A DNA stretch of 64,000 nt from Lachnospiraceae bacterium. GTDB lineage: Bacteria > Bacillota > Clostridia > Lachnospirales > Lachnospiraceae. A program made the position numbers and the translations under genes. The notes under the pieces are model-generated. The model did not search any database and had not been told where the DNA came from. It saw nothing but the letters and a program-made list of their open reading frames with translations. The stretch is from NCBI GenBank assembly GCA_017476665.1, contig JAFUZJ010000040.1, positions 1 through 64,000 of the forward strand, in the 5' to 3' direction. Below are positions 1 through 64,000 of the stretch, in pieces (position 1 is the stretch's first letter; every line of letters starts with the position of its first letter).

Positions 1-82
1 CCGGGATTCAACAATATATTCCGCGTGAAATCCCTCTGTATCGTAGCCCTCTTGATCATCTTATATGTAGCTCTCCGCTCCG
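1..82. other. Window edge, no gene assigned
   Basis: This stretch lies just downstream of the pseB-like stop. On the minus strand an ATG at 59 opens a frame that runs off the window edge, and a second frame is also open but has no start codon. Neither piece is long enough to recognise, so the next gene of the operon cannot be named. Confidence 0.3.
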
Positions 83-1081
83 TCACTCATGATGATCCAG
101 ATCCGTCTTCAAAAGCCTCTGGATATCCTCCACCGTCAGCCACTCCTTGTTTGTACCGGAACTGTATATAAACCCGGGCTCCACCAGTTTGCCGCCGGGG
201 ATCAGGAAATCCGCATTCCACCAGTTATAATTCGGATAAATGATATAATGTCTGTCATACTCATAGGTGCGCGCCGAATCCTCCTCCGGCACCATGACCT
301 CATGCAGTTTCTCGCCCTCTCTGATCCCCACCTCCGGCATCTCGCATCCGGGCAGCATCGCCTGGGCCAGATCCGTGATCTTGAAAGACGGGATCTTAGA
401 AATAAACGTCTCACCGCCCCTGGACTCCTCCAGCGCCTTGATCACAAGCTTTACCCCTTCCTCCAGACTGATCCAGAATCTCGTCATGCGGTAATCTGTG
501 ATCGGCAGCTCTTTCCCGCCGTTATCAATGATATTCTGGAAAAACGGGATCACCGATCCGCGGCTGCCCGCCACATTTCCGTAGCGCACCACCGCAAACT
601 TCGTGCCGTCCCCGCCGGAATAGGAATTCGCCGCTGCAAACAGCTTGTCGGAAACCATCTTCGTGGATCCGTACAGATTGATGGGGCTCACAGACTTGTC
701 CGTGGACAGCGCCACAACCTTCTTCACGCCGGTATCCAGGCAGGCATCGATCACATTGCAGGCCCCGTTGATATTCGTCTTGATCGCCTCGATCGGATTG
801 TACTCACAGGCAGGCACCTGCTTTAGCGCCGCCGCATGGATCACATAATCCACACCCTGAAACGCCCTGGTCAGCCTCTCCTTATCCCGCACATCTCCGA
901 TAAAGAAACGCAGTACCTTCTCATGTCCTTTATACGCATTCTGCATATTGAACTGCTTGAACTCATCCCGGGAATAAATGATGATCTTCTTCGGCTGATA
1001 ATGTGCCAGCACATAATCCACAAAATGATGTCCAAAAGAACCCGTTCCGCCAGTGATCAGAATCGTCTTATTATTCAGCAT
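83..1081 (-). CDS. pseB: PseB/CapD-like UDP-GlcNAc 4,6-dehydratase
   Basis: An extended short-chain dehydrogenase that would convert UDP-GlcNAc to a 4-keto-6-deoxy sugar nucleotide, the first step to pseudaminic-acid-type or related deoxyamino sugars. The NAD-binding loop TGGTGSFG is at residues 10-17. The family active-site block STDKSVSPINLYGSTK spans 126-141, with Asp128, Lys129, Tyr137 and Lys141 in the positions expected for FlaA1/PseB. The 332-residue length is normal for soluble members and the protein lacks the membrane domain of CapD/PglF. It starts 78 bases after the palindromic promoter at 1159-1194 and is probably the first gene of an operon leaving the window. Pse versus another 6-deoxy sugar cannot be settled because the next genes are outside. 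Confidence 0.88.
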   Translation of the reverse strand: MLNNKTILITGGTGSFGHHFVDYVLAHYQPKKIIIYSRDEFKQFNMQNAYKGHEKVLRFFIGDVRDKERLTRAFQGVDYVIHAAALKQVPACEYNPIEAIKTNINGACNVIDACLDTGVKKVVALSTDKSVSPINLYGSTKMVSDKLFAAANSYSGGDGTKFAVVRYGNVAGSRGSVIPFFQNIIDNGGKELPITDYRMTRFWISLEEGVKLVIKALEESRGGETFISKIPSFKITDLAQAMLPGCEMPEVGIREGEKLHEVMVPEEDSARTYEYDRHYIIYPNYNWWNADFLIPGGKLVEPGFIYSSGTNKEWLTVEDIQRLLKTDLDHHE

Positions 1082-1158
1082 ACTCTTTTTCTCTCCTTAA
1101 AACTCTCATTCAGTCAAAATCCACAACCTCAAAACCTACAATTTCAAAAGCCGCAATC

Positions 1159-1194
1159 TATGGTAAGAATACCACAAATTGCGACCTGTCGCAA
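1159..1194 (-). promoter_or_regulatory. Promoter with palindrome over -10 (copy 1)
   Basis: Read on the minus strand there is a -35 TTGCGA (1189-1194), a 17-base spacer and a -10 TATTCT (1166-1171). The -10 sits in the centre of an inverted repeat, TATGGTA/TACCACA around AGAA (1159-1176), with one mismatch. The same arrangement occurs at 5980-6016 and 18501-18537. It would drive the pseB-like gene, and the palindrome could be an operator. Confidence 0.7.
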
Positions 1195-1228
1195 GGAGTA
1201 ATCAGCAGTTCCATCTCCTTCATAAACT

Positions 1229-1621
1229 CTATTGAAAAAAATTAACAAATGGTATATTACAAGTAGGAAATCTGGAAAAATTTGTAATGCCCGCCACCAT
1301 AGGTCTCATATACCCCAATAGCAGTGCAGGCGCATTACAATTAAGCATCGTGTCCACTGTCTGCTCATCTATATTTTCCCATATAAAATCTGATGCAACC
1401 TTTATTTTTAATGTGAATGGCACATTTTCCTTCTCTTTATTGATCTCTAATGTCAATTGGACATTCGCCATATTCTGACTCTCTTTTTTGTCAATATCTA
1501 CCTTGAAAATATTTTGCATCTCGATTTCTGCATTGTTTGCATCCGAAAAATAATCTGATTTCTCAGAAAAAGAGACTTCTACCAAATATGGATTCAAAAA
1601 CTGAAATTTGCTCCGTTCCAT
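1229..1621 (-). CDS. SecB-like chaperone protein, cassette 1
   Basis: A 130-residue protein whose C-terminal half follows the SecB pattern. NAPALLLGYMRPMVAGITNF (about 94-113) and the end FPTCNIPFVNF match the SecB helix plus proline-rich tail (APALLFPYARE...PVNF in classical SecB). SecB is a cytosolic export chaperone of proteobacteria. In Gram-positives SecB-like proteins are rare and are best known as the chaperone of tripartite toxin-antitoxin-chaperone sets. It is the third gene of a cassette (2755 to 1229) and follows its neighbour by 20 bases with a GAGGAG site. A second SecB-like gene lies at 18552-18935 in the same gene order. The family call is fairly secure. The role in a toxin-antitoxin or defence unit is inference. 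Confidence 0.75.
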   Translation of the reverse strand: MERSKFQFLNPYLVEVSFSEKSDYFSDANNAEIEMQNIFKVDIDKKESQNMANVQLTLEINKEKENVPFTLKIKVASDFIWENIDEQTVDTMLNCNAPALLLGYMRPMVAGITNFSRFPTCNIPFVNFFQ

Positions 1622-1641
1622 TCTATTTCTCCTCTAAAATA

Positions 1642-2337
1642 TTATGCAGCCTGTATATAAACTATATTATCAAAGTCAAATCTATTGTTTGGAATATCTT
1701 GTCCTAAATAACTTTCTACGATCTGCGTTTGATAAGCAAACTTCGATGCTCCTTTCTCATCCAAATGCATCCCCAAAAGGCTCTCGCAATATTGTACTAT
1801 GCGTTCTTCATAAATCCCTTGAACTATCGATCCTGAAACCTGTGGTCTACGTTCTATCATAAAACTATACTCTATTGGAACATCACCCTGCTTCACACTA
1901 TAACTTACAATGATATCACAGTTCCGAGAGGACATATGAAACTCTTTATCCTCCAGATATTTTCTCAGCCTATCTCTGTCACACCTAATATATGTCCCTT
2001 CCTCCGGCAGATCAAGCCTGTCAACCTTATCCCTTTTCAGGATGCTACTCCTCTCCTGACCCTGCATATCCATTTGAATCCGGATCACTGCAGCCGGAAG
2101 CAAAAAAGCTGATGCAATATCCATCTGCTCGTCATAAAGCGCCCATAGCGTATCCACATCACATTTTGCCACGATCCACCTTTGAAAATAACGAATTTCC
2201 GAGCAGATACATAAATATATATTTTTTGTTTCATCTATACAAGTGAACACTATCGGCTCCGAGTCAAATTCATATATAACATGATCCAAATACAAATTTC
2301 CCACTTGTATTACATTTGTAAAGTATGCCTTGTCCAT
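1642..2337 (-). CDS. Unknown protein, second gene of SecB-like cassette 1
   Basis: 231 residues from the ATG at 2337, chosen because GAGGTG lies just upstream and the preceding gene stops 2 bases away. A longer frame to 2397 has no ribosome site. No membrane segment is seen. The N-terminal segment (LYLDHVIYEFDSEPIVFTC, then a YLCIC strand) resembles the N-terminus of the protein at 18948-19532 (LYLEKILVSFDIPILFVC, then FLCLN), so the two are distant paralogues in the same position of two cassettes. A mixed alpha/beta protein with an acidic middle. I do not recognise a catalytic motif. It could be a toxin, a client or an adaptor of the SecB-like protein. Confidence 0.65.
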   Translation of the reverse strand: MDKAYFTNVIQVGNLYLDHVIYEFDSEPIVFTCIDETKNIYLCICSEIRYFQRWIVAKCDVDTLWALYDEQMDIASAFLLPAAVIRIQMDMQGQERSSILKRDKVDRLDLPEEGTYIRCDRDRLRKYLEDKEFHMSSRNCDIIVSYSVKQGDVPIEYSFMIERRPQVSGSIVQGIYEERIVQYCESLLGMHLDEKGASKFAYQTQIVESYLGQDIPNNRFDFDNIVYIQAA

Positions 2338-2338
2338 T

Positions 2339-2755
2339 TTACACCTCGTGGAAATATATCTGTGGCTCACTTTCCTGATAGATCCACCAGTCAACATGCG
2401 TATCCGTTCTTTTCTCTCTATCCGCAGTCAATTGACTCGGGCCACACATTTTTTCTGTTTTTCCCTTTGCAATAAATGCTTTCGGTTTATGGCGCATAAA
2501 TATTTTCAGTGCATATTCCGCTTCCGAATACTCTATATTGCACGATGTTGAATATAACCCCGGATCCATCGGATCCATATTCTTTCTGGGCGGGATCAGC
2601 TTTTGTTTTATCTCCTCATAAGTACTGATAAAACTTTGTCTATCAATCGTACCATATTTAATTACTCTATATACCGGTCGAGTCTCTTCCCTTGCCCCTG
2701 CGGGCAGTATTTTCGCTTCAAAATCATCCGGAAAACAAGGCGGATATTTATTCAT
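2339..2755 (-). CDS. Unknown protein, first gene of SecB-like cassette 1
   Basis: 138 residues from the ATG at 2755, which has GTGAG 9 bases upstream. An ATG at 2764 is possible, and the frame extending to 2881 has no ribosome site. The sequence has an N-terminal KYPPCFPDDF block and a C-terminal THVDWWIYQESEPQIYFHEV block. The protein at 19514-19957 has a similar plan, KFPKVLRDAL near the start and SHVHLFLYENVDPSGEFEV near the end, with a middle YxG(I/T) segment shared. They are diverged homologues. No known domain recognised. Translation of the second gene is coupled to this one. Confidence 0.6.
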   Translation of the reverse strand: MNKYPPCFPDDFEAKILPAGAREETRPVYRVIKYGTIDRQSFISTYEEIKQKLIPPRKNMDPMDPGLYSTSCNIEYSEAEYALKIFMRHKPKAFIAKGKTEKMCGPSQLTADREKRTDTHVDWWIYQESEPQIYFHEV

Positions 2756-2911
2756 ACGTTTCATCTCACATTTCAGATCAACAAATATTGTATGCAAAAA
2801 TCCTAACACAAAATATACAAAAAACAATTCGTTTTGGGCATAGGTTGAAAAAAGCGGCGAACCACCTCTGATAATATGCACTTAGCAGAAAGAAATATTA
2901 CAAGTGACTAT

Positions 2912-2940
2912 ATTTTACATTCCTTTATGCTATTTGTCAA
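2912..2940 (-). promoter_or_regulatory. Promoter of SecB-like cassette 1
   Basis: On the minus strand there is a consensus -35 TTGACA (2935-2940), a 17-base spacer and a -10 TAAAAT (2912-2917). It lies after the stop of the CgeB-like gene, so the cassette is transcribed on its own. The leader is about 145 bases long. Near 2852-2866 it carries a small hairpin, GTGG-TTCG-CCGC followed by six T, which could be a weak terminator or attenuator. Confidence 0.65.
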
Positions 2941-2954
2941 GTATCGTTCAACCT

Positions 2955-4127
2955 TTACAAACAGCTCAACATCTCCCGCACCCTGTGCCTGTACGTATGC
3001 TGCTCCTCCATCTTCCGAAATCCGTTCTCTGCGATCTGCTTCCGCTCCTCCTCATGGGCCAGATAATACGCAACCTTGTCCAGCAGATCCGCCTTACTCT
3101 CAAAATACACATAATCCTCTCCCGGCACAAAAAACTCCAGAAAATCCGGCTGAAAATTCGTGAGCAGGAAACCTCCGGCCCCCATGACGTCAAAAGCCCG
3201 AAGCGGCATCCCCGCCAGGATGCTGCGCAGCGAAATATTCAGATTAATCTTCGCTGTCTTAAATACATAGGGCGCCATATCATAATAATCCACCTTCCCG
3301 TGGTTCGTACACCCTTTCATCCGAAAATCCTGATCCGGCGTATACAGATCCAGACCGAACCGCTCCGCAACCTCCCCCAGCAATTCCTTCCTCTCCATCG
3401 CCGTAATCTGCCTGTTGATCACATACTGCGCAAACAGATACTCCACGCTCTCCACACTGTCATGCCCCGGCGTCATGGGCAGAAACTGCCGCATATCCTC
3501 GATCAGCTCCGGATGCGCCTTCAGCGTTTCCTGCACAAAATTATACCCGTACACCTGCTTCTGCGCCGCCATCAAGCCCTCCAGATACCCTCTGGTGTAA
3601 TCCTTGATCCCCGTCAGTCTGTCATAAAAATTATGCGCCTCCGTATACAGCGACCCGATAAACGCCACCTCATGGGCATTATACCACCCGGTCCGGCGAA
3701 ACATCCCGAAATCCCGCATTGCACTCAACCGCTCCGTATTCGCTGCCATGGGCAGAAAATGCACCGTCTGAATCCCCGCATTGTGAAACTCCAGATAAAT
3801 CGAACTGTCAAACACAAACACATGATTTGTGGGATACGCGATGGAATAATGATAGATCCTCACATAAGGGCTGTCATAGATCCAAGACAGATAGGGCATT
3901 CCCAGTTCCTTACAGGCCAGCGCCACCACCGGGAAATAATTAAACGAAAACACACAGTCCACTGCTGCCTGTCTGATCTCGCCAGTCACCTTCGCCACCG
4001 CCTGGGCATCGTCCGGCTCCTCCTTATCCGAGTATGCGAACTCCACCACCTCATGCCCTTCCCTGCGGAACGCATCTATCACGTCATCATTGCCAAAACT
4101 CTTCCATGTCAAAAAAAATATCTTCAT
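2955..4127 (-). CDS. CgeB-family glycosyltransferase
   Basis: A 390-residue GT-B protein of the CgeB/DUF3880 type. The N-terminal Rossmann half starts MKIFFLTWKSFGNDDVIDAF and contains SWIYDSPYV (about 103-111). The C-terminal half has KINLNISLRSILAGMPLRAF and MGAGGFLLTNF, the usual donor-site region of Glycos_transf_1_2 proteins. The ATG directly abuts the TAG of the upstream dehydrogenase, so the two are translationally coupled. Its operon partners make an activated alditol phosphate, so it probably transfers a sugar onto a phospho-decorated glycan. A paralogue of equal length is at 7228-8400 on the other strand. Acceptor and donor cannot be read from sequence. Confidence 0.85.
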   Translation of the reverse strand: MKIFFLTWKSFGNDDVIDAFRREGHEVVEFAYSDKEEPDDAQAVAKVTGEIRQAAVDCVFSFNYFPVVALACKELGMPYLSWIYDSPYVRIYHYSIAYPTNHVFVFDSSIYLEFHNAGIQTVHFLPMAANTERLSAMRDFGMFRRTGWYNAHEVAFIGSLYTEAHNFYDRLTGIKDYTRGYLEGLMAAQKQVYGYNFVQETLKAHPELIEDMRQFLPMTPGHDSVESVEYLFAQYVINRQITAMERKELLGEVAERFGLDLYTPDQDFRMKGCTNHGKVDYYDMAPYVFKTAKINLNISLRSILAGMPLRAFDVMGAGGFLLTNFQPDFLEFFVPGEDYVYFESKADLLDKVAYYLAHEEERKQIAENGFRKMEEQHTYRHRVREMLSCL

Positions 4128-5174
4128 CTACCTCACCGCCATGATCTTCACATAATCTGCGGACTTATCCCGCATAATCTCCATACCTTTGTACAATTCC
4201 TGCAACCCAAACCGATGGGTGATCAACTCCTCCGGATGGATCTTTCCCGCAGCGATCGCCCGCAGCACCAGATTCCAGTCATCCTCCTCCGCATGCCCAA
4301 AAGACGAGTTCCACGTTCCCTTCAACGTCAGCTGCTTCCGCAGGATCTGCCAGTACACATCCCGCTGTAGCGCCATATCCGAAGCAGGATTTCCCACCAA
4401 CATCACACGCCCCCCGGCAGCGGCCGCCTCCAGCCCCAGTTCCACGATCTCCTTTTTCCCGATACACTCAAAGAAGACATCCACGCCCGCGCCATCCGTT
4501 TTATCCATGATCCAACGCTTCGCATCCTCTTTTCTCGTATCACAAAAGCAAGCTCCTTCTATTCCGATCCGCGCCGCCATCTGCCGCTGCGCGTCCTTAT
4601 TTCCCAGCACATAGACCCGTTCTACGCCCATTCCCTTCAAATGCATCGCTGTCAGCAGACCGATGGTACCCAGACCACAGATTGCCACTGCATCATTTCT
4701 ATCCACATGAATGCTCCGGATCGCATGCATTGCCACCGAAGCAGGCTCCAGCATGGCAGCCTGTTCAAACGTCACCTGCTCCGGGAGCTCAAGCAGATTC
4801 CACTCCGGCACCGCCACATACTCCGCAAATCCCCCGTCCGACCGGGAACCCAGATAATCATACTTCTTACACATCTCATACTGTTTTTTCAGACACTGCG
4901 GACAACTCATACAGGGAATCAGCGGAAAAATTCCGACCCGCTTGTCCCGAAAACGCCTGTCCGCTTTATCCCCCAGTTCCACCACCGTCCCGGCAAACTC
5001 ATGCCCCGGTATCAGCGGCATATGATGCGCACCATGATAAAAAATCCGCGGGATATCCGAACCACAGATTCCCACGGCCTCCACCCGCACCAACACAGAA
5101 TGCGCCTGCGGCACCGGTCTTGCGACCTCCTCAAAACGCAGATCATTGATGTTATGCAATACATATGCTCTCAT
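4128..5174 (-). CDS. Zinc-dependent polyol-phosphate dehydrogenase (TarJ/GatD-like)
   Basis: A 348-residue medium-chain zinc alcohol dehydrogenase. The start at 5174 is set by GGAG 7 bases upstream. It shows catalytic zinc ligands GICGSD and GHEFAG, a structural zinc cysteine cluster CMSCPQCLKKQYEMC (about 94-108) and the nucleotide loop GLGTIG (about 171-176). Its pairing with a cytidylyltransferase directly upstream is the TarI-TarJ arrangement, in which TarJ reduces ribulose 5-phosphate to ribitol 5-phosphate before CDP activation. Galactitol-1-phosphate or another polyol-phosphate dehydrogenase is an alternative. The enzyme class is secure. The substrate is inferred from context. Confidence 0.85.
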   Translation of the reverse strand: MRAYVLHNINDLRFEEVARPVPQAHSVLVRVEAVGICGSDIPRIFYHGAHHMPLIPGHEFAGTVVELGDKADRRFRDKRVGIFPLIPCMSCPQCLKKQYEMCKKYDYLGSRSDGGFAEYVAVPEWNLLELPEQVTFEQAAMLEPASVAMHAIRSIHVDRNDAVAICGLGTIGLLTAMHLKGMGVERVYVLGNKDAQRQMAARIGIEGACFCDTRKEDAKRWIMDKTDGAGVDVFFECIGKKEIVELGLEAAAAGGRVMLVGNPASDMALQRDVYWQILRKQLTLKGTWNSSFGHAEEDDWNLVLRAIAAGKIHPEELITHRFGLQELYKGMEIMRDKSADYVKIMAVR

Positions 5175-5200
5175 ACGCAAACTCCTCTGTCTAATCTGAC

Positions 5201-5920
5201 TTATCTGTCCTTCACAATCTCCCGGAACCGCTCCAGATCCGCCTGCGTCGTGATCTTAAAATTCCGCTCATCCCCGGCAATATACTGTACATCCAGTCCC
5301 GCCAGGATCGCCGGCTCCGTAGAACCGTTGATGCGCAGGATCTCCTCCGGCAGAAGCACCCGGTTTGCCTCATAATACGGCTCCAGCAGAAACGCCTCCG
5401 GCGCCTGCCCCGCAATTACCCTGCTTCGCTCCAACAGGGACTCAATCCTGCCGTCCGTTCCATAATACACCGTATCCTTCACCGGAAGCGCAGGCATCAC
5501 ACCGTCATGCGCCACACAGCCCTCCAGACAGGCAGAAATGGTCTCCCCTGACACCAATGGTCTGGCTGCGTCGTGGATCAAAACCACCACATCATCGCTG
5601 GCAACATCCGCCTCGCCTTGCCGCCGCGCTATCTGCCCTGCCGCTTCACGCCTGATATCCTGCAGCCCGTTCCAAACAGACAGCTGTCTTGTCTGCCCCG
5701 GCAGAGAAAACCCCTGCAATTTTGAGCCGGCCCACTGCCCGATCAATTCATGCCAATCCCCGGCAGCCACCACACGCACCGCATCAATGTCCGGATGCGC
5801 CTGAAACGTCTCCAGGCAATACGCTATGATCGGCTTCCCGCCGACCTCTATATACTGTTTTGGGATATCTCCTCCAAGCCTGCTGCCGGTTCCGCCCGAC
5901 AGGATCAATGCAATGTTCAT
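5201..5920 (-). CDS. IspD/TarI-family cytidylyltransferase
   Basis: 239 residues from the ATG at 5920, with GGGAG upstream. The N-terminal CTP-binding loop ALILSGGTGSRLGGDIPKQY and the later IHDAARPLVS block are the hallmarks of the IspD/TarI family, which joins CMP to methylerythritol phosphate or ribitol phosphate. The next gene is a TarJ-like dehydrogenase, so activation of a pentitol phosphate for glycan decoration is more likely than isoprenoid synthesis. It is the first gene of a three-gene operon with the dehydrogenase and the CgeB-like transferase, about 60 bases downstream of promoter copy 2. Confidence 0.85.
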   Translation of the reverse strand: MNIALILSGGTGSRLGGDIPKQYIEVGGKPIIAYCLETFQAHPDIDAVRVVAAGDWHELIGQWAGSKLQGFSLPGQTRQLSVWNGLQDIRREAAGQIARRQGEADVASDDVVVLIHDAARPLVSGETISACLEGCVAHDGVMPALPVKDTVYYGTDGRIESLLERSRVIAGQAPEAFLLEPYYEANRVLLPEEILRINGSTEPAILAGLDVQYIAGDERNFKITTQADLERFREIVKDR

Positions 5921-5979
5921 GGTATGTTCTGCTCTCCCTATTTCATGCAAATATCCATTCCTTCCAATAAGGTCGTATT

Positions 5980-6016
5980 TTATGGTAAGAATACCATAAA
6001 ACGCAATCTTTCGCAA
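5980..6016 (-). promoter_or_regulatory. Promoter with palindrome over -10 (copy 2)
   Basis: On the minus strand there is a -35 TTGCGA (6011-6016), a 17-base spacer and a -10 TATTCT (5988-5993). The -10 is centred in a perfect inverted repeat, TTATGGTA/TACCATAA around AGAA (5980-5999), extendable to 10-base arms. It would start the cytidylyltransferase operon. It matches the copies at 1159 and 18501. Confidence 0.75.
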
Positions 6017-6192
6017 GCTATCGACAAACTCACTATACAGGTAAGTACAACAGCGTGTATAAATAATATTTACAGACTTATATTTTTATGGCAAAGTTTA
6101 CGGATTCCCCCGTTCTCTTTCTCTGTATAATCAATTTTTATTTGTTGAAATATCTTGACCGAATGGTCTTATCATCAGACAGTTCTTCACCG

Positions 6193-7059
6193 TTAGATCT
6201 TTTGTATTTTTGTTTCGCCACCAGGCGCGTCACATGTCTCATAGATGGCAACAATCTTATCCACTTCTTCATTCAGAAATTCCGCGATTTCAGACACAGT
6301 ACGACCCTTGGCTTTATTTTGGCAAACCACCGCAGCTATATAGTCAGCTCTGCCCTTTGTCTCGCCCTCTGCCTCGCCGGCCGCCTTGCCCGCCTTGTAT
6401 TCATCCCGCATCATCTCTTCAAACAACATGTATCTGCTCCTCATCTCGCGGTCAGACTTGATCCTGTGGATCGAGCGTTGGAACTGCCGCACCAGATCAC
6501 TCTTGTAATCCGCCTCGCTGGCCTCCAGGCTCGCCCCCGCAAACTTCAAGAATGCCGCCAACTCTCCAGGAACCTCCGATTCATTCCTGCCCTTGGTGCT
6601 CAGAAAAATGGTATGCATCCCGTCCTCATACTCTGCCTCCGGCATCTCCTTCAGTTTCATCCGCGCCGTATACTGATACTTCCCACCCCCAAAGGGATCG
6701 AAGTCACAGATAAAGATCACAAAGCTGTCCGGCAGTTCCTCGTACTCCGTACCCGCAAGCAATAACTCCATATCGATCTGTCCGTGGTAGTACCGGGCAC
6801 GCTTCAATACCTTTCTGTTCAGCACCTGCATTTCGACATTATAGCGAGTATTTTCCTCATCCTCACAAAACACGTCGAGCCGTATCCCCTTCTGCTCCGG
6901 ATGGTAGACAATGCTCTTTTCACGGCTGATCTCCACACGCTTAATCACCTTGCCGAGAAGGCAGCTTAAGAATGCCTTACTGTTATCCCCTTCCATCATC
7001 GCCGCAGCAAAAAGGAAGTTGTCCTTGATCGTCTGTTCCTGTAATGTTTTCTTTGCCAT
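6193..7059 (-). CDS. Rpn-family PD-(D/E)XK nuclease (transposase-like)
   Basis: A 288-residue protein of the Rpn/PF12784 group, known in bacteria as recombination-promoting nucleases and often misnamed transposases. The nuclease core reads GIRLDVFCEDEENTRYNVEMQ split over a hairpin, with Asp62, Glu76 and Gln78 as the likely D...ExQ active site. The C-terminus is a charged coiled-coil-like region (DEYKAGKAAGEAEGETKG). Such genes are usually single and variable in copy number. It is divergent from the CgeB-like gene at 7228 and separates two glycan gene groups. Confidence 0.85.
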   Translation of the reverse strand: MAKKTLQEQTIKDNFLFAAAMMEGDNSKAFLSCLLGKVIKRVEISREKSIVYHPEQKGIRLDVFCEDEENTRYNVEMQVLNRKVLKRARYYHGQIDMELLLAGTEYEELPDSFVIFICDFDPFGGGKYQYTARMKLKEMPEAEYEDGMHTIFLSTKGRNESEVPGELAAFLKFAGASLEASEADYKSDLVRQFQRSIHRIKSDREMRSRYMLFEEMMRDEYKAGKAAGEAEGETKGRADYIAAVVCQNKAKGRTVSEIAEFLNEEVDKIVAIYETCDAPGGETKIQKI

Positions 7060-7097
7060 ACATCGTTTCCTCCTCTACAGAGGAATCCGCAATATGA

Positions 7098-7137
7098 TTA
7101 TATCGCATTGCGCAATAACGAGTCAATGGCAAATATA
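7098..7137 (-). promoter_or_regulatory. Promoter of the Rpn-family gene
   Basis: On the minus strand a -35 TTGACT and a -10 TATAAT are 18 bases apart. The spacer carries the palindrome ATTGCGCAAT. The gene starts about 40 bases further on with a GAGGAGG site. Confidence 0.55.
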
Positions 7138-7163
7138 AACAAAAGGCGCGAAAACATTTCCGC

Positions 7164-7192
7164 TTGAATCCCGCGCTCCGGTCATCTATACT
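7164..7192 (+). promoter_or_regulatory. Promoter of the second CgeB-like gene
   Basis: There is a -35 TTGAAT (7164-7169), a 17-base spacer and a -10 TATACT (7187-7192) upstream of the only intact plus-strand gene. Confidence 0.6.
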
Positions 7193-7227
7193 ATAAAAGG
7201 ATGTATCACATAAAAAGGAGTTCCCGC

Positions 7228-8400
7228 ATGGATATTTTAATCTACCGCTACGGCAGCATCTGCGAGCCGGATATCATAGACGCATTCACCCGCCTGGGGT
7301 TAAACGTAATAGAAGAGAAAACCGAGATCACCAACAAGAAGCTCTCCTCCGCTGACCGGGTGGATCTGGTGAACCGCATATTGTCTGAGAAGCATCCGCT
7401 CTTTGTCTTCAGTGTAAATTTTTACCCTGCACTGGCGGAAATCTGCTCCATCCACAAAACGCTCTATCTCTGCTGGACCGTGGACTCCCCTGTGCCGGAG
7501 CTTTTCTCCGACTCCATAAGACGCCCTACCAACCGGATCTTTCTGTTTGACAAGGCACAATACCGAACCTTTGCACCATGCAACCCGGAGTGCATCTACC
7601 ATCTGCCTCTTGCCTCCTGCACAGAACGGTTTGACCGGGTGGTGGCATCCATCACAGAAAAAGACAGGCAGAAATACACCTCCGACATTTCCTTCGTCGG
7701 CTCCCTCTATAGTGAGAAAAATCCCCTGCGCCACATAAAAGGGCTCTCCGAATACGCCAAGGGCTATATTGACGCGCTGGTGGAAGCGGCATTGAAGATA
7801 TATGGCTATAATCCCGTCCCGGATGCCGTGACTGACAGCCTGGCTGCTGAGATCAAGGCACACGCGGACAACTTTTACTCTATTGAAAAAAGTATTGCCG
7901 ACTCCGATCGCTATGTTGCCGCCCACAGCTACATCGGTATGCAGATTGCAGAAACAGAGCGCATCCGCACCCTGAACACCCTGGCTGTACATTTCAACGT
8001 AGATCTCTATACATTGAGCAACACCGCCCCCCTGCAAAATGTGCATGTGCGCGGCAGCGTACAAAGCCTGACGGAAATGCCCAAGGTCTTCCGCTTAAGC
8101 AAGATCAACCTGAACATGACCATCAAGCCCATCCAGACCGGGCTCCCCTTGCGCATCTTTGATATCCTGGGCTGCGGCGGTTTCCTGATGACCAACTACC
8201 TGGAAGAACTGCCGGAGTATTTTGACATTGGGGTAGATCTGGAAGCATACAGCAGTATGGAAGAACTGATTGATAAATGCAACTACTATCTGCATCATGA
8301 GGAGGAACGGAAACAGATTGCCTTGAACGGCTATCGAAAGGTTTGTGAACACCACACTTATTACCACCGAATGAAAGAAATGATAGCGGCTCTCACATGA
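7228..8400 (+). CDS. CgeB-family glycosyltransferase (paralogue)
   Basis: 390 residues from the ATG at 7228, preceded by AAAAGGAG at 7 bases. The longer frame from 7201 lacks a site. It is a clear paralogue of the protein at 2955-4127, sharing CWTVDSP with SWIYDSP, KINLNMTIKPIQTGLPLRIF with KINLNISLRSILAGMPLRAF, and LGCGGFLMTNY with MGAGGFLLTNF. The C-terminal HHEEERKQIALNGYRKV block is also shared. A GT-B transferase likely to act on the same type of glycan. It is the only intact gene on the plus strand and has its own promoter, so it may be expressed separately. Confidence 0.85.
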   Translation: MDILIYRYGSICEPDIIDAFTRLGLNVIEEKTEITNKKLSSADRVDLVNRILSEKHPLFVFSVNFYPALAEICSIHKTLYLCWTVDSPVPELFSDSIRRPTNRIFLFDKAQYRTFAPCNPECIYHLPLASCTERFDRVVASITEKDRQKYTSDISFVGSLYSEKNPLRHIKGLSEYAKGYIDALVEAALKIYGYNPVPDAVTDSLAAEIKAHADNFYSIEKSIADSDRYVAAHSYIGMQIAETERIRTLNTLAVHFNVDLYTLSNTAPLQNVHVRGSVQSLTEMPKVFRLSKINLNMTIKPIQTGLPLRIFDILGCGGFLMTNYLEELPEYFDIGVDLEAYSSMEELIDKCNYYLHHEEERKQIALNGYRKVCEHHTYYHRMKEMIAALT

Positions 8401-8410
8401 GAGCCGCTAT
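8383..8410. terminator. Hairpin between convergent genes
   Basis: A perfect 12-base stem, ATAGCGGCTCTC/GAGAGCCGCTAT with loop ACAT, includes the stop codon of the CgeB-like gene. The following T tract is poor. It lies between convergent genes and could serve both directions. Confidence 0.55.
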
Positions 8411-8432
8411 TCATAAACACTCCATACTTAAA

Positions 8433-8789
8433 TCACGCAGAAATATATTTTTCTTCCAGCTGCTTTGATGGGAAAAAAGTAGATAGATTCGGAGCAATCC
8501 GATATACTACCTTCGTTTTTTCTTTCCCACTCCTATTTTTCAGATCTTTTTTATTCTTTTCAACCATTTCCATTGCTTCGAGCACAACCGGATATGCACT
8601 AACCAAACCTTCATATCCATCCTTCTCTGTGTCAAAGATAATCTGGTCGCTACTATTCTTTATAATCCAATGATACTTCTTCAATTGTCTGTTTGTTGCC
8701 TTTCCCGTCATGGATTCATCTTGATGAGTCAGTGATTTCCATGCTACCTTGTGTAATCTTCCAACTAAATACCTTTCAATCAGATTCAT
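8433..8789 (-). CDS. Hypothetical 118-residue protein
   Basis: Starts MNLIERYLVGRLHKVAWKSL with GAAGGG 8 bases upstream. It is basic and helix-rich, with a C-terminal IAPNLSTFFPSKQLEEKY segment. No signal, membrane segment or known domain seen. It starts 26 bases after the end of the broken membrane-protein gene (8816-9786) and is likely to be its operon partner. Function unknown. Confidence 0.6.
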   Translation of the reverse strand: MNLIERYLVGRLHKVAWKSLTHQDESMTGKATNRQLKKYHWIIKNSSDQIIFDTEKDGYEGLVSAYPVVLEAMEMVEKNKKDLKNRSGKEKTKVVYRIAPNLSTFFPSKQLEEKYISA

Positions 8790-8815
8790 TATGTCTTCCC
8801 TTCTTTATAATAAAA

Positions 8816-9786
8816 CTATTTATAGAACGCCCTCTGAAAACATGACAAATAAATATACAAAGAATCCGCATATACAGACAAAATATTTACAATGTACCGA
8901 TTTTGAATACTATTCTCCCATTCCGGCAAAATGGCTCGGGAATCAATACATAAGTATCCGAGGATATCCGGCTCATCCTTAAACGTAATCTCTATTGTCT
9001 CTTTCCTTTTCTTTTTCCCAATATCAGCAGTCTGGAGTTTATATTCCAAATTCTTATAACGTATAGGCACTACAATTGTGCTTTCATAATCGAATCTGGT
9101 ATTACTATTTTCATATATTCCCTTTTCAAACTTTTCTCTAAGCCTGGTCGCTGCAAACAAATTTGAGAATCCTTTTGAAAGATTGAGAAAATCTGTATTC
9201 CGAACAATTTGAGCTTTATTTGCAGAATCCTTTTTCCTACCGGATGAAGTATTAATTCATTCAACAATTTACAAATCTGATCCACGCACTGCTGAACATT
9301 TTTCTCCAATTTTGTATACTCATCACTGTACATTTTATTATAAATCTTGACATCCATTTCATTTTCAAGATTTAATTTCTGTATATTATCTTCCATTCCC
9401 TCTATTTGTGCAATATGATCTCTCACAGGATGGATATACTCTGCATGGAAAGCATTCATAAAATCAGAAAACCATTTTGTAGTAACAAAATAACTTTTCG
9501 TAGTATTATATAACAATTTCAAAACCAATGCAACAAATAAGACAGTGCTTAGTATAAAAATCCATTTATTGCCGCTTATATTCTTCAATATCCAATGCTC
9601 TGATGCTTTTTGATCGAATGTATTTTCTGCTCCTTGAAAAGCAGCATACACAAACATATTTATCGGAGCAAGAAAGAAGCATGCGGTTTCAATTAATTCT
9701 CTAAAATTTTTCAGATTGTCATAAATAGTCTTGACTTTTTTCTCCACATTTATACCTTCTTCCGCATATTCTTGCTTTATTTTCAT
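8816..9786 (-). pseudogene. Frameshifted membrane protein with GAF-like tail
   Basis: Two frames make one protein. The first (from 9786, or more likely the GTG at 9747 behind GAAGAAGG) has two hydrophobic segments (about residues 34-52 and 73-92) and a coiled region. It should leave its frame near 9236-9245, where the minus strand reads GGAAAAAGG. The second frame is open from 9256 and continues plausibly as KKDSANKAQIVRNTDFLNLS, then a GAF-like stretch with STIVVPIRYKN and ILGYLCIDS down to 8816. The A-run suggests a one-base indel or sequencing error. The site does not fit a canonical X-XXY-YYZ slippery heptamer. Membrane sensor-like. Function unknown. Confidence 0.65.
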
Positions 9787-9794
9787 TTTTCAAA

Positions 9795-9827
9795 GATAAC
9801 CATAGCATGTTATCCTCGTAATGTCAA
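9795..9827 (-). promoter_or_regulatory. Promoter of the frameshifted membrane gene
   Basis: On the minus strand there is a -35 TTGACA (9822-9827), a 17-base spacer and a -10 TATGGT (9799-9804). An inverted repeat GATAAC/GTTATC (9795-9814) overlaps the -10. The expected start of RNA is within about 10 bases of the ATG at 9786, so use of the internal GTG at 9747 would leave a normal leader. Confidence 0.55.
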
Positions 9828-9898
9828 TTGATTTAATAAAGCAATGTTGAATTGCGCAAAAAGTGTTTTCCACATAGTCGGGAATTAAGCCTTGCCTT

Positions 9899-10771
9899 TC
9901 ACTTCATCAGACAAAACACCGCATGATCCCCATACTCTTTCTCATTCGCTTCCCTGGAGAGCGCCTCGATGTCATCCACTTCTTTCTCACCCAAATCTTC
10001 CAAGATCATACTCATCTTCTGCTCCCAGAACGGAATGTCCTTGGAATACAGATAGCTACGGAATATCTGTGAGGGATCCGCATCATACGTCACATCCACG
10101 ATCCGCAGACCATGTTCTTTCGCCAACAACTCCATGCTCTGCCTGGAATGCAGAAAAATATGTCTGGGTGCATCCAGCTGGTACCAGTCCGCGCCGAACA
10201 TGTCATAGGCTATGTTCGGATAAATCGGGATTGCGATCCGCGCTACACCATCCGGTGAAAGCAGGCGATGAATACTCTCCATCACCTCATGGGGATCCGT
10301 GACATGCTCAAAAGCATCATTCATGAAAATCTTCTCATACACGCCATCCATCTCATGAATGGTTCTCTTATAAATATGTATCTCATCACCATAGGTGATA
10401 TCCTGCTCCAGGAACGGGTCGCACCCCATCAGATTGCCGTAGCCGATGGCACGCAATTCCTGCAGGAATTTTCCTGCCCCACAGCCCACATCCAGAATCG
10501 GCGTCATATCCCATTCGCCGCTCCTGCGGGCAGCATCATCGGTTCCGCGTTCAGCGCCCGCAGCTTCCGCATTTTCCCTCTCCACAGGCGTCTGAAAACT
10601 ATAATAATCCGGCCCGTAATATGCCCCCAGATTGTCCGGAATATCCCGAATCTGCAGACAATGACAGTCCGCACACTCGAAATAATCAAAGACCTCCCTG
10701 GTGGGGATCATCATCTCCCGAACGGAAAGCTGATTCCCTATCTGATCCGACCCGCAAATTCTGCATTTCAT
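9899..10771 (-). CDS. SAM-dependent methyltransferase with zinc ribbon
   Basis: 290 residues. An N-terminal zinc-ribbon-like pair, MKCRICGSDQ and FECADCHCLQ, is followed by a class I methyltransferase core with motif I ILDVGCGAGKF (about 92-102) and FMNDAFEHVTDP. This two-part plan is common in nucleotide-sugar or glycan methyltransferases. It is the last gene of the operon that begins at 16784. The substrate is probably a sugar of the same glycan. That is inference from context. Confidence 0.8.
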   Translation of the reverse strand: MKCRICGSDQIGNQLSVREMMIPTREVFDYFECADCHCLQIRDIPDNLGAYYGPDYYSFQTPVERENAEAAGAERGTDDAARRSGEWDMTPILDVGCGAGKFLQELRAIGYGNLMGCDPFLEQDITYGDEIHIYKRTIHEMDGVYEKIFMNDAFEHVTDPHEVMESIHRLLSPDGVARIAIPIYPNIAYDMFGADWYQLDAPRHIFLHSRQSMELLAKEHGLRIVDVTYDADPSQIFRSYLYSKDIPFWEQKMSMILEDLGEKEVDDIEALSREANEKEYGDHAVFCLMK

Positions 10772-10822
10772 TTCTTTATTCCATCCTCTCTCACCATAAC
10801 ATCTTTGGAAAACCTATCCAGG

Positions 10823-11833
10823 TTACATTTCGCATTTTAAGATATGCTCCAACATGGTTCCATCAAGATTCTGCTCTTTGTCATACTTATATGTCAGCTT
10901 ATGGATCCCGCTCATTCCACAGATCTGCTGCCACCTATGCTCTTCATAGGGCTTTAACATCTCCAATTGCAGCATATGTACCGGTTCATTGCTATAGAGC
11001 GGGATTTGAGCCAGTTCCTCCGGATTCCTGCGACATGCAATGGAAAACAGCAGATGGAATAAAAAGTAATGCCGCAACCCGGTCTCATTCCTCCAATAAG
11101 CCCACAGCATCCGCTTCGTCTCCGTCAAGATGCGGCTTGGTTTGCTACAGTGCAAAAACCAGTTATCAAACATCATACAATCGCTCACGCTATCCCGCAT
11201 CAAAAAACTATAGGCAAAAAGCGATGCATGTGCCAATATATCGCTGATCACTGCGCTATCTGAACAAAATACCGTTGCATCAATCCACGTCCCGCCACGC
11301 GTTGTCAATAGTTCTATGCGAACCAGATCCGAATAACGAGTATTGTCAATTCGTCCCTGTGTCTTTGCCTCCATAATCCATTCCGGCAGCCGGACATATT
11401 CCGCAAGATTGTCCTCCGTTAACACCACAATACGTCTGCCCATCTTTTCCAACGAATGATAGCAGGCCTGCACGACCTCCGGTGCCTGTTCCAATCCCTG
11501 CAGCCAGCACCACCAGATCACATCCTTGTCCGGCAATTCCCTATCCGGCTCAAAATCATCCGGTCTGCAAATCTCTTCCGTTGCATATAGCTGCTCACAA
11601 TACCGGTACACAAGCTTCATTACGCGGAAATATTCCCAGTCATGCAGCGCCGTCTTATACTCAATCTGCTTCTCGATCAGTCCGATCTCCGCTTGCAGCC
11701 TGTCATCAATCCATTCGGGATGCTGCGAAACTCCATTTTGTACCGTTGCAGCAGCATCCGAAAACCGATTCTCCTCAACAGCCGCCTTCACATCCTCCAA
11801 CATGTCTGCAATCTGCTTCGTTCCAGGATCCAT
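10823..11833 (-). CDS. Capsular polysaccharide synthesis (Caps_synth) transferase, copy 2
   Basis: 336 residues, start at 11833 chosen for GGAGG at 9 bases and to match the paralogue. Family motifs are IWWCWLQGLEQAPEVVQACY, DLVRIELLTTRGGTWIDATV and the MMFDNWFLH segment. The Caps_synth/PF05704 family holds GT-A-like transferases related to those with a TcdA/GT32 DXD region. Here the acidic motif is in GGTWIDA. A tandem paralogue lies directly upstream (11867-12877), and the two align along their whole length including the N-terminal MDPG/MEPG start, so they are a local duplication. Confidence 0.82.
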   Translation of the reverse strand: MDPGTKQIADMLEDVKAAVEENRFSDAAATVQNGVSQHPEWIDDRLQAEIGLIEKQIEYKTALHDWEYFRVMKLVYRYCEQLYATEEICRPDDFEPDRELPDKDVIWWCWLQGLEQAPEVVQACYHSLEKMGRRIVVLTEDNLAEYVRLPEWIMEAKTQGRIDNTRYSDLVRIELLTTRGGTWIDATVFCSDSAVISDILAHASLFAYSFLMRDSVSDCMMFDNWFLHCSKPSRILTETKRMLWAYWRNETGLRHYFLFHLLFSIACRRNPEELAQIPLYSNEPVHMLQLEMLKPYEEHRWQQICGMSGIHKLTYKYDKEQNLDGTMLEHILKCEM

Positions 11834-11866
11834 CCTCATAATCCTCCTTCTAACTTGCCATACAGC

Positions 11867-12877
11867 TTATCCTTCCAACAACAAATGCTGTAAAAATGTA
11901 TCCTCTCTTTGCGCCCCCTCAATCTTGTAGGTCAACTTATGGATATCACTCATCTCCATGATCTGCCCCCACCGCCTTGGTTTGTATGGCCGCAACAATT
12001 CATACTGCAGTACATGACACGGCTCATTGCTGAAGACAGGGATCCTGTCATACTCCTCCTGAAAATGCTGACACGCCAAAGTCATCATCAAATGAAAAAT
12101 AAAATAATGCTTTGCCTCATCTTCATACGCCCAATAGGCATACTGCATCTTTCTTGTTGCCTCCAAAATACAACTCGGCTTTCGCGCATGCATAAACCAG
12201 TTGTCGAAAATAATATACTCGCTTACATTGCCGGCCCGAAAGAAAAACAGATCTTCCCCTTCCAGCAAAGGGATAATCCTTTCCGTGCCGGATACCCATG
12301 TGGTCGCATCGATCCAAGTCCCACCAAGTCTCGTCAAAAGTTCCAATCTCACCAGATCTGTAAAGTGGGCTCTGCCTATGATTCCCCTTTGATACTTCTC
12401 CATCACATGCGCCGGCAATTCCACATATTGGGGAATATTCCCCTCATCCAATACAACAATCCTTCTGCCCAACTTCTGTAACGACCGATAACATGCTTTG
12501 ACAATCTCCGGCGCATTATCTATCCCCTGCAGCCAACACCACCAAATCGTGTCATGTTCCGGCAATAAATCATCCTTACCTGCACTTACTGATTGCGCTG
12601 CATCCCTGACCTGCTGTATGCCGATCTGCCCATAATGCATCTCGCAGTATTTGTAAACTAATGCCAAAGACCGCAGATAGGTATAATCCTTCAACGCAAT
12701 CTTATACTCCATCTGCTTCATGATCAGCTGCAGTTCTGCCTGAAGTCTTTCATCCACCCAATCCGGATGATCCGCAACTACACTCTGCATAAGGGCTGAC
12801 GCAGCGTTCATCTGATCCGTCTCTATCAACTGCGTAATCTGCAATAAACATTTTGCTATCTCTTTACCCGGCTCCAT
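11867..12877 (-). CDS. Capsular polysaccharide synthesis (Caps_synth) transferase, copy 1
   Basis: 336 residues. Its ATG overlaps the TGA of the upstream epimerase gene by one base (TGATG), so translation is coupled. It carries the same signature as its tandem copy: IWWCWLQGIDNAPEIVKACY, DLVRLELLTRLGGTWIDATT and IIFDNWFMH. Predicted to be a cytosolic glycosyltransferase acting on a lipid- or protein-linked glycan. The two copies may add similar residues at successive steps. Confidence 0.82.
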   Translation of the reverse strand: MEPGKEIAKCLLQITQLIETDQMNAASALMQSVVADHPDWVDERLQAELQLIMKQMEYKIALKDYTYLRSLALVYKYCEMHYGQIGIQQVRDAAQSVSAGKDDLLPEHDTIWWCWLQGIDNAPEIVKACYRSLQKLGRRIVVLDEGNIPQYVELPAHVMEKYQRGIIGRAHFTDLVRLELLTRLGGTWIDATTWVSGTERIIPLLEGEDLFFFRAGNVSEYIIFDNWFMHARKPSCILEATRKMQYAYWAYEDEAKHYFIFHLMMTLACQHFQEEYDRIPVFSNEPCHVLQYELLRPYKPRRWGQIMEMSDIHKLTYKIEGAQREDTFLQHLLLEG

Positions 12878-13539
12878 CAAAATTTCAACTCCCTAATCTC
12901 CTGCAGCGTCTCGCCATAAGGTTTGTTCTTACCAAACAAAAGAGTTGTCCCCAAAACAAATCCCCTTACGCCTTTCGGTGCAAATGCCTTAATCTTGTCC
13001 GCTCCGCAAGCGCCGTCCCAATAAATCTCAAAATCCATGGAGTCCTTCAGTGTCAACAACTTGTTTATCTTTTCACCTACATACGGCATATACATCTGCC
13101 CTGCATTTCCTGGGTTCACCGCCATGACAAGCACCTTTTTCACAATACGCAGCATCTCATACACTGTCTCCACGCTGGTGCCGGGATTAATCGCAATTCC
13201 GGGGATCAGGCCCGCATTGATAATCTTCTGCAAAGTCGTAGACGGATGATATTCCGCCTCCGGATGAATATAGATCGTATCTCCTTTTTGCAGACTCTGA
13301 ATAAAAAGCTCCACTGTATTGTTCGGGTGCTCCACCATCAAATGTACATCCAACGGCTTATCCGTAGCGGAGCGAATATAACGCATATCATTCAATGACA
13401 TTGCATAGTTGGGCACATATCGTCCATCCATGATATCGATATGAAACGAATCAATTCCGCCCCGCTCCAGCTCTCTCACTTCGTGCTCCAGATTTCCAAA
13501 ATTGGCACACATCATAGATGCCATCAATTCAAAATTCAT
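12877..13539 (-). CDS. Ribulose-phosphate 3-epimerase family protein
   Basis: A 220-residue TIM-barrel protein. Family marks are the N-terminal SMMCANF, FHIDIMDGRYVPNY (His and Asp metal ligands), DVHLMVEHP, GIAINPGTS and VNPGNAGQ. It interconverts ribulose 5-phosphate and xylulose 5-phosphate or a related ketose phosphate. Its place in a transferase operon, not in central metabolism, suggests it feeds a glycan precursor. Together with the cytidylyltransferase and TarJ-like enzyme at 4.1-5.9 kb it could supply a CDP-pentitol. D-allulose-6-phosphate epimerase is a close alternative. Confidence 0.82.
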   Translation of the reverse strand: MNFELMASMMCANFGNLEHEVRELERGGIDSFHIDIMDGRYVPNYAMSLNDMRYIRSATDKPLDVHLMVEHPNNTVELFIQSLQKGDTIYIHPEAEYHPSTTLQKIINAGLIPGIAINPGTSVETVYEMLRIVKKVLVMAVNPGNAGQMYMPYVGEKINKLLTLKDSMDFEIYWDGACGADKIKAFAPKGVRGFVLGTTLLFGKNKPYGETLQEIRELKF

Positions 13540-13554
13540 ATGTATTCTCTCCCT

Positions 13555-14574
13555 CTATAAATCTGCCATCTTTACAATAATACCATGCAGCATCTGCAGC
13601 TCCTTCTCCCCCAACGGTTTATCAATAAAGTTCAATAGCTCCCTCTGACCCTCGGAGAGCAAGGTACTGATATATGGGTTGGTCCTGTAATCCGGAAGAT
13701 TATTCAGAATAAATTCCTGCATCTCGCGAAACCCCTCTGCCGGAATTGTGTCAAACCGCAGTTTATACATCTTTAATATCATCAAATAATAGGAAACCAG
13801 CATATCAAACTCGATCTCCCGCGGCATCAACTCATAAAATCCCCGCTCTATGAGCTCGTTCCATTTGATATAATTCGTAGTGAACATATCATGCGAATAA
13901 TCCTGTTCCTGCTTCATTACGACCGACGTGGGATTGACAAAGTAATGATACAGACATTCCGCCATCACATACACACGTTCCATATAGCAATAATTCAAAG
14001 CATTCCAGCAAACATCCTCATAAACGATCCCCGCCGGATAGAAAATCTGATGATCCAACAGATACTGTGTCCGCACGAGCATCCGTCCCTTCAAATATCC
14101 TCCCAGCAGCATATCCTTCCTTGCCTGCATATCCGATATCTCAATCAGTCTGCTTTCGGCATGGTATGCAATCGGAATTCTTCGTCCATCCCCAAAATCC
14201 CTATATGCATTGCAGCACACAATATCACATTCATGGTACAACGCGGCACCATACATCTTCTCAAGGAAATCCACCTCAACCCAGTCGTCACTGTCTACCA
14301 TGGCAACATAGGGCGCGCTCGCATAGGACAACGCTAGATTTCTTGCGCCTCCGGGACCGACATGTTCCTCGGCTTCAATGACGATAATGGCATCTTCCGA
14401 ATGCGCCCGCTCCAGTTCACACAACCGTTCCCATGTGTCATCTGTGGAACAGTCATCTACCAGGACGATCTCTATCTCTTCCCGATCCATCGTCTGACTT
14501 AAAAGGGAGTCCACACACCGCCCAACCCATTGTCCTGAATTATAGCACGGAATGATCACGCTGATTTTCTTCAT
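13555..14574 (-). CDS. GT2 family glycosyltransferase
   Basis: A 339-residue GT-A transferase. The N-terminal SVIIPCYNSGQWVGRCVDSL and VLVDDCSTDDTW, then MVDSDDWVEVDFLEKMY with the DXD-type motif, are characteristic of GT2 (PF00535). No membrane segment, so it is cytosolic and soluble. It is a close paralogue of the protein at 15768-16784, matching from VERCVNSLL to the final KPL/KPM(R/G)E(Q/K)ELQ block. The DUF4422 gene lies between the two copies. Confidence 0.87.
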   Translation of the reverse strand: MKKISVIIPCYNSGQWVGRCVDSLLSQTMDREEIEIVLVDDCSTDDTWERLCELERAHSEDAIIVIEAEEHVGPGGARNLALSYASAPYVAMVDSDDWVEVDFLEKMYGAALYHECDIVCCNAYRDFGDGRRIPIAYHAESRLIEISDMQARKDMLLGGYLKGRMLVRTQYLLDHQIFYPAGIVYEDVCWNALNYCYMERVYVMAECLYHYFVNPTSVVMKQEQDYSHDMFTTNYIKWNELIERGFYELMPREIEFDMLVSYYLMILKMYKLRFDTIPAEGFREMQEFILNNLPDYRTNPYISTLLSEGQRELLNFIDKPLGEKELQMLHGIIVKMADL

Positions 14575-14595
14575 AAAATTGCTCCTATATTTTGT

Positions 14596-15705
14596 CTACT
14601 GCAGAAACACCTTGTCCGCATAGACCAATTTGATATCCGCTCGATGCCTCCAAAAGTAAAACGACATCAAACGCTCGGAAAGGAATCCCGGATAGCGATT
14701 TTGATACCGATCCGTCTGTGTTCCATTCCGCTTCACAACCTCAAACAGAATCGGAAACATCCACTCACACATCCCGTCATAGATATCCTTCCGCGCAATC
14801 AACATATTGCAGGGGGAATATAATCCTTGCGCGAAAAATGTTTCCGCAGCTTTCCCATCTTCCGGATGGCGTTCCTGCAGAATATCCATCATATCATTCC
14901 ATACTTTCTCTACATGACGCGATCTATAGTTCTCAGCCACATTAGGCGCCACATAAAGAGGAACCGGCAAAATCACTCCAATCTCATTCCTCTCCATCAC
15001 ATCCACAATGTCCTCGGGCAACACAAAGAATCTTCTATAATGTTCCAGTCCCGCATAATCATCCTTGGCATTCTTCCAGATCCAATACAACGCTGTCAAC
15101 TCACAAAACTGTGCATTTTTCTCCGAAATCGATTCCCCATTATTATCATAAACCGCATTTACTAAGCGCTTGTCCGTCAAAGCGCAACCGACCTGTATCA
15201 CCTGTTCGAAATCATGGAAACTATGCGCTTCCTTCAACTGTCCGTCAAACACAGAAGATGCCACATAGATCCGCATACGCTTGGCCAATTCGTCAGAAAC
15301 CACAGCGCTACTCATTCCGCCGAATGACTCCAGTTTTAAGAATGCTTCCCCCGCTTCATGAAACACCTTAAACAAATACCGATTTCTCAACTCTGTGTCC
15401 ATCTCAACCGTCATCGGTATGATTTTCTCAAATCCCAGCTTTTTCAAATGACTTGTCGGCTGTCCATGATTGACACTCTTCATCCCTAAATAGACCGGAA
15501 AACTTCTGTCCAGTCTGTCTAGCGCATTTTGCTCCCCTCTCTCATCAAGATGAATCACCGGTATTCCATCCGCCTCTGCCGGATTTGGTTCGTCATTGTC
15601 CACCAAAAAAGCCTGTACCTTTGTGTCGGGATAAACGTTTTCTATATATTCCTTTAATGTACGGGCACGCGAATGCGCACCAAAAATATAGAGCTTACTT
15701 TCCAT
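14596..15705 (-). CDS. DUF4422 glycosyltransferase with N-terminal GAG module
   Basis: 369 residues in two parts. Residues 4-98 form a small Rossmann-like module starting KLYIFGAHSRARTL, the same module that recurs 11 more times in this window. Residues about 135-369 are a DUF4422 transferase with IQVGCALTDKRL, ELTALYWIWKN, GLEHYRRFFVLPED and the C-terminal RYPGFLSERLMSFYF. DUF4422 proteins are capsule or exopolysaccharide transferases. A homologue is at 22229-23332. Second gene of the operon starting at 16784. Confidence 0.83.
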   Translation of the reverse strand: MESKLYIFGAHSRARTLKEYIENVYPDTKVQAFLVDNDEPNPAEADGIPVIHLDERGEQNALDRLDRSFPVYLGMKSVNHGQPTSHLKKLGFEKIIPMTVEMDTELRNRYLFKVFHEAGEAFLKLESFGGMSSAVVSDELAKRMRIYVASSVFDGQLKEAHSFHDFEQVIQVGCALTDKRLVNAVYDNNGESISEKNAQFCELTALYWIWKNAKDDYAGLEHYRRFFVLPEDIVDVMERNEIGVILPVPLYVAPNVAENYRSRHVEKVWNDMMDILQERHPEDGKAAETFFAQGLYSPCNMLIARKDIYDGMCEWMFPILFEVVKRNGTQTDRYQNRYPGFLSERLMSFYFWRHRADIKLVYADKVFLQ

Positions 15706-15767
15706 GATATGCTAATACACTCCTACAATATACTCCCGTCCAATCTCACATCTCGCAATTGCTCATC

Positions 15768-16784
15768 CTAAATATCCATTTTCGTCAAGATATTATGTAA
15801 TGCTTGCAGTTCCTGTTCCCGCATAGGTTTATCAATAAAATCTATCAACGCTCTCTGCCCCTCAGAAAGTAGCATAGGAATATATGGATTCTTCTTATAC
15901 TCCGGCATGTGATTTCTGATAAATTCCTGCATCTCATAATACCTCTCTGCCGGAATAGTCTGGAATCTCGTCTTGTAAAGTTTCATGATTGCCAGATAAT
16001 AGGAAATCAACATATCAAATTCTATTTCAAGAGGCATCTGTCCATAAAACCCCCTATCCACCAATTCATCCCATTTGATATAATTCGAGACAAACATATC
16101 ATGTGAATAGTCCTGCTTCTGCTTCATCACTACTGAATCAGGGTTCACAAAGTAATGATAAAAGTAATCCTCCATCACATACATCCGCTCTATATAACAA
16201 CAATTTAAAGCATTCCAGCACAGATCCTCATAGACAATTCCCTCCGGATAACAAATCCTATTGTCCAACAGATATTGTCTGTCAGCAAGCATATGTCCGG
16301 TCAAAGTTCCTAACACGATCAATTCCTTCCTACGCTCCAATGTGTCAATCGTAATCAAACGATCCTCATCAAAACGTTTCATAGGAAATAGACGTCCATC
16401 CCCAAAGTCCCGATATGAATTACAGCACACAATATCACATTTGTTTTCGGATGCAATCGTGTACATTTTCTCCAGACAATCTGCCTCCACCCAATCATCA
16501 CTATCAATTTTTGTAACATATGGAGAACGCGCATATTGGATTGCCAGATTTCTGGCTCCCCCGGGACCAATATGCTCCTCCGACTGAATGATCACAATAG
16601 AATCAGAAGAATCTGCGTGTTCAATTTTTTGTAAGACCTCCCAAGTATTATCTGTGGAAGCATCATCCACCAAAACAATTTCCATATCTTCTTTGCCTAT
16701 GGTTTGATCCAAAAGGGAATTTACGCACCTTTCTACCCATTGTCCAGAATTGTGGCAAGGAACAATCGCACTTACTTTTTTCAT
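15768..16784 (-). CDS. GT2 family glycosyltransferase (paralogue)
   Basis: 338 residues. SAIVPCHNSGQWVERCVNSL, VLVDDASTDNTW and KIDSDDWVEADCLEKMY are the GT2 donor and metal-binding blocks. First gene of the seven-gene operon running down to the methyltransferase at 9899. AGGA lies 7 bases before the ATG. No clear promoter was found in the 72 bases after the AAA-nuclease gene. The near match with the gene at 13555-14574 shows a duplication that includes flanking operon order. Confidence 0.87.
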   Translation of the reverse strand: MKKVSAIVPCHNSGQWVERCVNSLLDQTIGKEDMEIVLVDDASTDNTWEVLQKIEHADSSDSIVIIQSEEHIGPGGARNLAIQYARSPYVTKIDSDDWVEADCLEKMYTIASENKCDIVCCNSYRDFGDGRLFPMKRFDEDRLITIDTLERRKELIVLGTLTGHMLADRQYLLDNRICYPEGIVYEDLCWNALNCCYIERMYVMEDYFYHYFVNPDSVVMKQKQDYSHDMFVSNYIKWDELVDRGFYGQMPLEIEFDMLISYYLAIMKLYKTRFQTIPAERYYEMQEFIRNHMPEYKKNPYIPMLLSEGQRALIDFIDKPMREQELQALHNILTKMDI

Positions 16785-16856
16785 ATATGTATCCTATCAC
16801 TCCCTTGAAACATATCGCATTTGCAAATTTGACAGATTTGTAAATCCCTGTAAAAA

Positions 16857-18446
16857 CTACAATGTCGCCTCAAACAATACCTTCTCCCCAACCTGTACCC
16901 GCTTTACCCCAGTCTCCTTCTTGCGATTAAAATTGAAGCTCAGCATATATCCTGTGTCCAATCCGAAATACTCCAAATACTCACTGATCTGCTGCTCACC
17001 CGCAGTATTATAGCGCTCACCGCGCCAGATCTTCAATTCAATAACATATTGCTGCCCCAGATAATCTACCACCACATCCGTCCTTGTCTGATCTCTGGTC
17101 TGTGCCTCGATGTAATAATTGCCTGTTCCGTTGATAATAGGCTTTAGATACAGGAGAAACAGCTCTCTGCCATCCTTTTCTTTAAAGCGATCTTGCAGCG
17201 GTCCGAATACCTGCAAATAAGTAGCAATAAACCGCTCTAAAACAAGCCGCATATCCAGCCTGCCATCCTTTACAAACTGGCTTCTTGCCAAGTTGCTTTC
17301 GCTGACGAATACATTGCTCTTTAATTCATCATCGGACAGAAAAAGATTGTATAACAATGTTTCGAATATTCGATTATCAATCTTGACCGTATTGTGGTCC
17401 TTATGGACAAAACCATACATCTGCAACTGCGCAATAGCTGTCTGCTGCGCGTTATATACAAGTTTCTCTCCCTTGATCAGTATGTCTCTCAAAGACTCCC
17501 TCAACTCCGGATAGTTATCCAGTTTCCCGGTAAGTGACTCAAAAAGTGTATTACTCTCTGAAAGGATAAGTTTCAATGCCTCTTCGAACCCCTTCTTCGT
17601 CCAAACCTCGGCCAGGCACTCCATCTGACGGCTGACCTGTGTATCCATCAGCTGGCACAACCTGCTGACCAGAAACGGATAGCCGTTCGTGTACGCACGA
17701 AGCTGCCTTGCCATCTCCGCCGTGTCCATCCCAGTATGATGGTCTGTATCATATTCCTCCAGCATTTTCCGGATCCCATCCTCAGGCAGGCTCATATCAA
17801 TCAGGAAGTCCGCAGCTATGTTCCATGGGCTGTTAACCTTATGCAACTCCTCCGAGCGGATCTTGCTCTTTAAATGCTTCACATCCGTTACACCGGCCAG
17901 AACAACTGACCAAAAAGTAACTTCCTCCGGATGCGTTCGTTGCTCTATATAAGCACCACGCAGCTGTGCAAGAAAATCCAGAAAAACCTGATTATTCGTT
18001 GCGGAATCTACCTCATCAATAAACATCACGATAGGTTTTTCACTCATTGCGCACCATTCCAGCAATACAGAAAACAGTTCGATCAACAGTGCTTTATTTC
18101 CCTTCCGTGCGACAATCTCCTGCAGTTTATCGCAGATTTCCTCCGGGATACCAACAAAACGACGTTTTCTCAGCACCAACGTACTGAACGCCTGAACAAA
18201 CAATTCTTCGGACCCAAAGCTCCCATCGCTGATATTTTGAAAATCAAGGCTCAACACATCATACTCATCTTTTAAATAATCCGCCAGGGCATTCAGTGTT
18301 GTGGTCTTCCCATACTGCCTGGCCCGATTGATCGTAAAATACTCGCCCTTATCTATCAGTTTCTTAATCTCTTTCAGTCTTGCTGTAATATCTACCATGT
18401 AGTGCCGTGACGGAATGCACACTGCAGTTGTGTTAAACTCTCTCAT
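16857..18446 (-). CDS. AAA ATPase fused to PD-(D/E)XK nuclease domain
   Basis: 529 residues from the ATG at 18446, with GGAGG at 7 bases. The N-terminal part has Walker A in FTINRARQYGKTTTLNAL (about 37-54) and Walker B VMFIDEVD (about 138-145). The C-terminal domain has TRTDVVVDYLGQQYVIELKI, a PD-(D/E)XK-like D...ExK site, ending in GYMLSFNFNRKKE. This is the AAA-ATPase_like family abundant in gut anaerobes, of unclear function and possibly linked to mobile elements or defence. Single gene, 56 bases after promoter copy 3. Confidence 0.83.
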   Translation of the reverse strand: MREFNTTAVCIPSRHYMVDITARLKEIKKLIDKGEYFTINRARQYGKTTTLNALADYLKDEYDVLSLDFQNISDGSFGSEELFVQAFSTLVLRKRRFVGIPEEICDKLQEIVARKGNKALLIELFSVLLEWCAMSEKPIVMFIDEVDSATNNQVFLDFLAQLRGAYIEQRTHPEEVTFWSVVLAGVTDVKHLKSKIRSEELHKVNSPWNIAADFLIDMSLPEDGIRKMLEEYDTDHHTGMDTAEMARQLRAYTNGYPFLVSRLCQLMDTQVSRQMECLAEVWTKKGFEEALKLILSESNTLFESLTGKLDNYPELRESLRDILIKGEKLVYNAQQTAIAQLQMYGFVHKDHNTVKIDNRIFETLLYNLFLSDDELKSNVFVSESNLARSQFVKDGRLDMRLVLERFIATYLQVFGPLQDRFKEKDGRELFLLYLKPIINGTGNYYIEAQTRDQTRTDVVVDYLGQQYVIELKIWRGERYNTAGEQQISEYLEYFGLDTGYMLSFNFNRKKETGVKRVQVGEKVLFEATL

Positions 18447-18500
18447 GCTCAGTCCTCCGTATGACTCATGCATAACCCCTTGATATACAAAAGCCGCATC

Positions 18501-18537
18501 TTATGGTAAGAATACCATAAAACACGGCTCTACGCAA
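18501..18537 (-). promoter_or_regulatory. Promoter with palindrome over -10 (copy 3)
   Basis: On the minus strand there is a -35 TTGCGT (18532-18537), a 17-base spacer and a -10 TATTCT (18509-18514). The -10 is centred in the perfect palindrome TTATGGTA/TACCATAA around AGAA (18501-18520). Downstream it shares GCGGCTTTTG with copy 1. It drives the AAA-nuclease gene. Confidence 0.75.
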
Positions 18538-18551
18538 ACTAAATCACACGC

Positions 18552-18935
18552 TCATTTATCTCTATTATTTTTTTTCATCATTTCTGCAATGTTAAACGGA
18601 GGAAGCACAACCGGTTCCACTCCAGGCTGAGCTGTTAATATTGAAACCTCACTTCTAATGTACGGCATAACTATCGCAACGGCATTCTGCTGAATAATAG
18701 CATCATCTGCTCCGCCTTCATACGAGAAAAATCCTGAAGCCTGAATCTCAAAACTATATTCCTCTTTCTTGTCTCCCAATATTGTGACAGTGACTTTTTT
18801 ATTATCCGGATCTGCCTGATTTACCCCTATGCGAACCGAAAAAGATACTTCAAGATTATTCTCACTATGCATACCAAGACGTTTAAACGTAATACTATCA
18901 AATACCAAGGCATTTAACCTTAATGCACACTCCAT
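18552..18935 (-). CDS. SecB-like chaperone protein, cassette 2
   Basis: 127 residues. The block QNAVAIVMPYIRSEVSILTA (about 84-103) and the tail VVLPPFNIAEMMKK match the SecB C-terminal helix and proline-containing end. The strand pattern before it (LEVSFSVRIGV, KKVTVTILGD, YSFEIQASGFF) fits the SecB beta-sheet better than the cassette 1 copy does. Third gene of the cassette 19957 to 18552, with a GGAGG site 8 bases before the ATG and a 12-base gap after the second gene. Role as above: chaperone function by family, defence or toxin control by inference. Confidence 0.78.
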   Translation of the reverse strand: MECALRLNALVFDSITFKRLGMHSENNLEVSFSVRIGVNQADPDNKKVTVTILGDKKEEYSFEIQASGFFSYEGGADDAIIQQNAVAIVMPYIRSEVSILTAQPGVEPVVLPPFNIAEMMKKNNRDK

Positions 18936-18947
18936 TTTACCGCCCTC

Positions 18948-19532
18948 CTACGCAATCATTTTATCGCTATCAGAAACATTGTACAAACATTTTTTCCCAG
19001 TTTCTTTTGCTGACAGCTTTCCGCACTCAAAAGATCCTACAGTATCCACCCCAAAACTATTAAAAATACCGTTCGATTGAATTGTATACGATTTAGCTTC
19101 AAAGAGCTGCTCTAAAACAACATCTATCAACTCTTTCCTCAAATGCGCAATATAATCCGTTATTGTTTTATTCGAAAATTCAAAATAAGCTCCTTTTTTC
19201 GGCAAGAAGTCCGCGGAGATCTCATTTGCATTTACCAGACACGTGTCTATCTTTTCCGTTTCTCCGTTATAATCCGCAATTATAACTACGCCCTTTTCTG
19301 CCTTTCTAAAAACAGATTCCATTGTTATTTCATTTCTCAGCATAAAGAGCAATAAATTATTGTTTATCTCCGCAATAACCGTTTTCCCGCTTTCTTCATC
19401 AATGTTTAGGCACAAAAACCTTTTTTTCTCAAAGTTTGTACAAACAAATAATATCGGAATATCAAAAGACACCAATATTTTTTCCAAATATAACTGTCCT
19501 GTTTCCTTAATATTTATCCATTCTGCTCCCAT
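18948..19532 (-). CDS. Unknown protein, second gene of SecB-like cassette 2
   Basis: 194 residues. The start is behind GAGGTG at 8 bases and overlaps the end of the first gene by about 19 bases. The N-terminal LYLEKILVSFDIPILFVC corresponds to LYLDHVIYEFDSEPIVFTC of the cassette 1 protein. The C-terminal half has diverged. The C-terminal segment includes GIFNSFGVDTVGSFECGKLS. No known domain, signal or membrane segment recognised. Confidence 0.65.
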   Translation of the reverse strand: MGAEWINIKETGQLYLEKILVSFDIPILFVCTNFEKKRFLCLNIDEESGKTVIAEINNNLLLFMLRNEITMESVFRKAEKGVVIIADYNGETEKIDTCLVNANEISADFLPKKGAYFEFSNKTITDYIAHLRKELIDVVLEQLFEAKSYTIQSNGIFNSFGVDTVGSFECGKLSAKETGKKCLYNVSDSDKMIA

Positions 19533-19957
19533 TTTTCAATCACCTCAAATTCTCCCGAAGGATCAACATTTTCATATAAAAACAAATGAACATGTGATGT
19601 CTCATCATTAACATCTATTGGTCCAAACTCCTTTTTTATCATGCCCTTTGCTATTGCATAATTTTTCCTGGGAAAGTTAGCAATCAGGCGGAGCTGATCA
19701 ATATCCATAAAGCATGAACAACTATAACTGCCTATATCATGATCGTCAGCCGGAACCATAGAATTTGCCAAATGTCTCTCGATGTTTGAACAGAAATCAC
19801 TTTTATCCACAAAAGACTTCTGTTTCGTGTAGCGAATCCCCCTGTAAACAGCCATATCCTCATATTCCCATCTTAAAGTTTGGGGAAACATAACCTTTTC
19901 ATTCCGTAATGCATCTCTTAAGACTTTCGGAAATTTATTATAGCATTCCGTTTCCAT
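19514..19957 (-). CDS. Unknown protein, first gene of SecB-like cassette 2
   Basis: 147 residues from the ATG at 19957, 9 bases after GGAAG. ATGs at 19963 and 19966 are also in frame but too close to the site. Shared plan with the protein at 2339-2755: KFP near the start, YRGIRYTK in the middle and HVHLFLYENVDPSGEFEV at the end. A short, mixed-charge soluble protein. No domain recognised. It is the promoter-proximal gene, as an antitoxin often is, but no DNA-binding motif is seen. Confidence 0.6.
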   Translation of the reverse strand: METECYNKFPKVLRDALRNEKVMFPQTLRWEYEDMAVYRGIRYTKQKSFVDKSDFCSNIERHLANSMVPADDHDIGSYSCSCFMDIDQLRLIANFPRKNYAIAKGMIKKEFGPIDVNDETSHVHLFLYENVDPSGEFEVIEKWEQNG

Positions 19958-20086
19958 ATTCATCATCTTCCATTCTGAACTCTACTCTATTCCGAATGTG
20001 CTACAGATACATATTGTCACGCTATATCATATGTCAAAAGATCAATAACATGCATACTGTTTCTCTCGTAACGCATCCACGATATT

Positions 20087-20115
20087 ATAATATCATTTTA
20101 TGGTTGCGCCGTCAA
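20087..20115 (-). promoter_or_regulatory. Promoter of SecB-like cassette 2
   Basis: On the minus strand there is a -35 TTGACG (20110-20115), a 17-base spacer and a -10 TATTAT (20087-20092). The leader is about 120 bases. As in cassette 1, this makes the three genes a self-contained unit. Confidence 0.65.
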
Positions 20116-20164
20116 GTTGTTTCGAACATATGTTTTATATTTTCTATCGCTATAGTCTTTCTGT

Positions 20165-20602
20165 TTATAAATACTCCTCTCTCAACCGCTCGATCAGCTC
20201 AAACGGAAAACACTCCGCACACCCGTCCGGTATGCTCTCCAACCTGGCAATGAACTCGCGCACCAACTCCTTCGCCTCCATGCTACGCCCGCCATTCGGC
20301 GGCATATGTCTCACATACCAGATCTGATCATAAACCTCTATCTGAGCGACCAACGCTTCTACATCCGCACTGAAATTCATCTCATTCTCCTCATTTGCCT
20401 CACCGTAACGGGCGATGATAAAATCCAGTCTGCGGAGGATTGCGGCTTTACTCAAATCCAAAGGCACATACACGCAAACTGCATCGGAATCCTGCAAGGG
20501 AGAATTATCCGGCGGATATTCCCGCATGGATTCATCGATCAGCCATGGTTCGTTGATGGTCTTTGCAGCCTCAGCCGTCCAGAGATTCCGTAGCTTTTTC
20601 AT
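20165..20602 (-). CDS. Hypothetical 145-residue protein
   Basis: Starts MKKLRNLWTAEAAKTINEPW. The ATG overlaps the stop of the AAA gene (AATGA), so it is translationally coupled to it. Acidic and soluble, with blocks INEPWLIDESMREYPPDNSP and CVYVPLDLSKAAILRRLDFI. A decayed copy of the same gene lies at 21982-22190. Function unknown. The pairing with an AAA_14/DUF4143 ATPase may be incidental, since the decayed copy sits on the other side of that ATPase. Confidence 0.65.
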   Translation of the reverse strand: MKKLRNLWTAEAAKTINEPWLIDESMREYPPDNSPLQDSDAVCVYVPLDLSKAAILRRLDFIIARYGEANEENEMNFSADVEALVAQIEVYDQIWYVRHMPPNGGRSMEAKELVREFIARLESIPDGCAECFPFELIERLREEYL

Positions 20603-21864
20603 TTTCTCAGCAGCCACTTCCACATCGGAACAACCTTGACATGAATACCGTTATAGTCAATGTCTGCTTCCTCACTATTGGTAATCAACAGGCATTCAGT
20701 ATCCGGAATAAAACTATGAAGCTTATCAAAAGCATTCAGTTCCCTTTCTCTTGTAGCAATATCATCAAGGATACGTAAGCTGACTTGTATTGCCAGGTTT
20801 TCCTCCGGCACATAGAAGTCAATCTCTATATTGCTTTCAAAGTAAAAAACCTTTTCCGCTCCGTATCTTCTTATAAGTTCTATTGCAACCAAGTTTTCCA
20901 ATTGCGCTGTATCAGAATCCATCACAAGAAGTCCCAAAAGCCCTGTGTCCATAAAATAATACTTTGGTGACGTTTCTTTATCTACCAGCTTTGCTGCATA
21001 ATTCTGAACAGAGAACAAAAGATATGCTTCCATCATATATCCGACATAGTTTATGACCGTTTGCTTCCCGATCCCTGTCCCGGCACTTTTAAGAATGCCC
21101 GCAAGTCTGCTGAATGAGATTGGCTTCATTACAGACTCAGCAAGCTTTTTCAGTATCAATCTAACTGCAAAGTCGTTGGTAATACTATTTCTTGTCAGGA
21201 TATCACCGATATAAATAGTCTGATAAATGCTATTCAAATAATTTCTTTTGTTCCGTATATCTACAAGTTCCGGAAACGCGCCGTACCTGACATATTGTTC
21301 ATATATTCTGTTTATCTCCGCTTTTTCAGATGTACTGAGAACCTGAAGATAATCTTTCTCATTGCCAAGCGCATGCAGATACTCAGTAAAAGCGTACGGA
21401 AATATTTGGACGATCATAAATCTTCCGCCAAGCGTGGATGCGATCTCATGACTCAACATCTTACTGTTGCTTCCTGTGATGTTGACTTTATATTTCATGT
21501 CTGCGAGTCGACGAACAAACTTCGCCCAGCCTTCTACATTCTGAACCTCGTCCAAAAAAACATATGGCTTATTACCCCCGGCCATCTCAAGACCAATTTC
21601 CAGAATGACATTAAGATCCTCCGCCGTCACTTCCAAAAGACGCTCATCTTCAAAATTGACATAAAGAATCTCACACAACGGAATGCCCGCCTCCTCTAGG
21701 TTCTTTACCTGCTGATACATCATATAGGATTTTCCCGTTCGTCTGATTCCAATGAAGCAGTAATTGATATTTTCTTCCAGGTCGAAATCACGTCTGATTA
21801 CCGGATTATTCAAATAAATCTCTTTTTGATCTATGATCACCTGTTTCATATAATCTCTGTTCAT
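20599..21864 (-). CDS. AAA_14/DUF4143 family ATPase
   Basis: 421 residues from the ATG at 21864, with GGAGG 4 bases before. Walker A is in CFIGIRRTGKSYMMYQQV, Walker B in PYVFLDEVQN, and NITGSNSKML follows. The C-terminal half has the DUF4143 pattern, SFSRLAGILKSAGTGIGKQT then YYFMDTGLLGLL and VFYFESNIEIDFYV. This large family of ATPases is common in gut anaerobes, has no agreed function and is often mobile. It is flanked by a live and a dead copy of a small gene, which suggests rearrangement here. Confidence 0.82.
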   Translation of the reverse strand: MNRDYMKQVIIDQKEIYLNNPVIRRDFDLEENINYCFIGIRRTGKSYMMYQQVKNLEEAGIPLCEILYVNFEDERLLEVTAEDLNVILEIGLEMAGGNKPYVFLDEVQNVEGWAKFVRRLADMKYKVNITGSNSKMLSHEIASTLGGRFMIVQIFPYAFTEYLHALGNEKDYLQVLSTSEKAEINRIYEQYVRYGAFPELVDIRNKRNYLNSIYQTIYIGDILTRNSITNDFAVRLILKKLAESVMKPISFSRLAGILKSAGTGIGKQTVINYVGYMMEAYLLFSVQNYAAKLVDKETSPKYYFMDTGLLGLLVMDSDTAQLENLVAIELIRRYGAEKVFYFESNIEIDFYVPEENLAIQVSLRILDDIATRERELNAFDKLHSFIPDTECLLITNSEEADIDYNGIHVKVVPMWKWLLRK

Positions 21865-21981
21865 AGCGCCTCCGTTCTGCACACAAGACAATTTTACATC
21901 TCATTTGTTCTATTGGCAATACATTTAATAAATATTTTTGTCTCGCAACCAGAACATTAGTATGCCCTCAGTTTAACTATT

Positions 21982-22190
21982 CTATACTGTATACTCCTCT
22001 CTCAACTGTAAGCGCATAGTTGGTTCTTTACTCATATCCAATGGCACATACACGCGGACTACATCCAGATCCTGCAAAGGGGAATTATCCGGCGGATATT
22101 CCCGCATGGATCATCGATCAGCCATGGTTCGTTGATGTATAGAGGTGCTTCATCATTTGGGATTGAGTATGGATCTATATTGTGGTGTTG
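21982..22190 (-). pseudogene. Decayed, internally deleted copy of the 145-residue gene
   Basis: Minus-strand frames read ...INEPWLIDD, then after a frameshift MREYPPDNSPLQDLDVVRVY and VPLDMSKE, then jump to LREEYTV and a stop at 21982. The intact gene at 20165-20602 reads INEPWLIDES, MREYPPDNSPLQDSDAVCVY, VPLDLSK and ends LREEYL. About 70 internal codons are missing. The rest of the gap between 21865 and 22228 holds nothing else I can recognise. Confidence 0.8.
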
Positions 22191-22228
22191 ACGCACTTGC
22201 TTCTGCCCTCCAAAATAATTTTCTGTCC

Positions 22229-23332
22229 TTACTCAATAAATGTCTTCTCCGCAACCGCTACCCTGTACTCCGAATTCTTCTCCAAAAAAATTGACAACAG
22301 GCGCTCTGCCAGAAACCCTACATACCGATTCTGATAAACATCCTCCCGCTGCCCGATCTTACTTTCACAATACTCCAATATCGGGAAGATAAACTCGCAA
22401 TACCGGTGGAATATTTCTCTCTTCATGATAAACATATTATAAGCAAAATAATATATGCCATCCTGCACCTGCTCCACTGCCTGTGCATATTCCGGTGTCA
22501 GCTCATGAATTGCCTGCATAAAAATATGCCAATCCTCTGCATGATGATCCTTTGCATATTGCTGCTTTACACTGTCAAAATTAATAATGGGCTCTGTAAC
22601 AACCACATCTATTCCACCGTCAATTATCTTCTCTATTTGTCGGTCGTTCAGTTGGAAGCGCCTGCGATAATGGGAAAATCCAATATAATCAGCATAATCA
22701 TTCTTCCAAGCCCAATAGATTCCCGTTAATTCACAATATTGTCTATTCTTATGAGATATATTACCCTCTCCGACAGAATCCCTCACCGGATACATTATTT
22801 TGTCGGTAAGCGCTGCGCCCACCTGTATTGGAATTTCATACTCTTCCTCTGGAATTTCACGCGAGAGTGCTCTGTCATATATACTATGCACCACATATAA
22901 ATGCAGCCTGTCTGTAAAATCATCCAACAGATAGGAAGCCTTTCCAGTCAATAATCCATTAGCACAACTCCAATTGCCCCGGATAAAAGTCCATTCATCC
23001 CCATCGAACGAAATAGGTATTAACTTCTCAAATCCGGCATTCCGTAAATCTTTCTCCGCCTCCGGTATATATTTTCCATTCATGGCAAGCAAAATAAGGG
23101 ATGATTTATACTGTTCTGCCGAAGTAATGTCATACACATACAAACCGTCCACCGTCTCTGCATTATCGGACATGCTTCTCACAATAAAGCACTCCAAATG
23201 CAGATTGTATGGAGCTTCTGTTAAGCACTTCCTAAGTGCTCTTCCCATAGTGCCAGCGCCATAGATAGCAATGCTGTCTGCATTAAAGATTGTCTGGATT
23301 GTTTTGTTCCAGTACTTAAGCTTACGCTCCAT
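22229..23332 (-). CDS. DUF4422 glycosyltransferase with N-terminal GAG module
   Basis: 367 residues. Residues about 19-109 are a Rossmann-like module starting SIAIYGAGTMGRALRKCL. The DUF4422 part has IQVGAALTDKIM, ELTGIYWAWKN, GFSHYRRRFQLNDR and the C-terminal RYVGFLAERLLSIFL. It is a homologue of the protein at 14596-15705 with the same domain order. Last gene of the long AT-rich cluster. A GGGGG site precedes the ATG at 6 bases. Confidence 0.83.
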   Translation of the reverse strand: MERKLKYWNKTIQTIFNADSIAIYGAGTMGRALRKCLTEAPYNLHLECFIVRSMSDNAETVDGLYVYDITSAEQYKSSLILLAMNGKYIPEAEKDLRNAGFEKLIPISFDGDEWTFIRGNWSCANGLLTGKASYLLDDFTDRLHLYVVHSIYDRALSREIPEEEYEIPIQVGAALTDKIMYPVRDSVGEGNISHKNRQYCELTGIYWAWKNDYADYIGFSHYRRRFQLNDRQIEKIIDGGIDVVVTEPIINFDSVKQQYAKDHHAEDWHIFMQAIHELTPEYAQAVEQVQDGIYYFAYNMFIMKREIFHRYCEFIFPILEYCESKIGQREDVYQNRYVGFLAERLLSIFLEKNSEYRVAVAEKTFIE

Positions 23333-23408
23333 ACCATGCCCCCTTTACATTTGTGCGATTAATTTCAAACATCTTTCCCTTTCCACTCAACAATAATTTC
23401 TGAAAAAA

Positions 23409-24479
23409 TCACTGAGTTACTGCATATAATACAGTTTCTGTTGCATCGTTCGCATAATGTCTTATGTACAACTTATATTCTGGAATTAACTTTTTTATAT
23501 AAAGCGGAATTTCAACCAAATCCTCAGGTTTATGATAGATGCAAATTGCTAATTTGGGGCGATCCCTACATATTACTCCTTTTGCACCCTTTAATGACTC
23601 TAACTCAGCACCCTCTACATCCATTTTTATCATAGTAACACGCTCACTAAAGGGAACTATATCATCCAACGCAACAGTATCAACTGAAATTTCACCACTG
23701 CCCTTTGTCAAAAAAGAACCTGATGGTCCATTTGCAGAAAATAACAGTTTTGTTTTTTTACTCCAAGAACCACATGGAATAAGTTCTGCTTCGTCAAAAG
23801 AATTCATATTCTTTTTCTCAATACAAGCTGCATAATTAATAGGATCCGGTTCTAGTGCATATACTTTTTTCAATTTACCTTTGCAGATGTCTCGATATTT
23901 GAGCGCTGTTGATAAATCATAACTCCCTGCGTCAATCATAACTTCTTCATCTGCCAATTCAACTATATTTTTCTCAAAGTACTGTTCTGTTGATTCTCTA
24001 TAACAGTTAGGGCACATAAAAATATTCTTTTCCTGCATCCCCCTTTCTTTTAATTCATACAAAATCTGATCCTGCCCCAGTAAAGGCATGATAATGATTG
24101 CAGCCTCCTGCATAGATATTAGATTTTCCGGTGAAAAACAAGGTTTTCCTATATATTCTTTTGCTTGCTTTTCAACATCTTTGTCACTGAATCCAATCAG
24201 ATTTTCATCAAATACTATCCGAATCAAATTTAAGAACTTTGTCGTATTTTCTCCCACTCCATAGATTATTATCCCATTAGTTTGTGGTATTGAAGAGAAA
24301 AATTTTTTCATACGATTATATTGTGACTCACCCAACTCTGGACTGCTAATTTTTAGAATGTTCCCAATGTATATGTCATCTTCTGTAAGGAAATAACCTA
24401 TGCGGTTTAAATATATCTGCCGAGATATTTCATCTTCAAGCAATGAGTATACTTGCTTTAGTTCTTCTATATGTTCCAT
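23409..24479 (-). CDS. FkbM-family methyltransferase with GAG module
   Basis: 356 residues. Residues about 68-160 form a GAG-type module (GIIIYGVGENTTKFLNLI). The C-terminal FkbM core has VMIDAGSYDLSTALKYR, VYALEPDPINYAAC, MIKMDVEGAELESLKGAKGV and KLAICIYHKPEDL. FkbM enzymes O-methylate sugars or polyketides with SAM. In this cluster a sugar hydroxyl is the likely acceptor. Confidence 0.83.
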   Translation of the reverse strand: MEHIEELKQVYSLLEDEISRQIYLNRIGYFLTEDDIYIGNILKISSPELGESQYNRMKKFFSSIPQTNGIIIYGVGENTTKFLNLIRIVFDENLIGFSDKDVEKQAKEYIGKPCFSPENLISMQEAAIIIMPLLGQDQILYELKERGMQEKNIFMCPNCYRESTEQYFEKNIVELADEEVMIDAGSYDLSTALKYRDICKGKLKKVYALEPDPINYAACIEKKNMNSFDEAELIPCGSWSKKTKLLFSANGPSGSFLTKGSGEISVDTVALDDIVPFSERVTMIKMDVEGAELESLKGAKGVICRDRPKLAICIYHKPEDLVEIPLYIKKLIPEYKLYIRHYANDATETVLYAVTQ

Positions 24480-24523
24480 ATTAGCGTCACCTCACCCTTA
24501 ATTTGCTTTAATGCTATAAAATT

Positions 24524-25300
24524 TCAAATAGAATTAATATTAACTTGACATCCTTGTTTCCTAATCAATATAGCGATATTCTCTAGCTCCATCCCCGATA
24601 CCGCTTCTATAGGAATACTCTCTTTATTCAAACTCTGATATTTTATTTCACCCAACATATGTGTTGCAAATATTTCTATCGGAATATCCTTATGCTGACT
24701 CAAAAATGACATGATTGCTTCCGCATTTTCGGTTTGAAAAGTAAACTCTTTATTTATGGGAAGGCGAAACAAAATGTTTTTTTCATTGCCGCAAAGCTGA
24801 TTTATATTCTCATAATATATATTTATATCTCCTCCTAGTATTTCTTTACATTTATCCGGCAATAATATTTTCACATCCACAATATACAAATCAATCATAT
24901 TGATAAATGGATACCAAATTTCTTTAGGGACTTGTAAAGCCGTTTCCACAGCAATAGAAATGCCTTCTTTCCTAAGTTTATACAAAACATCTTTTAATTT
25001 TTCTAAATGTAAGAGTGGCTCACCTCCAGAAAATGTTATTCCTCCGTCCTTTCCATAAAATACTCGATCTTTCATAAGTTCATCAAGCAACTCATCCTCA
25101 TTATACAATCTGCCATAAATTCCCGTGTGTCCATCTTTTTCATATGTTTGCCGTTCAAATGAAATATTTTCAGGATTTGCACACCATGGGCATCGCAAAT
25201 TGCATCCTTTTAAAAAGACCGTCGTCCGAATCCCCGGGCCATCATGAAAACACATTCGTTGTATGTTTGTTACCAGTATTTTACTATCTGATTTACTCAT
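24524..25300 (-). CDS. Radical SAM glycyl-radical-enzyme activase
   Basis: 258 residues. The cluster motif GCNLRCPWC gives Cys33, Cys37 and Cys40 (CX3CX2C). FHDGPGIRTTVFLKG and ITFSGGEPLLH are typical of PflA-type activases, which take H from a glycine of the partner enzyme. The length fits a single [4Fe-4S] cluster, without the ferredoxin insert of some dehydratase activases. It overlaps the partner gene by 4 bases (25297-25300). The reading frame is intact although its partner is broken. Confidence 0.87.
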   Translation of the reverse strand: MSKSDSKILVTNIQRMCFHDGPGIRTTVFLKGCNLRCPWCANPENISFERQTYEKDGHTGIYGRLYNEDELLDELMKDRVFYGKDGGITFSGGEPLLHLEKLKDVLYKLRKEGISIAVETALQVPKEIWYPFINMIDLYIVDVKILLPDKCKEILGGDINIYYENINQLCGNEKNILFRLPINKEFTFQTENAEAIMSFLSQHKDIPIEIFATHMLGEIKYQSLNKESIPIEAVSGMELENIAILIRKQGCQVNINSI

Positions 25301-27214
25301 ATTAATCTCTTTTCACTTGCAAGAGCCCGCTGAATCAATACTTCTTTATAATCCTCAGTGAGGTCATTAAAATATGCACTAAATCCCCACACACGCACAA
25401 TAAGATTAGGAAATTTATCAGGATTTTTCTTTGCTTCGATCAAATCCTTGCTACTAACTACATTCATCTGCATTTCAAAAAAACCTGTTTGAATAGAACC
25501 ATTTAAAAATAATAAAAATTTTTCCTGATTTCTATTTATGAAATCCGGATTAATCATCAGGTCAATTACATTTCCATTAAACCTATTATCCCCATAGTCC
25601 AATTTTGCTGCAAAATTTGTAATTTCTGTGAATGCCAAATTGCCTTCGTTCGAAATATGAACAACAAATGGAGCTCCTTCTTTTCTACCGTCGAATGATG
25701 CTGCAAACCCACGAGCTGCTTCCATATATGCAGATCCACTCAAACCGATTTTAATCTTTTTCTCTATGCCATCTTCAACATAGTTTAATTTATCAGAAAC
25801 AAAATCCATTATTTTCTGTGTCAATGCAATCACTTTTTTGTCATCTTTACCATAATAGGATTCCGTATCCTTCAACAATGAAAGTGCGTCTTCATCCTCT
25901 GCATAATCTGATGTAATCATACGTTTTACATCATATAAAGTATATACCTTTTCATCAAATACATACTTTTTAATGTTAAGTAATGAGTTAATAGTATTTC
26001 CCATTGCCACAGAAGTAATACCTAAATTATTATATAAAGCACCTCCCTGAGAAACATCTTTTCCGCTCTCATAACAACCATATGTGAATACTGAAAGCAA
26101 TACATCTCTAGTTGGAATATGACTTTTTATAACACGTTTTACCGCTTTTAAATTTCTCTCCAGATAAAAAAAATATCTGTCAATTAATTGATCAAAATCC
26201 CGAACAAGTTCCAAGTTATCTCTTTTAAATAAGTTGTCCAACGCACGCAAATAATTAAGTGGCGTGTGATTATTATTTCCAACGCTTTTGCCACCAATCA
26301 GGGGCTCCCAACAAGCAGATGTTGTATATTTATATGCATCTTCTTCATTTATGCCAAATTCCAATAAACACGGAATAATAACTTCATCATTCGCTAAGAT
26401 TGGCGTTCCTAAACCTGTTGATATACATTCTACTGCTAATTTCAATAAATCTTCCGGTGTATTTCCGTTTACCCGAAGCATACATTTAGGATCAGGTTGG
26501 TGAACATTTCTAATAGCCTTAATAAATATGTGAGTTCATTACAAATATATTCATGTTTCGAATTACTTCTACCCAATACAAATATTTGTCCCGTATCGCC
26601 CATTAATACACTACTTTTGTATTGATATTTTTCGTGTAATATTTGCAATAAATCCTCTAGACATTTTAATGCTTCTTCACATGTTATAATCCCTTCTTTA
26701 ATATCGTTTTCATAATAGGGAAATAAAATGTCGTCCCATGCACCGAGCCCAACAAGCCGATGATCTGTTTGCCAAAATATTTGATTCAAAAACAACATTC
26801 TTTGTATTGCTTCCTCAAAGTGCTCTGCCGGCCTTTCTTTGATAGATGTAAACCACAAAATTTTTTCATCTTGTTGCTTTTTCCCATGTAAATAATCTGC
26901 AATCCGATCGGCTAATATACACATATTATCGCAAACTTTATTATAACTATTCTGGAAATCAGTCTGCGGAATAGCATATTTTAAATCTTTAATTCCCGTT
27001 TTCAACACTTTATCATAAGCCGGTGTTATATTTTCCCACCGAAACCCAAAAGAAGTATCCATTACATAATCAGAATCAATACAATAAAAAATCGGGCATT
27101 TGAACTGCCAGATATTTTAGCATTCCGGCATATCAATTCAAATACCTCATCATAAGATTTTCTTATCTGTCCTTCCATAAAATCATCCGGCACATTACGG
27201 CTTTCTGAATTCAT
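25297..27214 (-). pseudogene. Glycyl radical enzyme, truncated and frameshifted
   Basis: Three frames make one protein. 27214-27118 gives an N-terminus MNSESRNVPDDF. From about 27117 the frame changes and continues through the ATG at 27062 (MDTSFGFRWENITPAYDKVL, the family YTPDYEKVL block). Near 26510-26520 it changes again, from NELTYL to IKAIRNVHQPDPKCMLRVNG. The last frame (25297-26481 and upstream) carries the active-site pair in TTSACWEP (a Cys-x-Glu site as in lyases and dehydratases) and the glycyl loop RVWGFSAYF near the C-terminus. About 150 N-terminal residues of the usual roughly 780 seem missing. Degenerate unless both frameshifts are sequencing errors. Substrate unknown. Confidence 0.75.
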
Positions 27215-27237
27215 ACAACACCCTTCTTTCCAATTAT

Positions 27238-27636
27238 CTAAAACTCGTACACGGCATCTTTTAAGCAAAGCGTTGCTATCTTACAATTTTTATTTACTAA
27301 ATATCTGGTTATAGCTGCGTAATCAAAGATAGGCGATATACATATGATATCCACATCCGACATATTAATCATATCTTTCATCAAGCAGACAGGAATGCCT
27401 TCTATTTCTCTGATTCCCTCTGCGTTCTCATCAGCAAACCACTTTACATTTATTTCTGATTCCTTCAATTCGTCATATAATATACGTCCGATTTCACCTG
27501 CATCTACAATTGCAATTGTCTCATAACCACATTCTCGAAAGTAATCTGCAAATGTCTTCTTATGATTGCGATTTTCCAACCACCTTTTTAATGTAATGAT
27601 AATATCCTTGTTACTATTTGGATTTTGAAATTCCAT
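27238..27636 (-). CDS. Stand-alone GAG module protein
   Basis: 132 residues, start behind AAAGGA. It consists of little more than the Rossmann-like module found fused elsewhere in the cluster: YETIAIVDAGEIGRILYDEL, then VKWFADENAEG, GIPVCLMKDM, DVDIICISPIFDYAAITRYL and a final strand. The glycine loop is altered to DAGEIG. It could be a free version of the module or a fragment left from a fusion. Confidence 0.65.
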   Translation of the reverse strand: MEFQNPNSNKDIIITLKRWLENRNHKKTFADYFRECGYETIAIVDAGEIGRILYDELKESEINVKWFADENAEGIREIEGIPVCLMKDMINMSDVDIICISPIFDYAAITRYLVNKNCKIATLCLKDAVYEF

Positions 27637-27654
27637 GCCGTTAATCCTTTTCTA

Positions 27655-28791
27655 TTAATAAACAATTTTACTCTCAGAAATATTTTTACTCTTTAAAAAA
27701 CTAATTACCGCTTCTACCATGCGATGATCAAAAACTGCAATGACTATATAATCATAATTTGTGCTCATGATTTCTTCTGGAGATTTTATGTTTCTACCAT
27801 CACCTATATAACGTTCCCATGCACCATCAACCCATAAGACAATATTGCCATAATTTTGAGAACAGAATTGGTGCTGGTACAATTTTCCCAAATTTCCCGC
27901 ACCATATAAAATAATATTTGCTCCCTTTACAACCTTCCCAAAAGGAAAAACGCGCGTATACATATCAAAAGCATTAGGATCAGATATATATATCATCAGT
28001 CTAAGATACCATTCTAATTGCGGACGCATCAGATTGTAGTAAGGTGTCGCTCTCATTTTATTACCAATATCCTCGTACAAAATTAAACAATTCTTATAAT
28101 AATCGAACTTTCTTGTATGTGTAACAGACTCCCCCCTATAAATATAGTGATAACGGCATTCTTTACTAATTACAATTTTCTTACTATGCAAAAGACACGG
28201 AAACACTATTGCCGCATCTTCGCCTTCCACTATACATTCGTTGGTCGCGTTCATAATGGGGAGTACCACCTCCCGTTTAATACACTTTGTCCATAAAAAA
28301 GGATTAATACCAAGTTCACATACTCCTGAGCCCTGCATGATATGTGGATATATATCAATTAATTCTTGCCCAGAATATATTCCTTCCGGCACCTTGTTGA
28401 CTTTCTCAATCTCCCATGATAAATACTTCTCGGCATACCCGGTAATCACCATGTCTGGCGAATGCTCATTGATGCAGTCAACAAACAGCATCAAATAATC
28501 ATCGTCTACATCATCATCCACATCAACAAAGCACACATATTCTCCCTTTGACGCATTGACCGCATAATTCCGCGCTTTTACCACTCCGCCATGTTCACTA
28601 AAAAGAAATTTAATCCTGCTGTCATCCCTGCTATGTTTTTCGCATATGGAACGCGTACCATCTGAAGATCCGTCATCTACTATGATAAGCTCAAAGTCTT
28701 CGTATGTCTGTTTTAATAGAGCCGACACCATATGCTCAATATATTTTTCCCCATTATATACCGGCATAATTACAGAAAGCATTGGATTCAT
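27655..28791 (-). CDS. GT2 glycosyltransferase with C-terminal GAG module
   Basis: 378 residues. The GT2 domain comes first (LSVIMPVYNGEKYIEHMVSA, IIVDDGSSDGT, CFVDVDDDVDDDYL as the metal-binding acidic run). The GAG module occupies 291-378 (ANIILYGAGNLGKLYQ ... YIVIAVFDHRMVEAVI). Its ATG is next to the TGA of the upstream transferase gene. Predicted cytosolic transferase of the glycan cluster. Confidence 0.84.
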   Translation of the reverse strand: MNPMLSVIMPVYNGEKYIEHMVSALLKQTYEDFELIIVDDGSSDGTRSICEKHSRDDSRIKFLFSEHGGVVKARNYAVNASKGEYVCFVDVDDDVDDDYLMLFVDCINEHSPDMVITGYAEKYLSWEIEKVNKVPEGIYSGQELIDIYPHIMQGSGVCELGINPFLWTKCIKREVVLPIMNATNECIVEGEDAAIVFPCLLHSKKIVISKECRYHYIYRGESVTHTRKFDYYKNCLILYEDIGNKMRATPYYNLMRPQLEWYLRLMIYISDPNAFDMYTRVFPFGKVVKGANIILYGAGNLGKLYQHQFCSQNYGNIVLWVDGAWERYIGDGRNIKSPEEIMSTNYDYIVIAVFDHRMVEAVISFLKSKNISESKIVY

Positions 28792-29955
28792 TCATTTTAC
28801 CTGTTCTTTCAGATTTTTTAATACATCAATACCTGTTATTTTCTGAAACCCGCCATCATCATATCCACATTCCAAAAGTTTCTTTATAAACTCAATGGTA
28901 AATTTCGTATATGTAATAAAATCTTTATCTGGGAGCATTCCTCTTTCTTCCAGAAGGCATCCAATATCTGTCTCATAATCCTCTGATGAGATTATAATAA
29001 AATTATCTTCTGCATCATCTATCCCACATATAGAAATGTCGTTAATTGTGTGCCCTATCTTATTTGTATCGGAATCTATTACGTATTTAACTTTAATTCC
29101 GTTATTTACCAAAAATTCACAGAACATATTACCTATATACCCGGCTCCCCAAATATTGATTTCATTCTCTCCCTGCACAATTGCAGCAATAATTGGTTTA
29201 AATTCTTTATTGACAACTTTTCTCTTCAATAGATTGCGGGAAAAAACTTTTCTGAATTCATCAGCATAATAATCCTCTACATTTACGGGCAAGAATATTT
29301 TCATTTCACTAACATATTTTTTTGATACTAGATATTGTTCTGCTACGCATTTTATTGATGAGCTTACACCGTATGTATCATAGTAAACAACAATATCATC
29401 GCACCAATAAAGCTTCCTTCCGCTTTTATAGATCCTCAATATCCAATCGTAATCTGCACAAATAGAGTACTCCGGATCAAAATCGCCATATTGGGTATAT
29501 AATGTTGCTTTTGCAAAAGTCGCCTGGTGTGGAAAATGAGCATCCAGATAAATTGAAATATTTTCCCCAGGCAGGTAAGTATTACACACTTTCCCGTCAC
29601 TCATTACTTTGGCAATAATCACATCTACATCTGTATGCTCACTGAATCTTTTCTGGATAGTTGCAAGTACATTCGCATCATAATAATAGTCATTCCCATT
29701 TAAAAAGTGTACGATATCGCCGGAAACCCTCTTTAAGCCCTTGTTCATTGCGTCATAAATACCATCATCAGGCTCAGAAATAAAATATGCCAATCTGTCA
29801 CGGTACTTATCAATTATTTCTACCGTCCCATCAGTAGATCCACCATCTATTATGATATATTCATAGTTTTTATATTTTTGGCTTAAAACACTTAATATTG
29901 TCCTCTCTATGGTTGCCCTGCAATTATATGTCACGGTAATTATTGATATTTTCAT
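28792..29955 (-). CDS. GT2 glycosyltransferase with C-terminal GAG module
   Basis: 387 residues from the ATG at 29955, with GGAGG at 9 bases. The frame extending to 30057 overlaps the upstream gene and has no site. The GT2 domain has ISIITVTYNCRATIERTILS, IIIDGGSTDGTVEII and EPDDGIYDAMNKGL, the pattern of WcaA/GT2 enzymes that often use GlcNAc or galactose donors. The GAG module (about 265-355) starts EINIWGAGYIGNMFCEFL. Confidence 0.84.
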   Translation of the reverse strand: MKISIITVTYNCRATIERTILSVLSQKYKNYEYIIIDGGSTDGTVEIIDKYRDRLAYFISEPDDGIYDAMNKGLKRVSGDIVHFLNGNDYYYDANVLATIQKRFSEHTDVDVIIAKVMSDGKVCNTYLPGENISIYLDAHFPHQATFAKATLYTQYGDFDPEYSICADYDWILRIYKSGRKLYWCDDIVVYYDTYGVSSSIKCVAEQYLVSKKYVSEMKIFLPVNVEDYYADEFRKVFSRNLLKRKVVNKEFKPIIAAIVQGENEINIWGAGYIGNMFCEFLVNNGIKVKYVIDSDTNKIGHTINDISICGIDDAEDNFIIISSEDYETDIGCLLEERGMLPDKDFITYTKFTIEFIKKLLECGYDDGGFQKITGIDVLKNLKEQVK

Positions 29956-29975
29956 ACCACTCTGCCTCCGTAAGT

Positions 29976-31535
29976 TTACCATGCTCTGGCAGTTAATATA
30001 AAATAATCCTCTAAATATACTTTTTGGTATTTCTCTAAAACAGAAACCACATCCCACTGCCCATTATATAGCGCCAGTATGACAATTATATTTTCTTGAC
30101 TCAGAACTTCTTCCGGCCGATATATTATGTATTTATCGTATGTACCTTGCCTATTACTATCGATCATGCCTTTGACCACAATATTATCCCAAAAAGCTGA
30201 AAGCATTTCTAATACAGATCTACTTAACTTTCCTGTACCCCAAACATAAAAAGCTTTTTTTTGCAGAATTGCTTTATTTATTTTATCATTAATACTACAT
30301 ATATACCATAATTTTAGTGCAACTTGCCGTTCCTCAGAAAAAAGATTTCTATTCTGCTTAAAAAAATCAATAATGGGGCTATATTGCCTTAATACCTCCG
30401 TAATAGTTGGACGCTCCTTGCTCTTAAAATACTTATAATCCTGTATGACATATCTATAATAGTTGATAATCTCTTCTCTAATTATAGCGGGTGAATGATG
30501 CTGTTCGCTTGCCACATAACCTTGGTTGCGTATATCTTCTGCACGTCCTTTATGAATATCCTCCATAATCCTGATCAAACCATTTGCGATACTGTCTGCC
30601 TGTATTCCTTCCGTTAAATAGCCATTTTCACCATCACGTATTACTTCAGGAATCCCTCCAACCGGAGTTGAAAGAACGATCAAACCATTCGTCATTGCCT
30701 CTGATATTACATTGGGATAAGACTCCCTGCAGCTTCCGCAAATTAATATATCTCCATTTTGATAAACGGATGCCATATCGCTTTGAAAGCCCATGATAAA
30801 TATATTGGAGGATAATTGATTCTCTATAATGTAATTTTTACACTGAGAAGCATATGCCCCTTCTGCATAACCGTATAATAACAGCTTTCCGTGAAATCCC
30901 ACCAATAATGCTTTATGAAACCCTTTTATTACTTCCAACTGATTCTTTCCCGCATAAATTGATCCAACACATAAACAGTTTAATTCATTTGAAAATCTAT
31001 TTTTTTTCTTCAATGGTGCATTGGCGACAGCGGTGCGAATGCAAGCGTAATCCGTATGCCAAAATTCCTGCCATTGTTTCGCCCAATAGACAGAATCGCA
31101 TATGTGATAATGTGCAAATATATTCATATACTTAATTTTAAAGAAATCCTTTGATAATGGATAAATATTCATGATGTGTGGAATATCCAATTCCCTACTG
31201 ATTAATTCTGCCATTGGATTTAATTGGACAGAATGGATTAAATCCGGACTATATGCTTGGACACGCGCCTTTACTTCCTCATAGAAATCACTCAAACAAA
31301 TTAAATCAATATCTTCAGGTTGCGAAGATAATTGAAAGCAGGCAGAATGTACTTCTATATTTCTGTTTGTCAAAACCTGGCGATAACCTTCGTCCAAAGT
31401 ATTTCCATGATAATCAGAAATAAATATTTGAATACTATTTCCTGCTGCTCGAACCAGCTTTGCTTGCTCAAGCAGCGTATGCACCGCCCCTCCATATGAC
31501 TCCCCGTAATCCAAAAAATATATTATCTTATACAT
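29976..31535 (-). CDS. GT4 glycosyltransferase with C-terminal GAG module
   Basis: 519 residues. A GT-B fold with N-terminal YFLDYGESYGGAVHTLLEQA, then the GT4 core GSIYAGKNQLEVIKGFHKAL, ILICGSCRESYPNVISEAMT and VLSTPVGGIPEVIRDGENGY (the ExxxxxxxE donor-binding region). The GAG module at 427-519 begins KAFYVWGTGKLSRSVLEML. It shows that the module is fused to GT-B as well as GT-A enzymes. Confidence 0.85.
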   Translation of the reverse strand: MYKIIYFLDYGESYGGAVHTLLEQAKLVRAAGNSIQIFISDYHGNTLDEGYRQVLTNRNIEVHSACFQLSSQPEDIDLICLSDFYEEVKARVQAYSPDLIHSVQLNPMAELISRELDIPHIMNIYPLSKDFFKIKYMNIFAHYHICDSVYWAKQWQEFWHTDYACIRTAVANAPLKKKNRFSNELNCLCVGSIYAGKNQLEVIKGFHKALLVGFHGKLLLYGYAEGAYASQCKNYIIENQLSSNIFIMGFQSDMASVYQNGDILICGSCRESYPNVISEAMTNGLIVLSTPVGGIPEVIRDGENGYLTEGIQADSIANGLIRIMEDIHKGRAEDIRNQGYVASEQHHSPAIIREEIINYYRYVIQDYKYFKSKERPTITEVLRQYSPIIDFFKQNRNLFSEERQVALKLWYICSINDKINKAILQKKAFYVWGTGKLSRSVLEMLSAFWDNIVVKGMIDSNRQGTYDKYIIYRPEEVLSQENIIVILALYNGQWDVVSVLEKYQKVYLEDYFILTARAW

Positions 31536-31556
31536 TCTTCAATCCCATTGTTTTAT

Positions 31557-32828
31557 CTATTTTCCATACATTATCTTATTTAACCGGAGCATTTTAACAA
31601 AATCCTCAAAATTCTTTTCCTGTCCGGCATTAATTCTTGGAATATAACCATTTGTATACTCACTATCAACAAGACCGGCGAAAGCTGCATATATTTTAGT
31701 ATATCCACACTCTACAGCAATTTTCACAGTATCATCGGTAAAATCGCACTTTTGCCCAAATGGATACGAAAACACTTCTATTTTCCTGCCAATAATCCTT
31801 TCAATTTCTTCTTTTGATTGCTTTATCTCCCATTCTTGTTCTTCAAGTGTTTCATATGCCAAACAACTGTGTGTTACTGTGTGCCCACCTATCGTAATAA
31901 ATGGTGATCCCGCCAGCTGCCTAAGTTGTGAACTGCTAAGCGAATGACAATACGATCTTTCTTCTATGCGCCCTAGCTTTTTTGACAACTGATGCAAGTA
32001 AATATTCCTTTCCTCGCAAGTCATTTTTTTTACATGGGGATGCAGCAAATAACATGCTCTGATTTTGTCCTCACGTGTCATAATGGGTATATGCATGTTA
32101 AATTCATTTAACACTTTATTGTTCCTCGTCCCAAAGATAATTCTCTCTAGTTCATCCCACCAAAATTCATCTGTAGTATCTATATTTCCAGTACTTACAA
32201 AAACCGTTGCCGGAATACTGTATTTATCAATTATTGGTAACACATTGGTATATGCATCTTCATATCCGTCATCAAATGTTATTATTACGGCATCATTATC
32301 CATTGGATAATTCCAATGGTCTTCTGCCCGCAATATCGTATAATTATTCTTCAAGTAATTTATTTCTTGCTCAAATAACGTAGGTTTCACTGCCAAATTC
32401 CATGTATCTAACGGTATGTCTACAACTCTATGGTAGCATAACGCAAAAATCATTTTTTCCCCAGGATATTCTCGCTCAAATTTTCCTTTCGCTTTCATCT
32501 CCAGAATGTTCTGTTCCTCTACACAAATATAATTTGTTATATCATTCTCTTCTAATATCTGAACTATCTCTTTTTGAATTTCAGAATGAACTCCTATTAT
32601 AATTCCCTCGCCTTTAGCTTTTTGTTTTTTATACCCATCAAAGGCGAGTACAGGCACCCCTAGCATTTCCTGCAATTTCTTTATCTTTGATACTATGAAA
32701 CCTTCCAACTCTATTCCCAACTCATCTAAATAAGCCCTTATTATTCTGCCATATACCCCTGCCCCATAACAGTATACTTTATCATTTGATTGACAAAAAT
32801 CAACTATTTCCTCTATTCCCATCATCAT
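31557..32828 (-). CDS. Polysaccharide deacetylase with N-terminal GAG module
   Basis: 423 residues. The module is at about 15-110 (KVYCYGAGVYGRIIRAYL). A NodB-type deacetylase follows: MIFALCYHRVVDI, ITFDDGYEDAY (catalytic Asp pair), IGGHTVTHS (metal His) and FSYPFGQ. No signal peptide, so it acts in the cytosol, perhaps on a lipid-linked or nucleotide sugar before export, unlike most exported deacetylases. The start may be any of three tandem ATGs that overlap the upstream stop. Confidence 0.84.
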   Translation of the reverse strand: MMMGIEEIVDFCQSNDKVYCYGAGVYGRIIRAYLDELGIELEGFIVSKIKKLQEMLGVPVLAFDGYKKQKAKGEGIIIGVHSEIQKEIVQILEENDITNYICVEEQNILEMKAKGKFEREYPGEKMIFALCYHRVVDIPLDTWNLAVKPTLFEQEINYLKNNYTILRAEDHWNYPMDNDAVIITFDDGYEDAYTNVLPIIDKYSIPATVFVSTGNIDTTDEFWWDELERIIFGTRNNKVLNEFNMHIPIMTREDKIRACYLLHPHVKKMTCEERNIYLHQLSKKLGRIEERSYCHSLSSSQLRQLAGSPFITIGGHTVTHSCLAYETLEEQEWEIKQSKEEIERIIGRKIEVFSYPFGQKCDFTDDTVKIAVECGYTKIYAAFAGLVDSEYTNGYIPRINAGQEKNFEDFVKMLRLNKIMYGK

Positions 32829-33766
32829 TTCCTCGCAAATATTCCTATAATGATTGCGTATGCCGGATCTTCTATATCCAAAAGAGCTTTATCTACCTCT
32901 TCAACAGCTATTCCTTGTACAAAGGCTGTTGCTGCCATCGCATTACCGAATGCCTTCACTTGAACATTCCCTTCCCCAAATACATCCTGCATCATCATTT
33001 CTGCAGAACGATATGTAAATCGCCAATAATCTCCCCATCTATCCATATCATATTGGGAAACCTGTGAAATATTACCCGCAACAGTTGCCAATAACACTCC
33101 ACCGCTTTTTAACAAATTATATGCACCTTTAATTGCCTTGCGCACATCATAAATAAAATTAAAAGTCTGTGTACAGACAAAACAATCATACATGTCCGAA
33201 GGTATTGATCCGTCAACCGTCAAATCCATTCCCTTCTGGAAATCCAAAATGTCCTTTTCAGCATTTTCAAAGTATTTATCTGTATAATATATCTCTCCAA
33301 CTTCAAGTGTTTTATTTACACCATTTAAGCTCTTGATATTTTCCTCTAGAAACTTTTCAATATAATATCTATCTATCGGCATTCCTCTATCCAAGCCAAA
33401 CACTCTGCTAACCGGATCAATTCTTTCCAAAAAACGTCGAGGATCAGCTACATTGAGCTCTCTTTCAAATTTTAGAATATCGTCATTATTTATATAAATA
33501 ATTTCATTATTGTACTGTGGCAAATAGTAATTCAGAGATTTTTTAACGCTTTCCCAATATTGGCAATCCATTGCTACATATATAATACAGTCTCCTATAT
33601 GATTTGAAATTTCAGATATCATTTTTACAGGAATACCCTCTATATATTTCTTTGTATTCTTATTATCAGAAACAATAAAGAAACAAATATTCTCATTTAT
33701 TTTTTTCAGGTAGCGCATTGTAATTTGTCCATATTTCCCCGCTCCATATATAGCTACTCTTTGCAT
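32825..33766 (-). CDS. Methyltransferase-like protein with N-terminal GAG module
   Basis: 313 residues from the ATG at 33766, with GGAG at 6 bases. Residues 1-95 are the module (RVAIYGAGKYGQITMRYLKK). The C-terminal part resembles class I methyltransferases of the DUF268/Methyltransf_11 kind (KTLEVGEIYYT, DCFVCTQTFNFIYDVRKAIK, GGVLLATVAGNISQVSQYDM). Motif I is weak, so catalytic activity is uncertain. Overlaps the deacetylase start. Confidence 0.7.
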   Translation of the reverse strand: MQRVAIYGAGKYGQITMRYLKKINENICFFIVSDNKNTKKYIEGIPVKMISEISNHIGDCIIYVAMDCQYWESVKKSLNYYLPQYNNEIIYINNDDILKFERELNVADPRRFLERIDPVSRVFGLDRGMPIDRYYIEKFLEENIKSLNGVNKTLEVGEIYYTDKYFENAEKDILDFQKGMDLTVDGSIPSDMYDCFVCTQTFNFIYDVRKAIKGAYNLLKSGGVLLATVAGNISQVSQYDMDRWGDYWRFTYRSAEMMMQDVFGEGNVQVKAFGNAMAATAFVQGIAVEEVDKALLDIEDPAYAIIIGIFARK

Positions 33767-33798
33767 ATGCCTCTCCTTAATATTCATGGCATGTTTTT

Positions 33799-35034
33799 CT
33801 ACATATAATCTATCACCCGTATATAGTTTCTAAATCCATTTCTCTTTAATTCTTCAACCATTCCATCTGCATATACTTTTGTCGCTGCAACAACAACAAT
33901 CGCTTTATCTTTAAGATGTTTTAACTCAGCTAATTCATGCACCGTATTTCCTATTAGATATTTCTCTCCCTCCAGTTGGGTGACCGCCACTATAAATTCA
34001 TCAATGTGCTCTCTTCCAAATAGTCTTATTACATCTCTTGCGACTTCACCAGCGCCATAAACAATAATATCAGAATGCCTCTGAATTTTTTCGTAAAAAC
34101 AATCTGGCAATTCCTTGCATATTTTCATTCCGCTAGCTGAAACATTAAATATTTCTTTCATAATCAAATAATCAATACGATAATCTGCTTGAACTATCGC
34201 AGGATGTTTTACAGGGAATTCTATATTATATGTTTGTTGTGTGGAATAAAACAAACGATCCCCTTTAGATATAGAAGTTGTATGCGTTGCGTGATTGTCA
34301 AACCCTAAATACGCTACAAGATTTGTTTGAGGATATATATGAAGTCCCTTATTTATAAAAGAAAGGAACGAAAACTGATAATCCCATGCTGTTCTGTCTT
34401 TTTTCTCATATGCAATTTGAAAATGCTTTTTCCAAAATTTGACAAATTCAGGCTCTAGCATAAAAGACAGAAAAACTTCCGATGTCCTCGAATTCGAAAA
34501 AGCTTTTATATCAAAATCATATTGATCCCATACTCTCTTCCAAGTTGCCCACCCCCATGTATTATTATAATGAGTGAAATAATAGTCCGCATTATTGTCA
34601 CTTTCAAATTCAAAATTCATACCTGAAACAGAAAACACTCTTTCATCATTCTTATATTTCTCAAGCATTTCCTGACAGAACTCAAAAAAACTAGCAGAAG
34701 GTACACAATCATCTTCTATGATAATAGCTCTGTCAACATGCGAAAAAACCCATGAAAATCCAGATGCCGGCCGAATACCGCATCCCATATTATAATCAGC
34801 GTAATTCCGAAATACTTCGCAATCCCAGTCAACATTTTCTACTATTTTCCTACATTCATCACAGAGGACTCTATCATCTTGGTGATCCTCGCGTGGTCCA
34901 TCTGCAATAATAAATAATTTTTGGGGTCTTGCATTCCGTATACTCTCAAAACTTCTTTTTACACAATCTGGCCTATTAAATATTACATAAACAACTGGTG
35001 TATACAATTCTATAATTGTACTCTCAGTAAGCAT
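33799..35034 (-). CDS. GT-A glycosyltransferase with C-terminal GAG module
   Basis: 411 residues from the ATG at 35034. The ATG at 35043 sits on its ribosome site. The N-terminal half has TPVVYVIFNRPDCVKRSFES, the acidic IIIEDDCVPS motif and NTWGWATWKRVWDQYDF, the pattern of nucleotide-diphospho-sugar transferases related to GNT-I. The GAG module fills 321-411 (DIIVYGAGEVARDVIRLFG to the end). Confidence 0.82.
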   Translation of the reverse strand: MLTESTIIELYTPVVYVIFNRPDCVKRSFESIRNARPQKLFIIADGPREDHQDDRVLCDECRKIVENVDWDCEVFRNYADYNMGCGIRPASGFSWVFSHVDRAIIIEDDCVPSASFFEFCQEMLEKYKNDERVFSVSGMNFEFESDNNADYYFTHYNNTWGWATWKRVWDQYDFDIKAFSNSRTSEVFLSFMLEPEFVKFWKKHFQIAYEKKDRTAWDYQFSFLSFINKGLHIYPQTNLVAYLGFDNHATHTTSISKGDRLFYSTQQTYNIEFPVKHPAIVQADYRIDYLIMKEIFNVSASGMKICKELPDCFYEKIQRHSDIIVYGAGEVARDVIRLFGREHIDEFIVAVTQLEGEKYLIGNTVHELAELKHLKDKAIVVVAATKVYADGMVEELKRNGFRNYIRVIDYM

Positions 35035-35116
35035 TCTTCTCATCCTTTATTTATTAATCCGATCTTGTCTTCAGCCTCTATATGTTATAGCTACTCTTGT
35101 TTTTACATACATCACA

Positions 35117-36076
35117 TTATTTGTATGCTACAATAAGGCAATTGCTTTCTCCTGTTGCTACTCCTCCAATCCTTGAAAGTTCGTCAAATAGTTCCTCACT
35201 TAATTCATTTCCCAATTTTTCCCATGATTTAGGCCATATCTCCTGAATACATTCAACTGAATATACAAAAAATCCTGCTGCCTTAAATAGATTGCCAAGA
35301 GTTAAGCAATTCCATGTATACAAATGATTATTTACCTCACTTCTGATATACTCTGTCTCACATGATTCATTGGGAACATAAAATACTATTTTCCCGCCAG
35401 TCTTTAATACTCTATATAATTTACGCAACTCATCCAGCGATCTTTCTACATGTTCTAACACATGCGTTGATATAATAACATCAGCATATTCTTCCTCTAT
35501 TTCATCCGCTGTTCTAACCGATTTAATCCCATATTGCTTTGCGTAATTTCTTGCTATATCATTAATCTCTATACCTATTTTTTCATTATTTGCAAATTCA
35601 TTCAACAAATAACCACCAGCAGATCCAAATTCTACTAACGTATCTGTTTGTTTTACATATGGTTTGAACAGTCTGTAGCTTACTTTAGCCCCAAATTTTC
35701 CCATAGGCATCTGCCACTTAAAATACTCTTCATCATAATAATTTTCACCTCCACCGAAATCAATTTGTTCCACAGACAGAAAATTAATCACGTTTTCCTC
35801 TAAAAGCTGACATTTTATTTCCATTTCTCTATTGCTACATATAACTATCGTGTTATTAGGTAAGTTATTGTTTTTATACTCTTCTAAAGAAATAACTAAA
35901 AGATTATTTGATTTTTCTCCTACTTTAGAAGGATCATTATCAATAAATCCTTTTATACATATACCATACTGTTTTAACTTGAATGCACACATTTTACCAG
36001 TATCGCCACATCCAAAAATATAAACTTCTCTGGTTTTTAAATACTTTAACCAATTTATTTCTTTACTTATATACAT
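35117..36076 (-). CDS. Class I methyltransferase with N-terminal GAG module
   Basis: 319 residues. The module is at 16-105 (REVYIFGCGDTGKMCAFKL, VKGEK-like loop, NNTIVICSNREMEI). The methyltransferase core is Methyltransf_23-like: TLVEFGSAGGYLLNEFA as motif I, VIISTHVLEHVERSLDELRK and LKTGGKIVFYVPNE. Likely sugar methylation. Ten other genes of the cluster share the module. Confidence 0.8.
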   Translation of the reverse strand: MYISKEINWLKYLKTREVYIFGCGDTGKMCAFKLKQYGICIKGFIDNDPSKVGEKSNNLLVISLEEYKNNNLPNNTIVICSNREMEIKCQLLEENVINFLSVEQIDFGGGENYYDEEYFKWQMPMGKFGAKVSYRLFKPYVKQTDTLVEFGSAGGYLLNEFANNEKIGIEINDIARNYAKQYGIKSVRTADEIEEEYADVIISTHVLEHVERSLDELRKLYRVLKTGGKIVFYVPNESCETEYIRSEVNNHLYTWNCLTLGNLFKAAGFFVYSVECIQEIWPKSWEKLGNELSEELFDELSRIGGVATGESNCLIVAYK

Positions 36077-36102
36077 CTTGTCACCTCCAATTTATATTCT
36101 GC

Positions 36103-37311
36103 TCACACCTTAATTTCTTTCCACGAATCAATCACATAAAAATCAGAATATCTTGATTCATTAGAGAAATAGTCTTTTACTAACTTCCCGTTCTCATATA
36201 CATAAATATTTTCAAGGGTTATTCCTTCATATTTCTTATCCAAGAAATACTTGAGATAGCTTATCTTTTCAGGGTTAAATCCCATATATCGTACCGCTGC
36301 CACATCTGTAGCTAGCAAATTCTCCCCAGCTATTATAGTATTGGCATTTTTACTCGTAGGACAAAAAGGTCCTTGTCCTTCACCAGCAACAATACCGTCA
36401 ATAACAGTAAAGTATCTTCTATCCTTCTTTTTCATTCCTTGATAGAGATCACCGACCATCCTCCAGATAGTGTCATTACCAGGCCATGCTCCTCTATGTT
36501 TTACTTTTGCTTTCTGACCTGCTTCATATGCTTCCTTACTCGGATACTCATCACCATGAATCTCAGGATAGCCCACTTGCCAATGAACTAATTGGTTTTT
36601 ATTTGAAATTGAACCAACTAGCCCTTTGAGATTAAGAGTCGCTCCTACCTTTTGATGTGTCTTCAGTTTTGGGATAGAAATATACACATCTGCATTATAT
36701 AAACTTCTTGCATATGTATATAGTTGTGTTTCCCCCGTATGAGAAGCTATCGTATCCTCCCTCTCATCAAAAACACCACGAAATCTGGTAGGATCAATTC
36801 CATACAGAAGCGAATCTTTACCAAGATTAACTTCAACTTTTCCAGCCGGATCTCCCGCTTGTTGAACCATCAAATTCTTTTTCCCATAATTCTTAAGATC
36901 ATCACAAATCAATGGTCTTAGGTCGATTATCTGTACAGGAACATCGTATTTTCCCTTTATCTTCTCTATCTCGGTGAACTCCATCAACTCCTTAAAATCA
37001 GCATCAATAGAGGGATTATCACCTATTATTATTTCACCCTTTCCGTTCAATGCCTCTGCCACAAAGTCAGTAACTGCTTCAATTACATGAGGATGTGTTA
37101 TCACACAATACAAAGTATCTTTATGCGGACATGACTCTCTCCACCTTGATGCAACCCAATTGGGTTTTATAAAAACCTTATCCCCTGGATGTATTACTCT
37201 CCCTAGCGGATTTTCTTTTGAATATCCAAGATCGGAAAAGCATTTCTGCAAAGCTTCCCTCACAATATCTACCCTATAATTGTCGGCATGCTCTATGGCA
37301 ACTTTTTGCAT
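36103..37311 (-). CDS. DUF362 family protein
   Basis: 402 residues from the ATG at 37311, with GAGGAGGG at 8 bases, 4 bases after the preceding stop. Family marks are GDKVFIKPNWV, ISIPKLKTHQKVGATLNLKG and DGIVAGEGQGP near the C-terminus. DUF362 proteins are often iron-sulfur linked, but no CxxCxxC cluster is seen here. Function in glycan loci is not established. Tight spacing to the PP-loop gene points to a joint step. Confidence 0.78.
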   Translation of the reverse strand: MQKVAIEHADNYRVDIVREALQKCFSDLGYSKENPLGRVIHPGDKVFIKPNWVASRWRESCPHKDTLYCVITHPHVIEAVTDFVAEALNGKGEIIIGDNPSIDADFKELMEFTEIEKIKGKYDVPVQIIDLRPLICDDLKNYGKKNLMVQQAGDPAGKVEVNLGKDSLLYGIDPTRFRGVFDEREDTIASHTGETQLYTYARSLYNADVYISIPKLKTHQKVGATLNLKGLVGSISNKNQLVHWQVGYPEIHGDEYPSKEAYEAGQKAKVKHRGAWPGNDTIWRMVGDLYQGMKKKDRRYFTVIDGIVAGEGQGPFCPTSKNANTIIAGENLLATDVAAVRYMGFNPEKISYLKYFLDKKYEGITLENIYVYENGKLVKDYFSNESRYSDFYVIDSWKEIKV

Positions 37312-37315
37312 TAGC

Positions 37316-38356
37316 CTATCCCTCCTCAAGCAAATCTAAATATCTTTCCAAACACCAAACCATCCACTTCTGATCTCCAGTCATATTGTCTGTGCAATGT
37401 GGAATGAATTCAGATCTTTGAGGTCCATTCCATTTAGCAAACCACTCATTTACTGGACGTGGCATCGGTATTTTAGCAGGAAGTTCAACTTCTGGATACA
37501 TATCTCTAAACAACTCTCTAACAATATATTTCGTGTCTCCTGAGCGAATACGATCATAATCAATCGGCACATCTAAATATGTTTTTGAATATGGTCCTAC
37601 AAATTCTATTCCTGCCGCTTTACAGGCATTGGTGTACGTTCCCAGAGCTTCTTGTCTAAAATATTTGTTAATGAAAACGTGACCATCAATATGTCCATCA
37701 TTTTCAAATTCTTTATAGGGATCCAACAAGAGTTCTGCATCTTTTAACACTTTGTAGGGCATAATATATGTATACCTATCAACGAATTCTGCATACAACC
37801 AGTCCTTGGCCAATAAACCATTCATACCGCCATATATAATATCCGCGTTTTCACCAAAAATGAACTTTGACTTTCCATCGGTTAATGCCTTTCTGGCAGC
37901 CAGATAAATCTGAGCTTCTATTGAATGAATAGGTGCTCCTTTATGCCTCATACAGATATCTGCGGCATCAACAATATCTTCCCAACAAATATCTATCACG
38001 TCATGATCAAGCCTATTTAAATCTGCCCAGCGTCCAGCGGCATCAGACTCGTCTGTAACTTCAATACCGGGAACAATACAACGAAATGTATAAGCCTTTG
38101 TTCCTTCAGGAACAAGTTTAGCAAGAATTGCTGAATCAATGCCTCCACTTAATGCTAAGGCAGCCATACCGTCTCTGCATGCTTCATCTACAACCGCTTT
38201 TAAACCCGCATACAAAGACTTAGCATCTTTGACAGGTCTTCTATCAAACCCTATATCAACAATTTCTGGAGTTTTATTTACACTAAATGTATTTTTAGTG
38301 TCATACACATATCTATACATCAGGTATGAATTCATACAAAATTTCTTATTAACCAT
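37316..38356 (-). CDS. Asparagine-synthase-like PP-loop ATPase
   Basis: 346 residues from the ATG at 38356, with an upstream alternative at 38368. The PP-loop ALSGGIDSAILAKL (about 69-82) and KFIFGENADIIYGGMNGLLA are features of the C-terminal synthetase domain of AsnB and similar adenylating amidotransferases. The N-terminal glutaminase domain is absent. It would activate a carboxylate through AMP and pass it to an amine. The 8-base overlap with the cytidylyltransferase gene marks a coupled set. Confidence 0.78.
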   Translation of the reverse strand: MVNKKFCMNSYLMYRYVYDTKNTFSVNKTPEIVDIGFDRRPVKDAKSLYAGLKAVVDEACRDGMAALALSGGIDSAILAKLVPEGTKAYTFRCIVPGIEVTDESDAAGRWADLNRLDHDVIDICWEDIVDAADICMRHKGAPIHSIEAQIYLAARKALTDGKSKFIFGENADIIYGGMNGLLAKDWLYAEFVDRYTYIMPYKVLKDAELLLDPYKEFENDGHIDGHVFINKYFRQEALGTYTNACKAAGIEFVGPYSKTYLDVPIDYDRIRSGDTKYIVRELFRDMYPEVELPAKIPMPRPVNEWFAKWNGPQRSEFIPHCTDNMTGDQKWMVWCLERYLDLLEEG

Positions 38357-38825
38357 TATTTTCACCATTATGATTTACTTCTCTTTTTTCTTCCATTGTC
38401 CATCCTCGAACAGCCTTTAATGCTTCTGCAATCTTAGTGCTAGATATTCCCTTTGTATAAGGGAAATACACAATCCTAATGTCTTCCTTAGCAAATTCCT
38501 CTTCATACTTTTTCCACTTGTCTGTTTCATACCAATCATCACCCACAAAGAGCATGGTAGCACCAAGTTCCTTGCACGCCTTAAGTTTATCCATATTATA
38601 TTGAGGGACTGCCGCATCTACATACTTGCATGAACGTACAATTTCAATACGATCTTCAAACGGAATCATCGCGCTTTTGCCCTTGTACTGAACTAATTCA
38701 TCAACTGTAACACCTACAACCAGCTTATCACACATACCTTTTGCATTTTTCAGAAGGTTTAAATGACCAATATGAAACAAATCATATACTCCTGTAGTAT
38801 AACCAATAACCATTTTTTTCTCCAT
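38349..38825 (-). CDS. TagD-like cytidylyltransferase
   Basis: 158 residues from the ATG at 38825. GVYDLFHIGHLNLLKNAK carries the HxGH nucleotidyltransferase motif and GISSTKI the second ATP/CTP motif. This is the pattern of glycerol-3-phosphate and related cytidylyltransferases (TagD, also HldE-like and Pcy-like). It starts 5 bases after the phosphotransferase stop. It would make CDP-glycerol or a CDP-linked polyol or aminoalcohol for that neighbour. Confidence 0.85.
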   Translation of the reverse strand: MEKKMVIGYTTGVYDLFHIGHLNLLKNAKGMCDKLVVGVTVDELVQYKGKSAMIPFEDRIEIVRSCKYVDAAVPQYNMDKLKACKELGATMLFVGDDWYETDKWKKYEEEFAKEDIRIVYFPYTKGISSTKIAEALKAVRGWTMEEKREVNHNGENNG

Positions 38826-38830
38826 ATTTA

Positions 38831-40075
38831 TCAATCTTCGCGTATAGCATCTTTTTTTACTATTTCCTTAATTCTATTTCCTGCACCATTTATTGGTCGG
38901 TAAATCATGTCTTCAACAATGGCAATTCTTTTTTCTTTCAGTGGATCTTCTCCCTTTTGAAGCATTGCCAATGTCTGCTCCAGTTCTTCAAAATTATAAA
39001 CCCAATAATAGCCCTCGGCCATTTTTCTCCCCGCTTCTGTAAATAAATCTACTCTATGACAATAAATAATAGGCTTACCAGTCAACAAATATTCAGCCAT
39101 CAGCGAAGTCATGTCTGTGATAAAGCAATCCACCTCATCAAATGTATTTAAATAATCTTTTTCCCAGTCTATTCTCGCATTTGAACAATTCTCATATTTT
39201 CTTTTGTAAATATCTGCGTCGTCTTTTGATAATTCCCCTGTTGCTTCCCATTCCAGAAACGCTTGTGGATGAGGTCGAAAAATCAATTGAAAGTTACTGT
39301 TATCAGCACAATATTCTAGTAATTTATCCTTGTATTCAAAAAAGAAACAATTATTCTCATCCGTGCACCAACGGGGAGTCCATAATGCCGTATACATTTT
39401 ATGTTCAGGTTTAAAATCACGCTTTCTTATCAAATCATTCCTAGGATTACCCGATAATACTACCTCTGATGTTATATTATGTATTTCGTTTAGCCAAGAC
39501 AAAATATCTGAATAATGTAATGGATCAAACGCAAATATATATCTAGTGGCGCGAAGAAATGTCTCGTTATAAACGCCCTTGTAAAACAATTCTCCTCCTG
39601 CAATTTGATATCCATAAGTCACAAAGCAAATTTTAGCATATTTTGATACAATCCAACTTTTATACTTTTTAGGTCGCGTCACATCATATGCAGTCTGAAA
39701 AAAAACATAATCCGGCTTCAATGTTCTGGGATCAACCCATTCTGCACTTTCATAATTGTACCCACATATACAATCATAGTATGCCCAATATTCTTCAGCA
39801 CCCTCGCTCTCATAAACATCATGTGCAAAGTCCAAATCAGGCAGTTGTTTCTTGTTAGGAATCGCCAATATCTTAACATCAAATTTTTCATCTTCTTTAA
39901 ATGCTTGATAGACTGTTTTTAATGAATTCCAAATTTGTGGTCTGTGGCAAATGAATAAAACATTTATCTTCTCACCCAAAATTTTTTTTAGCCTAAGACG
40001 ATTATTAATCATCTCTTCAGCCAAAATAACGCTTTCTTCTTCTAAGTATTTTTCTATTTTAGTAATATCGCCCAT
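38831..40075 (-). CDS. CDP-glycerol glycerophosphotransferase family protein
   Basis: 414 residues from the ATG at 40075, with GGGAG at 6 bases. The frame to 40138 is unsupported. Family marks of TagB/TagF (PF04464) are SGNPRNDLI, LIFRPHPQAF and ITDMTSLMAEYLLTGKPI. No teichoic-acid polymerase repeat, so it probably adds one or few glycerol-phosphate-type units to a glycan. The TagD-like gene right after it supplies the donor. Confidence 0.85.
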   Translation of the reverse strand: MGDITKIEKYLEEESVILAEEMINNRLRLKKILGEKINVLFICHRPQIWNSLKTVYQAFKEDEKFDVKILAIPNKKQLPDLDFAHDVYESEGAEEYWAYYDCICGYNYESAEWVDPRTLKPDYVFFQTAYDVTRPKKYKSWIVSKYAKICFVTYGYQIAGGELFYKGVYNETFLRATRYIFAFDPLHYSDILSWLNEIHNITSEVVLSGNPRNDLIRKRDFKPEHKMYTALWTPRWCTDENNCFFFEYKDKLLEYCADNSNFQLIFRPHPQAFLEWEATGELSKDDADIYKRKYENCSNARIDWEKDYLNTFDEVDCFITDMTSLMAEYLLTGKPIIYCHRVDLFTEAGRKMAEGYYWVYNFEELEQTLAMLQKGEDPLKEKRIAIVEDMIYRPINGAGNRIKEIVKKDAIRED

Positions 40076-40162
40076 ATACAACTCCCAATACGTTATTGCA
40101 AACCCGTTTAGTTGTGCAAAAATCATCACAAAAAACAATTTTGTATTTCACAAAAACCCATC

Positions 40163-41170
40163 CTATATATTCTCAATATAATATTTCAAACTATCCCATT
40201 GTGTTTCTCTTATTATATTTGAACAGTTTTCATCTGCAATAACAATAACATCTTTCCTACATATTTTCCCATCTACCCCTATGACAAAATCCATCTCTGT
40301 TAATCCCTCTGCATTTTCCAAAGAAATATAAACCTCATCTTGATCCCATTTGCAAATACACCAGCTTATATTACTCTCCGGAACTCTCATAACAACGCTC
40401 TGTGCTTTGGTATTAACATTTATCTTCAAAATCGAATCAGCAGCCAATGGAGCAAAAAACAAATCGTTGTCAATCAAAACGCTTGATGAGTACACTCCCC
40501 TCCAACCTATTTTATTTCTTATAGATATATCGTCTATCATGCTTATCTTCTCAATATTATTTTCTCTCGGATTCCATACAATAATTTGTTCATTATCACC
40601 CGATAGCCAAAAACACATATTCGCATATGCAATTGTAGTAAAGGCCGTATCAATATTCAATGAGTGCAAAGCTGTCTTACATTTAATTAAATTAATTTCC
40701 AAAATAGAACCCTTTTGACTCGTCGGCACAAACACTCTATCATCCACAACACACACATCTGAATGAGAAGCACATTTTACTTTTTCTTCAAAAAATATAG
40801 TTTTTATTATCTTTGTGTCTAAATCAAATTCTATGTAATTATCTTTTTGCCTTATCAAATAAAATTTATCTCCAGCTTTAATAATCTTGATTGCATATCC
40901 CTTCTCACCTATAGGTATCTGTTCAACGAAAGAATTGACTAAATCATATATAAGAATATTTTCTTCTTGATATGGCGCAAATATTAGCTTTTCATCACAA
41001 CATATTACATCTGAATATTTATAAAAAAAATGTCCTCCACCATCCTTAATAACTGTAACCATTTCATTCTCGTTATCATATTTACATATTCCCAGTCCAT
41101 AGCGTTCATAAAAATAAAGACAATTGTTATATTTTGTATACGCCGAAAGTCCTAATCGTTGCAATAACAC
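40163..41170 (-). CDS. Beta-propeller-like protein of unknown function
   Basis: 335 residues from a GTG at 41170 with a strong GGGAGG 8 bases upstream, which decides the start. Repeats of about 45 residues have a strand pattern such as DEKLIFAPYQEENILIYDL, DDRVFVPTSQKGSILEINL and DNDLFFAPLAADSILKINV, each VFxP...ILxIxx, suggesting a five- to seven-bladed propeller. No signal peptide. Function unknown. Its place between a methyltransferase and the phosphotransferase suggests an adaptor in the pathway. Confidence 0.7.
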   Translation of the reverse strand: MLLQRLGLSAYTKYNNCLYFYERYGLGICKYDNENEMVTVIKDGGGHFFYKYSDVICCDEKLIFAPYQEENILIYDLVNSFVEQIPIGEKGYAIKIIKAGDKFYLIRQKDNYIEFDLDTKIIKTIFFEEKVKCASHSDVCVVDDRVFVPTSQKGSILEINLIKCKTALHSLNIDTAFTTIAYANMCFWLSGDNEQIIVWNPRENNIEKISMIDDISIRNKIGWRGVYSSSVLIDNDLFFAPLAADSILKINVNTKAQSVVMRVPESNISWCICKWDQDEVYISLENAEGLTEMDFVIGVDGKICRKDVIVIADENCSNIIRETQWDSLKYYIENI

Positions 41171-41237
41171 CTTTACTTCCTCCCATAATTCTTCATTAAT
41201 AACTGATTCTTTATCCTATATTGGTATCGCAAAAATT

Positions 41238-42146
41238 TTATTTAATACAATCAATTATTATATTTGCATCATTACTCCCATGGTTTGTTTCCATCCTATG
41301 CAAATACTCTCTTGAATTATCAAAACTTCTCTCAAAAATACTTTCATCTCTATTTCTGAATCTTATGAATTCCACATTATTAAACATTGTCTTATCAATA
41401 CAGTTCTTTACAGTCGTGTATGTTGGAAACCATAAATGTCCTCCTCCAGTAGCTTTTTCATATTGAAATACTCCTCCGCCATTAGCATCAAAAAAAATAT
41501 TGCCATATTTATCGCACATTGACAATTGCTTTAACCATGGGCTATTATAATCCGGTAAACATATTCTGAGTTTAGCGCCAATCTTTAATACTCTGTATAT
41601 CTCATTAATCGTCTGAGTCAGCATACTATATTCGATATGTTCAAATACATGTTCTGCAACATATGATGAAACAAAGTTATCTGGTAGTGGATATTTTTTT
41701 GTTATATCATGATATATGTGTTTTTCATCACCTTTACTTATTGAAAGTCCGTACAAATTAGGATCACGTAAATTTACTTCATCGCAAATATCACCTGCAT
41801 ACAGTTTTACTTCACTCTTCCCATACAAATCACTAAAATGTGCCTGTTTATATTTTCGTATTTCTCCATCAATAAATATTCCAAATATTGGTATACCAAA
41901 TTCTTCCAACTGTAATCCGACTTCAAACCACTTTGAGTTTGCTATGATCACAGAATAATCAAGCTCTTTATGCATTGTCTTGCATTCATCTAAACTTATG
42001 ATCTTATGCCCATTGACAAAGAATCTTTGCTTTTCTTTAGAGTTGTCGGCAAAACCAATAACATTATACTTTGAATCCCCTCTGAGTTTATTAAATAAAA
42101 TCGTTCCTGAATAACAGTACCCCCATATAACAATATTCATCTGCAT
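41238..42146 (-). CDS. Class I methyltransferase with N-terminal GAG module
   Basis: 302 residues. The module is at 3-95 (MNIVIWGYCYSGTILFNKLR, GFADNSKEKQRFFVNG). The C-terminal part is Methyltransf_11-like with a poor motif I but clear YVAEHVFEHIEYSMLTQTIN and LKIGAKLRICLPDYN. First gene of the long AT-rich cluster. GAAGGG lies 4 bases before the ATG. No clear promoter was found upstream. Confidence 0.75.
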   Translation of the reverse strand: MQMNIVIWGYCYSGTILFNKLRGDSKYNVIGFADNSKEKQRFFVNGHKIISLDECKTMHKELDYSVIIANSKWFEVGLQLEEFGIPIFGIFIDGEIRKYKQAHFSDLYGKSEVKLYAGDICDEVNLRDPNLYGLSISKGDEKHIYHDITKKYPLPDNFVSSYVAEHVFEHIEYSMLTQTINEIYRVLKIGAKLRICLPDYNSPWLKQLSMCDKYGNIFFDANGGGVFQYEKATGGGHLWFPTYTTVKNCIDKTMFNNVEFIRFRNRDESIFERSFDNSREYLHRMETNHGSNDANIIIDCIK

Positions 42147-42630
42147 TAATCCCTTCTCTTGCCATTACTTATTTTAATGCTTCTGTATCTAATGCCTGCG
42201 GATAAGCCTATGCAACATTTCAAGCAAGATATCATCACATAACAAGGCCGTGTTATCACAAAAACAGCACAATAAACAAGTCGCAGCACATATTTTGTAA
42301 TATGGCTAATCTTTCTGTGAATGTACGGTTTTGAGTTATTCTAGTTGTAATATCAAACTTTCTTATAAAGCATACAAAAATGCTACTGCATTTCTGCAAT
42401 AGCACCTCTAATTTCCATCCATCGCATCCATGCATATGAAAAGAACCCACTTTATATATCGGCATTTACAGCTAGAACTTTAGCTTATACCATCCGCATG
42501 TAACTGTTTGTTAAATGTATTTCTAAATTCTACTTACTCTTTCTCAAAATGGAATTTACTCTTGCAGAAATTCTATTTGTATTCCATACTGCTGTGTGAT
42601 GATCCTCTGGTTTCCGGAAAGGAGACTATC
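42147..42630. other. Intergenic region at the cluster/island border
   Basis: No supported gene. It holds the leader of the first cluster gene, the terminator at 42376-42404 and, towards 42600, the ribosome site AAAGGAG of the IS30-type remnant. A 69-codon minus frame inside has no ribosome site and is not called. Confidence 0.5.
42376..42404 (-). terminator. Rho-independent terminator
   Basis: On the minus strand a 10-base stem TGCTATTGCA/TGCAGTAGCA with one G-T pair and a GAAA loop is followed by TTTTTG. It would stop transcription coming from the CHAT operon side before the glycan cluster. Confidence 0.65.
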
Positions 42631-43550
42631 ATGTCTAATTTGATCCCTGGCAACCAGAAACATCTGACACTTGATAACAGGATCTTCAGCGAGAAATGTC
42701 TCGATCAGGATATGTCCATGAAGGATATCGCCAGACCCTTATGCAAAGATCCTTCTACATATTTGATTTTGTCCCAAACACCTGCTCCAGGCTCCTCAGG
42801 GCGCCCTTTGTCTGTAATGGCTGTCCTTCCAAGGCCGGCTGCCGAAAAGAGAAGTTTTTCTACCGCGCCACGGCAGCCAACAGGGATTACCGCTCTGTTC
42901 TCGTCGAATCCAGGGAAGGCATCAACGCCACAGAAACAGATCTTATGATCCAAAAGGTGTTCCTGACCTTATACCTGCGTTCCTGCAAATGCCTTCTGAT
43001 CTTTCTCCTGCCCGATAAGTCTGCGGCCTCTGTGAAGGCTGTATTCGACCGTCTGGAGAAGAAACTTGGCACCTTTATCTTCTGTTCCATCTTTCAAGTG
43101 ATACTGACTGACAGGGGAACAGAATTCTCGAATCCTGATGCATTGGAAACAGGCATCGATAACGTCATCCGCACCAGTATCTATTATTGTGACCCTATGT
43201 GCGCATGGCAGAAACCCGGCGTTGAAAAGAGCCATGAACACATCCGTTACGTACTCCCGAAAGGAAGTTCTTTCGACGCGCTGACACAATGGGACGTGAA
43301 CAAACTGATGAACCACATCAATTCCTCAGTACGTGCCAGTCTAAACGGCTTGCCACCCATAAGACTGGCACAGCTGCTGCTCGATCAGGCAACGTATAAT
43401 TCGTTCAATTTCAGAGAGATATCACCTGACGACATCATCCTGACACCTGATCTTTTAAAATTAACTTTTAATGAGAAACCGAGGATCATCATAGTCCATA
43501 ATAATATATCTGACGAGTGGAATTTACCTTTTCACTCAACCTATGCCTGA
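42631..43550 (+). pseudogene. IS30-family transposase remnant
   Basis: The first frame starts at 42631 (MSNLIPGNQKHLTLDNRIFS, with the N-terminal helix-turn-helix start SMKDIA) and is lost near 42760. The next frame (42696-43550) continues SRLLRAPFVCNGCP, the DDE region VILTDRGTEFSNPD, YYCDPMCAWQKPGVEKSHEH and IRYVLPKGSSFD. The length is about two thirds of the usual 350-400 residues, so there is an internal deletion plus a frameshift. Inverted ends were not identified with confidence. Confidence 0.8.
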
Positions 43551-43575
43551 CAATTTTGATACCACATCTCCCATA

Positions 43576-44187
43576 TCAATCAAGATAAATCTGATCCACC
43601 ACAATATATCTGCCATCAACCAGCTCTATTACCTTAACATCGTTCTCAAGCACTTCCAGTATATCATTTATTTTTCGATTCGTCCACTCATCTTCCCAAT
43701 ATTCCTTCAAATATTCACGAATCGCAGGTTTAATCGTTTCGGTTGCATACACAGTATTGCAAAAATAATATTGTCTGAATAAAAACTCATAGATCAAAGC
43801 TGAATCAGCATCTAATTTATGTACAAAACCGTTTAAGAAAAATACCAATAAAATGATAAGTTTTATGGAAACAGAATCCGCATCTATAATTTCATATAAA
43901 GATAGAATCTGCCCCAACATTTCTGTCAAATTCAATTTCTTAGCCTTTACAACCACAATATCCCCGTGAAAACTTTTAACAGATGCCCTCGTTGTTACAG
44001 ACTCAACTTGTGCAGACTCTAATTCCAACTGAACTGCGTGGAAGAAAGCCTCTACTGCTGTATGTATTTCCGTCTCATCTATCCCACACATGGCATGAAG
44101 CATCTCTTGGTACAACACTTCTTCTATCTGCTTACTATTCCAGCCTAACAGTTCCCGTTTTTCTTCTGTACTCATTTCACACCGCAT
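43576..44187 (-). CDS. Unknown helical protein of the CHAT operon
   Basis: 203 residues. The first ATG (44187) has GCGGGG 5 bases upstream and follows the CHAT gene stop by 11 bases. An ATG at 44175 is possible. Helix-rich, with a hydrophobic stretch VSIKLIILLVFFLNGFV (about 106-122) that could be a membrane helix or a buried core. It ends in a beta-hairpin-like VKVIELVDGRYIVVDQIYLD. No domain recognised. As third gene of the unit it could be an effector, substrate or regulator of the CHAT protease. Confidence 0.7.
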   Translation of the reverse strand: MRCEMSTEEKRELLGWNSKQIEEVLYQEMLHAMCGIDETEIHTAVEAFFHAVQLELESAQVESVTTRASVKSFHGDIVVVKAKKLNLTEMLGQILSLYEIIDADSVSIKLIILLVFFLNGFVHKLDADSALIYEFLFRQYYFCNTVYATETIKPAIREYLKEYWEDEWTNRKINDILEVLENDVKVIELVDGRYIVVDQIYLD

Positions 44188-44198
44188 TTGAACCCCGC

Positions 44199-47100
44199 CT
44201 ATAAAATTTCAAACATATAGCAATCTGCATCTTCGTAAAATGGGATATCGTCATCATTATAATTTTTCAGTTTATCTGCAAAACCCAATTTTAGAAACAC
44301 TCCCAATTTCAAAATCTCTCCCTTTGTGATATTCCGCATAACCTGCTGGGTTGACGCAAACGCCTCGATCAGATTTCCTTCCTGATAAACATGCTCGTAA
44401 AAGCATATGGCAAAAAACAACGCAGCCCAGTCTTCCACCTCGGCAAATGTGCTGACACAGCATTGAGCACCTGCTAACCTAGCTCCCTCGCGAAGTCCAC
44501 CCAACGTCATATCCATCCCACTTGCGCATGCAGAAAACACTACCAACTTTACATTGCTCCAATCATATTTTGCCACATCATCCAAATATAAGACTCTCTC
44601 TTTTCCATCACTCCTGATACAGATTCCGGTTGGTTCCTCCTCCGATGCGTTGCTGGTATGTGTCGAAAAATGTAACACCACATTCCCGGAATCGTTCAAT
44701 ACATCATCTGAGATATCCTTATCGCACATCCCCCTCGCAGAAAACTTTTTCGCCAGATATCGTATTTCAGATTGTACCGTTGATAGCCGCTGTCTATATG
44801 TTTGAACAGATGACTGTATCTCTTCCTCAAATCTCGAATATCCTATAAAAAGCGACCTCGAAAGCTCAGATTTTGTAATTTGGGGGTTACACTTCATATC
44901 ATTCATACAGCTGATATACACGATCTGAAAGCAATCTGAGACTTCCGTCTCGTACGTCCCCCACAGTGCAAAGGGATAAGCCTCTGTCAACAGATTCATG
45001 CTGAAATAAATCGTTTTTACATCCTCTCTGCACTGTAATACTTTGCGCACATAATTCTCTCGCATGTTCCAATCCCTTTCCTCATAACCGTACCAAATCC
45101 TTAGGCTTAATTCTTTCTGTAGGTTATAAAAGACTTCTGTGTGCATTTTTCCGTTTGAATCTTTTATCGCCAGAAAACAAACCTGCGTGATCTTGTGCTC
45201 CATATCAATTTGCCCATCATCTGTTAGCGAGCCAAAATCCGTCAACGTATAGTCATACATTTCCAAGACAAGACTATATGTTTTCAGCGCCTCGTCCATT
45301 TCCCATGTCTTAATCAGCTTCAGCGTTTCTTCCAATCTGTCTGGCTCACGATATGCAACTTTATATAAGTATTTACATTTTGCAATGCAGGAACACAGGT
45401 ATTCTTTTTGATCTCTCAATCCATCCAACTGCATAACAGCCGATATAAACAATGCCATATATTGCTGTGCTTCTGTCAGGTACTGCTCATTTCTTTTCAT
45501 ATAATATCGCTGAAACATCTCTTGGATATTATTCTCCCATATTTCCTCTGCCAGCCTACAGAGCCTTTCATCATCATGGTCATATGCTGCCAGTCGAAAC
45601 TTGATAGAATAGGCAAATGCCCCGCTATTGCTTTTCTGTGCCCTGCAAGAGAAGTAATCATCCAAACTTCTCATATATCTATATGCAACGGTCTCGTCAT
45701 TCAGATAATGGTGTTTCAATATTTTTATCTGCAAATATTGTACATATCCCTCAGCTTCCGGATTTCTTTCAAAATATGTATCCAACTCATTCTCAAATTC
45801 AAAGGGAAAATACTCTTTGTCCCTAAGCATTTTCTTTAGATAAAAATTACATTGAAAGATCATTTCATTTGTCTTATTATACAACTTCTCTTGATTTTTT
45901 ACCACTTGCTTCAACTGAAATATTTGAAAACTATCCACCTTATCACCTGTAGGATATATTCCCATGGCATTATTTTTAACCAATGAAAACGAGCGCGGAT
46001 ATACCTCCGGGTGTGCCGCTACTTTTCCGAGAATTTCATCAAACTCTTCCTGTACATCATAGCCTAGTCTAGCTTCTACAAGTAGACCATTCGCTTTGCA
46101 CAGCACACCAAAGTCACTATCTTCATCATAATAATTACCACATATCTCCATTCCTGTCCTACAGTTTTCTATCGCAAGATTTTCTTCCCCTATTTCCACA
46201 TAATACAGTGCGCATAGCATATAAAACGAAATCCTGTCCTCCGCGCTTTCCGCATCTTGACCCACTATCTGCACAAGCTCTTTTCCTACGTTGATACATA
46301 CTGATATTTCGTCCTTCAATCCCAGTTTGTAGGAAATCTCCATGATTTGAACCAGACAATGCAGCTTCCCCTCCGGAACCGTTATGGCGTAAAATGCTTT
46401 TGTCAGACCGGGAATTGCATCTCTGCCTCTTCCCAAATTCCTGAACATAAGCGCATGTATCAGTTCAATAGAGAGTTTTAGCGCTTCCTGGGTCTCTGCT
46501 GAAGCCTGTTTCAACATGTTTTCACAATCATATACATCCTTTCGGAACCGTTCAAAGGATATCTTTTTGGCATCCCAAAGCATACTCCTAAGCGAAAGGG
46601 AGGTTGTATAATATATTGCTTCATCTATTAAATTCTCCTGAAATGACTCGTGATATCTCTCAAATTCTTCTATGGCAAAATCCGGCACCACCGGAATAAA
46701 ATATAAATATATGAATGCACACCAGTTTCTGCAAAACCAAAAACCATTCCGCCCCCATATCTCTAAATAATAGTGTCTTAACTGCTGCACATAATGGGGC
46801 GCATCTAATCCCATCGCATGTACAGCAGAAGCGATATTTACATGCATACCAACGAGCTGATCTGGGTATTCCCTTCCCGAGTTAACAAAATGCAGATAAA
46901 TTTCGCTCAGCATCGCCTCCTCCAGCTCATTGATATAACCATTTTGCATTGCTTTTTGGTTTACATTTGCGTAGTCACACATACAATACTGAAGCTCTGT
47001 ATCCGCCAACAATATCATTTCTCTGTTCGCTGTTTCTAATAATCTCCCCAGATCGTCTGCATATCGTTCAACAAATACAGCACCTTTGTCATATACGATG

Positions 47101-47204
47101 TCCAGTTTTTGCTCTTGCATCTCAAGAAATTCGCACAGAACCACCCCAGCTAAAAAGCCATCTTCCAGCCACTGTTCTTTTACCCTGTCCGTGTTAAATT
47201 CCAT
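44199..47204 (-). CDS. CHAT-domain (caspase-like) protease
   Basis: 1001 residues. The long N-terminal part (about 1-800) is helical and TPR-like. The C-terminal CHAT domain has the catalytic His849 in VVLHFSTHTS and Cys893 in LVVFSACASGMD, 44 residues apart as is usual, followed by GLREGARLAGAQCCVSTFAE and the last helix-strand pair. CHAT proteases cut specific proteins after activation by a partner, for example Csx29 (TPR-CHAT) with type III-E CRISPR. No CRISPR array is present here. It is flanked by a 56-residue Cys-rich gene upstream and an unknown 203-residue gene downstream, in one operon. The protease assignment is secure. The trigger and target are unknown. Confidence 0.88.
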   Translation of the reverse strand: MEFNTDRVKEQWLEDGFLAGVVLCEFLEMQEQKLDIVYDKGAVFVERYADDLGRLLETANREMILLADTELQYCMCDYANVNQKAMQNGYINELEEAMLSEIYLHFVNSGREYPDQLVGMHVNIASAVHAMGLDAPHYVQQLRHYYLEIWGRNGFWFCRNWCAFIYLYFIPVVPDFAIEEFERYHESFQENLIDEAIYYTTSLSLRSMLWDAKKISFERFRKDVYDCENMLKQASAETQEALKLSIELIHALMFRNLGRGRDAIPGLTKAFYAITVPEGKLHCLVQIMEISYKLGLKDEISVCINVGKELVQIVGQDAESAEDRISFYMLCALYYVEIGEENLAIENCRTGMEICGNYYDEDSDFGVLCKANGLLVEARLGYDVQEEFDEILGKVAAHPEVYPRSFSLVKNNAMGIYPTGDKVDSFQIFQLKQVVKNQEKLYNKTNEMIFQCNFYLKKMLRDKEYFPFEFENELDTYFERNPEAEGYVQYLQIKILKHHYLNDETVAYRYMRSLDDYFSCRAQKSNSGAFAYSIKFRLAAYDHDDERLCRLAEEIWENNIQEMFQRYYMKRNEQYLTEAQQYMALFISAVMQLDGLRDQKEYLCSCIAKCKYLYKVAYREPDRLEETLKLIKTWEMDEALKTYSLVLEMYDYTLTDFGSLTDDGQIDMEHKITQVCFLAIKDSNGKMHTEVFYNLQKELSLRIWYGYEERDWNMRENYVRKVLQCREDVKTIYFSMNLLTEAYPFALWGTYETEVSDCFQIVYISCMNDMKCNPQITKSELSRSLFIGYSRFEEEIQSSVQTYRQRLSTVQSEIRYLAKKFSARGMCDKDISDDVLNDSGNVVLHFSTHTSNASEEEPTGICIRSDGKERVLYLDDVAKYDWSNVKLVVFSACASGMDMTLGGLREGARLAGAQCCVSTFAEVEDWAALFFAICFYEHVYQEGNLIEAFASTQQVMRNITKGEILKLGVFLKLGFADKLKNYNDDDIPFYEDADCYMFEIL

Positions 47205-47214
47205 ATATGTTCTC

Positions 47215-47385
47215 CTACTTCATCAGCATATCCATTAAATCGTCAAAATTCCGATCAAATGCCCATGAGTTAATCCTGTCTACAAAATGTTCACATACTT
47301 GCTCCTGGAGATTTGAATTTCTTACTTTCCTGATACAGTTATCATTCACACAGAAAATGCAACTGTTGCATTCCTTTTCTTCCAT
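47215..47385 (-). CDS. Small Cys-rich protein, first gene of the CHAT operon
   Basis: 56 residues, starting MEEKECNSCIFCVNDNCIRK and ending FDDLMDMLMK. AAAAGGAG lies 7 bases before the ATG and the stop is 10 bases before the CHAT start, so a real operon gene is likely. Four cysteines in the first 17 residues (CNSC, FC, NC) could bind a metal or a cluster. It could be a sensor or an inhibitor of the CHAT protease. That is inference. Confidence 0.7.
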   Translation of the reverse strand: MEEKECNSCIFCVNDNCIRKVRNSNLQEQVCEHFVDRINSWAFDRNFDDLMDMLMK

Positions 47386-47418
47386 ATAGGTACTCCTTTT
47401 CCATCCCTGTTGTTTAAT

Positions 47419-48647
47419 TAGTGTCTGCTCATTAAAACCCGATACAAATGCATAACTCTGACATCGCGTTTTTGAGTGGTTTTAATTTCCACTTGTACCT
47501 TAAAAAAAGTCCCAGTCCATAACAACGCTTCGCCAGACTGAATCCCCTCTCAACTTCGATCCGGTCTGTATTATCAGTGTAGGACTGCTTCTTTTCCTCA
47601 GAAGTCATCTACTTTGGTCTGCCCAATGCTGGACCGGACAACCGTATCCCTTTTTTCTTACAATACGCCCTGTTTTTCCGCGTCCTGTATATCCATCTGG
47701 TCAGCCAGAACTTTTTCGGGATACCTTCCTGTGCGGGCATGATATCTTTCAACTACATCGATGAGAACATCACATTCATTATAGGCATCAAATGACAGCT
47801 TTTCCAATCTTGCAAGCCCTTTCTCATCAATGCTCATGTCAAGCTTTGCACCAAATTCGACCGGGGACTTTGCTTTCCCCTGACGATTGGGCGGATATAC
47901 GGCTGGCTGATGCTCACGATCCTGTCCTTTTATCGTCAATGAGACCTTCCAGATTCTCGCGGGCTTCATTCAGGAGATTGATGTCCTGTGGATAAGCTAT
48001 CTCCTGCGGTGCGCATGTCGAGTCCAGAATCAGGGTGCCTTTGTTTTCGGCAGGTGTATCATCACCTTTCCCATTCCCGCCGGAACCTCCTGACGGCGGA
48101 TCATCATCCGGAGTGTTGTATGCGATGATCATTGCATTGATGTCTCCAAGAATGTCATCTGTAAGACGTTTCCGGAACTCCACCAAAAGCGATGGAACGA
48201 AAGGTTCTTCGTCTTGCTATCCGGGAAGTCCGATGAAAAACTGGTAATACAGGTTCTCACGGATCTGCTCCACCAGTTCCCTGTCCGAATATTCATACTG
48301 CTTCTGGATGATAAGTGAACCAAGAGCTGTGCGCAGCGGCTTGGCCGGCATTCCTTTTTTACTAGGGAACAGCGCAGCGTACTTTTCCCCAATCTCATTC
48401 CATGGAATAGTAGCGACCTTTTTCACCCAACGGTTGTCCGGATTCATCTTCAAGCCGATGGACTGGTTAAAATCTGAAAGTTTGAACTGGTGGTTTCTAT
48501 CGAATTTATACATTTGCCATCTCCAAAGTGCAAGGTTTTTGAAAGAAAGTGCTGTTTTTCATGCACTTATATTATATCAGATAGTAGCTATAAAGTCAGT
48601 ATTTTCAAGGGTTTCTATCAATTTTTGTTTGCGTTAAGCAGACACTA
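47419..48647 (-). mobile_element. IS5/IS1182-type insertion element, decayed
   Basis: Ends are marked by an 11-base inverted repeat, TAGTGTCTGCT at 47419-47429 and AGCAGACACTA at 48637-48647. Length is about 1.23 kb. It sits about 33 bases upstream of the small Cys-rich gene and cuts the reading frame at 48648-48848. A clear target duplication was not found. Confidence 0.75.
47430..48513 (-). pseudogene. Transposase of the IS5/IS1182-type element, broken
   Basis: It begins MYKFDRNHQFKLSDFNQSIG at 48513, reaches YYQFFIGLPG and meets an in-frame TAG at 48217-48219. The same frame then continues QDEEPFVPSLLVEFRKRLTD to RENLEGLIDD. After a deletion and a frame change come GKAKSPVEFGAKLDMSIDEK, HARTGRYPEKVLADQ and, in another frame, GIRLSGPALGRPK, then NTDRIEVERGFSLAKRCYG. 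At least one stop, one large deletion and several frame changes make it inactive. Confidence 0.8.
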
Positions 48648-48848
48648 TTTTATGATTTCAATACCCTGGTTAAATCTTTCTGCTACTTCATCAAACAGAT
48701 CCCCACCTTCTTCTTTGATTGATTCCATCGTTGAAAGTTCGTCGCAGAACCACTTCACGCCATCCCTGCTCCTGAAAGACATGACCTGGTGAGCCTTGCG
48801 CTTAAATTTCCTAGCAAGGCGTTCCGCTGCATTTTTGTGGACACCACC
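48648..48848 (-). pseudogene. C-terminal remnant of an unknown gene cut by the IS
   Basis: After a TAG near 48849 the minus strand is open without a start codon: KRGGVHKNAAERLARKFKRK, then HQVMSFRSRDGVKWFCDELS and FDEVAERFNQGIEIIK. Its stop TAG is formed by the inverted repeat of the insertion element. Basic start and acidic end. Family not recognised. Confidence 0.5.
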
Positions 48849-48912
48849 CCGTTTCTATTCTTTCTATTATACAACTATGATTTTTATTGCAAGCATCATA
48901 CCGGCAAACAAG

Positions 48913-50190
48913 TTAATCACCTATAAGATATGGTTCTTTTAACAATTCTCCAACCGTATTTATCCCCCTCAAAGTGTTTGTATACATTCTGCTTTCGCAA
49001 CTATAATAATTCTCTCGCGCCACAATACTATCCATGGCACATTTGTAGTGCTGCATTGCGCTTTTCCCCATCTCACGATAAAGTTCATCTTCTTTATCTC
49101 GTGAGATTTCACATACCATTCTTTCACTGATATTTCCCATATAATACTGTACCTTGGCATAATCTACATGGTCTTGTGTTATCTCTTCTTCCGCCCGGCA
49201 CATGCATGCATACGCCAAAAGCAGGAAATCATTCCGATATTTTTTCAATTCTACCCTGTTAGCAGCTTCTACGTATAGTTGATAATAGGTTTTTCCATTA
49301 TAGAATGCCATATCATGTACATCCATTATTACCGGTTCCTCTACGGAATTCAGATTAATGGCACCATACTTTAAAAATTCCTCATCCCGGTATATAGCTT
49401 CGGCTGCCATATTGACCAGATTTCCAGTCTCCAACTCATAGTGTCCGATTTCCACAACATCCCGGGCTGCTCTTGCACTGTGATATAAGCAGCGCGGGGA
49501 ATGATTATTCTGATACAGAATGTCCCATTTCTGGAATAATGATAAGCTGTCATCCAGAGAGTTGGAATCTAATTCTTCTATACCTTGCCTAGTTTCTCTC
49601 ATGGTATGCAGCGTATCCTCATCTAATTCCACATTCGAATCCACAGTCAAATTTCCCATCCTGTAAAAGGGAATAGTCATTTTCTCGTAATATGAAATAG
49701 ACGATTCCGTTATTTCAGGAGTACCCTCGCCTAATATATGAAGCTTGATCAGCACCTCCTCCGGCACATCAGACAGGCGATGACTATCCTCGCCACCCTC
49801 AGCTTCATTCTGCTCCTCCCCTGACTGTACCACTTCATTTTCTTGACTTATTTTAAATAGTTCGGAAATCTCCTTCTGCGTTGCAATTTTGTTCTTTACA
49901 TATTTGTATTCTGTGTCTGCATATCTCCAGTCAAACACAAGGAAAAGTAGTCCACATAGCACAGAGACTGCAGATAGAACAGCTCCTATAGTCAAGTGTA
50001 TTTTTCTGATTTTGCCTTCTTTTGTCAAAATTGATTTTATCTTTTTGATTTTCTTTCTTAATTTTCGATTGCCTTTATTCTTTTTGTAATAAAAACCCGC
50101 CAGCATAAAAATCGCAATATAGGACACACAAAGAAAGCCTGCAAGCAGTGCTATTATCCCGAATATACTGTTTGCCATATCGTGTAGCAT
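48913..50190 (-). CDS. Two-helix membrane protein with helical domain
   Basis: 425 residues, start behind GAGGTG. Two membrane segments lie at about 8-32 (FGIIALLAGFLCVSYIAIFM) and 66-88 (LTIGAVLSAVSVLCGLLFLV), with a basic loop between them. A low-complexity acidic linker follows, then a long helical domain with a TPR-like look (YHSARAARDVVEIGHYELET, YAKVQYYMGNISERMVCEIS). No catalytic motif seen. Second gene of a two-gene operon with the protein at 50218-50922. A membrane sensor or effector is possible. Confidence 0.7.
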   Translation of the reverse strand: MLHDMANSIFGIIALLAGFLCVSYIAIFMLAGFYYKKNKGNRKLRKKIKKIKSILTKEGKIRKIHLTIGAVLSAVSVLCGLLFLVFDWRYADTEYKYVKNKIATQKEISELFKISQENEVVQSGEEQNEAEGGEDSHRLSDVPEEVLIKLHILGEGTPEITESSISYYEKMTIPFYRMGNLTVDSNVELDEDTLHTMRETRQGIEELDSNSLDDSLSLFQKWDILYQNNHSPRCLYHSARAARDVVEIGHYELETGNLVNMAAEAIYRDEEFLKYGAINLNSVEEPVIMDVHDMAFYNGKTYYQLYVEAANRVELKKYRNDFLLLAYACMCRAEEEITQDHVDYAKVQYYMGNISERMVCEISRDKEDELYREMGKSAMQHYKCAMDSIVARENYYSCESRMYTNTLRGINTVGELLKEPYLIGD

Positions 50191-50217
50191 TCTCGTGTGT
50201 CACCTCATCTCATTGCG

Positions 50218-50922
50218 CTAATACAGCGCGGAAATTTCATCTGCGATTGTATTTATAAATAATGCTATTTTCTCATCATCCCGGAAGTTCTCGGAATCTT
50301 CTTTTGTTATAATATATTCCACATCATATAATCGGTCTTTTACAGTTTTACTGTGTACATCATAATCGGAAACTATACCGCTTGTCTCTATAATACATAA
50401 TCTTTTTTCATAATTTCCATTCTTCGTCTCATAACTTACCCCGGCTACTGTACTGATGTATATATTGATTCTATCATCTAATTCCTGTCTGGAAATTCCA
50501 GATCCTGCATTCAACAAGGATTCTATCACTTCTTGTTCGATATACTTTTGTATTTCCTGTGTGTATCCTTTACGACAAATTTTTGCCTTGCATGTATTTT
50601 CTTGGTCAAAATGAATGATCTCATTTTCAAAATATCCGTTTACATAGATCAACAATATGATATAGTCATCAAACTGAACTACAACTTGTGGCCGCAGATG
50701 TAACATAATGCTTCTAAAATCCCGATCTACAGAAAAATTTAAAATTTCCCCATCAGGAATGCATTTTATCTGCGGTTCAGCAAACCATCCGCTATATATA
50801 TTCGAAAACACATTATATACAATATCACCACCTAAAAAATCTGCTATTTTAATGCCAAACAATATAATGATTCCAGCAATTCCAATTTTTTGAATTTTCG
50901 TCTTTTTCTTTTCATCTGCCAT
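50218..50922 (-). CDS. Single-pass membrane protein of unknown function
   Basis: 234 residues from the ATG at 50922, with GAGG at 7 bases. The frame to 51003 runs through a terminator-like hairpin and is not used. A membrane segment at about 13-27 (GIAGIIILFGIKIADF) is followed by a soluble domain of alternating strands and helices. The end is acidic. It pairs with the membrane protein downstream (27-base gap). Confidence 0.7.
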   Translation of the reverse strand: MADEKKKTKIQKIGIAGIIILFGIKIADFLGGDIVYNVFSNIYSGWFAEPQIKCIPDGEILNFSVDRDFRSIMLHLRPQVVVQFDDYIILLIYVNGYFENEIIHFDQENTCKAKICRKGYTQEIQKYIEQEVIESLLNAGSGISRQELDDRINIYISTVAGVSYETKNGNYEKRLCIIETSGIVSDYDVHSKTVKDRLYDVEYIITKEDSENFRDDEKIALFINTIADEISALY

Positions 50923-50939
50923 ACCGTTTCCTCGCACAA

Positions 50940-50990
50940 AAAAACCTATATGCAAAGCCAAGTAAACTGCAGCCTCACACATAGGTTTTT
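50940..50990 (-). terminator. Terminator-like hairpin
   Basis: Arms AAAAACCTAT/ATAGGTTTTT, 10 bases each, are separated by 31 bases. On the minus strand the second arm runs into a T7 tract. It separates the regulator gene from the membrane-protein pair. Confidence 0.5.
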
Positions 50991-51070
50991 CCTGATCACC
51001 CATTACAAATCCCTATCATCCTACCGCATCCTGTGCTTTGTCATTCCAATTTCCTCTCACGTGTTTCAAT

Positions 51071-51994
51071 CTAAACATCCTGGGTTCTCGTCATGATAGC
51101 ATCTACCAAAAGAACACTCAGTGTCTGTTCATCTGCCAATATCCTGTTAAAGTAAAGATACAGATCTCTTTTCTTCCGGCTTATGTCACTTTGCAGTATA
51201 TCGTTCACTTTCCGGGAAAAAGCACTGTACTCCTGCTCATTCCACATCATTTCTCCTGCAATTCGCTTCGCCGGAACAGTATCATTCTTTATGACAGCTG
51301 TTATAAATTCACTCACTGCTAACTTATCAAATTCACCTTGCCATACATTGAGCAACGGCCTAAAAATTCCAAACAAATCAAAAAATTGCTCAAATCGATA
51401 TTCCAGCGTTTCCCCTGTTGAAATCAGCTTGGTTAACGGTTCGAGCAGATTCTCATCATCACTGAGCAAAATTCTTTCTATATGATTCAAAAGAATTCTC
51501 ACATCTTTTTCTTTCTCCTCTTCCAAAACTACCCTGCTCTCTATCGTCGCAATCAGCACATCATCGATCACCAAATGCCATTTTTCATACTTGTTTTGAA
51601 TCCCCTCTAAACAATCCTTAACACCTCTCATGAGAAACGGTGCTTCTTGCCGTATAATAGTTGTCTCCGCTCCGTCTTTATGTCGAAATAAATAATCCTG
51701 GACATATGCCTCTGCCAGTTCGGATAAAAAATAATATCTTCGTTTTCCTTCACTTTCGCTGTCCAGCAACAAGCATCCGGATTCCCTTGCAAACTGCTCA
51801 AATTTCAAAAGAATATTTGACAGGGATGTTCTGGACGTATCTATTTCTTTTGCCAATTCACTATGTGAAAGACGACCTTTTTTATGTAATTGAAAAACGA
51901 TTGCCCATCTTTTCTTTGACAAAAAGGTCTCTATTACACGCCTTTGGGATTCTGTCAAAAGATCTTTATTGGACCTTATATCTGTTTGTATCAA
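51071..51994 (-). CDS. Winged-helix regulator-like protein
   Basis: About 307 residues. No ATG lies at the start. The GAGGTG site supports a TTG at 51994 or 51997. The N-terminal winged helix (about 20-85) has WAIVFQLHKKGRLSHSELAK, EIDTSRTSLSNILLKFE and the wing SEGKRRYYFLSELAEAYV, like MarR/ArsR folds. The rest is helical, with a long acidic middle. It may control its own promoter (four GTGAA-type repeats upstream) and the neighbouring defence-like genes. Confidence 0.72.
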   Translation of the reverse strand: MIQTDIRSNKDLLTESQRRVIETFLSKKRWAIVFQLHKKGRLSHSELAKEIDTSRTSLSNILLKFEQFARESGCLLLDSESEGKRRYYFLSELAEAYVQDYLFRHKDGAETTIIRQEAPFLMRGVKDCLEGIQNKYEKWHLVIDDVLIATIESRVVLEEEKEKDVRILLNHIERILLSDDENLLEPLTKLISTGETLEYRFEQFFDLFGIFRPLLNVWQGEFDKLAVSEFITAVIKNDTVPAKRIAGEMMWNEQEYSAFSRKVNDILQSDISRKKRDLYLYFNRILADEQTLSVLLVDAIMTRTQDV

Positions 51995-52040
51995 CAAAAT
52001 CACCTCTTATACTCTTTTGCAACAAACGTCGATCATGTTT

Positions 52041-52113
52041 ATAGTACACTTTTTAGTTCACCTTGTCAATAATATGTTCACTTAATTTTATATGGTTGAT
52101 TCACTTCCTTCAA
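52041..52113 (-). promoter_or_regulatory. Promoter with GTGAA-type repeats, regulator gene
   Basis: On the minus strand there is a -35 TTGACA (52064-52069), a 17-base spacer and a -10 TACTAT (52041-52046). Four direct repeats AAGTGAA, AAGTGAA, AGGTGAA and AAGTGTA lie upstream of, around and between these boxes at intervals of 23, 20 and 12 bases. They are possible operator sites of the winged-helix protein. Confidence 0.6.
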
Positions 52114-52320
52114 AAGGGGCTATAAAAAAGAACGCTTTCAGGCATAAAACCTGGAGGCATTCTTTTTGTTTGCTATAATTATTCTGTGATGAATAATACC
52201 AGAGATTATTATAGTCCAAAGCAGGGAAGATTTCCACTATTTATCACAGCTATTCTTGATATTTGTGATCCGGTACTGGCGTTTGACAAGATCATGGAAG
52301 ATATCGGATTTTGCAGATCT
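52114..52320 (+). pseudogene. IS1182-type transposase N-terminal fragment
   Basis: The plus-strand frame from 52186 reads MMNNTRDYYSPKQGRFPLFI, then DPVLAFDKIMEDIG, the N-terminus of IS1182-family transposases, and then leaves the family near 52315. The rest of the element is gone. The hairpin at 52125-52167 lies in the element end. Confidence 0.7.
52125..52167. terminator. Bidirectional terminator hairpin
   Basis: AAAAGAACGCTTTCAGG pairs with CCTGGAGGCATTCTTTTT around a loop CATAAAA, with a few G-T pairs. T runs flank it on both strands. It would stop read-through from the TIR operon. Confidence 0.65.
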
Positions 52321-52327
52321 CTATTTA

Positions 52328-53146
52328 CTACTCCCATACAACACAATACTCAATACTTCCATAAGTATTTGGCTGCAAATAATATAAACGGCTCCAACCT
52401 TCAACTCCATTTGCAGTATAAATATATACCCACGGTTCCACTCGTTCATCTGCTTCTGCAAAAGCAAGTCTCCCCTGCCAAGTAACCTCATCATCATTTT
52501 TCAAGCTTTCGAGTCTATTTCCCTCAAGAGACGGGATATCTCTGACTAGCAATGAAGTTTTTACTCCCGTGACTATGAGTGTTAGTTTAATACCCTTGAC
52601 TGTTTCTAGCCCTAATTCATTCTCTTCTATTTCATCCTGTTCTTCATCAATTTCGGACATTGACATCCGCGACACAATAGTGTCTGACTTTTTGAGCCAA
52701 TTTACAAGCTGCTCCTCCGTATACATATAAAAAGAATTACCTATATTGACCAGCGGTACATTCATTTCTATATAAGATGGTATTACTATATATACCACAC
52801 ACACGATATATATTAGTATACATATGGGTGTATTAAGAGTTTCATAAGAATGCCATTTTTTATACCAACTTTCTAATGTATTGTCAATTGTCTTACCAAT
52901 CTGCTCATGATAATTATCTATTTTTGAGAACAAGCCACCGATTCGTTTATGCATTTTTTCCATAGGAAACTCAATTATGCAAAATACACATCTATAAAAT
53001 TTCTGCAGTAAAAATGGCAAGACCGAAAATATAAAAAATATTATTTTTCCAAACAACTTATATAACAATACTATCAGTAAGAATAGTAAAATAGCAGCTC
53101 TAATCCACATTGGCAATAAACAAAATTTGCTTAATATTGTATTCAT
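52328..53146 (-). CDS. Membrane protein with C-terminal SH3b domain, TIR operon
   Basis: 272 residues. Hydrophobic segments at about 15-30, 34-56 and 107-126 place the N-terminal half in the membrane. The C-terminal 196-260 stretch (KTSLLVRDIPSLEGNRL ... WVYIYTANGVEGWSRLYYL) fits a bacterial SH3 fold, a likely protein- or wall-binding module. Fourth gene of the TIR operon, 12 bases after the SPFH-like gene. Topology suggests an effector or anchor at the membrane. Confidence 0.75.
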   Translation of the reverse strand: MNTILSKFCLLPMWIRAAILLFLLIVLLYKLFGKIIFFIFSVLPFLLQKFYRCVFCIIEFPMEKMHKRIGGLFSKIDNYHEQIGKTIDNTLESWYKKWHSYETLNTPICILIYIVCVVYIVIPSYIEMNVPLVNIGNSFYMYTEEQLVNWLKKSDTIVSRMSMSEIDEEQDEIEENELGLETVKGIKLTLIVTGVKTSLLVRDIPSLEGNRLESLKNDDEVTWQGRLAFAEADERVEPWVYIYTANGVEGWSRLYYLQPNTYGSIEYCVVWE

Positions 53147-53158
53147 TTCTTTTATATC

Positions 53159-54046
53159 CTATGAATAAAATTCTTCCATTCCTGTATCTTCTGTCGTACT
53201 ATCATGAATATTTTCATCGACTTGTTGAATCTGCTTTGCGACTCCTACTTCACTAAGTATAGGGTTTATTAAAACTCTGGCTTCCCGATCTGTAATAAAT
53301 CCTTTATTTCTAAGTTCATCAAGATGTTCAACATGTTCTTTATAATTCATCTCATTATATTCTCTGATTTTTTTTGCTGCCTCTACTTCTGATATTTTTC
53401 CTTCTGCAATTTCTGTCATAATTGCATCTATATAGTCTCCCGTATAGGATGAATTTGCCAACCCTCTCGCGTGTTTCTTCAGCATAGCATCTAATTTTTG
53501 CTGATCCTGCTGTTTCACATATTGCTCTGCTTCTTTACCTGGTTTTGCTGAAACAACTGAAATTTGATAACTGAATCCCGTAGACTCCTCAAATGTGTTA
53601 TACGCAGATAATTTCTGCGTCAATTCCTCGTCCATTCCAACATAATCCAAAATGCTGTATCGTTGTGTAATCTTTCTGACATCCAGTGAAAACAAGTTAT
53701 CAAAATAAGCATCTACATCTATATTTCTATTTTCGTAGAAAACAATGGGATCCTTCACACATATGGTAGCCTTTACATACACATCAAAAGAATAGAATGT
53801 TTCCTGGCTGGGCGAATTAAAGCGGATTTCTTTTAAATATGTCTTTGTAGATATTTCTACCAGCTGCGTATACTTTCCCTTTCGAATTTCTTTTGTTGTC
53901 GTATGATCAGTGACAAGTATATCGTCATTACATCCTCCGGTCAGAATAAAAGCCGACCCTCTTTTCCCAATATTAGGTATCTTTGGAAAAAAACTATTCT
54001 CATATGCCTCTTCCTTGATAATTAATTTATTTTCAAATTCATTCAT
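53159..54046 (-). CDS. SPFH/Band-7-like protein, TIR operon
   Basis: 295 residues from the ATG at 54046, which overlaps the end of the upstream gene by 8 bases. The longer frame to 54166 lies wholly in that gene. Residues about 50-180 have the strand-rich band-7 pattern (TYLKEIRFNSPSQETFYSFD, YVKATICVKDP, RYSILDYVGMDEELTQKL). A coiled, charged C-terminal part follows, with FITDREARVLINPILSEV. SPFH proteins form large ring assemblies at membranes. The family call is moderate. Confidence 0.6.
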   Translation of the reverse strand: MNEFENKLIIKEEAYENSFFPKIPNIGKRGSAFILTGGCNDDILVTDHTTTKEIRKGKYTQLVEISTKTYLKEIRFNSPSQETFYSFDVYVKATICVKDPIVFYENRNIDVDAYFDNLFSLDVRKITQRYSILDYVGMDEELTQKLSAYNTFEESTGFSYQISVVSAKPGKEAEQYVKQQDQQKLDAMLKKHARGLANSSYTGDYIDAIMTEIAEGKISEVEAAKKIREYNEMNYKEHVEHLDELRNKGFITDREARVLINPILSEVGVAKQIQQVDENIHDSTTEDTGMEEFYS

Positions 54047-55526
54047 GCAGCTTTGCTCCTCTCTTTTCATAAGTAAGCCGTAAGCGTGTAAAAATCTGCT
54101 TAGTCGCTTTATTATTATAAGTTCTAAAAAAATATAAGATATCTTGGCAATACTGTTGTGATTCACCTCCCATATTATAGAAATAAGCCGAAATATGATC
54201 TATCGTTTTATCAGAATAATCGTATCTGGATAATTCTTTCAAATATGCCTTGAGAATTGCATACAATTGTTTACGTAAGTGATAAACTGACATTGTACAT
54301 TCTACAACCTTTGCAAGTTGTTTTTGTTGCTGTAATGTATCACACACTACCAATGGCAATTCCATAAAATCTGAATTGACCTGGTAATAACTATATCTAA
54401 CAAAATTAATATATGTCTGAGCAATCTTCAGCCTTCCATCCCTCGTTCTCGTATTGTTTAATGTATCACCAAAAATATTACAAAAGAGACTTCTTAATTC
54501 TTGTGATTGCCTTAAAAGGCTAGAAACAAATACCAAATCTTCCTTTTTGAAATATAAAATTCTTTTTCGTATTGCTTTTTTTAAATCTGGCACATAGGGG
54601 AATACAATTTTACTATTTGAAAATGCCGCACAGGTCAGGCAAACCGCCTTCCAAAGCCATTTGCTATCTGAACTAACCCAGCAGAGAATAATATTTTCCG
54701 CATACTCCTTTGATTGACTATCCATGTACAGCTTATACACAATAATTCCTAAGATACCTGCATTTTTAGGATCAGATAATAGCCGCGGAAAAATATGTGT
54801 TCCTGCATAAAGAACATCCAATGAAATAATTCTTGTCAACGCATTGGCCATTTGATAAGCGTCAAAAGTTGTATGAAACTGATAAATCTCGTTTAGCTCC
54901 ATGAGCCATAATACAATGGGATTTTTAAGCGTCGGAAATTGCTCTAATATATTACACAAGACCTTTTGAGAGCCACTTCCAAATCCTACACCTATTCTTC
55001 CGTCAGCAATAACAAATTTTCTTCCTCCAATCAATGATAAAATTGTATTTAACGCAATATATGAATCAGAATTAATATTTTCTTCCACCGCTTGCTCACT
55101 ATTTAAGGTTTTCGTTTTAGGAATATGTCTAACAAGTATTTCCCGCAAATTTATAAGATCACTCAATGCCACTACCTCAAAAGTACTTAAGATAATAGCT
55201 ATTGTCAAATATTCACTATCCTTATATTTCTCAACAAACTGTACACACTTTTCGGTGTTACATAAATCATATTCTTCTTTCACTTTCACTTTTGATTCTG
55301 ATACCGTTTTTTTAAAACCTTGATCACTCCCCATACTCAAATTACTTAAATTTTGCACAAATATTTGAGTATACCCCATATTTCCAATTGCATTAAAGCG
55401 ATTTGCTGTACGTTTAAGCTCCTCCAGATCAGCTGGATTATCAATTGTCTCTCTTTTTTCTGCCTCTGTCTGATTATTTTCAGCAAAATTACTTGGCTGC
55501 TCCATTTCTTCACTTGTATCATTCAT
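54039..55526 (-). CDS. Large helical protein, TIR operon
   Basis: 495 residues, overlapping the TIR gene stop by 4 bases. N-terminal 40 residues are acidic and disordered. The rest is helix-rich (YLTIAIILSTFEVVALSDLI, LLSDPKNAGILGIIVYKLYM) and ends in basic helices RRLRLTY-like KQIFTRLRLTYEKRG. No nucleotide-binding or nuclease motif recognised. It could be the sensor of the system. No recognised family. Confidence 0.68.
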   Translation of the reverse strand: MNDTSEEMEQPSNFAENNQTEAEKRETIDNPADLEELKRTANRFNAIGNMGYTQIFVQNLSNLSMGSDQGFKKTVSESKVKVKEEYDLCNTEKCVQFVEKYKDSEYLTIAIILSTFEVVALSDLINLREILVRHIPKTKTLNSEQAVEENINSDSYIALNTILSLIGGRKFVIADGRIGVGFGSGSQKVLCNILEQFPTLKNPIVLWLMELNEIYQFHTTFDAYQMANALTRIISLDVLYAGTHIFPRLLSDPKNAGILGIIVYKLYMDSQSKEYAENIILCWVSSDSKWLWKAVCLTCAAFSNSKIVFPYVPDLKKAIRKRILYFKKEDLVFVSSLLRQSQELRSLFCNIFGDTLNNTRTRDGRLKIAQTYINFVRYSYYQVNSDFMELPLVVCDTLQQQKQLAKVVECTMSVYHLRKQLYAILKAYLKELSRYDYSDKTIDHISAYFYNMGGESQQYCQDILYFFRTYNNKATKQIFTRLRLTYEKRGAKLHE

Positions 55527-56047
55527 AAATTAATGTTCCCTTCCATCGTTTGAATGAAAAACTGTTTATCTGACTTATTTCCTATAATATTCATTCCACA
55601 ATTGGGGATTTCTGATGTTTCCCCCCCTCTCTTTGATGCTTCTATTTTTCCAGCAAGATGGGAAGCAATAACAGCCGGATCTGCAGACTTAAAGTAGTTT
55701 GTATTTTTAGGATCAAATAAATCTCTTGGCAGTTCTGTTTCATCAAGGTAAATAGGGATCACCTTCCCTAAATTTCCTTTTTTAGCAAAAGCAATTCTTG
55801 CTTCATCCATAGGTGTTTTCTTGGAAATATAATCCTTAGATATAAACAACGCTACATAATCAGCATTCATGCCAAAAATACTATAAAAAATTTCCTGTTG
55901 GTTTTTACCGCTCAAAATCATCTGTCCTTCCTGGGAAGGAGCAAAAAATACTTTTATTTCTTCAGCTTTCAAATAATGGTATACACTCTCTACCAAAGCT
56001 TCATTTTCAGTTGCGAATGAAAGGGCAATATCGAATTGATAATTCAT
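55523..56047 (-). CDS. TIR-domain protein
   Basis: 174 residues, GGAGG 8 bases before the ATG. The TIR fold fills about 1-135: FDIALSFATENEALVESVYH (first strand and helix), VFFAPSQEGQ (BB-loop region), ADYVALFISKDYISKKTPMD and EARIAF. Glu82 in MDEARIA is at the place of the catalytic glutamate of TIR NADases. A short C-terminal tail follows. TIR proteins in phage defence cleave NAD or make signalling nucleotides from it. First gene of a tightly coupled four-gene operon, so it is probably the effector or signal maker of that unit. Confidence 0.85.
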   Translation of the reverse strand: MNYQFDIALSFATENEALVESVYHYLKAEEIKVFFAPSQEGQMILSGKNQQEIFYSIFGMNADYVALFISKDYISKKTPMDEARIAFAKKGNLGKVIPIYLDETELPRDLFDPKNTNYFKSADPAVIASHLAGKIEASKRGGETSEIPNCGMNIIGNKSDKQFFIQTMEGNINL

Positions 56048-56108
56048 TTACATTTCCTCCAACACGAAATTTTGTTATTGCAATCATCTTTTGTTATATT
56101 TTAATCTT

Positions 56109-56137
56109 ATTTTAGGCCATTGGCTATATTTTGTCAA
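56109..56137 (-). promoter_or_regulatory. Promoter of the TIR operon
   Basis: On the minus strand there is a consensus -35 TTGACA (56132-56137), a 17-base spacer and a -10 TAAAAT (56109-56114), about 60 bases before the TIR start. The operon is therefore self-standing and probably expressed constitutively at a fair level. Confidence 0.7.
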
Positions 56138-56224
56138 TGCGAATACATACATCTCATTGATCTGTATATCTTCATGTAATTAATTCAATTTTGTTAAACA
56201 GGATGTCCTTACAAAAATTTACTA

Positions 56225-56258
56225 AAAAACGCTTAAACCGTGCGATTTAAGCGTTTTT
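56225..56258. terminator. Bidirectional terminator
   Basis: A perfect 13-base stem AAAAACGCTTAAA/TTTAAGCGTTTTT with an 8-base loop. It marks the left end of the AAA pseudogene and isolates the TIR operon from the flagellar side. Confidence 0.75.
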
Positions 56259-56641
56259 GACTTTCACTAATATAACAATCAAATTTATCTACACCGGGCA
56301 ACCTCTCCTCCTTGCATGCCCGCTCATAAAGATGCTCACCAATCTTTTCATCATTATACACAAGTATATATTCTATTTTTGATATCTGTCTGCCAAATAC
56401 ATTGAGATACCGCCTTTGCACAATTGCCTGTAAAAATTTGTCCTGCGGAAACTCTAATATCTTCAGCCATTCTCCTCGAACTGATCACTTTACTCCGCGC
56501 ACTTGAATCGCCTTGACTTCCCTCTATTAGGATTCTTTCAACCTTGGTATCATTCCGACCGCAGATAACTGTCAGCCCGTCAAATTTTACCTCTGCGTGT
56601 TCGATTTTCGCGATATTGTCAATAACAAGCTTCATATACAT
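56233..56641 (-). pseudogene. Remnant of an OLD/SMC-like AAA ATPase
   Basis: It starts MYMKLVIDNIAKIEHAEVKF with DGLTVICGRNDT, which is the start of an SMC-type or OLD-type ATPase up to the Walker A loop. The loop is then broken (GRNDTKVERI in place of GKST). A second frame near 56421 resumes with RRYLNVFGRQISKIEYILVY and a C-terminal CKEERLPGVDKFDCYISESQ. Most of the gene is lost. It may be a dead defence ATPase. Confidence 0.65.
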
Positions 56642-56674
56642 ATGCTCCTTTAACTTCTATAGACAAATTTCGAA

Positions 56675-58066
56675 TCATATGATAGCCTCGATCATGATTG
56701 GCTTTGTCCCTTTGATCCGGTTTACCAGCGCATTATTCTCCCCGTAATAAGCATCGCTCTTTTCCACCGCCCGATCTTCTTCCAGCGAGAGATCATAGAT
56801 CCCCCAGGCTTCCGCACGGTAGGCAGCCACGATCCCATCATACCGTTCCACCAGTTCCTGGGACAAGAGCTTTAGTGCCTCTCTGATCTGGCGCTGAGGT
56901 CTCCACCAAAGCGTGATCTTGTCCTTATTTTCCTTGAAAGTCACCAACACATCCTCCAGTTTTTGTAGTGCTGCTTCCTCATATTCTGTATATAGTGGGA
57001 TACCATCCTCAAAAAGGACTACTTTCTTGCCTTGAATCATCTCCAGCCAGCTCTCCGGGAAGATATTCTCTGTGTCTGAGGTATCTTTCCAGTTGGGGTC
57101 AGCAGCTTTTTCTTTTTCTTTTACAATTTTACGCAATTCCCTAAGCTGTCTGGCGTAAAACGGATATTCATGGCCTCCCCAGTTTTTCACAGGCACCATG
57201 TAATTGCCATAGATCATTTTCAACACTTCATCATACCCGCAAGGAACCGGTATCATGATATTTTCAAAGTCTGCGCTGTAGGCTTCCGCAAAATACTCTT
57301 TCCTGTGCTTCTTGCTAAATCTGTCATAGTCCATGTAATCCACAAGATAATCTGCGTCCTCCTCACCATACAGCATAGCGATATAATTCCCGCATTTCCA
57401 GAAATCAGAAGCAACCATCCTCCAATTTCCGTCTTCAATATACTGCATATTAAACTGATAACTGCAAAAGCCTTCAATATAGTTCTTTATCTCCATCATC
57501 TCGGCAAATGCCACCTTCAATTCTTCCTCATTATACCGATTATCCTTGATACCATCTGCGAGTGCAGCACCACGTCCCACCATTTCAATCAGATTCTTCT
57601 GGATCGCCGCCTCCCCTTCGTTTCTGGGCAGATAATCCAGCGGAAAGATATCCACAGCAACGCTAAATGGACATCCATGATATTCCTCTAACCACTCCGG
57701 GCGAATGCTGACGCCTCTCCCGTTATTGATACAGGTATGAAACTGGTTGTATCCCTCCTCCGAAAAACAGCTCTGAACCAGATACCCCTCCGGGAGCTCC
57801 TTTGGCAGCACCTTCATCAGTTTATTATAACCTTCGCGCAATACCCACATATCCATGTCGTCATCCCATGGCACAAATCCTTCATGGCGGATCGCCCCCA
57901 ACAGTGTGCCATATGCCGCATACCACTGGATATTATACTTCTCACAGATAGCTGAGATACGTGCCACCACTTCCATATCCGCAGCCCACATACTCTTCAT
58001 GGTCGCGTCCACGAAGAATCCGTCCCTGATCTGTGGTTTTAAAAATTCCGCATCAAATTCCAGCAT
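56675..58066 (-). CDS. LicD-family phosphotransferase
   Basis: 463 residues, start behind CGGAGG at 7 bases. The LicD core (PF04991) is GTLLGAIRHEGFVPWDDDMD (about 50-69), with VDIFPLDYLP further on. LicD proteins move phosphocholine or another phosphorylated alcohol from a CDP carrier to glycans. The C-terminal 330-463 is an extra helical part. It follows the flagellin-linked transferase gene by about 100 bases, so flagellin glycan decoration by a phosphodiester-bound group is a good guess. A CDP donor could come from the cytidylyltransferases at 5.2 or 38.3 kb. Confidence 0.85.
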   Translation of the reverse strand: MLEFDAEFLKPQIRDGFFVDATMKSMWAADMEVVARISAICEKYNIQWYAAYGTLLGAIRHEGFVPWDDDMDMWVLREGYNKLMKVLPKELPEGYLVQSCFSEEGYNQFHTCINNGRGVSIRPEWLEEYHGCPFSVAVDIFPLDYLPRNEGEAAIQKNLIEMVGRGAALADGIKDNRYNEEELKVAFAEMMEIKNYIEGFCSYQFNMQYIEDGNWRMVASDFWKCGNYIAMLYGEEDADYLVDYMDYDRFSKKHRKEYFAEAYSADFENIMIPVPCGYDEVLKMIYGNYMVPVKNWGGHEYPFYARQLRELRKIVKEKEKAADPNWKDTSDTENIFPESWLEMIQGKKVVLFEDGIPLYTEYEEAALQKLEDVLVTFKENKDKITLWWRPQRQIREALKLLSQELVERYDGIVAAYRAEAWGIYDLSLEEDRAVEKSDAYYGENNALVNRIKGTKPIMIEAII

Positions 58067-58168
58067 TCTGACACCTCCGCCTATTATATATTAAAAACCA
58101 CTTCAACTATACCACAAATTCGATATTCGGTCTATATCTGAAAGAAATAATGTAAAGCTGCAAATAAT

Positions 58169-59878
58169 TCACAGCCGTTCCTCCGCAAGACTGACTAACT
58201 GTCTTGCCCTTGCCTCCCATGCAAACTCCTGTTTTGCTTTCATATAAGCATTCCGGGCAATCTTCACTCTGCAAACGTCATCTGCGAGCAGTCTCTTTAC
58301 CATATCAGGTAATTGTCCAAGTTGATCCAATCGATAGAGTACCGTTTCCTCACCATTTACAGTATGTTCTCTCAAACAGGATGTTTCATCCGCCACGCAC
58401 ACCGCCCCGGACAACATGATATTTGCCACGCGCTCAGTCATTCCTGCCTTATACCAGCTCATGACATTCAGTCCGATCTTTGCCTTGGATAATTCTTCCA
58501 GAGACTCTTCGACCGATACCTCGGGATGGATCTCCAGATACTCTATTCCCGCGCCCTCATACCGTTCCCAGGCATCTCCATATACCTGTACTTTGATCCC
58601 ACTCTGTAGCAATACTTCAACAACCTTATTTCTGAAATGTCCGATCACCGCCCTGCAGGCCGGCTTCAATCTTCTCATGCATCCCGGAATATCCTGGTCT
58701 TTCCCATCTGCCAATTGTTCTAACAGTTCCTGAATCGCCTGCACAAAATTCAGGTTGGGATGTTTCAGCAGATAATCATAGAACATTTTCTGTTCCGGAT
58801 TCAATTTCTCTGGCTCATCCGCAAAGTATCGTCCCATAAATACAATATCATACGGGCGGGCATCATCACCTTGCTGTATTTCAACTTTTCCTTCATTAAG
58901 TTGCAGCGTATCAACGCCTCCCGGCGGAAACTGTATCGCATGCTCCGTATGATAATATTTTCTGATCCATTCCGCATGATCCGCATCCTGGCACAGCACA
59001 TAATAATCCTCCGGAAGCTCCTGTAGTATCCCCTCAAAATTCAAAGGATTATCAAACCAAAATTGAAATTTCGCTCCTTTTAGGTTTCTGAAATAATCAA
59101 TCTCCAACGCCGACGTCTGAAAACCTACTATACCCTTATAGACTTTTTGTTGTAATCTATTGTAGTCTGTTTCACCCCCTGCTTCATTGCGACCAATCTC
59201 GATGACAGCCTGTCCGTTCGCTACAAGCGCCCTTTTCAGATCGTCCGCGAAACGCTGCAGTACACCCCCACAGGTATCATCCCCCCGCAAGATCAGGAAA
59301 GGTGCTGTCCACCTTGCAATCCGTTCATAAGCTGTTGCATCCGTCAGCAAAAGGTTCATATCCAGTTGAAATCCTGCAAGACATCCCTTCTCCTGAAGCA
59401 AGTTGCAAATTCCCGTAAATGCCTTATCCATCCGATTCCTTCGATGAAGCTCCTGCATATGCAAACGCACCACATAGGCATAGATAAATGTCAATTCTGC
59501 GGTCGGTATATTATAAATATCACAGCAAGTTTTATTCCAAGATTCCGCCTGTAATACTGCGCAATTGCCGGTTTCCATTACAACCCTGCACATAAGTTCA
59601 TACATCCCAGCTTCCGCACATAGGGGATGATAGGCACCAATTTTTTCTGTCAATTCGTCTGTATATGCAATCCCCAGAATTGCTTCCGCATCTACAATGA
59701 AGCAGTTTTCATATCCTAAATAGTCCTCTGCATTCTTTGAGTATAGAATTGCCAGTTTATAAGCCCCCTCCTTCATGCAGGCAAGCATTCTCTGTACAGC
59801 ACTATTTCTGCTCTCATCAGCGCTGTCTTCCTTCCTTGCCATATATATTCTGATTCCATCTATTAGCGTATATAGCAT
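58169..59878 (-). CDS. CgeB-like glycosyltransferase next to flagellin
   Basis: 569 residues from the ATG at 59878, with GGAG at 7 bases. The longer frame to 60103 runs into the flagellin gene and is rejected. The N-terminal 230 residues are helical, perhaps TPR-like. The rest is a GT-B transferase with FWFDNPLNFEGILQELPEDY, DIVFMGRYFADEP, AKIGLNVMSWYKAGMTERVA and MLSGAVCVADETS. Immediately downstream of flagellin, where glycosyltransferases that modify flagellin on Ser/Thr are found in clostridia. Target by context. Confidence 0.8.
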   Translation of the reverse strand: MLYTLIDGIRIYMARKEDSADESRNSAVQRMLACMKEGAYKLAILYSKNAEDYLGYENCFIVDAEAILGIAYTDELTEKIGAYHPLCAEAGMYELMCRVVMETGNCAVLQAESWNKTCCDIYNIPTAELTFIYAYVVRLHMQELHRRNRMDKAFTGICNLLQEKGCLAGFQLDMNLLLTDATAYERIARWTAPFLILRGDDTCGGVLQRFADDLKRALVANGQAVIEIGRNEAGGETDYNRLQQKVYKGIVGFQTSALEIDYFRNLKGAKFQFWFDNPLNFEGILQELPEDYYVLCQDADHAEWIRKYYHTEHAIQFPPGGVDTLQLNEGKVEIQQGDDARPYDIVFMGRYFADEPEKLNPEQKMFYDYLLKHPNLNFVQAIQELLEQLADGKDQDIPGCMRRLKPACRAVIGHFRNKVVEVLLQSGIKVQVYGDAWERYEGAGIEYLEIHPEVSVEESLEELSKAKIGLNVMSWYKAGMTERVANIMLSGAVCVADETSCLREHTVNGEETVLYRLDQLGQLPDMVKRLLADDVCRVKIARNAYMKAKQEFAWEARARQLVSLAEERL

Positions 59879-59900
59879 ATTATATCTCCTTAACCACAGA

Positions 59901-59932
59901 AAAAGAGGACTGACCGAAGCCAATCCTCTTTT
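59901..59932 (-). terminator. Terminator of the flagellin gene
   Basis: On the minus strand AAAAGAGGATTGGC pairs with GTCAGTCCTCTTTTT around a TTCG loop closed by C-G, with some G-T pairs. A T run ends it. It reduces read-through into the transferase gene, which has its own ribosome site. Confidence 0.75.
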
Positions 59933-59960
59933 GGTAGTTTTGCTAATGAATCTTCTCGAA

Positions 59961-60767
59961 TTAGCCGAGCAGAGAAAGTACACCCTGATTGGACTGGTTA
60001 GCCTGTGCCAACATTGACTGTCCTGCCTGAGCAAGGATGTTGTTGTTGGAGAACTTAACCATCTCAGTCGCCATATCGGTATCACGAATAGCGGACTCAG
60101 CACTGGTGGTATTCTCGACTACGTTGTTGAGGTTGTTGATTGTGTGCTCCAGTCTGTTCTGGATAGCACCCAGATTAGCTCTCTGCTGGTTCACAGCTGC
60201 AATAGCAGACTTAACATTAGTATTCAATGTGCCTGCAGTAGTAGCAGAAGTCACACTACCGGTCAAGCCAATAGCAGAACACTTCATGGATCTAATGGAC
60301 AACTCAATACGCTGATTCGTCTCAGCACCAACCTGAAGCGATGCAGATCCAGAACCGGTAAGCAGATTCTTCTCATTGAAGGTCGTGGTAGAAGCTACAC
60401 GATCAATTTCACTCATCAACTGCTTTACTTCGCTGTTGATATAGGTGCGATCACTAGCTGTCAGAGTACCATTCTCACCTTTAACTGCCAGTTCATTGAT
60501 ACGCTGAAGCATATCATGCACTTCGTTCAGAGCACCTTCTGCTGTCTGCACCATGGAAATACCATCCTGTGCGTTAGCAGAAGCCTGAGTCAGACCTCTT
60601 ACCTGACGTCTCATCTTCTCGGAAATAGCCAGACCTGCTGCATCATCTGCTGCACGGTTTACTTTGTAACCGGAAGACAGTTTCTCGGTGGACTTAGCCT
60701 GTGCACTAGCGGTCAAGCCAAGCATTCTGTTAGAGTTCATAGCTGTTAAGTTGTGTTGTACTACCAT
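59961..60767 (-). CDS. Flagellin
   Basis: 268 residues from the ATG at 60767, with GGAGG. The N-terminal D0/D1 block MVVQHNLTAMNSNRMLGLTA, the NRAADDAAGLAISEKMR motif (about 38-54) and the C-terminal ILAQAGQSMLAQANQ with LSLLG are intact. The central region between them is short, with a Ser/Thr/Ala-rich stretch TGSVTSATTAGTLNTN that could bear glycans. Short flagellins lacking outer domains are usual in clostridia. It has its own SigD-type promoter and forms the filament after export. Confidence 0.95.
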   Translation of the reverse strand: MVVQHNLTAMNSNRMLGLTASAQAKSTEKLSSGYKVNRAADDAAGLAISEKMRRQVRGLTQASANAQDGISMVQTAEGALNEVHDMLQRINELAVKGENGTLTASDRTYINSEVKQLMSEIDRVASTTTFNEKNLLTGSGSASLQVGAETNQRIELSIRSMKCSAIGLTGSVTSATTAGTLNTNVKSAIAAVNQQRANLGAIQNRLEHTINNLNNVVENTTSAESAIRDTDMATEMVKFSNNNILAQAGQSMLAQANQSNQGVLSLLG

Positions 60768-61116
60768 AATTTTTTCCTCCTTGAATTGAAAGACTCCTTC
60801 CTTGGAGCCAGTTTGTTTTGATTTGTCGCTGATTCGCGGTTCGCACAAGCCGTTCTATCAGCAAACGCTACAGTAACCTTTCACCATTGTGCGGATGGCT
60901 TCCGGTTGCTTACATTGATTATATCGGACGCAACTCCAAAAACTTTATAGCATTTTACAGATTTTTCCGAAATTTTTCAAAAGTTTCTGTTAGTTTCGTC
61001 CTTTATGTCATTATATCAATTATTGATTCAGATTTCAAGTACTAATTTCTGTGCTCCATGCCTGCAACAGCGCAATATATTGTGGTCATGCCAAGAGCGA
61101 ATTAGTACAAATGATT
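60768..61116. other. Upstream region of flagellin
   Basis: 349 bases without a gene. It holds the SigD-type promoter, a long leader of about 150 bases with an AT-rich upstream part, and the end of the FlgN-like gene. No riboswitch-like pattern was recognised. Confidence 0.5.
60921..60947 (-). promoter_or_regulatory. SigD/sigma-28 type flagellin promoter
   Basis: On the minus strand TAAA (60944-60947), 15 bases, then TCCGATAT (60921-60928). This matches the consensus TAAA-N15-GCCGATAA of SigD. It explains late, separate expression of flagellin. Confidence 0.8.
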
Positions 61117-61590
61117 TTATTGCTTGTTATCCATGATTCTGGATGTGGAATAGGCTATTCCGCTCATGCTCTTATAATAATCATATGCAGCCTTGGATGT
61201 CTGCCGATTCTGTTTAAGGTCATTCCTTGTCTTAGCGAAATAGTCCTCCACTAGCTTTTTATTGCGCATCTCCTGCGCCTGAATGGATACACTCAGTTCT
61301 GTCACTTTCGCAATCTTCTCCTGCAGTTCCCTGATTTGTGACGCATATTGAACTTTATTATTCTGCAATTCCTGCGCAAGATTTTCATAAAGTGCTTCAA
61401 AACCATCATCAAGCCGGTCTAATTCATCAATCAGCTTGTCTTTCTCCTCGAAACCTCTATCAAACTCTTCCAAGTCCGCTGTCTCTTTTGAGAAAGCATC
61501 TGCCTGTAATTCATTAAATTTCTGAATCTCTCCGAGGATGTTAAGCTTTTGATCCAGGCTCTCAGACAAAATATTCAATCGATTCTGCAC
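61117..61590 (-). CDS. FlgN-like or FliT-like flagellar chaperone
   Basis: 157 residues from a GTG at 61590, which overlaps the TAG of fliS by one base with a GGAGG site before it. Almost all coiled helix (ELDRLDDGFEALYENLAQEL), with a C-terminal ASYDYYKSM-like AAYDYYKSMSGIAYSTS segment. FlgN and FliT type chaperones for hook or cap proteins have this plan and place, after fliS. Which of the two is not clear. Confidence 0.7.
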   Translation of the reverse strand: MQNRLNILSESLDQKLNILGEIQKFNELQADAFSKETADLEEFDRGFEEKDKLIDELDRLDDGFEALYENLAQELQNNKVQYASQIRELQEKIAKVTELSVSIQAQEMRNKKLVEDYFAKTRNDLKQNRQTSKAAYDYYKSMSGIAYSTSRIMDNKQ

Positions 61591-61976
61591 TATGCCTTTC
61601 CTCCCTCCTTGCCGACGCGCATGACTTCTTTCCAGTTATCACGCACAGAACGCAAATGGGTGTTGACCTCCTCCAGAATATCTTTGTCTTTCTTGATATT
61701 GGCCTCCACCAACCGTCTGGACAAATAGACATAAATGTTCTCAAAATCTTTTGCCACCGGATATTTCATATCCAGTGTTTCCCGCAGATAATCGATGATC
61801 TTCTGTACCTTGATGATATTGGTATGTGCCTTGGGGATATTATCCTCTTCTATGGCCGTTATCCCAATGTTGCAAAACTTGATGGCTCCCTCATAGAGCA
61901 TCAGCGTCAACTCTGCCGGGCTTGCCGTCATAATCTTATTATTCTGATATTGCGCATAGGGGTTTTGCACCGCCAT
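61590..61976 (-). CDS. fliS: Flagellar export chaperone FliS
   Basis: 128 residues. MAVQNPYAQYQNNKIMTASP at the start and ELTLMLYEGAIKFCN are the FliS signature. FliS binds the flagellin C-terminus and keeps it unfolded until export. The order fliD-fliS is normal for Firmicutes. Confidence 0.93.
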   Translation of the reverse strand: MAVQNPYAQYQNNKIMTASPAELTLMLYEGAIKFCNIGITAIEEDNIPKAHTNIIKVQKIIDYLRETLDMKYPVAKDFENIYVYLSRRLVEANIKKDKDILEEVNTHLRSVRDNWKEVMRVGKEGGKA

Positions 61977-61977
61977 A

Positions 61978-63537
61978 TCATGAACCTCCTAAAAGACCGG
62001 ATAATGCATTTGTTTTGCTTTGCATTTTCGCCATAGCGGCTTCCATCTTGGCAAACTTACTATACCACTTATCCTCATAATCGTTCAGCTTTTGCTCCAA
62101 ATCGGAAATCTTGCTGGTATAATCCTTGTAATCCGATGTCATTTTCTTATCATCATAGAAGCTGCCGAAACTCCGATAACCGTCCACAGACTTGGATTGG
62201 TCACTCATCTTTGAATACAGATTCTGTGCCATCTGAGTGAAGAACGAAATGACCGTATCCGGATTGCTGGCTATCATGCTCTTCAGTTTATCCGCATTGC
62301 CGGAAGTGCTGGCATCATCCGGATCGCCGTCAATATGGTATGCGTTCTTCTCATTGTCTGCTGATGTAAAGTATCCCAATGTAGCGATTCCAAAATCGGA
62401 TAAGTACATTTTTTTGCCATTCACATCGAAACCGCTAGACATAGCGTTCTTCAGCATAGAGCTGAGATCTGACAGATTGCTGTCGTTTCTGAGAAGGGAG
62501 TCTTTGATCTTCTTCTCATACTCAGTCACCTCTGTCTCAGACATTGCCTCTTTCTCTTCTGAAAGCAATGGATCGTATCCCGACGCTGAAGCAGCATTGT
62601 AAAGTTTATCCATCTCATTGATCACGGTATTGTATTCCTTCAGGAAATTCTTCACCATGTCATAGATTCCGTCTGTATCGGTCTCAGTGGTCAGGGTAAT
62701 GGGATTGTCCTTATCCGTCTTGGCAAGGGCCGTGATGGTCAGTCCGTTAATTTCGAATACATTGGTAGAATTGGTGAATTCCGCGCCGTTCAGCCTGATC
62801 TTGGCATCGCTGCCGGGCACTTTGCTGGCTGTTTTTCCATTGTCAAGCTTAACACCAAACTTCTCCTCTGCGCTTTTTTTCACGGTATCTGTCATAAGTC
62901 CCAACGCAGACAACGCCCTGGAACTGTTACCACCCGTCGCTTCAAGTGTAAAATCATTCGCCTTGCCGGATTCCTTCGCACTGATAAAGAATCTCTGGTT
63001 TTTCTCGTCGAAGCTCGCATTCAATCCGGCATCCTTAAATTTGTTCAGCACATCCGAGATAGACGTATCAGCGTCAAAGTCAATGTATTCCTCTTTTCCC
63101 TCTGTGGTGAGTTTGAATCTGCCCGAACCTGTGACGCCTAACTCCGACATCTTGGTCAATGCGGTATAGTTTCCGGTCTTACCGCTTGTGTTAGTCACTT
63201 CACCACCGGTCAAGTATGCTGTCTTAGCAAGATCTTCAATCTCCAGTTCCTGCACACTGTTCACAGCGCCGTCTCCGGTAATGACACTGGCCTTGCTGGA
63301 ATCAGAGACCTTCGTGGTTTTCTTTGCATAGGATGATGCAAAACGCAGATTGCTGACAAATTTGGACTGCAGGTTCTTTAACTTGGTATTCAGATCCTTC
63401 CATGCATCCTGTTTCCAGTTCGCCTTGATCTGCGCCTTTTTGGTTTTGTTCAGTTTGCTGCTTTTTGCCTCCACAAGCTGGGAGACTAAGCTCTCGGTAT
63501 CCATACCGGACATCATTCCCGACATACGAATTGCCAT
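61978..63537 (-). CDS. fliD: Flagellar filament cap protein FliD
   Basis: 519 residues, GGAGG before the ATG. The N-terminal FliD block MSGMMSGMDTESLVSQLVEA and the long C-terminal coiled part with SKISDLEQKLNDYEDKWYSK are typical. The D2 middle part has FEINGLTITALAKTDKDN. It makes the cap that adds flagellin at the filament tip. The 520-residue length is normal for the family. 1 base before fliS. Confidence 0.94.
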   Translation of the reverse strand: MAIRMSGMMSGMDTESLVSQLVEAKSSKLNKTKKAQIKANWKQDAWKDLNTKLKNLQSKFVSNLRFASSYAKKTTKVSDSSKASVITGDGAVNSVQELEIEDLAKTAYLTGGEVTNTSGKTGNYTALTKMSELGVTGSGRFKLTTEGKEEYIDFDADTSISDVLNKFKDAGLNASFDEKNQRFFISAKESGKANDFTLEATGGNSSRALSALGLMTDTVKKSAEEKFGVKLDNGKTASKVPGSDAKIRLNGAEFTNSTNVFEINGLTITALAKTDKDNPITLTTETDTDGIYDMVKNFLKEYNTVINEMDKLYNAASASGYDPLLSEEKEAMSETEVTEYEKKIKDSLLRNDSNLSDLSSMLKNAMSSGFDVNGKKMYLSDFGIATLGYFTSADNEKNAYHIDGDPDDASTSGNADKLKSMIASNPDTVISFFTQMAQNLYSKMSDQSKSVDGYRSFGSFYDDKKMTSDYKDYTSKISDLEQKLNDYEDKWYSKFAKMEAAMAKMQSKTNALSGLLGGS

Positions 63538-63555
63538 ATTATTTTCCTCCCATCT

Positions 63556-63984
63556 CTATCGTTTCTCGTCCACAAGAATCCCGGCAAGCTCCCATGCCTT
63601 TGCGATCATATCAAGAGTCTTCTCAGGCGGAAGCTCCTTGATGACATCCTTGGTCTTCTTGTCTACTATTTTGATCGTTACTCTGTTGGTTCCCTCATGA
63701 ATTCCGAATACTGCCTCGGAATTGTTCATATTTTTGCGCATCTGCTCCACAGCCTTCTTGATCTGGTCATTTGATGGCTGCTCCTGCTGCTCTGCAGTGG
63801 CACTGTTGCCCTGATTCTTCGCCTGGGCATTGTCCACCACCAATGTGGTCTTATCTACCTTCTCAGCTGCCTGTACGGTAGTCTCCTCCGATGTGACGGG
63901 CTTCTCTGCCGGAACGGGCTGCTTGGGAATGTTGACAGGCTGCGCCTGTACACTCATGACACTTCCTAACGGTTCTATTGCCAT
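63556..63984 (-). CDS. flaG: FlaG family protein
   Basis: 142 residues from the ATG at 63984, GGAGG at 8 bases. The N-terminal part is Pro/Ala/Thr/Gln-rich and disordered. The C-terminal FlaG domain has FGIHEGTNRVTIKIVDKKTK and VIKELPPEKTLDMI. FlaG affects filament length and is usually next to fliD. First gene of the set visible in the window. Confidence 0.92.
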   Translation of the reverse strand: MAIEPLGSVMSVQAQPVNIPKQPVPAEKPVTSEETTVQAAEKVDKTTLVVDNAQAKNQGNSATAEQQEQPSNDQIKKAVEQMRKNMNNSEAVFGIHEGTNRVTIKIVDKKTKDVIKELPPEKTLDMIAKAWELAGILVDEKR

Positions 63985-64000
63985 ATTGATCACCTCCGTG

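Follow-up and report, generated by a model that had tools for sequence, protein, structure and literature searches.

TIR immunity is known to rely on nucleotide signals, on receptors of the NLR type or on direct recognition of phage proteins. Among the described systems closest to the locus analysed here are the bacterial amyloid signalling sequences, BASS (Dyrka et al. 2020), as relayed in passages of PMC7889193, PMC8086366 and PMC12261475. In the passage of PMC12261475 these motifs lie at the C-termini of effectors and at the N-termini of NLRs encoded by collocated genes, TIR and CHAT are among the effectors reported in PMC7889193, and the review assigns BASS mainly to filamentous actinobacteria and cyanobacteria. 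The EADs of the EAD principle, VMAP and iSTAND are, in the relevant sections of PMC7159879 and PMC8195603, folded domains, nine of twelve being alpha-helical.

The window, that is, the whole stretch of 64,000 nucleotides of Lachnospiraceae DNA that was analysed, carries a four-gene operon with the following features:

56225-56258, minus strand: upstream hairpin resembling a terminator, followed by a T-run; folding energy -16.6 kcal/mol (z -4.96)
56109-56137, minus strand: sigma-70-type promoter-like site TTGACA-17-TAAAAT, 11/12 positions matching
55523-56047, minus strand: gene 1, TIR protein, 174 aa, open ORF
55802-55804, minus strand: codon of Glu82, the predicted catalytic residue of the TIR protein
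55526-55594, minus strand: TIR C-terminal tag, residues 152-174, core Q-F-F-I-Q at 162-166
54039-55526, minus strand: gene 2, helical protein, predicted alpha-solenoid, 495 aa, open ORF
55341-55397, minus strand: gene 2 N-terminal tag within a low-confidence arm, residues 44-62 with the core Q-I-F-V-Q at 54-58
53159-54046, minus strand: gene 3, SPFH-like protein, 295 aa counted from the ATG at 54046
52328-53146, minus strand: gene 4, TM/SH3b membrane protein, 272 aa, open ORF
52125-52167, minus strand: downstream hairpin resembling a terminator, followed by a T-run; folding energy -19.8 kcal/mol (z -5.10)

A longer alternative frame of gene 3 with a GTG start at 54166 is also present.

As in BASS, a TIR effector bears a short motif at its C-terminus, and the protein encoded next to it bears that motif at its N-terminus. 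Unlike BASS, the partner is an apparent alpha-solenoid without an NTPase match rather than an NLR (NACHT/NB-ARC), the operon also includes SPFH and SH3b membrane genes, and the host belongs to the Lachnospiraceae. With the EAD, VMAP and iSTAND systems, as outlined in the sections cited above, the operon shares the principle that the same adaptor element is borne by an adjacently encoded effector and core protein, whereas its element, about 20 residues long, is a tag and not a folded domain, and among the operon genes no MoxR, vWA, STAND or GTPase component could be recognised. Gene 3 shares with the SPFH membrane scaffolds (HflK/C, stomatin, prohibitin, erlin, flotillin; QmcA-YbbJ) an SPFH fold joined to a long helical part and a neighbouring gene for a small membrane partner, but it lacks a hydrophobic anchor, its partner has an SH3b-like end and the pair is tied to a TIR protein. 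Thoeris and other TIR anti-phage systems share a TIR with a catalytic Glu, which is predicted here, but neither an effector of the ThsA type nor a nucleotide sensor could be recognised among the operon genes, and Thoeris was rejected because the operon has no ThsA. CBASS and Pycsar were rejected for want of a cyclase match among the genes scanned, and a toxin-antitoxin unit because there are four conserved genes and no short antitoxin.

The four ORFs are real genes and form a single operon; their status as genes goes beyond chance because three further genomes hold homologues of all four in unchanged order. The ORF coordinates bear out the original prediction that the genes lie on one strand with two overlaps (4 and 8 bases) and one 12-base gap. 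The two strong flanking terminators that it described also hold, each hairpin beating its shuffles (0/200 fold as well); a consensus terminator scan does not list the hairpin at 56225-56258 and lists that at 52125-52167 on the opposite strand only. The predicted promoter scores highest among the 31 promoter-like sites in the scanned region, but that total is within chance (mean 25.8, s.d. 5.5).

Gene 1 matches TIR_2 at 46.5 bits against a Pfam cut-off of 28 (E 6.1e-12). Glu82, which had been singled out from the window sequence, is conserved in 4/4 operons, aligns with a Glu of a Priestia TIR protein and occupies what we take to be the position of the catalytic glutamate of TIR proteins. Judged from its sequence, gene 1 is a predicted TIR NADase effector that would cleave NAD. 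PADLOC models matched the operon at most weakly and partially, as the TIR did the candidate PDC-S66 (E 8e-4), and one TIR homologue showed a weak 33-residue match to ThsB in PADLOC (E 8.3e-4). PDB sequence searches with genes 1-3 returned nothing useful apart from a single weak match of the TIR to 7uxr (E 0.39).

The claim that gene 3 is SPFH-like is upheld by structure searches, which recover the SPFH fold, but not by family membership, Band_7 scoring 13.1 bits against a cut-off of 23.6 (E 0.1); gene 3 is thus SPFH by fold while lying outside the curated sequence family. The fold is followed by a long helical part, and the protein has no hydrophobic helix of its own. Gene 4, originally called an SH3b membrane protein, has hydrophobic segments by hydropathy near residues 10-57 and 108-126 and an SH3b-like C-terminal region at residues 201-257. 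SH3_3 scores below the Pfam cut-off of 27 in gene 4 (17.2 bits, E 0.0057), as it does in a divergent homologue from locus L004 (26.3 bits, E 8.7e-6). No match to a pore-former was found in the operon genes, nor to a SIR2, SLOG or macro domain in genes 2-4.

For gene 2, searches of Pfam, NCBIfam, PADLOC and PHROG gave no credible family, and neither gene 2 nor its Roseburia homologue matched an NLR or other NTPase domain. In its AlphaFold2 model (mean pLDDT 67) residues 1-83 are under 50 and helices follow; confidence in the gene models is moderate, with pLDDT values of 67 (gene 2) and 64. The weak fold matches are of ARM/HEAT type, and the VIA-align matches lie within chance reach of helical repeats and were not used for naming a family. 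From the model we regard the N-terminal arm as probably disordered and gene 2 as an alpha-solenoid behind it, a predicted adaptor or sensor.

The original prediction overlooked a motif, N-x4-Q-[FIV]-F-[IVM]-Q, which is common to the TIR C-terminal tail and the gene 2 N-terminus in all four operons and in which G precedes the N in 6/8 sequences. This tag lies at the same positions in every operon and forms a conservation island in both proteins; in the TIR a variable linker separates it from the domain, and across three operons 37% of the tag columns are identical as compared to 5% of those in the preceding linker. When the TIR and gene 2 alignments were compared, the best 16-column match was the tag, with a score of 32.6 against a shuffle mean of 16.5 and maximum of 30.6, a score that 0/1000 column shuffles reached when the four operons were taken together; a separate run gave 0/2000. 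The other gene pairs showed nothing comparable, with 823/1000 (TIR/SPFH), 52/1000 (TIR/SH3b, the closest), 203/300 (gene 2/SPFH), 76/300 (gene 2/SH3b) and 91/300 (SPFH/SH3b). hhalign chose the same 19 columns of TIR and gene 2 with a P of 0.004 but a probability figure of just 8.4. The strength of the match arises because the four operons are combined, the window pair by itself being weak (24/2000 shuffles for tail against arm and 557/2000 for whole proteins); with 12-residue windows a different stretch of this pair outscores the tag. The Roseburia pair alone gave 1/2000 and 37/2000, respectively, and cross pairs 372/2000 and 603/2000.

In 8/8 sequences the 7-mer of tail or arm with the highest beta propensity overlaps the tag core, and in 7/8 so does the most aggregation-prone 7-mer. 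In the AlphaFold model of gene 2 a helix at 31-53 with pLDDT of about 30 partly covers the tag. The aligned Priestia plasmid TIR protein, read in context, has no such tail or tag. Searched as a DNA pattern, the core pentapeptide has 22 matches in the genome versus 5 for a reversed control; of the 12 that were inspected in their context, the 10 outside the operon lie in open frames of 19-165 residues and lack the extended motif. The core alone is unspecific in the genome, and only the extended motif in context was used. As far as the alignments can tell, the tag may offer a physical link between the TIR and gene 2, and its presence in both makes a TIR recruited by its tag the likelier logic, rather than a TIR signal that diffuses.

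The complete block was found in four genomes in identical order, confirming the claim of a conserved unit: the window and three others (L002, L013, L018), of which one is a Roseburia MAG, one comes from another genus of the same family and one from the window's genus. Pairwise identity between homologues is 28-65%, and genes in all four blocks overlap or sit no more than 12 bases apart. Neither of the two findings named at the outset as refuting the unit was obtained: as to a chance linkage of gene 2 with its neighbours, it was seen only beside the other three genes, at 4/4 loci, and as to a TIR without partners, the TIR subfamily (E <= 1e-5) and gene 2 share the same 2/81 genus genomes, the TIR occurring in no others; the TIR was searched in these 81 genomes and, beyond the genus, in plasmids. 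The operon is rare, with only four complete copies, two of them (window and L018) in one genus. Relationships of genes 1-3 cross genus boundaries, and the module has probably spread horizontally. No relative of genes 2 and 3 was found among IMG/VR viral contigs, none of gene 3, the sole query, in phages, and none of gene 3, gene 2 or the L013 gene 2 in plasmids, where the TIR returned two distant TIR proteins (Priestia, Nostoc). Two of four class-level SPFH matches, L007 (E 2.4e-4) and L008 (E 9.6e-4), were judged unrelated on reading their ORFs. L009 (G563) was kept apart from the operon count; it has an SPFH gene (Band_7 E 0.0023), a membrane gene without an SH3b match and, upstream, a DUF4145-domain protein and another that matches TPR weakly, and its large helical protein, which aligns with gene 2 at 15% identity, was left out of the homologues. 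L004/L010 (G183), where SPFH and SH3b genes stand at a contig start, was excluded from the count of complete operons.

Based on what was computed, namely operon integrity and conservation, the TIR with Glu82, the SPFH fold, the hydrophobic segments, the low-confidence arm and the shared tag, we infer a membrane assembly, tag-tag pairing, a trigger, NADase activity and an anti-phage outcome. The original interpretation is thus supported in part, for the conserved block and its domains, while a role in defence stays a prediction. We propose, with slightly less than even confidence, that a solenoid adaptor sits on an SPFH assembly anchored in the envelope and recruits or nucleates the TIR via the tag, the loss of NAD stopping infected cells. 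Gene 4 would tether the unit to the cell membrane, its SH3b-like end probably pointing towards the cell wall, and gene 3, having no membrane helix of its own, would build a ring or cage on it. The gene 2 solenoid on this scaffold would serve as sensor or adaptor, presenting its tag on the flexible N-terminal arm, and the TIR would bear the matching tag at its C-terminus. An envelope event, e.g., phage DNA entry or wall damage, would cluster the arms; by analogy with bacterial amyloid signalling, the clustered tags could pair by cross-beta or beta-zipper stacking and thereby nucleate TIR assembly, whereupon the NADase would deplete NAD through Glu82 and the cell would stop. The more specific version, a signalosome at the membrane that has no recognised NTPase and in which an SPFH ring or cage, an SH3b anchor and a solenoid template the TIR NADase via a new amyloid-type tag, is possible but on balance doubtful.

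The N-terminal arm of importin-alpha mimics its cargo peptide. A low-confidence arm followed by a modelled alpha-solenoid, and weak fold matches that include importin-alpha and designed armadillo-peptide proteins, would suit a switch of this kind, in which the gene 2 tag fills the solenoid groove at rest and the TIR tail competes for it, its binding or release controlling the TIR; no fibre would form, and the tags would be alike since both bind one site. The shared tag is equally expected here as under the amyloid model, and we consider this switch unlikely, if by no means negligible. That the resemblance of the tags is fortuitous or compositional, with a TIR that acts alone and four genes that are merely co-transcribed, is barely credible: the weakness of the window pair at full length and the frequency of the core pentapeptide in the genome would fit it, but no column shuffle over the four operons reached the score, the positions are equal in every operon and the core matches read outside the operon are without the extended motif.

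Recruitment of the TIR by its tag also has to be weighed against two readings of the operon as a whole. In the order of the original prediction, the TIR could make a diffusible nucleotide signal, like ThsB of Thoeris, with the SPFH/SH3b complex as a membrane-damaging effector; a TIR and membrane genes in one operon and the short ThsB match of one homologue point that way, yet at the sequence level genes 2-4 are devoid of sensor-type and pore-former matches and the tag would be superfluous, which makes this order very improbable. Alternatively, the locus could be an envelope-stress or surface module and not an immune one, the SPFH ring and SH3b protein tuning membrane, flagellar or glycan machinery and the TIR being a regulatory NADase. 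Flagellin genes seen by eye near both same-genus copies, the position of the L010 SPFH/SH3b pair upstream of sugar-nucleotide genes and a Bacillus subtilis SPFH protein that joins the phage-shock protein to the membrane (PMC8581546) are in its favour, whereas sporadic presence within the genus and genus-crossing relationships of genes 1-3 better suit an accessory conflict module; we regard it as improbable.

If the proposed recruitment of the TIR is true, TIR immunity would have another route, an envelope-anchored SPFH scaffold with a short matching tag. The more specific signalosome, if true, would be, as far as literature searches reach, the first SPFH scaffold in phage defence and the first case in bacteria of immune signalling of the amyloid type that needs no NLR receptor. 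Among the best-ranked matches in the open-access literature, no paper was found that links SPFH and TIR within a single bacterial system; PMC13239085 mentions both, but separately. The vault houses the TIR-like NADase TEP1 (PMC13174449), and such a signalosome would be a bacterial parallel. A passage of the review PMC7889193 asks whether signalling amyloids act in NLR-independent pathways, and the locus, whose proteins are small and whose two tags can be point-mutated, makes this question testable. The functions of bacterial SPFH proteins are described in the abstract of PMC12005517 as mostly unclear, and the locus could place them in immunity.

As to the surroundings, a search of the stretch downstream of gene 4 against its own genome returned only itself, and the plus-strand ORF there has no Pfam domain. 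PADLOC-recognised neighbours are clear at 1/4 loci (L013). The sugar-nucleotide genes downstream of the divergent L010 pair were assigned by eye, except for a ManC-type domain found by Pfam. The flagellin genes near the same-genus copies lie at 59961-60848 in the window and near the operon of L018.

Four open reading frames lie on the minus strand where the original prediction had placed them, with the 4-base and 8-base overlaps and the 12-base gap that it gave, and its observation of a four-gene operon encoding TIR, helical, SPFH-like and SH3b proteins is right. The TIR domain of gene 1 exceeds the Pfam cut-off, the Band_7 match of gene 3 (E 0.1) and the SH3_3 match of gene 4 (E 0.0057) fall under it, and no credible Pfam family match was found for gene 2, the 495-residue alpha-solenoid. 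Searches of the four genes against NCBIfam, PADLOC and PHROGs gave weak partial matches only, among them that of the TIR protein to the PADLOC candidate PDC-S66 (E 8e-4), and no system was named. The promoter-like site at 56137-56109 scores highest among 31 sites, a total not greater than chance, and both flanking hairpins have a fold z of about -5.

Matches to gene 2 were confined to the window and G1027, a genome of another genus, among 397 genomes of the family, to the window and G1203 among 81 genomes of the window's genus, and to G1027 alone among 37 genomes of its own genus; G1027 and G1203 each carry all four genes in order, as does a Roseburia MAG, the single locus obtained when genome contigs were scanned with gene 3. 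The genome draws searched with gene 3 overlap one another: 250 family genomes gave two matches (its own and G183, where a divergent SPFH gene and an SH3b gene lie side by side at the start of a contig), 391 class genomes gave four (its own, G563, which carries a different SPFH system, and two judged unrelated), 398 phylum genomes gave one, and a further draw of 329 family genomes gave two. In the 81 genus genomes, the TIR subfamily (E <= 1e-5) is confined to the two genomes that also carry gene 2. At 4/4 loci among the genomes examined, gene 2 was accompanied by the three partner genes. Of the outcomes that would have spoken against the original prediction, neither a chance linkage nor, in the 81 genus genomes searched with TIR, a TIR gene without its partners was seen.

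Pairwise identities among the operons range from 28% to 65%. By identity, rather than by a tree, the window falls with Roseburia, and G1203 with G1027, for TIR, gene 2 and gene 3, even though the window and G1203 belong to one genus; gene 4 of the window likewise pairs with Roseburia, and that of G1203 is not joined to G1027. Transfer between genera, as a unit for genes 1-3 at least, is likely from these comparisons.

The TIR protein continues through a variable linker into a conserved C-terminal segment, and the low-confidence N-terminal arm of gene 2 contains an isolated segment resembling it.

Shared tag in the TIR tail and the gene 2 arm of the four operons
Window: TIR GNKSDKQFFIQTMEG; gene 2 GNMGYTQIFVQNLSN
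Roseburia MAG: TIR GNRAEKQVFIQTVNG; gene 2 GNIANTQIFIQSLDK
G1027: TIR RNRAETQIFIQNYNG; gene 2 ENTAQIQIFVQNANF
G1203: TIR GNTGGTQFFIQNYNG; gene 2 GNLGNIQIFMQNANF

The evidence from single pairs is uneven across operons. The tag is the top gapped local alignment of whole TIR against gene 2 in the window and in Roseburia; the window pair alone is not significant (557/2000 shuffles of whole proteins; tail against arm, 24/2000), the Roseburia pair is (37/2000 and 1/2000), and the two cross pairs gave 372/2000 and 603/2000. Ungapped, it is the top 16- and 19-residue match in 3/3 operons tested and the top 12-residue match in 2/3. The tag stands out once alignments are compared: hhalign of TIR against gene 2 settled on the same 19 columns, with P 0.004, E 0.004 and a probability figure of 8.4. 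Taken over three operons the tag scores 32.1, where the next unrelated diagonal reaches 14.0 and the shuffles at most 29.6 (0/2000), and over four operons 32.6 against a maximum of 30.6 (0/1000). The four-operon controls gave 823/1000 shuffles for TIR/SPFH, 52/1000 for TIR/SH3b, 203/300 for gene 2/SPFH, 76/300 for gene 2/SH3b and 91/300 for SPFH/SH3b.

Identical columns in three operons make up 37% of the tag on both sides, compared with 5% of the TIR linker, 7% of the gene 2 arm before the tag and 0% after it, 48% of the TIR domain and 26% of the gene 2 body. Each of two sub-lineages has matching tag variants on both proteins (NYNG with NANF). A scan of open frames in the window with 60 residues or more, 44,799 residues in total, found the core pattern twice, each time in the TIR operon; as a DNA pattern it has 22 matches in the genome (reversed control, 5), and among 12 of these read in context the extended motif was absent from the 10 outside the operon. 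The most beta-prone 7-mer of the tail or arm falls at least partly on the core in 8/8 sequences, and the most aggregation-prone one in 7/8; as counter-evidence, an AlphaFold model places helix 31-53 of gene 2 partly over the tag, at a pLDDT of about 30.

Amyloid signalling motifs are described, in an excerpt of one report, at the C-termini of effectors and the N-termini of NLRs encoded by collocated genes (PMC12261475), and a passage of another includes TIR among the effectors (PMC7889193). As the operon has the same layout, but with the solenoid where the NLR would be and with two extra genes whose products could tether the solenoid to the membrane, we therefore propose a model in which the membrane protein and an SPFH ring would assemble an envelope-facing scaffold, the solenoid would serve as adaptor, pairing of the tags upon a trigger would act as the switch and TIR would be the NADase executioner. 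The strongest rival draws on the same shared tag and holds that the two tags compete, importin-like, for a groove in the gene 2 solenoid. As both mechanisms rest on this tag, a link between TIR and gene 2 is better supported than either, and the tag provides the TIR operon with a testable mechanism. We did not find this combination of four genes, its parts known, described. The original interpretation, a defence system in which a TIR signal is tied to a membrane complex, stands in part: the four genes form a conserved block, and phage defence is a candidate role.

The surroundings of the four loci suggest a defence context, though not uniformly. An HTH gene, a CHAT-domain gene (Pfam E 3.8e-18) and unknown genes lie to one side of the window operon, and a short AAA fragment that partly matches PD-T4-4_A (E 2e-5) lies to the other; near the G1027 operon are a PDC-S22 candidate gene (E 1.2e-89) and a STAND-type NTPase whose N-terminus is LmuA-like (E 1.2e-6), flagellin genes (by eye) surround that of G1203, and the Roseburia neighbours are mostly unknown genes.

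Just upstream of the window operon, a 95-aa frame (56354-56641) resembles an AAA/OLD-like ATPase gene that has been truncated: its residues 3-32 match the beginning of the PADLOC model PD-T4-4_A (E 2e-5). The CHAT-domain protein (44199-47204, 1001 aa) has a 203-aa neighbour and is followed by decayed transposase-like pieces (47432-48513) and then by 425-aa and 261-aa genes with hydrophobic stretches (both by eye), and 43576-51003 is a possible second conflict module adjoining the TIR operon. After gene 4, 52186-52327 resembles by eye a transposase start on the plus strand; Pfam gave no match to it, and a search of the genome found this copy only. Directly behind the Roseburia operon (locus L002, 7636-14144) is a 1995-aa protein, unmatched in Pfam at E <= 0.1 and in PADLOC at E <= 0.01, that ends by eye in a histidine-kinase-like ATPase region; a 178-aa gene, receiver-like by eye, follows it.

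The SPFH proteins of the four operons (window 53162-53203; L002; L013 of G1027; L018 of G1203) end, after a variable stretch, in a similar short peptide, aligned as [ML]-x-x-[FL]-Y in acidic surroundings, possibly a second docking tag. In G563, of another family, a different four-gene block (L009, 1686-8108) encodes a weak-TPR protein, an 844-aa DUF4145 protein, an SPFH-like protein (Band_7 E 0.0023) and a small membrane protein, which suggests that SPFH-plus-membrane pairs are used by more than one system. Downstream of the divergent SPFH/SH3b pair of G183, a single open frame (L010, 2127-3797) combines a reverse transcriptase domain (RVT_1, E 7.3e-19) with a domain of the mannose-1-phosphate guanylyltransferase type (NTP_transferase, E 7.2e-33), which is either a genuine fusion or a join made in assembly. 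Flagellin and flagellar chaperone/cap genes (by eye) lie near both same-genus operons (window 59961-63537; L018 302-18326), and as L018 has several flagellin copies on both sides, the region may be an insertion hotspot.
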